Shown piece by piece: positions 1-24,584 of a stretch of 24,584 nucleotides of DNA. Position 1 is the stretch's first letter, and each line of letters opens with the position of its first letter. The position numbers were made by a program, and so were the translations under genes. Origin of the DNA: a virus. Where the stretch lies: the IMG/VR virus record IMGVR_UViG_3300022227_000028, positions 1 through 24,584 of that record; one strand, written 5' to 3'. The notes beneath the pieces were generated by a model. It ran no database searches. It was not told the DNA's origin and worked only from the letters and a program-made list of their open reading frames with translations.

Positions 1-78
1 GTAGATTGGAGAGATTATTTTAAAGACAATTTGAAAAAAAGATTGGATGAAGAACTTAAAAAAGGAGGTGGGAAATAA
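1..78 (+). CDS. C-terminal end of an upstream + strand gene (partial)
   Basis: The first frame is open from base 1 and ends at the TAA at 76-78, giving a 25-residue lysine-rich tail (begins VDWRDYFKDN, ends KKGGGK). The stop overlaps the ATG of the next gene (TAATG), so the two are translationally linked. Only the tail is visible, so no function can be given. Its position suggests another structural or tail gene. Confidence 0.7.
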   Translation, partial: VDWRDYFKDNLKKRLDEELKKGGGK

Positions 79-836
79 TGTCACAGCATGACATGAATTT
101 GGCTAATGCGGATGGAGCAACTTTTCGGGCTGATGCGAACAGTGCTCTACAAGCGATAGCTGAATGTAATTCGGGAGGGACAGCACCGTCAACGACTTTC
201 GCATATCAATGGTGGGCTGACACAGGAAACAATTTATTAAAACAGAGAAACGCTGCCAACTCAGGATGGATTACCATTCTAACACTAAGCACTGGGGCGG
301 TGTCAAATACTGTAATTGGTAAACATACTCTATGGATACCCGCTGCTGCAATGAGACCAACGGACTCCAATGGATGTGATTCAATAACCGATGTAGAAAC
401 AACATCTGGCAGACCAGACTTACAGGTTCTTGACTTTGACACGAGTGCTGACGAACACGCACAATTCGGAGTGTGTTTTCCAAAATCTTGGAATATAAGC
501 ACGGTAACTTTTCAGGTATGGTGGTGTTCTACTGCCACAGATACAGATGGAGTGGCTTGGTTCTTACAGGGTGTGGGAGTAGCCGACAACCAGACTGCTG
601 ATATCGCATACGGAACGGCTGTCGTGGTCACAGACGATGCTCAATCAGCAGCAGAGGAAGTTTATGTAACAGCAGAGAGCAGTGCGGTCACTATCGCACA
701 AACACCAGCCGATGACGATATGACTTTTTTCAGGGTTGGGAGAGATGTCTCTGATGCTAATGATGACATGGCAGAGGATGCAAGGCTTTTAGGAATCAAA
801 TTGTTTTACACGATTGATGCAGGGGAGGACACATAA
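78..836 (+). CDS. Phage tail-fibre/baseplate-type structural protein
   Basis: 252 residues. The N-terminal region (about 1-70) has the pattern of a virion N-terminal module seen in many environmental phages: an ANADGATFRADAN stretch followed by YQWWADTGNNLLKQRNAANSGW. The C-terminal two thirds (about 90-250) is Thr/Asp/Ala-rich, predicted mostly beta, with conserved-looking segments at LQVLDFDTSADEHAQFGV and DARLLGIKLFYTIDAGED. No signal peptide or membrane segment is visible. The start follows AGGAGGTGGGAAATA and overlaps the previous stop. I recognise the family by sequence pattern only; its exact virion location is inferred from context with the next three genes. Function: probable virion surface or tail component. 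Confidence 0.6.
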   Translation: MSQHDMNLANADGATFRADANSALQAIAECNSGGTAPSTTFAYQWWADTGNNLLKQRNAANSGWITILTLSTGAVSNTVIGKHTLWIPAAAMRPTDSNGCDSITDVETTSGRPDLQVLDFDTSADEHAQFGVCFPKSWNISTVTFQVWWCSTATDTDGVAWFLQGVGVADNQTADIAYGTAVVVTDDAQSAAEEVYVTAESSAVTIAQTPADDDMTFFRVGRDVSDANDDMAEDARLLGIKLFYTIDAGEDT

Positions 837-837
837 G

Positions 838-1278
838 ATGAAAAAGAATTATGCAAAAATTGACAGGGCAACAGGAAAGGTTTTAAAGCAGAAAAGTTCG
901 GAAGGAATGGAGAGAGCTTTTAATAAAGAAGTGGTATGGTTGGAAATGGAACTAACTGGCAAACCAGACTATGATAAGGATAACGAGAAGGCGGTTCAAT
1001 ACCAGAGGGTTTCTGCCGACATTTCAGATTTAAGTATTGATGTTCCACCTGATACTAAATTCCTTCAGGGTTATGATGTAGCCAGCTTAACTACCGATGA
1101 AAAGGAACAGATTAAACTAGGAAAGATTGTAGACTCTGATGATGACCTTGCCAGATTTACAGAGGATATTCTGGTTGCGATAGCACAGGGAGATACTCTT
1201 GAAAAAGATAGTTTTTCAGATGAGGTCTGGGAAAAGGTAAATGCAAGGAGAGTGTTGAGGGGGGAGGTAGCTGTCTAA
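838..1278 (+). CDS. Small tail-associated protein, unknown function
   Basis: 146 residues, acidic, no membrane segment. The start at 838 is preferred to an ATG pair at 814 because GGGGAGG lies just upstream at 822-828, the preceding gene stops at 836, and the protein then begins MKKNYAKIDRATGKV. The N-terminal layout (YAKIDRATGKV, then FNKEVVWLEMELTGKPDYD) resembles small proteins found beside phage tail-fibre genes, some of which act in fibre assembly. That role is an inference. The middle part (DLSIDVPPDTKFLQGYDV) is Asp-rich. It overlaps the next ATG by one base (TAATG), so the four genes form one operon. Confidence 0.5.
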   Translation: MKKNYAKIDRATGKVLKQKSSEGMERAFNKEVVWLEMELTGKPDYDKDNEKAVQYQRVSADISDLSIDVPPDTKFLQGYDVASLTTDEKEQIKLGKIVDSDDDLARFTEDILVAIAQGDTLEKDSFSDEVWEKVNARRVLRGEVAV

Positions 1279-2243
1279 TGCTAAAGGTTAATCAACTAAT
1301 AGGATTTGGAGGTAGTGCTACTGGGATTGTTGCTGCTGGACACGCTTATACTGCAGGCGGTCAACCAGCAAGGTCAGCATTAACAGATAAACTAACATAC
1401 TCTGATGAAACAAATGCCGCAGCGACGACTGCAAATTTAACTGTAGGGAGAATACAAGGTTGCTGTTTTAGTGATGCTTCTACTGCAGGATATTTTGCAG
1501 GAGGAAATACAGCTGGTGCAGGAGGTCAAACTACATTAGTAGATAAAGTAGTTTTTTCTACAGATACAACAGCAGCAGAAACAAGTGCTGCGCTGTCTGT
1601 TGGCAAAGCATCAGGGTCAGGGCACAGTTCTCCCACAGATGGGTATTTCTTAGGAGGGAATACTACACCAACTACGATGGTTGACCTAGCAGATAAAATG
1701 GTGTTTTCTACTGAGATTACATCAGCAGTAGCCACAGCAAATCTTAGTATCAATGTACAGAATCAGGGAGGACTTGGCTCTACTACCGATGGGTATTCTA
1801 TGGGAGGTCTTACAACAGGAACAGTAGACCAGCTTGTAGTAGATAAGTTAGTTTATTCTACTGATACAACAGCAGCAGAAACAAGTGCTCAATTAACACA
1901 ATCAAGGAGAGAGCCACAGGGTCCAAATGGAATAACAGAAGGTTGGGTGGCAGGAGGCTATAAAACTGCTGTGGCACACGTAGACACTTGTGATGAGCTA
2001 ACATATAGTACAGATACAACGATAGCTCAAACAAGTGCCAACTTAACTACTGCAAAAGCAGGAATCTCATGGAATAGTAATGGAGTGTCTAAGGGTTATT
2101 GGTCAGGGGGAAGTAGTGGAGCTTTTACAGACACGGCAGAGGCAGTTACTTTCTCCACAGCCACAACAGCATTAGTTGCAACAGCAGACTTAACGTTTAG
2201 TCTTGGTAATATGTTTGGCGGATGTAGTTCTGTCTACCATTAA
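1278..2243 (+). CDS. Six-repeat beta-propeller-like (kelch-type) virion protein
   Basis: 321 residues built almost entirely from six repeats of about 50 residues. Each has a GY-x-x-GG motif (G-G pairs near residues 27, 75, 126, 176, 226 and 277), then an Asp-Lys-Leu/Met-Val/Thr-Tyr/Phe-Ser-Thr strand, then a Thr/Ala-rich strand. The spacing of 48-51 residues and the double-Gly motif fit a kelch-like six-bladed propeller. Such proteins often bind carbohydrate or cell surfaces. Repeats 2 and 4 share a nearly identical DNA stretch (1557-1590 and 1857-1890) exactly 300 bases apart, pointing to recent internal duplication or gene conversion. Location between tail-type genes and a glycosyltransferase suggests a virion adhesin. 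The fold is inferred from the repeats. Confidence 0.6.
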   Translation: MLKVNQLIGFGGSATGIVAAGHAYTAGGQPARSALTDKLTYSDETNAAATTANLTVGRIQGCCFSDASTAGYFAGGNTAGAGGQTTLVDKVVFSTDTTAAETSAALSVGKASGSGHSSPTDGYFLGGNTTPTTMVDLADKMVFSTEITSAVATANLSINVQNQGGLGSTTDGYSMGGLTTGTVDQLVVDKLVYSTDTTAAETSAQLTQSRREPQGPNGITEGWVAGGYKTAVAHVDTCDELTYSTDTTIAQTSANLTTAKAGISWNSNGVSKGYWSGGSSGAFTDTAEAVTFSTATTALVATADLTFSLGNMFGGCSSVYH

Positions 2244-2253
2244 GGAGGTAAGT

Positions 2254-3390
2254 ATGGATTTAAAATTAATAAATAAGGCAGGGAGAAACGAGGAGCTAAT
2301 CAAAGCATTTGAAGAAGTACAACAACCTCGTACAGAATACCAACTTCGTAACTTTGTAGTTGGAGCACACATCGGAAAAGAACAACAGTATGCTCAGTGT
2401 GTAACTGAGTTACAGAGGAAGTATACCAATTTAAAAAGAGCCCAAGTCCAATTTGATAAAAATGAATATGAGTTGGAAGCTTTAAGGAACAGCGATAATC
2501 CTCTAGCCAAGTTTGATATTAAGATAAGAGAATTGGACATGGAGGAAACTAGGTTAGCTGTTATAGGAGCCATGAGGGAGTTTGAAGTTCTTTATAGGAT
2601 ATGGCAAGAGTTCGGTAGAACTTACACTCGCAAAGAAATAGATGGAGCACAAGAGAAGTATTGGCACGATAGGATAACAGAACAAGCTAATAATGATATT
2701 AGAGCTGCAGGAAGGATAGGGGTAGGAAATCTTAAATCATTAAGGCAGATAGGCAAGAGTGCTATACCTGAATTAGACCATGTTCGAGATATAGAGAAAA
2801 GATATATAGAAGGTAGTAATGTCAAATTGTTGATAGCTGTTGCGACAGAGAAGAAAGCAGTTGATGGTTTGCCATGTCTCAAAGATTTAGTTATACCATC
2901 TGGCGTACAAGTTAAATACTATAACTGTTTCGGGAGAAGTGTTGCAGATGCTTACAATGATATAGCCAAGGAGTTTATTAAGGATGATGCAGATTTCTTA
3001 CTCACTGTTGAAGACGATACCTTCCCTCCACCAGAAGCTCTAGTTAAATTACTGAACCACATGGAAGACAAAGCTGTTGTGGGCGGTTGGTATCTAAAGA
3101 GACAGAAGGTCAAGGAGGGCGCACCAATAATCATAAAGCCTAATGGGAAGAGGGGAGCACTGGAAGTTGATGGAGAGGTGCATGAAGTGTATACAATACC
3201 TATGGGGTGTACTCTTTATAAAGCAGAGGTGTTTTTCAAGACTGAGTTTCCTTGGTTTGAAACCACAGCAAATTTAACTCAGGACAGTTTCTTTTCTCAG
3301 AAGTTAAGGGATGCAGGGTTTAAATTGTATTGCGATACAAGTATCAGGTGTAAGCATATTGATAGAGTAACAAGTAAGGTTTATGAATGA
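2254..3390 (+). CDS. GT-A type glycosyltransferase with helical N-terminal domain
   Basis: 378 residues. The start at 2254 follows TAAGGAGGTAAGT; an upstream in-frame ATG at 2203 lies inside the previous gene and has no ribosome site. Residues 1-185 are charged, mostly helical and partly coiled coil. Residues 189-378 look like a GT2/GT-A domain: the strand VKLLIAVAT (190-198), the metal-binding-type VEDDT (252-256), GGWYLKR (277-283), TQDSFFSQKLRDAGFKLYCD (342-361) and His368. The enzyme probably transfers a sugar onto a virion protein or glycan. The substrate cannot be told. It is the last gene of the + strand block and ends 10 bases inside the end of a - strand gene. Confidence 0.65.
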   Translation: MDLKLINKAGRNEELIKAFEEVQQPRTEYQLRNFVVGAHIGKEQQYAQCVTELQRKYTNLKRAQVQFDKNEYELEALRNSDNPLAKFDIKIRELDMEETRLAVIGAMREFEVLYRIWQEFGRTYTRKEIDGAQEKYWHDRITEQANNDIRAAGRIGVGNLKSLRQIGKSAIPELDHVRDIEKRYIEGSNVKLLIAVATEKKAVDGLPCLKDLVIPSGVQVKYYNCFGRSVADAYNDIAKEFIKDDADFLLTVEDDTFPPPEALVKLLNHMEDKAVVGGWYLKRQKVKEGAPIIIKPNGKRGALEVDGEVHEVYTIPMGCTLYKAEVFFKTEFPWFETTANLTQDSFFSQKLRDAGFKLYCDTSIRCKHIDRVTSKVYE

Positions 3391-3986
3391 ATTACTGACA
3401 CACCTTTTTTCAACCTGACTTCAAAGGTCTTGTCAGCACAGAGGGCTAACTCATCTAGGTGGGTTACGATTATGAATTGCAGACTTAGCCTATCACGAAG
3501 TTCCTGTAATAAGTCACAGGCTCTTGGGAGTAGGTCTTTGGAGAGAAACTTGAATGGCTCGTCAAGTATTAAAGTATTTCTGCTTTTCGGGTTTTGTAAA
3601 GTCCAAAGAGCAATACGCAAGGCGAAGGAGGCTACATCAACTACACCTCCTCCGCTTGCAGACAGAGGGCTAATCCTTTCACCATCCCTTTTGAATACCA
3701 ATTCACATTCTGTCTTATTTCGTCTGACAACGAATTCTACCGTGAACTGATAAGGGTCTTCAAAGATGGTATCAAGGGCGAGGGAGACTATATCAGAGAT
3801 ATGGTATTCTAACTGTTGCTGAGTTTCTTGAGCCACTTTCTGAATAATGGCTTGGGCTTTTTCAGAAAATACAATCTCTTTCTCTACGGTGTTTATCGTT
3901 GATTGGAGTTCATCAATTCTATTCTCCACCTCTTCCCTCTGTCCCTTACTTCTTTCTATTTGTGTTCTGATTTCCTTTAGATTCAT
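3381..3986 (-). CDS. Rad50/SbcC-like ATPase, C-terminal half
   Basis: 201 residues carrying only the second half of an SMC/Rad50 ATPase. It has a coiled coil (about 1-60), an ABC signature variant LSASGGGVVD (108-117), Walker B NTLILDEPF (137-145, Asp142 Glu143) and the switch His176 in VTHLDEL. It has no Walker A and no CxxC hook. The missing half is the gene at 6999-7922, and the two presumably assemble into one ATPase head that works with the Mre11-like nuclease. It is separated from that group by two unknown genes and has its own promoter (4012-4040). Base composition looks less AT-rich than the other - strand genes. Its 3' end overlaps the convergent glycosyltransferase gene by 10 bases. 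Confidence 0.8.
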   Translation of the reverse strand: MNLKEIRTQIERSKGQREEVENRIDELQSTINTVEKEIVFSEKAQAIIQKVAQETQQQLEYHISDIVSLALDTIFEDPYQFTVEFVVRRNKTECELVFKRDGERISPLSASGGGVVDVASFALRIALWTLQNPKSRNTLILDEPFKFLSKDLLPRACDLLQELRDRLSLQFIIVTHLDELALCADKTFEVRLKKGVSVIHS

Positions 3987-4011
3987 TACTATAGCTTTCT
4001 TAATATAAATT

Positions 4012-4040
4012 ATTATAGCACAAAATAAGCTGAGAGATGA
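4012..4040 (-). promoter_or_regulatory. Extended -10 promoter for the Rad50 C-half gene
   Basis: On the - strand TGCTATAAT (4012-4020) is a perfect -10 hexamer with the extended TG. The -35 position at 17 bases (4035-4040, TCATCT) is poor. It lies 26 bases upstream of the ATG at 3986. The large dyad at 4041-4090 starts directly upstream of the -35 position. Seen from sequence only. Confidence 0.5.
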
Positions 4041-4090
4041 CTGATATTTATCAGAAAAGAGATAAACTTTTCTGTGGCTATAAATATCAG
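4041..4090. promoter_or_regulatory. Large two-part inverted repeat next to a promoter
   Basis: The + strand reads CTGATATTTAT (4041-4051), AGAAAAG (4053-4059), a 7-base loop, CTTTTCT (4067-4073), GTGGCT, then ATAAATATCAG (4080-4090). The outer arms are 11 bp perfect and the inner arms 7 bp perfect, with a one-sided bulge of six bases. It abuts the promoter of the gene at 3381-3986 and follows the gene at 4187-4639. It could be an operator, an mRNA 3' end structure or a terminator; no U-tract follows on either strand. Bases 4091-4186 next to it hold no gene that I can see. Confidence 0.6.
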
Positions 4091-4186
4091 GTGGCTAAAC
4101 CCTCCCAAAAATAACTTCACCACTTTGCCTTCGTTACTATACCGTTATCATCCGGCGCCCTTACGAGGCGTTTTGAACTTATCTAA

Positions 4187-4639
4187 TTATCCCCCTATTC
4201 TATTTATTCTACGAAAGCCAACAGACTCTGCTACAAAAAGATTGCCAGAGGGAGCTTTAATTAAATCACCAATACACATTGAAGTGTGTTTTAAATTAAG
4301 GCTTCTGATGAGGTCTTTTGCTTCACCTTGTGGGCTCCATCTTTCTCCCTGCATTATAATCCATATTTCATTAGCTGCTTCTTCACTCTCTTTCCACTCA
4401 TTGAAAATAACTTTAGCTACTTTCGTATGAGTTTCAGTCAAGTCAGCTGGAGGAGTAGGTGGTTCTTCAAACCCAGTAACTCCAAAGTGGCTTTTCCATT
4501 CCTTCATGTACCAAACTTCCCAAGCACCTCCCTGAAATCCATCCTCATCTCCAAAGTCTACTGTCAAGAAAAACATAGAAGAATTCTTTTTTTCTCTTTT
4601 CCTAATATATGCTACTTTAGCTAGCTCTTTAACTTCCAT
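4187..4639 (-). CDS. Unknown protein, early region
   Basis: 150 residues, soluble, no recognised motif. The first 55 residues look beta-rich (VAYIRKREKKNSSMFFLTVDFGDEDGF and GAWEVWYMKEW). Then comes a Pro-rich linker (FEEPPTPPADLTE) and a helical part with several Trp. The C-terminal LIKAPSGNLFVAESVGFRRI could be a beta hairpin. The start follows the recurring GGAGAATCAAAATGG ribosome-site cassette. It lies in a two-gene unit with 4679-5086 behind promoter cassette 5104-5254. The Trp-rich N-terminal part may bind a ligand or partner, but I do not assign a function. Confidence 0.55.
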   Translation of the reverse strand: MEVKELAKVAYIRKREKKNSSMFFLTVDFGDEDGFQGGAWEVWYMKEWKSHFGVTGFEEPPTPPADLTETHTKVAKVIFNEWKESEEAANEIWIIMQGERWSPQGEAKDLIRSLNLKHTSMCIGDLIKAPSGNLFVAESVGFRRINRIGG

Positions 4640-4678
4640 TTTGATTCTCCTTCCTAAAAGATTAAAAGTAAAATAAAA

Positions 4679-5086
4679 TTATTCCCCCATTATGCTATCA
4701 AAAAGCCTCCAAGTATTACTAAGTTTTTCTTTTGACAATTCTTTAGTTTCTATATTCTCTGTGACCAGAGTTCGTTTACAAAGAATCTTGTCACCATTAT
4801 TACCTTGAAAAGTATATTTCTCTCGTATAGGGTTTCCCTCTCTATCTCTTACAAAATCTAGTATAGGCTCTACAGTAATCCAGCGCCTCATTTTGTCTTT
4901 AGTTACTGTTTGTCCCCCGTTCAAAGCTCTTTCTATTTTTTTCTCAATATTCTTTTGTTGTTTTTTTAATTCTTCTTCTGACATGAGATAGAGATGTATC
5001 GTATTTCCAATTCTAACCTGATATTTCTTGCTTTCTTTAAGTGCTTTTGCTAATTCCTTTTTAGCTAATGTTTTAGTGCTTTCCAT
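4679..5086 (-). CDS. Unknown protein, first gene behind promoter cassette R1
   Basis: 135 residues, strongly charged. A helical Lys-rich N-terminus (about 1-25) is followed by a short strand (YQVRIGNTIHLYLM), a Lys/Glu helix (about 37-53) and a C-terminal mixed part. No known motif. It starts at GGAGAAATCAAAATGG directly downstream of promoter cassette 5104-5254. Its last codons and the bases after its stop closely match the end of the gene at 20552-20821, which sits in front of another copy of the same cassette. That suggests the whole gene-boundary block was copied or exchanged by recombination. Confidence 0.55.
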   Translation of the reverse strand: MESTKTLAKKELAKALKESKKYQVRIGNTIHLYLMSEEELKKQQKNIEKKIERALNGGQTVTKDKMRRWITVEPILDFVRDREGNPIREKYTFQGNNGDKILCKRTLVTENIETKELSKEKLSNTWRLFDSIMGE

Positions 5087-5103
5087 TTTGATTTCTCCTT
5101 TTT

Positions 5104-5254
5104 AAAAAGTTAAAAAATAGTAGATGTTAATTATGTATGTATTATAATATAATATATCATTACGTAAACAAGAAAATGTCTCTTTTCTGAAAATAGTTTA
5201 TAAAGTGTTACGATATAAGTACTTAGGAATGAAAGTTTTTTATAAAATTTTAGT
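5104..5254 (-). repeat. Promoter cassette, copy R1
   Basis: About 150 bp nearly identical to 20841-20990. The first roughly 100 bases appear perfect, and the rest differ by a few substitutions and two single-base indels. A third, shorter relative is at 24204-24320. It includes the promoter at 5141-5168 and an upstream conserved block (TAACACTTTATAAACTATTT on the - strand). It stands in front of an early - strand gene in each case. Bases 5255-5326, between it and the gene at 5327, show nothing recognisable. Confidence 0.85.
5141..5168 (-). promoter_or_regulatory. Sigma70-like early promoter in cassette R1
   Basis: On the - strand TTTACG (5163-5168), a 16-base spacer and TATAAT (5141-5146). 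The same elements are in copy R2 at 20878-20905. Transcription would start near 5134 and read the genes at 5086 and 4639. TTTTCTTG directly upstream of the -35 is also kept in the diverged promoter at 21828. Confidence 0.6.
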
Positions 5255-5326
5255 AGTAAATATAAATAAGTGCAACTGAGAATATTTTAATTTTCAAATT
5301 GTTTTAAAGTGTTTAGCTTATTAAAC

Positions 5327-5554
5327 TTAAGGCTTGATGTCTTTTCTTTCTACTATTACAGGTAGTTGGTTATTATTCATCACTAGCTGTACTAATGCCT
5401 CTTCATCAATAGAATCTCTATCATCGGCAGGGTCGGAGAGTCTACCTGCATCTCTCTCTTGGTAATCTATCCCTTTTAACAGACCATCAGCATTCCATTT
5501 CTTTTTTAGTTTAATACAAGCTGGACATAATTCTCTAGTATAAATATATTTCAT
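5327..5554 (-). CDS. Glutaredoxin-like thiol-disulfide protein
   Basis: 75 residues, the usual size of a phage glutaredoxin or NrdH-redoxin. The N-terminal strand YIYTRELCPACIKL puts the redox pair at Cys10 and Cys13 (CPAC) after the first beta strand. The QLPVIV segment near residue 63 carries the cis-proline typical of the thioredoxin fold. Such proteins reduce ribonucleotide reductase or other enzymes, but no reductase gene is in this window. The ATG overlaps the stop of the coiled-coil gene upstream (ATGA), after AGGAGGATAAA, so it is co-translated with the Mre11/Rad50 group. A role in keeping the zinc hook or a Fe-S protein reduced is only a guess. Confidence 0.7.
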   Translation of the reverse strand: MKYIYTRELCPACIKLKKKWNADGLLKGIDYQERDAGRLSDPADDRDSIDEEALVQLVMNNNQLPVIVERKDIKP

Positions 5555-5778
5555 TTTATCCTCCTAGACAACTGTTCAATTTGCTTATTTAATATTTCAC
5601 TGTCTTTATCAACTTCTTCCTTCATCTTCTTCAGTTTTCTCTTTGCACTTTTCAACTCATCACATCCAAACTCCTCCAAAGTTTTTAGTGCTTCTTCTCT
5701 TTGCCCTTCTAATTTGTTTAGTTTCACTTTCCCTTCCTCAATCTTTTCTTTTAAATTGAGTAATGTTTCGTTATCCAT
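5551..5778 (-). CDS. Short coiled-coil protein of the Mre11/Rad50 cluster
   Basis: 75 residues, almost entirely heptad-like Leu/Lys/Glu coiled coil with one break (EEFGCDELKSAKRKL, about 36-50). It has no ATPase motif. Its position between the Mre11-like gene and the distant Rad50 C-half, and its resemblance to a coiled-coil arm, suggest it may be a detached arm segment of the split Rad50. The start has GGGAGAGTATGA upstream and overlaps the Mre11-like stop by 8 bases. The only clear feature is the coiled coil. Confidence 0.6.
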   Translation of the reverse strand: MDNETLLNLKEKIEEGKVKLNKLEGQREEALKTLEEFGCDELKSAKRKLKKMKEEVDKDSEILNKQIEQLSRRIK

Positions 5779-6715
5779 TCATACTCTCCCACACTTTTTC
5801 TACAATTCTTTTCCTTGTTCTATTTGCTCTGAAGAATTCTTCTATGTTATTCTCAAAAGATAGTCCTAGCTCTTCCGTCTCTTTCAAGCGATTAACAAAT
5901 GACTCTATCCTTTCATCCCTTCTTTCAGTTTCTTCTATGTGTTCTCTACTTATCACGTTTTCTTCTATTGGTAAATAAGCTCTTTCTACTCTATTGTCCT
6001 CTGAATACCAAATATAAACAGAGGGGCGATGGTCAATTTGATTAGCAGTCATGCGCATTATACTGCCAGCATTCACTAACCATCGTCCTTCATATTCTAT
6101 CGCAAAGCTTTGATGATTATCTCCCGTTACTATTAAATCATAGCAAGGATATTTTTTTAAATGCCATTTTGCTGAACTAGCTATCTGGTCATGCCATAAC
6201 TTATCTTTCTGAGACTTAAGCACCATCGTGTGGCAGACAGCAACTAACTTATCTCTTGTTTGTTCTTCATTAGTGATTTGTTTACTGTAAGGAAAACAAT
6301 GTATTCCAATATTATCTTGTTTCCCTATAGTAAGATATCCAGTCTGGACAGTAAAATTCTTTAGCGATTTATCTAACACTCCCAGTCCCCCTTCTTTCCA
6401 TTCATTTAATTTGTGATGTAGTAGGTCATGTTGTCCTGCAATCGCTATAATTGGGACATCCACCTGCAGTGTTTCTATGGTTTGGTTTAATAATCTATCT
6501 CCCCAGATAGGCTTATGTCCTATATCTCCTGCAATGATAATAGGACAATCATATTTAAGTGCTAAGCTTATAATAGTTTCTATCTTTCTTTTTTGTGCTT
6601 CTAGGTAGTTATCTGTTCTACAGATTGGTCTATCTCCTCTAATATGCCAGTCTGATGTCAGTATTGCAGCTGGCGCTTTAGCTTTAATCTTTATATGGTT
6701 ACCTATGAACATCAT
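5771..6715 (-). CDS. Mre11/SbcD-like metallophosphoesterase nuclease
   Basis: 314 residues with the calcineurin-type phosphoesterase motifs of the Mre11/SbcD/T4 gp47 family: SDWH (Asp22, His24), AGDIGH (Asp64), GQHD (94-97, in place of GNHD), CHTM (His162) and GDNH (198-201, in place of GHxH). The C-terminal 60 residues are charged and helical, as expected for the Rad50-binding part. It should resect or cut DNA ends with the split Rad50. The start ATGATG lies after GGAG with a long 10-base spacer. This start region (6695-6741) is repeated in antisense orientation at 19000-19078 and 22196-22273, so translation may be controlled by antisense RNA. Confidence 0.85.
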   Translation of the reverse strand: MMFIGNHIKIKAKAPAAILTSDWHIRGDRPICRTDNYLEAQKRKIETIISLALKYDCPIIIAGDIGHKPIWGDRLLNQTIETLQVDVPIIAIAGQHDLLHHKLNEWKEGGLGVLDKSLKNFTVQTGYLTIGKQDNIGIHCFPYSKQITNEEQTRDKLVAVCHTMVLKSQKDKLWHDQIASSAKWHLKKYPCYDLIVTGDNHQSFAIEYEGRWLVNAGSIMRMTANQIDHRPSVYIWYSEDNRVERAYLPIEENVISREHIEETERRDERIESFVNRLKETEELGLSFENNIEEFFRANRTRKRIVEKVWESMNG

Positions 6716-6741
6716 TAAAAAGTGTCTCCAGCGTCATCTGG
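6695..6741 (-). repeat. Start region of the Mre11-like gene, repeated elsewhere (copy A)
   Basis: 47 bases spanning leader, Shine-Dalgarno GGAG, start codons and the codons for MMFIGNH. The same sequence, with one extra T in a T-run, is on the opposite strand at 22194-22241; its last 35 or so bases are also at 19011-19045. Transcripts of the other two loci would be antisense to this site. Confidence 0.8.
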
Positions 6742-6756
6742 TGAATTCAAAAAATG

Positions 6757-7002
6757 TTAATAATAGGCAATTCTTACAATATCATCATCTTCTTCTATAT
6801 ATCTGATGTTCTCTCTATTTATATCAAGAAAGAGTTCTATTGTTTTAATATTTCTGTCAGTAGCGCTTTCATAGCTTTGAATATCAGCTTTTATTGTAAG
6901 AAAGCCTAGCTTAGATATTTCTTTAGTTTTCAATTTCTTTCTCAAAATCTTTTTTGCATATATGTTTTTTATATTAATCTCTTTATTTGTAAACCACTTC
7001 AT
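6757..7002 (-). CDS. Unknown small basic protein between Rad50-N and Mre11-like genes
   Basis: 81 residues starting MKWFTNKEINIKN, rich in Lys and Ile, with an acidic end (RYIEEDDDIVRIAYY). The start at 7002 is chosen because it overlaps the Rad50-N stop (ATGA) and follows GGGAGGGGAG; a longer frame from 7026 would run inside the upstream gene. No motif is recognised. Tight coupling to the Rad50-N gene suggests a role with the complex, but nothing in the sequence proves it. Confidence 0.6.
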   Translation of the reverse strand: MKWFTNKEINIKNIYAKKILRKKLKTKEISKLGFLTIKADIQSYESATDRNIKTIELFLDINRENIRYIEEDDDIVRIAYY

Positions 7003-7922
7003 TCTCCCCTCCCACACAGAGGACAAATGTCAGGCATAAATTTGTTAAACTGTCTTTGCCACAACTTTATTTTATGGGTTAACCTCTCTATTGACTCTTC
7101 TACTAAGCTTACATTGCTAACCATTTCCCCCAACTTCTCAACTTTGTTTGAATTAGTCTTACTTCTTTCTGAGTGTGTTATGAGTTTGTTTACAGCATCT
7201 TCATGTTGTGTTAGTTTAGAGATTTTTTCTGTCTCTTCATCTAACCATTCTATATCATTTATAATAGCTTCTAGCTCTAACATTTTTTGTTCTTTACACT
7301 TCAATACATTATCAGCTATTTCTAATTTTACGAGACAACCCTCTACTTTATCTATCCAGCTAAATTCTTTTTCTTTCTCTATTGCTTCATTGAGGCTTGT
7401 GTGAGCATACGAAATATCAGTTTTCTCTTTTCTTAAAGTCTTTCCTATATTAGAAAGAGACGTATCTATAGTATCAAGATAAACTATTTTATTTAAGTAC
7501 CTAGCAACCTCTCCTCCCGACATTGCAAGGAGGAAAGGAGAATCAAATTGTCCCTGCAAATTCAAAGAGGAGAAGTTTACTAGATTTTTTATTTCGTCTG
7601 GGACATCTTGTCCAAATGACAAAAACTTTTCGTCACCTTCCCCTGCCACAGAGGTAAGATTTTGTAAATTGTAGAAATTAGTCTTACCTTTTCCTCTTCT
7701 AATGGCTTGCTTATCAACCCACAGGTTGACATCAGTCCCTCCACCCCAGCTACTTCTAAATGCCTCCCCTGTGGGTCGATTATTTATAACCCAATTCAAT
7801 GCTCTAATAATAGCCGTCTTACCACTGTCTGATTGTCCGATAATGATATTGATACCTTCATCAAATACTAATGCAGAGTTCTTATGGGACTGAAAATTAT
7901 TGATACTTAAAGAATTAATCAT
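6999..7922 (-). CDS. Rad50/SbcC-like ATPase, N-terminal half ending in a zinc hook
   Basis: 307 residues. The N-terminus is SMC/Rad50-like: INNFQSHKNSALVF, then Walker A GQSDSGKT (29-36), a Q-loop region LQGQFDSPFLL, and an arm that becomes coiled coil (about 150-290). It ends with CPLCGRGE, a CxxC zinc hook (Cys300, Cys303). No Walker B or signature motif is present; those are on the separate gene at 3381-3986. In ordinary Rad50 the hook lies in the middle of one chain, so here the chain stops just after it. ATG at 7922 is preferred to an in-frame TTG at 7925 and overlaps the upstream stop. It partners the Mre11-like nuclease in end processing. Confidence 0.8.
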   Translation of the reverse strand: MINSLSINNFQSHKNSALVFDEGINIIIGQSDSGKTAIIRALNWVINNRPTGEAFRSSWGGGTDVNLWVDKQAIRRGKGKTNFYNLQNLTSVAGEGDEKFLSFGQDVPDEIKNLVNFSSLNLQGQFDSPFLLAMSGGEVARYLNKIVYLDTIDTSLSNIGKTLRKEKTDISYAHTSLNEAIEKEKEFSWIDKVEGCLVKLEIADNVLKCKEQKMLELEAIINDIEWLDEETEKISKLTQHEDAVNKLITHSERSKTNSNKVEKLGEMVSNVSLVEESIERLTHKIKLWQRQFNKFMPDICPLCGRGE

Positions 7923-8091
7923 CAAAAGTTACATCCTTCCATGCAGAAGTGACCCATTGTCCGCCAAGCTGCTGTTTTCTTTGCCTGTATTGCAAAACTA
8001 TAAAACAAAGAGATTCACCTGTTTGGATTGCTCCTTCAGGCAATTCTCCTAAGTGATTTACATTAATCTTCCGCCATCTAAGCTCTACCAT
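7915..8091 (-). CDS. Small unknown protein upstream of Rad50-N
   Basis: 58 residues (MVELRWRKINVNHLGELPEG... ending SAWKDVTFDD). It has a good ribosome site (GGGAG, 7-base spacing), overlaps the preceding small gene by 14 bases and overlaps the Rad50-N start by 8 bases, so there is no gap in the operon. It looks like a small beta-rich protein with several Trp and Gln (LQYRQRKQQLGGQWVTSAW). No known motif. Confidence 0.6.
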   Translation of the reverse strand: MVELRWRKINVNHLGELPEGAIQTGESLCFIVLQYRQRKQQLGGQWVTSAWKDVTFDD

Positions 8092-8209
8092 TGCTAATCT
8101 CCCTATCTAATTTCTGCAAAATATCTTCTTCTTCAACAGAGAATTTTATTTTGCCTTTGTTTAGATTGTGTACATGTGTCACTCTTTCATAATCTTGAAT
8201 GTGCTCCAT
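8078..8209 (-). CDS. Very small protein, possible
   Basis: 43 residues (MEHIQDYERVTHVHNLNKGK, then an acidic helical end). It fills the gap between the nuclease gene at 8218 and the next small gene, with which it overlaps. The ribosome site is weak and the same frame extends upstream to a TTG, so the start is uncertain. Support comes only from the packing of the operon. Confidence 0.4.
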   Translation of the reverse strand: MEHIQDYERVTHVHNLNKGKIKFSVEEEDILQKLDREISNGRA

Positions 8210-8217
8210 GTACTTTT

Positions 8218-8745
8218 TCAGCAATTTTCTATAGCTAAAATACATTTTCTTTCTACTATATTAAGAAAATCTTCTAGTTTCATAACATAGAAATTCTTGT
8301 AGCGTAAGAATATAGATTTATACTTTACTAAATTAGCTATTTGAAATGTAAAATTATTGTTCAAGAAATATATATAATCTTCTTTTTTTCTATACAATTT
8401 GAAAATAATTACAACTGGCTTTTTTAATTTTAAGTTATCTCTTTTCTTCGTTTCTTCTTTATGCCACCGTTTTATTACCCAGTCTTCTTGCATAATGCCA
8501 TTAAAAGATGCCTCTTTTCTGTCTTTAGTGTCTATCCATATTTTTAAACAATCAGGACTAGGAAGAAATGTAATGTCTCCTACAAAAGAAGTCTCTCCCC
8601 TTCTTGTTACTGTACTTTTTGCTCCCGAGCCAGCTGTTCTCCAGAAATAATCTGTCTCTTCATTCTTATCGTACCATCTAGAAAGAATCCGAGATATCTT
8701 AATCTCATAACTATTTCCCTTTCTTTTGCTTTTGCCTAGTTTCAA
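8218..8745 (-). CDS. PD-(D/E)XK nuclease, Holliday-junction-resolvase-like
   Basis: 175 residues. The pattern KGNSYE (Glu14), FWRTAGSGAKS (34-44), VGDITF (Asp57) and WIDTKDRKE (Asp72, Lys74) matches phage PD-(D/E)XK resolvase-type nucleases, with Glu14, Asp57 and the D-x-K pair as the metal site. These cut branched DNA in recombination or packaging. The start is TTG at 8745: GGAG lies five bases upstream, and its second to fourth bases form the stop of the RecA-like gene (TTGA). The C-terminal 60 residues are Lys/Tyr/Phe-rich and not recognised. It sits directly downstream of the recombinase, which supports a recombination role. Confidence 0.65.
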   Translation of the reverse strand: MKLGKSKRKGNSYEIKISRILSRWYDKNEETDYFWRTAGSGAKSTVTRRGETSFVGDITFLPSPDCLKIWIDTKDRKEASFNGIMQEDWVIKRWHKEETKKRDNLKLKKPVVIIFKLYRKKEDYIYFLNNNFTFQIANLVKYKSIFLRYKNFYVMKLEDFLNIVERKCILAIENC

Positions 8746-9779
8746 AATCTCTCCTTTCTTTTTGGCTTTATAGCATCTTCAATTGCTTGCCAATCTTGTT
8801 CTAACTTATTAATTACATCTTCAAGAGTAGCTTGGCTTTTTTCGTATTCTCCAATTCTACTTTCATCTTCATTTAAAAACTTGACTATGCTACCTACATT
8901 ATCAATACCATAGTCAAACAAGATATCAAATTCAGCATCTCTAAAAGGCTTAGCAGTTTTGTTTCTTTTAAATCTCGCTTTCACTCTTACTCCATATACT
9001 CGTTCTTGTCGTTTAACAGTTTTTTTCAATTTCTCTCTTACTGCTAACCAGCAAACCTGATGCGTATAAAAGTCTAACGCTTTTCCCCCAACTCGCTTAT
9101 GCTTTTCTCCAAAAATGCCGGCATTAATATTATCTCTTACTTGAGAGATGCAAATTAATGTAGCATCTTTCTCTTGCATTGTATCACATAAGTGACTAAA
9201 AAAGCCAGCAGAGAAGTACTTAGCTTTTTCCATTCCATACGTCCCCTCAATATCCTTGTCTGTTTTCACAGATTTCTCTACTCTTTTCCTTCCTGCTGAG
9301 CTATCAAGAGCATCAAGAGAGTCTATTACATATAATAAAAACTGACCATCTTTTAGAGAATTGACTCGTCTCTGGTAATCTCTACCAAATTCTTCACAAG
9401 TGGAAGATTGAATCCATACCACCCCATTAACAAATTCTTCTCCATACATTTCTTCGAGGGGAAAATCCATAACTCCCTCTTTATTATTATAAACAATTGA
9501 AACTTTTTCAGGCCTTGAAAATAATTTGGACCCCCTCTCTTTGATGTGATAGAAAGACTGGGCGCACGCCTCTAAGGCGCAGAGGGTTTTGCCACTACTG
9601 CCATCTCCAACTAAATTAATAATCCTTCCACGCGCCCAGCCTCCTGCTTTTCCTTTCCCACTTGCCGCAAGATTTAATAAAGTAGAACCTGTGTCTAAGA
9701 ATTCTACTCTTGTATTACAATCCCGAATTACTTGCTTCTTTACATTATCTTTTATTTGTTCTACTAACTTTTTTTTCAT
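8742..9779 (-). CDS. RecA-like recombinase
   Basis: 345 residues, the normal RecA size. It has Walker A GDGSSGKT (58-65), Walker B FLLYVIDSLDALD, and a GGKALDFYTHQVCWLAV segment typical of the RecA core. The linker TDKDIEGTYGMEKAKYFSAGFF corresponds to the region before L1. The start is ATG 9779, seven bases after GAGG; a GTG one codon earlier is less well placed. It carries out strand exchange on DNA coated by the gp32-like protein encoded two genes upstream. The C-terminal residues 300-345 are charged and helical. It could equally be called UvsX-like; the motifs do not separate these names. Confidence 0.85.
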   Translation of the reverse strand: MKKKLVEQIKDNVKKQVIRDCNTRVEFLDTGSTLLNLAASGKGKAGGWARGRIINLVGDGSSGKTLCALEACAQSFYHIKERGSKLFSRPEKVSIVYNNKEGVMDFPLEEMYGEEFVNGVVWIQSSTCEEFGRDYQRRVNSLKDGQFLLYVIDSLDALDSSAGRKRVEKSVKTDKDIEGTYGMEKAKYFSAGFFSHLCDTMQEKDATLICISQVRDNINAGIFGEKHKRVGGKALDFYTHQVCWLAVREKLKKTVKRQERVYGVRVKARFKRNKTAKPFRDAEFDILFDYGIDNVGSIVKFLNEDESRIGEYEKSQATLEDVINKLEQDWQAIEDAIKPKRKERF

Positions 9780-10242
9780 CACTAATCCTCTTTCGTAACT
9801 CTTTAGTAGCTAATCTACTTTCTTCTTCAGTATGTTCTTTTGGAGTAGCATTATATCCAGAAATAAATAGCTGTACTTTACATTCTAAAGCTTTCTTTCT
9901 ATGTTCAAAAGCTTTAATTGCACCCTCTAATATTTTTACTTCATGATTTAAAGATAAAAGTTCTTCTATTAAGCTTTGATACTTAGGCTCTATAGCTATT
10001 GAACTTGTAACTGCACTTTCTGTAATTTTAGATAGTCCATGCCTTTCTGGATTATCTCTTATCTTTAAATCTAGCTCTGCTCTGTAAACATCAATCTCAA
10101 TTTTTTTCTTGTCTCTCTTTAGAATAGTATCGGCTAGCACTCGTGAGTAAGACATAAATAAGATAGGCTGATTGTTCCAATCTGTGCCCAAGCTATACTC
10201 ATTAATTTCTATATCTTTTTCAAATTTTAGTTCTTTATTCAC
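9745..10242 (-). CDS. Coiled-coil protein between ssDNA-binding protein and recombinase
   Basis: 165 residues from a GTG start at 10242, chosen because AGAGG is seven bases upstream; a TTG at 10248 is too close to it. Almost all helical. An N-terminal helix (ILFMSYSRVLADTILKRDKKK) is followed by AELDLKIRDNPERHG, KITESAVTSSI and a coiled-coil part (about 95-130). The C-terminus overlaps the recombinase start by 35 bases. Proteins with this layout are often found between phage ssDNA-binding and recombinase genes. A recombination-mediator role is possible by context, but I know of no proof. Confidence 0.6.
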   Translation of the reverse strand: MNKELKFEKDIEINEYSLGTDWNNQPILFMSYSRVLADTILKRDKKKIEIDVYRAELDLKIRDNPERHGLSKITESAVTSSIAIEPKYQSLIEELLSLNHEVKILEGAIKAFEHRKKALECKVQLFISGYNATPKEHTEEESRLATKELRKRISDEKKVSRTNKR

Positions 10243-11212
10243 TATCAAGCCTCTTAGCTCTTTCTTCAGGAGACTCTTCTAACTCAAGCTCTTCACATAA
10301 TTCTTTTCTTAATTGAGCTGTTTTACAATCCTTAATTTCTTTTTCATCAAATCCTAAAGACTCTGCTAAACTTTCAAGTTCGCTACGCATCATATTTTCA
10401 ATATCTTTTTTATTATACTTGCTATTTGCAGTGACTTCTCTTTCTTCTTTCTCAATCTCTTTTTCATCTTTCTTTTCATCTTCTTGTTCTTTTTCATCTT
10501 CTTGTTCTTTTTCATCTTCTTTACAATGATGAACACTCTTAATATAGTCATCTTCAAAGTATACTAAACAATCTTCTAGCGGATTTTCTATTGCAAAATC
10601 TAACCAGTCTTCTTTTCCTAGTTCTGACTTATTGCGAGCAATAGAAATTGCACTGTATTTCCCGGGAGACCCTTGGGTGGGAGCTTCATATTCAAATTCT
10701 ACATCATATCCTTCATCTGGATTATCAATATTAAGTACTCCCCCACCCCTTTTATCAATAGAAAGTTTAGATATGTCCCTATCAATAGTCCATGGCATCG
10801 CCCATAGCCTAACTCCTTCTTTCTCTTCATCTCTATTAATAAGCCAGACTAAAACTCTTTTAGTGACTCTTAACTCTTTAGCATAATCTACATCCCCTTC
10901 ACTTTCTGCTTCTTTCTTTTCTTCACAAATAGTACAATGTTCATCTAACATTGCTTTTCTGCATAAATAAGCAGAATTATCTGCCCCAATGTTATTATGT
11001 ATAAATATGTCTATTCCATAGTGTTGAGCATCTTCAGAAGTTGCAGGTAGTATTCTGATACAATTATTATTTGGCTGAGGTTTAAATAGAGAGTACTCTC
11101 TATTTAAGTAAGTATCTCGATTAGTACTTGCTTGCTGAGACCGTTTCTTTACTTGGTCTTCTGTTCTAGGATTATACTTAAACTTTTTCTTTCTCTCATT
11201 CTTTTTTCTCAT
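10235..11212 (-). CDS. gp32-like ssDNA-binding protein
   Basis: 325 residues. The core begins CIRILPATSEDAQHYGI. The zinc site fits T4 gp32 closely: His72-x11-Cys84-x8-Cys93-x2-Cys96 (T4 gp32 has H-x12-C-x8-C-x2-C). After the core, from about residue 230, comes a very acidic Glu/Lys/Asp tail with three copies of EDEKEQ or close variants, coded by an 18-bp tandem DNA repeat near 10475-10525, then a helical acidic C-terminus. Acidic tails recruit replication partners in this family. The N-terminus is Lys/Arg-rich, as needed for cooperativity or DNA binding. It lies upstream of the coiled-coil and RecA-like genes in one operon. Confidence 0.8.
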   Translation of the reverse strand: MRKKNERKKKFKYNPRTEDQVKKRSQQASTNRDTYLNREYSLFKPQPNNNCIRILPATSEDAQHYGIDIFIHNNIGADNSAYLCRKAMLDEHCTICEEKKEAESEGDVDYAKELRVTKRVLVWLINRDEEKEGVRLWAMPWTIDRDISKLSIDKRGGGVLNIDNPDEGYDVEFEYEAPTQGSPGKYSAISIARNKSELGKEDWLDFAIENPLEDCLVYFEDDYIKSVHHCKEDEKEQEDEKEQEDEKKDEKEIEKEEREVTANSKYNKKDIENMMRSELESLAESLGFDEKEIKDCKTAQLRKELCEELELEESPEERAKRLDSE

Positions 11213-11336
11213 AATCTTCCCTCTCTTTCCAATATTCGTCTCTTGATTTAAAATAAGCTGTAAATATTAATCGCGTTACTATATAACTAAGCACAATTCC
11301 AGTAGTAACAATAGCTAAATTTTGTAATGTAAACAT
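11196..11336 (-). CDS. Small single-pass membrane protein
   Basis: 46 residues. Residues 4-28 (LQNLAIVTTGIVLSYIVTRL...) form one hydrophobic membrane segment, followed by a charged tail rich in Lys and Glu (SRDEYWKEREDYEKKE). AAAAGGAG stands ten bases upstream of the ATG, and the gene overlaps the start of the ssDNA-binding protein by 17 bases. It is transcribed from the promoter at 11359-11387. Function unknown; membrane attachment of replication or a lysis-related role are both possible. Confidence 0.65.
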   Translation of the reverse strand: MFTLQNLAIVTTGIVLSYIVTRLIFTAYFKSRDEYWKEREDYEKKE

Positions 11337-11358
11337 TATGTTTTTGCTCCTTTTAAAT

Positions 11359-11387
11359 ATTATAGTAAGTTATTTAAGTTTCTGTAA
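11359..11387 (-). promoter_or_regulatory. Promoter for the membrane protein-SSB-RecA operon
   Basis: On the - strand TTACAG (11382-11387), 17-base spacer, TATAAT (11359-11364). It lies within and just after the end of the U32-like gene. The 31 bases at 11357-11387 are repeated exactly at 19633-19663 in inverted orientation. A start near 11352 leaves a very short leader with the ribosome site at its beginning. Confidence 0.6.
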
Positions 11388-12479
11388 GACATCTTTTTCA
11401 GATATTACTGTATTACATAATATACATTTATAACCACAATCAATTGCACAATCAATAGAGTTAGAACTTAACATGTCCAAAAAGTTATTTTTGTTGTGTA
11501 AAAGCTTAGACTTATTAATGTCTATAGTATATTGTGGAGCAGAGTAATCTCCTTCTTCTTTACCAATATTTTCTAAATGCGCCCATAATTCTAAAAGATT
11601 ACCACAAAACACTTTTTTCATATATTGTTCTGTAACCCATAATATATATTTAGTTGGATGAGTCCTACCTGTTATTTTAAAGTGATTAATATTCACGTTT
11701 TCTTGGTAGAAGCTCATCCATTGTGGTAAGATAAAGGGTGCTTTTATCCATTCAACAGGCTCTTGATACCTTTTGCTTATACACTTTCCCATAGGATAGA
11801 AGCCGTATAACTTATTTTTTTCTTTAGTATGTCCATGTAATAAATAGCATTGAGTTCTATCTACACAATATATATAACAAAATTCATTAGCTAATAATTC
11901 TACAGTTATTCCTTTGCTTACAGCTTCTTCTTGAAATGTTTTTAGAAATTTAAAATCTCTATTTTTAGCTATTTTCATACACACTTTATCAATTTTTTCT
12001 TCAAAATAATTTAAAGCTTGTATATTGTCAATTTCATATATAGTTGATAATTCTATTTGCAGCTTTGTATATTTATTTACAAAATCAATTAATAATGGGT
12101 GAGATAAAGTAACCCTACGAATACCAACATTTTCAAGATACTGTAAGAAATCAATTATCTCTGTTTCTTTTTCTTTTAAGTTTTGTAAAGAGCCAAAACA
12201 GGGAGTATTAATAGTATAGTTTATGTCAATTCCCATTCTTTTAGCAGACTTTATAAACATTTCGAAATATGATAAACTTTTATCTTGAACTCTATAGTTT
12301 GGTCTTGCAGTCCCTATTGGATTATCAAGCAAGCTTCCATATATTTCTGAGACTTTAATATTATTCTTTTTATACTTTTCATTTAAGATATAAAATCCAG
12401 CTAAAAGTTTTGTGTCCCAATTATTACCTACCATTAAATGTATCATCTCTTTCTTCATTTTTAATTTATTTGAAATCAT
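11370..12479 (-). CDS. U32-family (UbiU/RlhA/TrhP-like) Fe-S TIM-barrel protein
   Basis: 369 residues. A TIM-barrel-like stretch has NTPCFGS (91-97) and RRVTLSHPLLIDF (121-133). The family marks are ITVELLANEFCYIYCVD (191-207) with Cys201, Cys205, Cys211 and Cys233, and the KITGR motif (268-272) before a Tyr-rich helix, matching the KIEGR part of U32 proteins. The C-terminus adds Cys344, Cys348, Cys352 and Cys355, which could bind a second cluster or zinc. Despite the peptidase name, known U32 members (UbiU/V, RlhA, TrhP) hydroxylate ubiquinone precursors or make 5-hydroxy-pyrimidines in RNA. Here it follows a TMK-dCMP deaminase fusion with an ATGA overlap. A role in pyrimidine hydroxylation is inference. 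Confidence 0.6.
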   Translation of the reverse strand: MISNKLKMKKEMIHLMVGNNWDTKLLAGFYILNEKYKKNNIKVSEIYGSLLDNPIGTARPNYRVQDKSLSYFEMFIKSAKRMGIDINYTINTPCFGSLQNLKEKETEIIDFLQYLENVGIRRVTLSHPLLIDFVNKYTKLQIELSTIYEIDNIQALNYFEEKIDKVCMKIAKNRDFKFLKTFQEEAVSKGITVELLANEFCYIYCVDRTQCYLLHGHTKEKNKLYGFYPMGKCISKRYQEPVEWIKAPFILPQWMSFYQENVNINHFKITGRTHPTKYILWVTEQYMKKVFCGNLLELWAHLENIGKEEGDYSAPQYTIDINKSKLLHNKNNFLDMLSSNSIDCAIDCGYKCILCNTVISEKDVLQKLK

Positions 12480-13420
12480 ATTCGTATATTAGTCATTCCT
12501 ATAGTTTCTGCTAATTTATGGCTAAAATTATCGTTGTACTCATCTCTCCAATAAATTTTGCTTACTTTAGCTTGATACAATGCTTTTAAACATGTAGAAC
12601 AAGGAAAGTTTGTAATATATATCTCAGAATGAGATATGTTTATCCCCATTCGTGCAGCTTGTGCAATAACATTCATTTCTGCATGACTAGCCATAGTGAA
12701 GTCTACATTTTTTCCAGATACAATATTTTTTTCTTCTCTAATACATTTGTCTAAGTACATGCAATTTTCTATTCCACGAACAGAACCATTATATCCCGTA
12801 GAAATAATCATCTTATCTTTTACTAGTACTGCTCCCACTTTTCTACGAGCACATGTGCTTCTGCTTTTTATTTCAAATGCTATATTCATAAAATATGAAT
12901 TCCAATCTTCTCTTTTAAAAATGATTCTTCTTAATGTGTATAAGCAACTTTCTAATGATTTGCTAGTGTCTATATAATGTTTACTTAGTTTAGATTGTGC
13001 AACTACGTTTGCATATAGCTTTAAATATGTATCAATATTTTCTAACAAATGATTTGTAGTGTCATCTTTTTTTCTAGCTAATATCTTCTCTTTGTTAGCA
13101 GCACAATATATTAAAATAGCTCCGGCTTTAAAAAGTTCTTTGTCTATCTCTTTTATATATTCTGTACTATACTTTTCTTCTAATGCAGTAGCATACACTG
13201 CTTCTGATAAGTGGAACCTATCAATAAATAAATTTCTTTTTATATGCTTAGCTAATTTTGCAAAGCTTAAATATTCCCCCATTACTACGTGACGATACTC
13301 TAAGCCGTAACTTCTAGGCTTCTCTTTTGTGTAAAGGGAAAATTCATCTGTTTCAGCTAACAAATGTTTTATTAAAGTTGATTTCCCCGCTCCATCTATA
13401 CCCTCAAAAATTACTATCAT
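12476..13420 (-). CDS. Thymidylate kinase-dCMP deaminase fusion
   Basis: 314 residues in two domains. Residues 1-165 are thymidylate kinase-like: P-loop GIDGAGKST (7-15) and the DR motif at FIDRFHLSEAVYA (Asp67, Arg68). Residues 172-314 are a ComEB-type dCMP deaminase: ARRKVGAVLV (191-200), TGYNGSVRG (208-216), the HAE motif with His246 and Glu248, and PCSTC with Cys274 and Cys277 for zinc. The chain would turn dCMP into dUMP and phosphorylate dTMP or a related nucleotide. Its neighbours are a dUTPase-like gene upstream and a U32-like gene downstream. The ribosome site is weak (AGAG). I see no frame break between the domains, so this is a real fusion. Confidence 0.85.
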   Translation of the reverse strand: MIVIFEGIDGAGKSTLIKHLLAETDEFSLYTKEKPRSYGLEYRHVVMGEYLSFAKLAKHIKRNLFIDRFHLSEAVYATALEEKYSTEYIKEIDKELFKAGAILIYCAANKEKILARKKDDTTNHLLENIDTYLKLYANVVAQSKLSKHYIDTSKSLESCLYTLRRIIFKREDWNSYFMNIAFEIKSRSTCARRKVGAVLVKDKMIISTGYNGSVRGIENCMYLDKCIREEKNIVSGKNVDFTMASHAEMNVIAQAARMGINISHSEIYITNFPCSTCLKALYQAKVSKIYWRDEYNDNFSHKLAETIGMTNIRI

Positions 13421-13449
13421 ACTTTTTTCTCTACACAGATAGCTTACTA

Positions 13450-13818
13450 TTATAAACTTTTGCTTCTTTCAATTGAATATTTTTGTTCAACTAATTTTGA
13501 TTTTGTCTTCCACGTAGTTTCAAAATCTTCAACTTGAATATCTAAATAGACTAAGAAATTAACTAAAAACTTGGTTATATCTACAAGCTCTTCTAGTATT
13601 TTATCTTTATTAAGAGGTTTGAATGTATTTGGCTTATGAATTTTCCAGTTTAGTTCTCTCAACACTTCATGGCACTCTTCTGTAATATGAGTAACCATTT
13701 TAACACATAAATCATTTTGCTCTTTTTCAGTCAAGTTATCTATATCTAACCCAACATCTCTTAATAATTGCCTGTTAAAAAGTAACTGTGTAAGCTTCAT
13801 GTCAAGTATATCTAACAT
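13450..13818 (-). CDS. All-alpha NTP pyrophosphatase, dimeric dUTPase-like
   Basis: 122 residues. EECHEVLRELNWKIHK (47-62) and ILEELVDITKFLVNFLV (74-90) give the EExxE...ExxD metal site (Glu47, Glu48, Glu51, Glu77, Asp80) of the MazG/dimeric dUTPase superfamily. The LNWK pattern after the first motif favours the dimeric dUTPase branch. It would hydrolyse dUTP or a related dNTP to the monophosphate. The start follows AAAGGAGGTGAAAAT, an excellent ribosome site, and overlaps the glycosyltransferase stop by 7 bases. Placed between the glycosyltransferase and the TMK-dCMP deaminase fusion, it belongs to the pyrimidine group. Substrate is inferred. Confidence 0.7.
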   Translation of the reverse strand: MLDILDMKLTQLLFNRQLLRDVGLDIDNLTEKEQNDLCVKMVTHITEECHEVLRELNWKIHKPNTFKPLNKDKILEELVDITKFLVNFLVYLDIQVEDFETTWKTKSKLVEQKYSIERSKSL

Positions 13819-14861
13819 ATTTTCACCTCCTTTAGTTCTTTGATTATTCTTTCTTTATTATATTCTAAGCTTTTCTTTTCAACATTTAATTCAACATTAG
13901 CTTTTCCTGTAAGCAAGTCAGAGTAGAATTCAGAAAAGCCATTATAGAAAATAGGTTTAGCTCCTAAATAAGCAGCTTCTATTATGCCAACTGACGCCCA
14001 TTTTCTTAAATCATACATGACAGGAATGATATGGCTTTGTGCCATAAACTTATACATAGGCCCTCCGCATAAATCTATTTTTGTAATTTGGCTGTTTATT
14101 TTTATTGTGCTACTATAGTTTGGGTCTGTAACTATTATGCTATATTTATCTTTATAGGCTTGAATTAGTTTATCTGCAATTCTTAGAAATGAGTCTGATT
14201 TTGTTCTAGCTAAATCAGATAGTCTAGTAAGATATAATATTGTTTGTCTGGGAAACTTATTATTAGTTTTGTACTTACTTAACTCTGCTTCAGAATAAAA
14301 TACGTCAAGAACTTTATGGTGCTCACAATTATTTAATCCTAAATAATTTGAAAAGCTTTCTCTATTTTTTTCTGTGTTAAAATAAACTAAATCAGATTTG
14401 TTTGCGCCGTCTAAATCTCTCAAAAATATACTTGAGCACTTATTAGTATAAATATCAAGATAATGTATGAATGAAACAATTCTAATGTCATCACTTATTT
14501 GTCTAAAGTAAGAAGCTTTTTCTATAGGACATAAAATAGTATCAATCTTACGCTTGTTAACAATAGTAGCCATTTCATCATAATCAAAGTTATATCTTTG
14601 GCTACCAGCATTATAAGCATGCTTGACAGCAATATGATAAGGGTATCTTTGGCTGCCAGTACAGCTATCTAATCCAAAATCTGGAATGTAATTTATAGTT
14701 TTTCTGTGAGGTATTACTAAATAAATATTAGCATTAGGAATAGCTGCTTTTACTATCTTTGTAAAGTACTTCATTAATTTAAAATTAGCATCTTTTTCTA
14801 GTAACCAAAGATTAGTTATGTAGCTTCTCATTGAGTATTGTGGCCAAACTAAAATATTCAT
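13812..14861 (-). CDS. GT-B type glycosyltransferase-like protein
   Basis: 349 residues. The C-terminal half has the GT-B (GT1/GT4-like) donor-site pattern WASVGIIEAAYLGAKPIFYN (288-307), with Glu296 in the usual sugar-nucleotide binding place, and the preceding strands TILYLTRLSDLA (207-218) and YSIIVTD (240-246). The N-terminal half begins MNILVWPQYS, a typical first beta strand. The acceptor is unknown. It overlaps the radical SAM stop (ATGA) and the pyrophosphatase start, so it is co-expressed with pyrimidine enzymes; DNA base glycosylation is one reading. Some features of usual family members are weak, so the assignment rests mainly on the one motif. Confidence 0.55.
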   Translation of the reverse strand: MNILVWPQYSMRSYITNLWLLEKDANFKLMKYFTKIVKAAIPNANIYLVIPHRKTINYIPDFGLDSCTGSQRYPYHIAVKHAYNAGSQRYNFDYDEMATIVNKRKIDTILCPIEKASYFRQISDDIRIVSFIHYLDIYTNKCSSIFLRDLDGANKSDLVYFNTEKNRESFSNYLGLNNCEHHKVLDVFYSEAELSKYKTNNKFPRQTILYLTRLSDLARTKSDSFLRIADKLIQAYKDKYSIIVTDPNYSSTIKINSQITKIDLCGGPMYKFMAQSHIIPVMYDLRKWASVGIIEAAYLGAKPIFYNGFSEFYSDLLTGKANVELNVEKKSLEYNKERIIKELKEVKIC

Positions 14862-15799
14862 ATAAATATTTCTCTTTCTTTTAACATAAGCTCTTTTTCT
14901 ATTTCAATATTAAGTTCATCATATCTGTTACAATACTTACACTCTTCTGCTTTTTTAGAAGTTAGTGTTTTATACATGGCGCTAGCTCTTATATTACTAA
15001 AAAAGATACCCTTATCTCTTGTGTAACCGAAGATATCATTGTACTCCCACTGCTTGTGTATATTTTTATTCCACTTCTCATTATCATGATATGTGTGACA
15101 GCATGGATAAAGGTTCCCACTCGGGTCTATTATGCAATGAAAGTTTATAACGTAACAATTTGTAGATTTAGAGAATTTTTTCATATAACATACGCGTTGA
15201 CTAAGAGGCTCATCTCCATAGGCATTATATATTTTAGTCTCAATATTTATATTGTTAAAATATTTGACAATATTCTCTATTTCTTGATAATTTAATGTTT
15301 GCTTTGTAATATTTACTCTAACATTTTTGTTTTCTTTAGCAACAAAGTTTAAGTTAGATAAAGCTACGTCAAGTTTTGCTTGCCTAATTTTATAATAAGT
15401 ATCAGGATATATTGAATCAATAGAAAATCTAATCCACTTAGCATTCTCTAAAGTACATTTTTGTAGAGATAATTTATTGCTCCATTGTCCTGATGTAATT
15501 ATTCCGTACTTTATCTTACTATTATGTATTTGCTCACATATCTCATTAATTTTAGGGTGTAAGAAGGGTTCTCCTCCCGATAAGACAATTGTTTGAGTTC
15601 CACAGACTATAAGATAATTTAATAAGCTTGAAAACGTTTTCATTGTCATTTCTTCTTGTGGCCATGTGCGCTTAAAACACATGTTGCATTTACAAATACA
15701 CTTATTAGTTAAATTTAGTTGTACTGATAGGGGGAATATATCATTTCGTTTAATAAATGCAGCTAGCACTTTTGCTTTATGTTTTACTTTATCTAGCAT
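14858..15799 (-). CDS. Radical SAM protein with SPASM-like C-terminus
   Basis: 313 residues. The radical SAM 4Fe-4S motif is NKCICKCNMCF, giving Cys34-x3-Cys38-x2-Cys41, followed by the SAM-binding LSGGEPFLHP. The C-terminal region has CYVINFHCIIDPSGNLYPCC and CKYC, as in SPASM/twitch domains that bind extra Fe-S clusters and often act on peptides or nucleosides. The start ATG lies inside the last codons of the polymerase gene, and the stop overlaps the glycosyltransferase start. The substrate is not told by the sequence. The neighbouring glycosyltransferase suggests a shared modification pathway, possibly of DNA, nucleotide or a glycan. Confidence 0.8.
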   Translation of the reverse strand: MLDKVKHKAKVLAAFIKRNDIFPLSVQLNLTNKCICKCNMCFKRTWPQEEMTMKTFSSLLNYLIVCGTQTIVLSGGEPFLHPKINEICEQIHNSKIKYGIITSGQWSNKLSLQKCTLENAKWIRFSIDSIYPDTYYKIRQAKLDVALSNLNFVAKENKNVRVNITKQTLNYQEIENIVKYFNNINIETKIYNAYGDEPLSQRVCYMKKFSKSTNCYVINFHCIIDPSGNLYPCCHTYHDNEKWNKNIHKQWEYNDIFGYTRDKGIFFSNIRASAMYKTLTSKKAEECKYCNRYDELNIEIEKELMLKEREIFI

Positions 15800-18700
15800 T
15801 TATAATCTCTTTTCTAAAGTTTGTAAAGTTATTAAAAAAGTCTTTTTGTCTAGTAACGTCTCTAGCAACATAAGCGGGATGCCAGTTACCAATTACTTTT
15901 ATTCCATTAGCTAGCTCAATCATATTTCCTCTTGTTACAGGATCATTTAGTGCTCTCATTGCAACAGTGCCAAGAGCAATTATAAGCTTGGGTTGTATGA
16001 TTTCTATTTCTTTCACTAAATATTTTCTACAATTTTCTATATTTTCTTTGGGAATATTATCCGTTGCACATTTAATTGTATTAGTGATACAAAAGTCTTT
16101 TTTAAATTTTAATCCTACCATATTTAAAGCTCGATACAAATGTATTCCGGACGTTCTATACCCTTTTTTAAGATTGAGTCCGAATGGAGCTTCATAATAA
16201 ATTCCATCACCGTTAGGTGATTGTGCTATTATCATAATATTATTTCTATCTCCCAGTACAACATCTCTTTTGTTTAAAGTATAGTTTTTACAATCTTTAC
16301 AAGCTTGTAGTGTTTTGTTCAACTCTTTTAATGTGCTTATCTCAGAGAAGTAAGTATGCTTTTTGATTTTTTTAGATATTGCTTCTCCACACTTTTCTTT
16401 AAAATTATTAAAGTCTTTAAACGGACGTTGGCTGATTATTTTATTAGCTGTTTTTTCAGCTATGCCTTTACATAAAATTAAGCCTGACCGAATTCCATTG
16501 TGCTTTTTATCAATAGAATAATTTGCTTGTGAATAGTTAATATCAACAGGCAATATTTTATATCCTAATCTTTCAACTTCAGAAAGATACATGTGAACTT
16601 TATCATCATCTGAATTATTAAGAATTGCAGCCATATATTCAAGAGGGTGATGTACTTTTAAGTACATTGTTAAATATCCAGTAATAGCGTAGCTTGCAGA
16701 ATGACTCCGATTGAAACTATACTTTGCAAATTCACATATATCTTTCCAAAGTTTTTTGACCTCTTTTGTTTGTAACCCGCTGGACTCAGCTCCCCTTAGA
16801 AATCTTATTTCATGCCTCTTAATAATTTCTACAAATTCAGGCATTACAAATTTGTCAGTAGTTTTAAATTTAGTAATCATTTTCCTTAGTTCATCAGCTT
16901 CTGTAAGAGAATATTTTGCTAATTTTTGAGCTAGCTGCATGATTTGTTCTTGATATACAATTTGTCCATAAGTATTTTTAAGCACTTTCCCAATAATAGA
17001 ACTATCAATATAGTTGCTATGTTTGTGCTTTATATACTTTTCAATCATTCCAGACTCAATTGGCCCAGGCCTGTGTAATGCGCAAGTAGCTATTAAGTCT
17101 TCTACTGAATCTATACGTAGCCTTTTTAATATATCTCTCATTGGGGGAGATTCAAACTGAAAAACTCCCTTTGTATGTCCTGCTGTAAATTCATCAAGCA
17201 CTTTTTTATCTTCTAGCTTGCTAAAAATATTAAATTCGTCTAAAGTTGTATTAAGATAGCCAAGACATTCTTTTATGATTGTTAAGTTACGTAACCCTAA
17301 TAAGTCAAATTTAATAAACCCAAGGCTGGAAAGCTCTGGCATCATAACTCGCCCTGTCGCTTCTATAAACCCAGTTACGTATGTATCTGAACCAGCTCTT
17401 ATTATAGGAATGTATTCATTAATATTTTTGTTAGAAATAATAACGCCTGCTGCATGCTTAGATACGTGCCTTCTATTGTCTAGCAGCAATTTTGTATATT
17501 CAAAAACATCTGGGTACTTTTCTTTAAGATATTTAAAGCTATTTAAGTTATCAAAATCTTTTATTTGTGCTACTTCAGCTAATAAGCTTTTGTCATTCAA
17601 GTCTAATACTCTGTGTAAGTCTCTAACAATAGCTTTTATTTGATATGTAGAGAACGTGCCTATATCGTATACATTATTTTCTCCATACTCTTTTTTTAAA
17701 TATTCTTTTACTTTTTTTCTATCTTCTGTACCAAAGTCAGTATCAATATCAGGAAACTCTTTTCTATCTTCATTTAAGAATCTTTCAAAAATTAAGTTAA
17801 ATTTTATCGGGTCTAGCTTAGTAATACCTAATACATAAGACACTAAACTTCCTGCTGCAGAGCCTCTTCCTAAGCCTACTATTAAAGAATACTTCTTACA
17901 ATGCTGTATTAGTTTATACATAACTAAGAAGTATTCAGAAAATTGTTTCTTCATAATTAAGTCTAATTCTAAGTTTAATCTTCTTTTGTATCTGCTTCTT
18001 TTATTTAAACCTAAAGCTTCAAAATTTTTGTCTACAGCTTCACACAATATTTTATGACTATCAGTATAAAGACCAGCAAACTTTGATTGTTTATTAAATT
18101 CTATTGCTTCACAAGAATCAACTATATGTTCTACATTATCCATTGCTTCTTTTATCTCATTATCTGATAAAATATTTTGCAAACAAAATGTATATAGCAT
18201 CTGGCTATGACTTTTAAAATATAATTCTCGAAAGTCAGATTTAAACTTTTCTGCGTCTTTATCTTTAACAGTCTTATTAAAAGTTAAAAGTCGCATGTAA
18301 TCATATAATTTGTTATGAGATTTCTCTAAGTAGTGCACATCATTTGTAGCAACTAGGGGTACTCCCAATTCTTTTCCCATTCTAACTAATTCTCTATTCA
18401 CATTTTCTTGTTTCCAATGCATGTGTGGCATAACTTCTAAATACAGATTGCTACTAAAAATAGACTTAAGCTCTAAAATTTTGTCTTCAGCTTGTCTTAT
18501 CTCATTATTTAGTATGTCTTTACAAACTATTCCCCCAATACAAGCTGTTAAAGCAAATATGTCATTTGAACCCTTACACACTCGCTTTATTGTTTCTAAG
18601 TCTGTATGGGGTTTGTAATAAAAGTTTTGATGGCTATCATTTACAAGCTCTAATATCTTATAGAAGCCTGCAGTATTTTTAGCCAACAAAACAATATGCC

Positions 18701-18956
18701 TTTCATCTCTGTCAACTGACTTTCTAATTTGTTCTGCTTTATCTTTAATAACATATAGTTCAACTCCTATGATGGGGAGTATGTTGTTCTTAATCGCTGT
18801 AGTGTGAAAAGAGTAAGCTCCATTAATGTTACCATGGTCAGTTATTGCTAAGGCTCTTTGGCTTAATTCTACTGCTTTCTGTATTGCTTTTTCTGACGAT
18901 ATCATACCATCTTGTAGTGAATTGTCTGTGTGGAAATGTAAGTGTGAAAATCTCAT
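15789..18956 (-). CDS. dnaE: Family C DNA polymerase (DnaE-type alpha) fused to a UDG-like domain
   Basis: 1055 residues. Residues 3-210 are a PHP domain (FSHLHFHT with His7 and His9; ITDHGN with Asp40, His41). The polymerase core shows GLGRGSAAGSLVSY (361-374), FPDIDTDF (401-408, catalytic Asp403 and Asp405), HAAGVIIS (501-508), IKFDLLGLRNLT (548-559, third Asp551), ALHRPGPIESGMI (626-638) and FNRSHSASYAITGY (748-761). Around residue 860 the usual OB-fold and tau/clamp-binding part is missing. Instead residues 870-1055 resemble a family 4/5 uracil-DNA glycosylase: Cys886, Cys889, Cys963 and Cys976 for Fe-S, motif A-like AQSPNGDG (911-918) and NWHPAYVAR (1024-1032). The catalytic acidic position is altered, so activity is uncertain. 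No Shine-Dalgarno site precedes the ATG. Confidence 0.85.
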   Translation of the reverse strand: MRFSHLHFHTDNSLQDGMISSEKAIQKAVELSQRALAITDHGNINGAYSFHTTAIKNNILPIIGVELYVIKDKAEQIRKSVDRDERHIVLLAKNTAGFYKILELVNDSHQNFYYKPHTDLETIKRVCKGSNDIFALTACIGGIVCKDILNNEIRQAEDKILELKSIFSSNLYLEVMPHMHWKQENVNRELVRMGKELGVPLVATNDVHYLEKSHNKLYDYMRLLTFNKTVKDKDAEKFKSDFRELYFKSHSQMLYTFCLQNILSDNEIKEAMDNVEHIVDSCEAIEFNKQSKFAGLYTDSHKILCEAVDKNFEALGLNKRSRYKRRLNLELDLIMKKQFSEYFLVMYKLIQHCKKYSLIVGLGRGSAAGSLVSYVLGITKLDPIKFNLIFERFLNEDRKEFPDIDTDFGTEDRKKVKEYLKKEYGENNVYDIGTFSTYQIKAIVRDLHRVLDLNDKSLLAEVAQIKDFDNLNSFKYLKEKYPDVFEYTKLLLDNRRHVSKHAAGVIISNKNINEYIPIIRAGSDTYVTGFIEATGRVMMPELSSLGFIKFDLLGLRNLTIIKECLGYLNTTLDEFNIFSKLEDKKVLDEFTAGHTKGVFQFESPPMRDILKRLRIDSVEDLIATCALHRPGPIESGMIEKYIKHKHSNYIDSSIIGKVLKNTYGQIVYQEQIMQLAQKLAKYSLTEADELRKMITKFKTTDKFVMPEFVEIIKRHEIRFLRGAESSGLQTKEVKKLWKDICEFAKYSFNRSHSASYAITGYLTMYLKVHHPLEYMAAILNNSDDDKVHMYLSEVERLGYKILPVDINYSQANYSIDKKHNGIRSGLILCKGIAEKTANKIISQRPFKDFNNFKEKCGEAISKKIKKHTYFSEISTLKELNKTLQACKDCKNYTLNKRDVVLGDRNNIMIIAQSPNGDGIYYEAPFGLNLKKGYRTSGIHLYRALNMVGLKFKKDFCITNTIKCATDNIPKENIENCRKYLVKEIEIIQPKLIIALGTVAMRALNDPVTRGNMIELANGIKVIGNWHPAYVARDVTRQKDFFNNFTNFRKEIINAR

Positions 18957-18999
18957 ATTTTAACTATATCTTACAAAATTTGAATTATTCTAGCTCCAT

Positions 19000-19078
19000 A
19001 GACGACGTTAGAGACACTTTTTTAATGATGTTCATAGGTAACCATGGTCAGCTTTTATAGGTCAGCCAGCAACCTCTG
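19000..19078 (-). repeat. Antisense-oriented repeat element, copy B
   Basis: Lies between the sigma-like gene stop and the polymerase start. 49 bases (19011-19059) are identical to 22207-22255 of copy C, and 35 of them match the Mre11-like gene start region on the other strand. The outer arms are only partly complementary here. It occupies most of the 123-base gap; the rest is AT-rich with no clear promoter. Confidence 0.75.
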
Positions 19079-19079
19079 C

Positions 19080-19598
19080 TTACAATCCTTTTTCTAAAAC
19101 TAGCTTGATGTTTCTTAAGTGTGTTGTGACCCGATGCTGTGGAATGTCTAAGTGTTTTGCTATAATTGCTCGTTCATTTTTTATTCTACCATTATTAAAT
19201 CTTATGGGGGAAAATACTTTTGGAAAATCAGTAAAAGCTCTTAGCACTGCTTTTGCTTCTGAATTTAATAGTTTAGATAAAGAATCAATTGCTTCAATCA
19301 AGTCTAAAGAAGTATCTTTCTGAGCTGAATTATTTGATATATTGTCTTGATAGCTTTTTTTAGAATAAGATAGTTTAGCTTCTTTAGCTATCATCCCAGC
19401 TAAAACAAGTTTTAAGCAATGAATAAAGTATGTTGTATACTTAGCTCTCATGTTTGGATTATAAGCTTTGCGACAATGTATTAGAACTAAATAGCCTTCC
19501 TGATATAAATCATTATAGCATAAAATTGAATAAGCTGGAAGTTTTTTTGAATAAATACTTGCTACTTTTTTTAGATAGTACATATCATTTCTAGTCAT
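19080..19598 (-). CDS. Sigma-factor-like transcription protein
   Basis: 172 residues. The segment CYNDLYQEGYLVLIHCRKAYNPNMRAKYTTYFIHCLK (27-63) has the sigma70 region 2 layout (D-L-x-Q-E-G-x-x-x-L, then an A-Y/F-N/D-P segment and a T-x-Y-x-x-x-x-L helix). The C-terminal ERAIIAKHLDIPQHRVTTHLRNIK (142-165) is a helix-turn-helix like region 4. A small phage sigma factor would redirect host RNA polymerase, perhaps to middle or late promoters such as those of the + strand genes, which lie outside this window. The start follows AAGGAGAGTCAA. It stands upstream of the polymerase, separated by repeat element B. Confidence 0.65.
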   Translation of the reverse strand: MTRNDMYYLKKVASIYSKKLPAYSILCYNDLYQEGYLVLIHCRKAYNPNMRAKYTTYFIHCLKLVLAGMIAKEAKLSYSKKSYQDNISNNSAQKDTSLDLIEAIDSLSKLLNSEAKAVLRAFTDFPKVFSPIRFNNGRIKNERAIIAKHLDIPQHRVTTHLRNIKLVLEKGL

Positions 19599-19631
19599 TT
19601 GACTCTCCTTATTAAAAATTATTATTTTTTT

Positions 19632-19661
19632 TTTACAGAAACTTAAATAACTTACTATAAT
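19632..19661 (+). promoter_or_regulatory. + strand promoter opposite the early genes
   Basis: TTTACA (19632-19637), or TTACAG with a 17-base spacer, and TATAAT (19656-19661). The 31 bases 19633-19663 are an exact inverted copy of the promoter at 11357-11387. No + strand gene follows, so the product would be a noncoding RNA antisense to the small genes at 19693-20044. Confidence 0.55.
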
Positions 19662-19664
19662 ATA

Positions 19665-19692
19665 CTAATCTTTCTCCTTGGGGGAAGGTTAG
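19665..19692 (+). ncRNA. Hairpin at the 5' end of a candidate + strand RNA
   Basis: CTAATCTTTCTC and GGGGAAGGTTAG can pair over about 12 bases around a four-base loop. On the + strand the non-Watson-Crick pairs are G-U, while on the - strand they become C-A mismatches, so the structure favours a + strand RNA. It begins at the expected start site of the promoter at 19632-19661. The 3' end of the RNA is unknown. Confidence 0.4.
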
Positions 19693-19857
19693 TTAATGAT
19701 ATATCAACTCTTTTAATCTATCTCTTCTCTTCATTTCTTTAGTAAGCTTCTTTTTTAAAAGAGATATCTGCTTAGCAGAACTATTAAGATAGATTAGTGT
19801 TTCTAATCTATCTATTTTTTCATTAACTCTTTCAAGTTGAACTTCTTCATGAATCAT
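19693..19857 (-). CDS. Small coiled-coil protein
   Basis: 54 residues (MIHEEVQLERVNEKIDRLET..., ending KRRDRLKELIYH). It is a heptad-like helix with an acidic first half and a basic second half. AAAGGA lies seven bases before the ATG. It overlaps the end of the gene at 19847-20044 by 11 bases, and the hairpin at 19665-19692 starts right after its stop. No function is recognised. The + strand promoter and hairpin make an RNA antisense to it possible. Confidence 0.6.
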   Translation of the reverse strand: MIHEEVQLERVNEKIDRLETLIYLNSSAKQISLLKKKLTKEMKRRDRLKELIYH

Positions 19858-20044
19858 AGCTTTTTCCTTTCAATTTAGTTCCTGTTACATTAAAGTTGTC
19901 CATCCAGTGTAGAAGTATCTTTTTAGCAGATTCTTTATCTACATTAAATTCTTTTTGAATGTATTGACCTGCCCCAAACATGTTTGTTACCCCTGACTCC
20001 CTTAACTCGTCTAAGAAAGATAAATGTTCTTGCTTAATAGTCAT
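19847..20044 (-). CDS. Small conserved-type phage protein
   Basis: 65 residues. The pattern FLDELRESGVTNMFGAGQYIQKEF (9-32), then ESAKKILLHWMDNF (38-51), recalls a small protein found in many unrelated phages, of unknown role. It is helical, with no membrane segment. The start follows AAAGGAGAATAAT. It overlaps the next small gene, which sits in the same transcription unit before the sigma-like factor. Confidence 0.6.
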   Translation of the reverse strand: MTIKQEHLSFLDELRESGVTNMFGAGQYIQKEFNVDKESAKKILLHWMDNFNVTGTKLKGKSYDS

Positions 20045-20120
20045 ATTATTCTCCTTTCTAGTTTTGTAATAATTCTATCTCTTCTCCTCCTTAATAACTC
20101 CCCTTTGTATGACAGTACCC

Positions 20121-20345
20121 TCAACCGTCTAATATCTTTGTATGTCCACCATTCATTAAGGTTAAGTGGTAGCCTTTCTTTTTTGCAAAATTATTCACTG
20201 CCTGTGACAATGCTGCTTGCGAGGGGTATGTGGTAAGCACTCCCTCTGTATCAATATCATGACCTTGCTTGTTACAGATTTCAGCATAATATAAATCTTC
20301 ATCAGGTGAATAAACTAACCACACAAATAATCTTTCCTTATCCAT
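20121..20345 (-). CDS. Unknown small protein
   Basis: 74 residues. An N-terminal beta-like stretch (RLFVWLVYSPDEDLYYAEI, 5-23) is followed by a helix (SQAALSQAVNNFAKKKGYHLT). The start follows AAAAGGAGACGAGGTT and overlaps the stop of the small gene upstream. It might be a small alpha/beta regulator. No motif is recognised. Confidence 0.5.
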   Translation of the reverse strand: MDKERLFVWLVYSPDEDLYYAEICNKQGHDIDTEGVLTTYPSQAALSQAVNNFAKKKGYHLTLMNGGHTKILDG

Positions 20346-20493
20346 AACCTCGTCTCCTTTTACAAATTCTCTTATGACGAAATAAATTTTGTCCGACTCT
20401 TACTACGGTGTTGTCCGCTTTGAATAATATATAAATCTTATCTTCACAAAGTCCCTCTATTCCAACTTCAGCCTCGCTTGGACTATTTACCAT
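20338..20493 (-). CDS. Unknown very small basic protein
   Basis: 51 residues (MVNSPSEAEVGIEGLCEDKI... ending KRICKRRRGYG). The first half looks alpha/beta and neutral; the last 12 residues are mostly Arg and Lys, which suggests binding to nucleic acid or an acidic partner. The ribosome site GGGGGTGAGAAATAA precedes the ATG. It overlaps the gene at 20121-20345 by 8 bases. Confidence 0.5.
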   Translation of the reverse strand: MVNSPSEAEVGIEGLCEDKIYILFKADNTVVRVGQNLFRHKRICKRRRGYG

Positions 20494-20551
20494 TTATTTC
20501 TCACCCCCTCTCTTTTTCTTATTACATTAAAAAATTAAAAGTAAAATAAAA

Positions 20552-20821
20552 TTATTCTCCCAATCTGTTTGATTGAGGCGATACTCCAAAGACATACTCC
20601 GTTCCATAATCTTCCTCGCCTCTACTTACCACAGCAACGAACCACCATTCATCGCCGTAATCATCATAATCATCATACATTTCTTGTCCCCCTCCTGTGC
20701 TGTCATATTCATAAAGTTTGTTACTATAGAAATTTTTGAACTCTGCAATTTTAAGAACTTCATATTTGCAATCATTATAATCTTTTACTACACTTCCTAC
20801 TTTCATTTTAGGCTTTTCCAT
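20552..20821 (-). CDS. Unknown acidic protein behind promoter cassette R2
   Basis: 89 residues. The start MEKPKMKVGSVVKDYNDCKYEV suggests a small beta barrel (SH3-like). The middle (EMYDDYDDYGDEWWFVAVV) is strongly acidic and aromatic. It starts at GGAGGAGAATCAGATGG directly behind cassette 20841-20990. Its last codons and 3' spacer match those of 4679-5086. A DNA-mimic or inhibitor role would fit the acidity but is a guess. Confidence 0.5.
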   Translation of the reverse strand: MEKPKMKVGSVVKDYNDCKYEVLKIAEFKNFYSNKLYEYDSTGGGQEMYDDYDDYGDEWWFVAVVSRGEEDYGTEYVFGVSPQSNRLGE

Positions 20822-20840
20822 CTGATTCTCCTCCTATGAC

Positions 20841-20990
20841 AAAAAGTTAAAAAATAGTAGATGTTAATTATGTATGTATTATAATATAATATATCATTAC
20901 GTAAACAAGAAAATGTCTCTTTTCTGAAAATAGTTTATAAGTGTTACAGTATAACTACTTAAAAATGAAAGTTTTTATAAAATTTTAGTT
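20841..20990 (-). repeat. Promoter cassette, copy R2
   Basis: Nearly identical to 5104-5254 and partly to 24204-24320. It stands before the gene at 20552-20821 and directly after the end of the gene at 20995-21372. The upstream half has an imperfect dyad, GTTACAGTATAAC on the + strand, shared with R3 and altered in R1. Confidence 0.85.
20878..20905 (-). promoter_or_regulatory. Sigma70-like promoter in cassette R2
   Basis: TTTACG, 16-base spacer and TATAAT on the - strand, the same as in R1. Transcription should start near 20871 and read the genes from 20821 leftwards. Confidence 0.6.
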
Positions 20991-20994
20991 AAAC

Positions 20995-21372
20995 TTATGC
21001 TTTGCTTACTACTTTGTTATTTCTTTCCCATATATGTGAATAGCCTTTGACTTTACAATAGCAAGGCCATCTGTCCATTCCATCTTTGTGTCGTAAGCCA
21101 TAACAATGTTCCACTTCATGTTTAATAAGATGAACTACTTCTTCATGACATAAAATGCCTGGGGGAAGCCGAAGCCATATAAAAGGAGCATCATAGCGGG
21201 CGTATCCCGTTAAGTGTTTCTTTGAGCGATTAAGCTCGACAACAAATGTCCCTTTTCTAGACCATAATAAGTGGTCTCCCTTTTTCTTAATCTCTTCTTT
21301 GACTAGCCTACGATAAAACTTTTTCTCCATAGCAGAGAACTTTTTCTTCTTGTCTAGAATTTTAATTTTCAT
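20995..21372 (-). CDS. Metzincin-like small zinc metalloprotein
   Basis: 125 residues. HEVEHCYGLRH (85-95) is an exact HExxHxxGxxH zinc motif: His85, Glu86, His89 and His95, with Gly92. The preceding part (GTFVVELNRSKKHLTGYARY, then PFIWLRLP) looks like beta strands, as in the N-terminal lobe of zincins. It is shorter than usual proteases, so it may be a minimal peptidase or a non-catalytic relative. No signal peptide, so it would act in the cytoplasm. The start follows AAAAGGAGAATCG. An early phage protease acting on a host protein is plausible but unproved. Confidence 0.6.
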   Translation of the reverse strand: MKIKILDKKKKFSAMEKKFYRRLVKEEIKKKGDHLLWSRKGTFVVELNRSKKHLTGYARYDAPFIWLRLPPGILCHEEVVHLIKHEVEHCYGLRHKDGMDRWPCYCKVKGYSHIWERNNKVVSKA

Positions 21373-21439
21373 CGATTCTCCTTTTAAAAGATTAAGTTAA
21401 AGTACTAAACATTTCATTTCAGCAATTTTAAGGTTAAAA

Positions 21440-21736
21440 TTATTTCTCTTCTTCTTTTTGAATTACACCGCGTACATTAAATATCCCTATTCTAACTGCT
21501 AATTCACAACCTGATGGACAGATAATTGCCCCGTCTATCTCGTCAATATAAGTATCTTTGTATGCTTTATACACAGCATATTTTAGATTATTGCCAGAAG
21601 AATTACTTGCGGCATACTTAATCGCGGTTTTTAAATCTTTTGCTTTACCCCAACCATTGCCATTTGAAATAACAAGATAATGAGTTAAGCCTTTCAAGTA
21701 ATCAATTATGATTTCTCGTTTCTCTTCTATATCCAT
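21440..21736 (-). CDS. Unknown small early protein
   Basis: 98 residues (MDIEEKREIIIDYLKGL...). ATG at 21736 is preferred to a TTG at 21748 because GGAGAG lies just in front of it. The middle (LKTAIKYAASNSSGNNLKYAVYKAYKDTYID) is alpha-helical, and the end (ICPSGCELAVRIGIFNVRGVIQ) looks like beta strands with two Cys. No family is recognised. It is read before the metzincin-like gene. Confidence 0.5.
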   Translation of the reverse strand: MDIEEKREIIIDYLKGLTHYLVISNGNGWGKAKDLKTAIKYAASNSSGNNLKYAVYKAYKDTYIDEIDGAIICPSGCELAVRIGIFNVRGVIQKEEEK

Positions 21737-21827
21737 TTCTCTCTCCAATTCCCTGAAAGTGAAATGTTTAGCTAAACTATTAAATTGTCAAAGAACAAAA
21801 ACGTAATAATATAATTTATTATAATAT

Positions 21828-21856
21828 ATTATACCATAATCTGATGTGGGCGTATA
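21828..21856 (-). promoter_or_regulatory. Extended -10 promoter, diverged cassette
   Basis: On the - strand TATACG (21851-21856), a 17-base spacer and TGGTATAAT (extended -10, hexamer 21828-21833). The TTTTCTTG before the -35 is shared with cassettes R1 and R2. It lies between the genes at 21908 and 21736 and should drive the latter. Confidence 0.6.
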
Positions 21857-21907
21857 CAAGAAAATATATTTTTTTTTGAGAGCTTTTATATAACACTTAT
21901 AATTTGA

Positions 21908-22135
21908 TTAAAAGTCCTCTGGAGGATATAAGCTGTACTCATATCCAGCAACATTGATACGGACAATTTTCATTTCCATGTTGCCCTTTTTATTGCTTGA
22001 TACGGGATATCTTTTATTTAGTACTCCTGTTTCAAGATTGTACGCCCAAGGAAGAGTATAACCTTCCTCTCCCATTTTCATATCTTTTATTTGTCTTTTT
22101 CTATTAAAAGTGCCAATAAGCTTTATGTTTGACAT
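21908..22135 (-). CDS. Unknown small protein
   Basis: 75 residues (MSNIKLIGTFNRKRQIKD..., ending GYEYSLYPPEDF), beta-rich with no membrane segment. AGGGGG lies four bases before the ATG. Repeat element C (22196-22273) lies in its leader, between it and the gene upstream. No motif is recognised. Confidence 0.5.
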   Translation of the reverse strand: MSNIKLIGTFNRKRQIKDMKMGEEGYTLPWAYNLETGVLNKRYPVSSNKKGNMEMKIVRINVAGYEYSLYPPEDF

Positions 22136-22195
22136 AAGACCCCCTTTTTAAAGTTTTGACTATAACTATGACTTTTTCCTCAATTCAAGGTCGCC

Positions 22196-22273
22196 AGATG
22201 ACGCTGGAGACACTTTTTTAATGATGTTCATAGGTAACCATGGTCAGCTTTTATAAGCTAGCCAGCGTCATCT
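22196..22273 (-). repeat. Antisense-oriented repeat element with perfect 12-bp arms, copy C
   Basis: AGATGACGCTGG (22196-22207) and CCAGCGTCATCT (22262-22273) are perfect inverted repeats enclosing the 49-base core shared with copy B. 48 bases (22194-22241) match the start region of the Mre11-like gene with one extra T. On the - strand the hairpin begins at the stop codon of the gene at 22273-22470, so it would be the 3' end structure of that mRNA or a processed RNA. Confidence 0.8.
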
Positions 22274-22470
22274 TATGTAATGAACTTCATCCCTGCATCT
22301 CTTAATTTCTCTATTAAAAGTGTCGGACTTTTGGGTGGATTATATGGGTGGCCTTGATAGCCGTCAATATATCCGTTGAATGCATTGATATCGGGTATAG
22401 TATTAGGTAAGTCACAATTTTTGTTTTGTGCTCTATCAAGAGCTCCTGCTAAATAATGTGTCTCATACAT
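22273..22470 (-). CDS. Unknown small protein
   Basis: 65 residues with many Asn and Pro. The centre (INAFNGYIDGYQGHPYNPPKSP) is likely loop or beta. The end (LIEKLRDAGMKFIT) is a helix. CAGGAGATAAGTT precedes the ATG. Its stop codon touches repeat element C. No function is recognised. Confidence 0.5.
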   Translation of the reverse strand: MYETHYLAGALDRAQNKNCDLPNTIPDINAFNGYIDGYQGHPYNPPKSPTLLIEKLRDAGMKFIT

Positions 22471-22524
22471 AACTTATCTCCTGTGTTAAAAGTTAGCATA
22501 AAGTAAACTAATAAAAGCAAATTC

Positions 22525-22866
22525 TTATAGTCCGTAAGTTACCCAAAAACCATTGTTGAAGAAATGTTCTAGTCTGTAGCCGTTCCTGCCAGAAGGATGT
22601 TCCCAACGATAGTGAAAAAGTATTCTTGCATATTGTTGTTTAACATTTACTTTAGCATCAATTTCTATTACAGCATCAATAAATAGGGGACTCATTAGTC
22701 CCAGAGTACTGGTGTTTATTTCTATTGTGCCTAAAGTTTGAAATACATCAATTGCTTCTCTCTTATGGTTAAAAGGTTCTATTGCAGTTTCTATCTTAAC
22801 ATCTACCCCAAGTTCTTTAAGCTTATGATTTACTTTTGCTTCTAATTCTTCTATACGATACCCCAT
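22525..22866 (-). CDS. Unknown early protein
   Basis: 113 residues. An N-terminal helix (IEELEAKVNHKLKELGVDVKIE) precedes beta-like stretches (ILFHYRWEHPSGRNGYRLEHFF, 83-104). It starts with GGAGAATCAAATGG, the common ribosome-site cassette of this block. No family is recognised. Confidence 0.5.
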   Translation of the reverse strand: MGYRIEELEAKVNHKLKELGVDVKIETAIEPFNHKREAIDVFQTLGTIEINTSTLGLMSPLFIDAVIEIDAKVNVKQQYARILFHYRWEHPSGRNGYRLEHFFNNGFWVTYGL

Positions 22867-22896
22867 TTGATTCTCCTTTTTCTGTGTTTAAAAAAT

Positions 22897-23070
22897 TTAA
22901 TAACAAGGACACGGTGGAGCAGCCTCTCTGGTATCCCCTTGTCTCTCCCATGCCCTGATACAACATTCTCTGGAGCAATAAAAACTACAACCATGCCCAG
23001 CACACCATTTATGGTTCTCCTCGTTATAAGTCTTATTACAGTAACCACACTTACATTTGGTCATTGTCAT
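22897..23070 (-). CDS. Cys-rich zinc-finger-like small protein
   Basis: 57 residues from the ATG at 23070, chosen because GGAGATGAGAAG is just upstream; a longer frame to 23127 has no such site. Nine cysteines lie in CKCGYC (6-11), WCAGHGCSFYCSRECC (about 22-37) and near the end (PCPC), plus two His. Spacing such as CxxC and CSFYCSRECC suggests one or two zinc-binding treble-clef or MYND-like units. It may bind nucleic acid or protein. Family not identified. Confidence 0.55.
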   Translation of the reverse strand: MTMTKCKCGYCNKTYNEENHKWCAGHGCSFYCSRECCIRAWERQGDTREAAPPCPCY

Positions 23071-23116
23071 CTTCTCATCTCCTTTTTTAAAATAGTTGAA
23101 CATTAATAGAATAAAA

Positions 23117-23404
23117 TTATTCATCATGTGTTAATAACCCATCAATCATATTTTCTAGTTCATCGTTTGACATGTTATCAAAATCAACATGTCTGGGTCT
23201 TATTCCGTTAACTTCTTTGAACAAGTCCCAAATGCTCTCAATTAAATTGTGTCTTTTAAACTCTTCAACTGTAGTAACTCCAACTTCTTTCCAATAGCTT
23301 TCATCTTCAGTCCACGTTGATGCGAAGCGTTCTTTTGGGTTTTCTGCTACCCACTTTTCTGTCTTTGCATTTTCTGCTTTAATATACTTAATTAAATCTT
23401 TCAT
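23117..23404 (-). CDS. Unknown conserved-type phage protein
   Basis: 95 residues, acidic, helical at both ends. The segment SIWDLFKEVNGIRPRHVDFDNMSNDEL (57-83) is similar in layout to short proteins seen in many phages, function unknown. It starts at GGAGAATCAAATG. I can only say that it is probably a genuine early gene. Confidence 0.55.
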   Translation of the reverse strand: MKDLIKYIKAENAKTEKWVAENPKERFASTWTEDESYWKEVGVTTVEEFKRHNLIESIWDLFKEVNGIRPRHVDFDNMSNDELENMIDGLLTHDE

Positions 23405-23437
23405 TTGATTCTCCTTTAAGATTAAAAACTATTAAAA

Positions 23438-23917
23438 TTAACAAGGAATTAAGTGAACTACTTCCTCTTTATGTTTGATAGGCTTTCCATTTAATAGCTT
23501 TACTATTACTTTTCTTGCTTCTTCAAACATTTTAAAGCCGATATATATTCTATTTGAATATGCTTCCTCTGGAAAATCATTAATTGTTGGCGGATTTAAG
23601 AATATTTTTTTCGTTTTCCAGTGGTCAATAACTAGGTCTTCTCCAGTTCTGTGTTCAGCAACTGTTATAACTAATGTTTCTCCCTTTTCTAAACTCCTGA
23701 AAAGTATACTAAATCCTCGTTCTCTACCATTATACCATGCTGCTGTTTTCATAGAGCCAAGATGGTGTTCTAAAAATCCTATAGAATTTGTTTTACTTAT
23801 TTCAACCGGATTTTTTCTGAGGAACTTCAGAAAACTTACTGCTTGCTTATTTAAGCCGTCCTCTATTCTGTCCAGCTTTGTTCCTTTACCATTAATATTA
23901 TAAGCTAAATATTCCAT
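23438..23917 (-). CDS. Unknown early protein
   Basis: 159 residues. The N-terminus is MEYLAYNINGKGTKLDRIEDG; the middle (GFSILFRSLEKGETLVITVAEHRTGEDLVIDHW, about 68-100) looks like an antiparallel beta sheet; the end (FKMFEEARKVIVKLLNG) is a helix. No catalytic motif is clear. It begins at GGAAGGAGAATCAAATGG, and its 3' spacer is shared in style with its neighbours. Confidence 0.5.
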   Translation of the reverse strand: MEYLAYNINGKGTKLDRIEDGLNKQAVSFLKFLRKNPVEISKTNSIGFLEHHLGSMKTAAWYNGRERGFSILFRSLEKGETLVITVAEHRTGEDLVIDHWKTKKIFLNPPTINDFPEEAYSNRIYIGFKMFEEARKVIVKLLNGKPIKHKEEVVHLIPC

Positions 23918-23945
23918 TTGATTCTCCTTCCTAAAAGTTAAAAAA

Positions 23946-24179
23946 TTAGCTAAATAAAAGAGACTTAATACTAACGTCTCCGTGAAGTGTTTCTTTAAGA
24001 GAGTCTGCTAACTCATCTTTACTCTCTTTATGAATTTCAAGAACTCTAAGTGCATTTTTCAGAGAAGGCTGATTCTGAAGATGTTCAGTAGTGTGATTGT
24101 CTTTAAGAATATTAATAACTTCTCCAATATTCTTACTTGCTTCCTTACTTTCTTGATATCTTTGAAATAGGCTTTCCAT
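23946..24179 (-). CDS. Unknown small helical protein, first gene behind cassette R3
   Basis: 77 residues, mostly helix (MESLFQRYQESKEASKNIGE..., RVLEIHKESKDELADSLKETL). AAGGAGAAGAAAG precedes the ATG. It is the first gene after promoter 24221-24249, so it is probably expressed very early. No family is recognised. Confidence 0.5.
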   Translation of the reverse strand: MESLFQRYQESKEASKNIGEVINILKDNHTTEHLQNQPSLKNALRVLEIHKESKDELADSLKETLHGDVSIKSLLFS

Positions 24180-24203
24180 CTTTCTTCTCCTTAGTAAAGG
24201 TGA

Positions 24204-24320
24204 GTATTAATTATGAGTGTATTATATTATAATATATTACCTTCTGGAATAGAAAAATTTCTTTTTTAGAAAATAGTTTATAAAGTGTTACAGTATAACT
24301 ACTTAAAAATGAAAGTTTTT
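24204..24320 (-). repeat. Promoter cassette, copy R3
   Basis: A shorter relative of cassettes R1 and R2. The best kept part is 24269-24320, matching 20927-20977 including the GTTACAGTATAAC dyad. The -35/-10 part has diverged. It is upstream of the gene at 23946. Confidence 0.7.
24221..24249 (-). promoter_or_regulatory. Promoter in cassette R3
   Basis: On the - strand TTCCAG (24244-24249), a 17-base spacer and TATAAT (24221-24226); a second TATAAT overlaps one base later. Start near 24214, reading the gene at 24179. Confidence 0.5.
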
Positions 24321-24371
24321 TTCTAAAGTTTGTTTTTAAATGTATTAAAGACACTCACTATTTTTAAAGAT

Positions 24372-24584
24372 GTTATAAGTTGTTTAGTGTGTTAGCTTTA
24401 AAACATCTTTTTCTAAAGTTTGTTAGTGATAGATTCTCTATTGAAAGTTACGATTTGTTATAAGTTGTTTAGTGTGTTAGCTTTAAAACATCTTTTTCTA
24501 AAGTTTGTTAGTGATAGATTCTCTATTGAAAGTTACGATTTGTTATAAGTTGTTTAGTGTGTTAGCTTTAAAACATCTTTTTCT
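24372..24584. repeat. 85-bp tandem direct repeat, about 2.5 copies, running off the end
   Basis: Identical 85-base units begin at 24372, 24457 and 24542; the last is cut at the window end after 43 bases. Each unit has GTTATAAGTTGTTTAGTGTG near its start and TTTCTAAAGTTTG in the middle; the latter also occurs once at 24321-24334. No open frame. It could be an iteron-like origin region, a promoter array or an assembly-end effect. Confidence 0.8.

Follow-up and report, generated by a model that had tools for sequence, protein, structure and literature searches.

The joining of a uracil-DNA glycosylase (UDG) to a DNA polymerase is known for family A enzymes, namely gp205 of phage PaBG and its relatives (PMC7412058). 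UDG-bearing family A polymerases are present in phages SP-15 and phiLo, and the structure of the enzyme from Thermus phage phiLo has been solved (PDB 9qhs), its title containing the words "with modified template". Literature searches of open-licence papers, directed at a fusion of UDG to a family C polymerase (DnaE), the UDG-like domain by name, 9qhs, and the phiLo polymerase, found none describing the family C fusion, and neither "glycosylase" nor "UDG" appears in a published overview of DNA polymerases from bacteria (PMC12926913). Seemingly, the DnaE-UDG join sits in many phage and phage-plasmid records without comment. Here, we scrutinized one such fusion in a 24,584-nucleotide stretch of viral DNA, hereafter the window (IMG/VR record IMGVR_UViG_3300022227_000028, positions 1 to 24,584; Table 1).

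Table 1. Features of the fusion polymerase and its neighboring genes (window coordinates; residues are those of the fusion protein)
Feature	Coordinates	Strand	Evidence or remark
DnaE-UDG fusion polymerase, 1055 aa	15789..18956	-	ATG start, single open frame
PHP domain, residues 5-178	18423..18944	-	Pfam, E=1.6e-35
DNA_pol3_alpha (palm/catalytic), residues 314-554	17295..18017	-	Pfam, E=1.3e-67
DNA_pol3_finger, residues 557-702	16851..17288	-	Pfam, E=1.3e-41
HHH_6, residues 798-863	16368..16565	-	Pfam, E=9e-11; final recognised DnaE part
UDG domain, residues 886-1055 (PF03167 match 905-1043)	15792..16301	-	Pfam, PDB sequence search, fold comparison
CKDC, Fe-S cysteines one and two (C886, C889)	16290..16301	-	
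Motif A AQSPNGDG, residues 911-918	16203..16226	-	Gln912 at Glu41 (TthUDGA)/Glu52 (UdgX) position
ITNTIKC, residues 957-963	16068..16088	-	Asn959, Lys962, third Fe-S cysteine C963
Fourth Fe-S cysteine, C976	16029..16031	-	
Motif B HPAYVAR, residues 1026-1032	15861..15881	-	
Radical SAM/SPASM protein	14858..15799	-	Start overlaps polymerase stop by 11 bases
dUTPase_2/MazG-type nucleotide pyrophosphohydrolase	13450..13818	-	
Thymidylate-kinase-like + dCMP deaminase fusion	12476..13420	-	

A Family C Polymerase with a C-Terminal UDG Domain

Pfam, curated DnaE models, and fold comparison agreed with the original prediction of a family C polymerase carrying a UDG-like C terminus in one frame, with DnaE (PHP, polymerase, and HHH) occupying residues 1 to 863 and a UDG-superfamily domain (residues ~886 to 1046) directly after. 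The DnaE model TIGR00594 scored 700 bits against a cutoff of 434. On alignment to Thermus DnaE (2hpi), the catalytic Asp triad had counterparts in Asp403, Asp405, and Asp551, and the PHP domain showed matches to the nine residues (HHDHEHCDH, as given in PMC12926913) that mark an active PHP. With its polymerase and PHP residues intact, the DnaE part is apparently active. Searches with Pfam and curated DnaE models showed that the window protein lacks the C-terminal OB-fold and tau-binding part found in cellular DnaE, also predicted to be missing, since the curated models stop at residue ~868, where 150 to 300 profile positions are left unmatched and the UDG domain follows. The best explanation is that a tailed phage uses this protein as its replicative DNA polymerase, a family C enzyme in which a UDG domain of the Fe-S type replaces the OB-fold/tau-binding region.

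Profile matches, a sequence search of the PDB, and comparison of folds all assigned the C terminus to UDG, ruling out a chance or low-complexity match. PF03167 matched residues 905 to 1043 above its cutoff (E=4.9e-16, 59.5 bits vs. 24.3), and the best fold match was a family 4 UDG (Z 21.6). Across UDG types, Z was 20 to 22 for family 4, 19 to 20 for UdgX, and 17.3 for family 5 (2d3y); the predicted UDG type was therefore upheld, although "family 4/UdgX-like" describes the domain better than the "family 4/5-like" first proposed. Its start likewise shifts from residue 860 to ~886, residues 864 to 885 being a linker. A misjoin at position ~16360, envisaged at the outset, was not borne out, because two other assemblies read across this position. 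A 33-kb contig (IMGVR 3300025112) differed from the window at a single position over 16,793 bp. A second contig, drawn from dataset 3300002518, which may share a site with the first, matched over 14,725 bp (99.7%, 40 mismatches). An assembly chimera at the DnaE/UDG junction is thus ruled out and the fusion stands.

Binding Residues Are Kept and Motif A Is Altered

The window domain resembles family 4 UDG (UDGa: 1ui0, 1vk2, and 4zbx) in fold, with an rmsd of 2.0 to 2.4 over ~168 residues, and in its active site. Aligned to Tth UDGA, the active-site positions read Q912, N959, K962, H1026, R1032, and four cysteines (C886, C889, C963, and C976); the uracil-contacting Asn80 and His155 of family 4 are kept as N959 and H1026, and Lys83 and the four Cys also have counterparts. 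The Fe-S type cysteines and the HPA motif (residues 1026 to 1028) were found as predicted. Unlike family 4 UDG, the window domain is part of a polymerase, has additional residues behind motif A, and scores far below the cutoff of the family 4 model TIGR00758 (56.5 vs. 125.3 bits). In addition, motif A itself, GE(A/G)PG in family 4, is replaced by AQSPN at residues 911 to 915, with Gln912 in place of the water-activating Glu. With UdgX, the window domain shares the fold, the Asn, Lys, and His, and the motif B Arg; in contrast, residues 911 to 980 lack the GEQPG motif and the KRRIH R-loop with its cross-linking His that define UdgX (PMC10359453).

Given that the Glu at this site activates the nucleophile or water in UdgX and family 4 UDG (PMC10359453), the altered motif A hints at reading over excision, as originally suggested. 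In UdgX, mutating F65, N91, or H178 abolished measurable activity and E52A kept ~1 to 2% activity for G/U (PMC10776899), while H109S/E52N lowered kcat/Km ~75-fold (PMC10359453); loss of the Glu alone would thus weaken cleavage with the binding residues remaining. Since E52A UdgX retains some activity, Gln912 is no proof of lost excision. Phe925 is unsure as the stacking residue, being backed by pairwise but not multiple alignment and lying in the loop behind motif A (residues 922 to 933), where pLDDT was <50.

DnaE-UDG Fusions in Other Phages and Phage-Plasmids

The original prediction implied that the family C-UDG join was unique, which is ruled out by the relatives found. The PHP-polymerase-HHH-UDG order was also present in phages and phage-plasmids of the Nickievirus/SSU5/RHEph10 type (many plasmids and 30 records of named phages), including Pseudomonas phage nickie (ATW57997.1), Rhizobium phage RHEph10, and Salmonella phage SSU5 (AFL46979.1), and in two more metagenomic lineages, lineage A (~15 contigs) and L043. 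Fused relatives were recovered with nickie and L047 (lineage A) as queries; when viral contigs were searched with the full window protein or the UDG domain alone, the only matches were to this phage itself and to two distant DnaE that carry no fusion. A genome-contig scan with L075 yielded a single contig, L147, which is identical to L047 in the C-terminal part where the two overlap. The fused domain was the sole UDG match in each of 20/20 records tested.

SSU5/Nickie-type proteins share ~30% identity with the window protein but have a diverged PHP domain and have lost the UDG active site and the third Fe-S cysteine. All 35 sequences keep the UDG domain; Glu is replaced by Asp (35/35), and Asn (35/35), His (34/35), and the third Cys (35/35) are lost, while counterparts of Pro914 and Pro1027 (35/35) and Lys962 (34/35) are retained. 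PF03167 was above cutoff in phages nickie and hairong and below it in SSU5 (18.9 bits). Lineage A (IMG/VR contigs L047, L074, L075, L077, L136, L138, and others) shares with the window protein a C-terminal UDG with four Cys, Asn, and HPA/HPS. Unlike in the window, its motif A is mostly of the canonical GE(A/G)PG type, and some members have an extra stretch between HHH and UDG that is OB-like by eye. The active-site Glu is present in 12/16, Asn in 14/16, and His in 15/16 of its sequences. Two members, L143 and L144, also have Gln at the Glu site, beside Asp (GQDPG).

In the DnaE-core tree, the window protein fell on a branch separate from both groups, although constraints uniting it with the SSU5/Nickie type (p-AU 0.147) or lineage A (p-AU 0.122) were not rejected, and neither was a single clade of all fused DnaE (p-AU 0.078); as to one or several origins of the fusion, the tree as found needs three changes. 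The closest DnaE cores (38 to 39% identity) were those of Moorella phage MTATph1 and gut phages, which, unlike the window protein, have no UDG in the polymerase; MTATph1 has a UDG-like gene apart.

In the window, the radical SAM/SPASM and polymerase genes are probably co-transcribed, the dUTPase and kinase-dCMP deaminase fusion genes lie downstream of the polymerase gene, and the operon has a further enzyme-like gene. On lineage A contigs, a dUTPase_2 and dCMP deaminase pair (G024) or dUTPase_2 (G023) adjoins the fusion.

Possible Roles of the Fused Domain

The residue pattern suggests that the window UDG domain may be a reader of uracil, or of a modified pyrimidine, that substitutes for the OB-fold and excises little or nothing (probability roughly 0.4). 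The domain would bind an Fe-S cluster and accommodate a flipped uracil or modified pyrimidine in its pocket, where bond cleavage would be slow or absent, Gln912 having taken the place of the water-activating Glu. The OB-fold of DnaE contacts single-stranded template. Holding its place, the UDG domain could inspect the template at the polymerase and pause at or mark uracil, with no abasic site arising ahead of the fork. The dUTPase and dCMP deaminase neighbors would fit a phage that makes dUMP yet keeps uracil out of its DNA.

Less probable is that the domain, despite its variant motif A, works as a glycosylase that, carried on the polymerase, excises at once any uracil incorporated or met in replication. 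Motif A varies, and tolerates change, across the UDG superfamily, the window domain retains all pocket residues except one, and the canonical motifs of the separate lineage A make active fused UDGs plausible in this architecture. The E52A mutant of UdgX is, moreover, slow rather than dead (PMC10776899). Against excision, motif A is changed at the counterparts of Gly911, Glu912, and Gly915 (AQSPN for GEAPG), and removing uracil from the template at the fork would create an abasic site that blocks replication. The acidic stretch behind motif A, EEED in Tth and DKED in UdgX, where D59 is essential, is GDGI in the window. Equally doubtful is a structural or DNA-binding leftover that, where the OB-fold would sit, stabilizes the polymerase or binds template nonspecifically, with no base recognition, as in SSU5/Nickievirus. 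The 35 SSU5/Nickie-type sequences that keep an eroded domain indicate that the UDG fold is under selection without catalytic chemistry, so pocket function need not explain its retention; however, Asn959, His1026, and four cysteines, all kept in the window, are not expected from a purely structural role.

Far less probable is that the domain reads a hypermodified pyrimidine placed by the phage in its own DNA, thereby marking self template. Phages SP-15 and SPO1 carry modified uracil. The UDG-bearing family A polymerases of SP-15 and phiLo, the 9qhs title, and an operon in which an additional enzyme-like gene accompanies those for the kinase-like and deaminase fusion, dUTPase, and radical SAM protein are consistent with such a role, but no thymidylate-synthase-like (hydroxymethylase) gene was found in the 33-kb contig, which is partial, and the neighbors match no known DNA-hypermodification enzyme by profile.

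Returning to the uracil reader, the UDG domains of the DnaE-UDG family run from seemingly intact enzymes to heavily eroded ones, and the window domain resembles one that binds uracil but whose cleavage site is impaired. Archaeal family B polymerases stall ahead of template uracil. A broader scenario, which we regard as speculative and rather unlikely as a whole, would combine an analogous reader of uracil or a modified base, built into the polymerase where the template enters, with a stepwise passage from glycosylase (lineage A) through reader (window) to structural domain of the replisome (SSU5 phage-plasmids).

Comparison with Known Systems

The UDG-polymerase join, noted before in family A, now extends to several lineages of family C, among them the polymerase carried by a widespread group of phage-plasmids, and many phage and plasmid proteins annotated as "DnaE" conceal a repair-type domain. 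Because nature offers one scaffold with a range of active-site states, it becomes testable whether such domains excise uracil, sense uracil, or only hold DNA. Like the window protein, the family A proteins PaBG gp205 and phiLo polymerase join a phage replicative polymerase to a UDG-fold domain (window domain vs. 9qhs, Z 13.2); they differ in polymerase family and in carrying the UDG at the N terminus.

UDG domain in frame with a family C polymerase

Pfam placed the polymerase domains and a C-terminal UDG domain in a single window frame (see table). NCBIfam DnaE models matched residues 1-868 and ended there, and the DnaE part aligned with Thermus DnaE 2hpi (E 3e-126), an alignment in which the active PHP signature residues and the Asp triad (D403, D405, D551) were all found. 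Given these residues, both polymerase activity and PHP proofreading are plausibly predicted. PDB sequence searches with the C-terminal 196 residues matched family 4 UDGs only (1vk2, E 1.1e-11; 1ui0, 2.3e-9; 4zbx, 6e-6). AlphaFold2 gave a mean pLDDT of 85.7 for the full-length protein and, for the UDG domain modelled alone with 23 fused relatives, a pLDDT of 81.0 and pTM of 0.81, the only weak loop lying directly past motif A (model positions 49-60, residues 922-933). In fold comparison, family 4 UDGs ranked first (4zbx, Z 21.6, rmsd 2.1, 168 residues), followed by UdgX (Z 19-20), family 5 UDG 2d3y (17.3) and MUG/TDG (about 13). Profile and predicted fold both uphold the original prediction of a UDG-like C-terminus on a family C polymerase.

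An assembly join at ~16360, which would have undone that prediction, was ruled out, as two other contigs run continuously across the junction. The first, 33,192 bases long and from IMG dataset 3300025112, differs from the window by one base across 7792-24584. The second, from dataset 3300002518, spans 3168-17890 at 99.7% identity, and its 40 mismatches mark it as a separate assembly of a near relative.

Features of the fusion protein and its gene run
Feature	Position	Strand	Remark
DnaE-UDG fusion, 1055 aa	15789-18956	minus	single frame
PHP domain	residues 5-178		Pfam, over curated cut-off
DNA_pol3_alpha	residues 314-554		Pfam, over curated cut-off
Finger	residues 557-702		Pfam, over curated cut-off
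HHH_6	residues 798-863		Pfam, over curated cut-off
UDG	residues 905-1043		Pfam, over curated cut-off
Radical SAM/SPASM protein	14858-15799	minus	in polymerase gene run
Thymidylate-kinase-like domain and dCMP deaminase, single frame	12476-13420	minus	adjoins dUTPase_2 gene
U32-peptidase-type protein	11370-12479	minus	in polymerase gene run

Distribution and origin of the fusion

In Nickievirus, Pseudomonas phages nickie and hairong encode a DnaE with a C-terminal PF03167 domain above cut-off. Among 30 named phage records that aligned full-length with nickie DnaE are Rhizobium RHEph10 types, Stenotrophomonas, Klebsiella, Escherichia and Salmonella SSU5. Of 780 plasmid records matching 80% or more of this protein, the best 40 all did so end-to-end. 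The public 'DNA polymerase' profile phrog_405 matches nickie as far as residue 1129. In Aeromonas plasmids NZ_CP077222.1 and NZ_AP024137.1, dnaE is split by a NUMOD4 gene, one piece being annotated 'uracil-DNA glycosylase family protein'. Among metagenomic phages, contig L047 and about 15 further contigs (lineage A) encode DnaE with UDG, most with the motif GE(A/G)PG, and a third group comprises one identical sequence on three contigs (L043/L044/L055). Four lineage A proteins (L136, L138, L082, L085) have about 100-150 additional residues separating HHH from UDG, which by eye resemble a DnaE OB-fold; Pfam returned no match for this stretch in L136 and L138.

DnaE-core trees fully supported a lineage A clade and an SSU5/Nickie-type clade, with the window and L043 outside both and the window on a long branch close to unfused phage DnaEs. 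A single origin of all fused proteins was not rejected (p-AU 0.078), and neither was a clade joining the window to lineage A (0.122) or to SSU5 types (0.147); these trees would be compatible with one or several origins. Side features included an intein-like sequence within the DnaE part of L085, ending VSHN ahead of SYGFNKSH, and a long insert separating the DnaE segments of L142.

Genomic context

The contig extending the window encodes a Toprim primase-like protein, SNF2-type and DnaB-type helicases, a 5'-3' exonuclease, terminase and portal, and the window a gp32-like SSB, a RecA-like protein, a phosphoesterase/ATPase pair and a PDDEXK nuclease. No second polymerase was seen in the extending contig, which is partial. 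These replication and structural genes indicate a tailed phage that encodes a large share of its replisome, the fusion being its predicted replicative polymerase. The first downstream gene starts 11 bases inside the polymerase frame, and the order continues radical SAM/SPASM, a gene without Pfam match, dUTPase_2/MazG-type, the kinase-dCMP deaminase fusion and a U32-type protein.

Lineage A contigs G024 (dUTPase_2 and dCMP deaminase genes, at most about 2.5 kb from the fusion) and G023 (dUTPase_2, about 2 kb) have similar neighbors. Such genes were present in only a few of 20 records tested, so the pairing is a hint and no general rule. The fused domain was the sole UDG match in every one of the 20. 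Deaminase pairing as in the window also occurs in phages where a dCMP/cytidine deaminase gene lies beside a UDG-bearing family A polymerase (PMBT14, Almagne, Lebethron, Serbin and others).

A perfect 85-bp tandem repeat (24371-24584, 2.5 copies) continues for at least one further copy in the longer contig (L130, 1280-1578). AT-rich repeats of about 80-100 bp are also dispersed between genes (5104-5203, 20841-20940, 24184-24283; also 18987-19077, 22183-22273), with 100% identity between two copies that lie 15.7 kb from each other; they may serve as promoters or replication sites.

Active-site residues and possible function

Active-site states were compared in family 4 (TthUDGA) numbering; as rows include near-duplicates, the tallies count sequences, not independent events. 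The Glu41 position holds Q in the window and D in 35/35 SSU5/Nickie-type sequences; in lineage A it holds E (12 sequences), D (2) or Q (2). The window retains Asn80 (14/16 lineage A; 0/35 SSU5/Nickie type), His155 (15/16; 1/35) and the third Fe-S cysteine (16/16; 0/35). Pro43 and Pro156 are common to all fused sequences aligned, and Lys83 to nearly all. No activity could be measured for UdgX mutants at the Phe54, Asn80 and His155 equivalents, and E52A slowed the enzyme by one to two orders (PMC10776899). The role of E52 is to activate the nucleophile, or a water molecule where the cross-linking His has been exchanged; H109S/E52N showed a loss of about 75-fold (PMC10359453). Read against these mutants, the window pattern would be expected if the domain has kept uracil binding and cleaves poorly.

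We therefore tentatively favor a uracil reader (probability roughly 0.4), in which the domain would bind an Fe-S cluster and uracil, cleave weakly and, in the position of the DnaE OB-fold, contact the template. A working glycosylase is rather unlikely for the window, where Gln replaces Glu41, and would sit more easily with lineage A: in L079/L080 an intein with a Vsr/DUF559-type nuclease domain splits the UDG domain exactly ahead of the third Fe-S cysteine, and since inteins usually sit at conserved, needed motifs, this position fits a working domain there. Equally doubtful is a structural remnant, a reading closer to the residue losses of the SSU5/Nickie type than to the retained Asn, His and cysteine of the window. 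That the domain reads a modified base, as the original prediction also allowed from its altered motif A, is improbable.

Comparison with known fusions

Family C DnaE-UDG proteins are present in public records and appear to be undescribed; no describing paper was found in the open-licence literature, itself weak evidence of absence. Family A phage polymerases with an N-terminal UDG domain have been described in the PaBG group (PMC7412058), and a family A polymerase-UDG structure is in the PDB (9qhs, from phiLo), whose UDG domain scores Z 13.2 against that of the window. The joining of polymerase and UDG is thus already known for another polymerase family.
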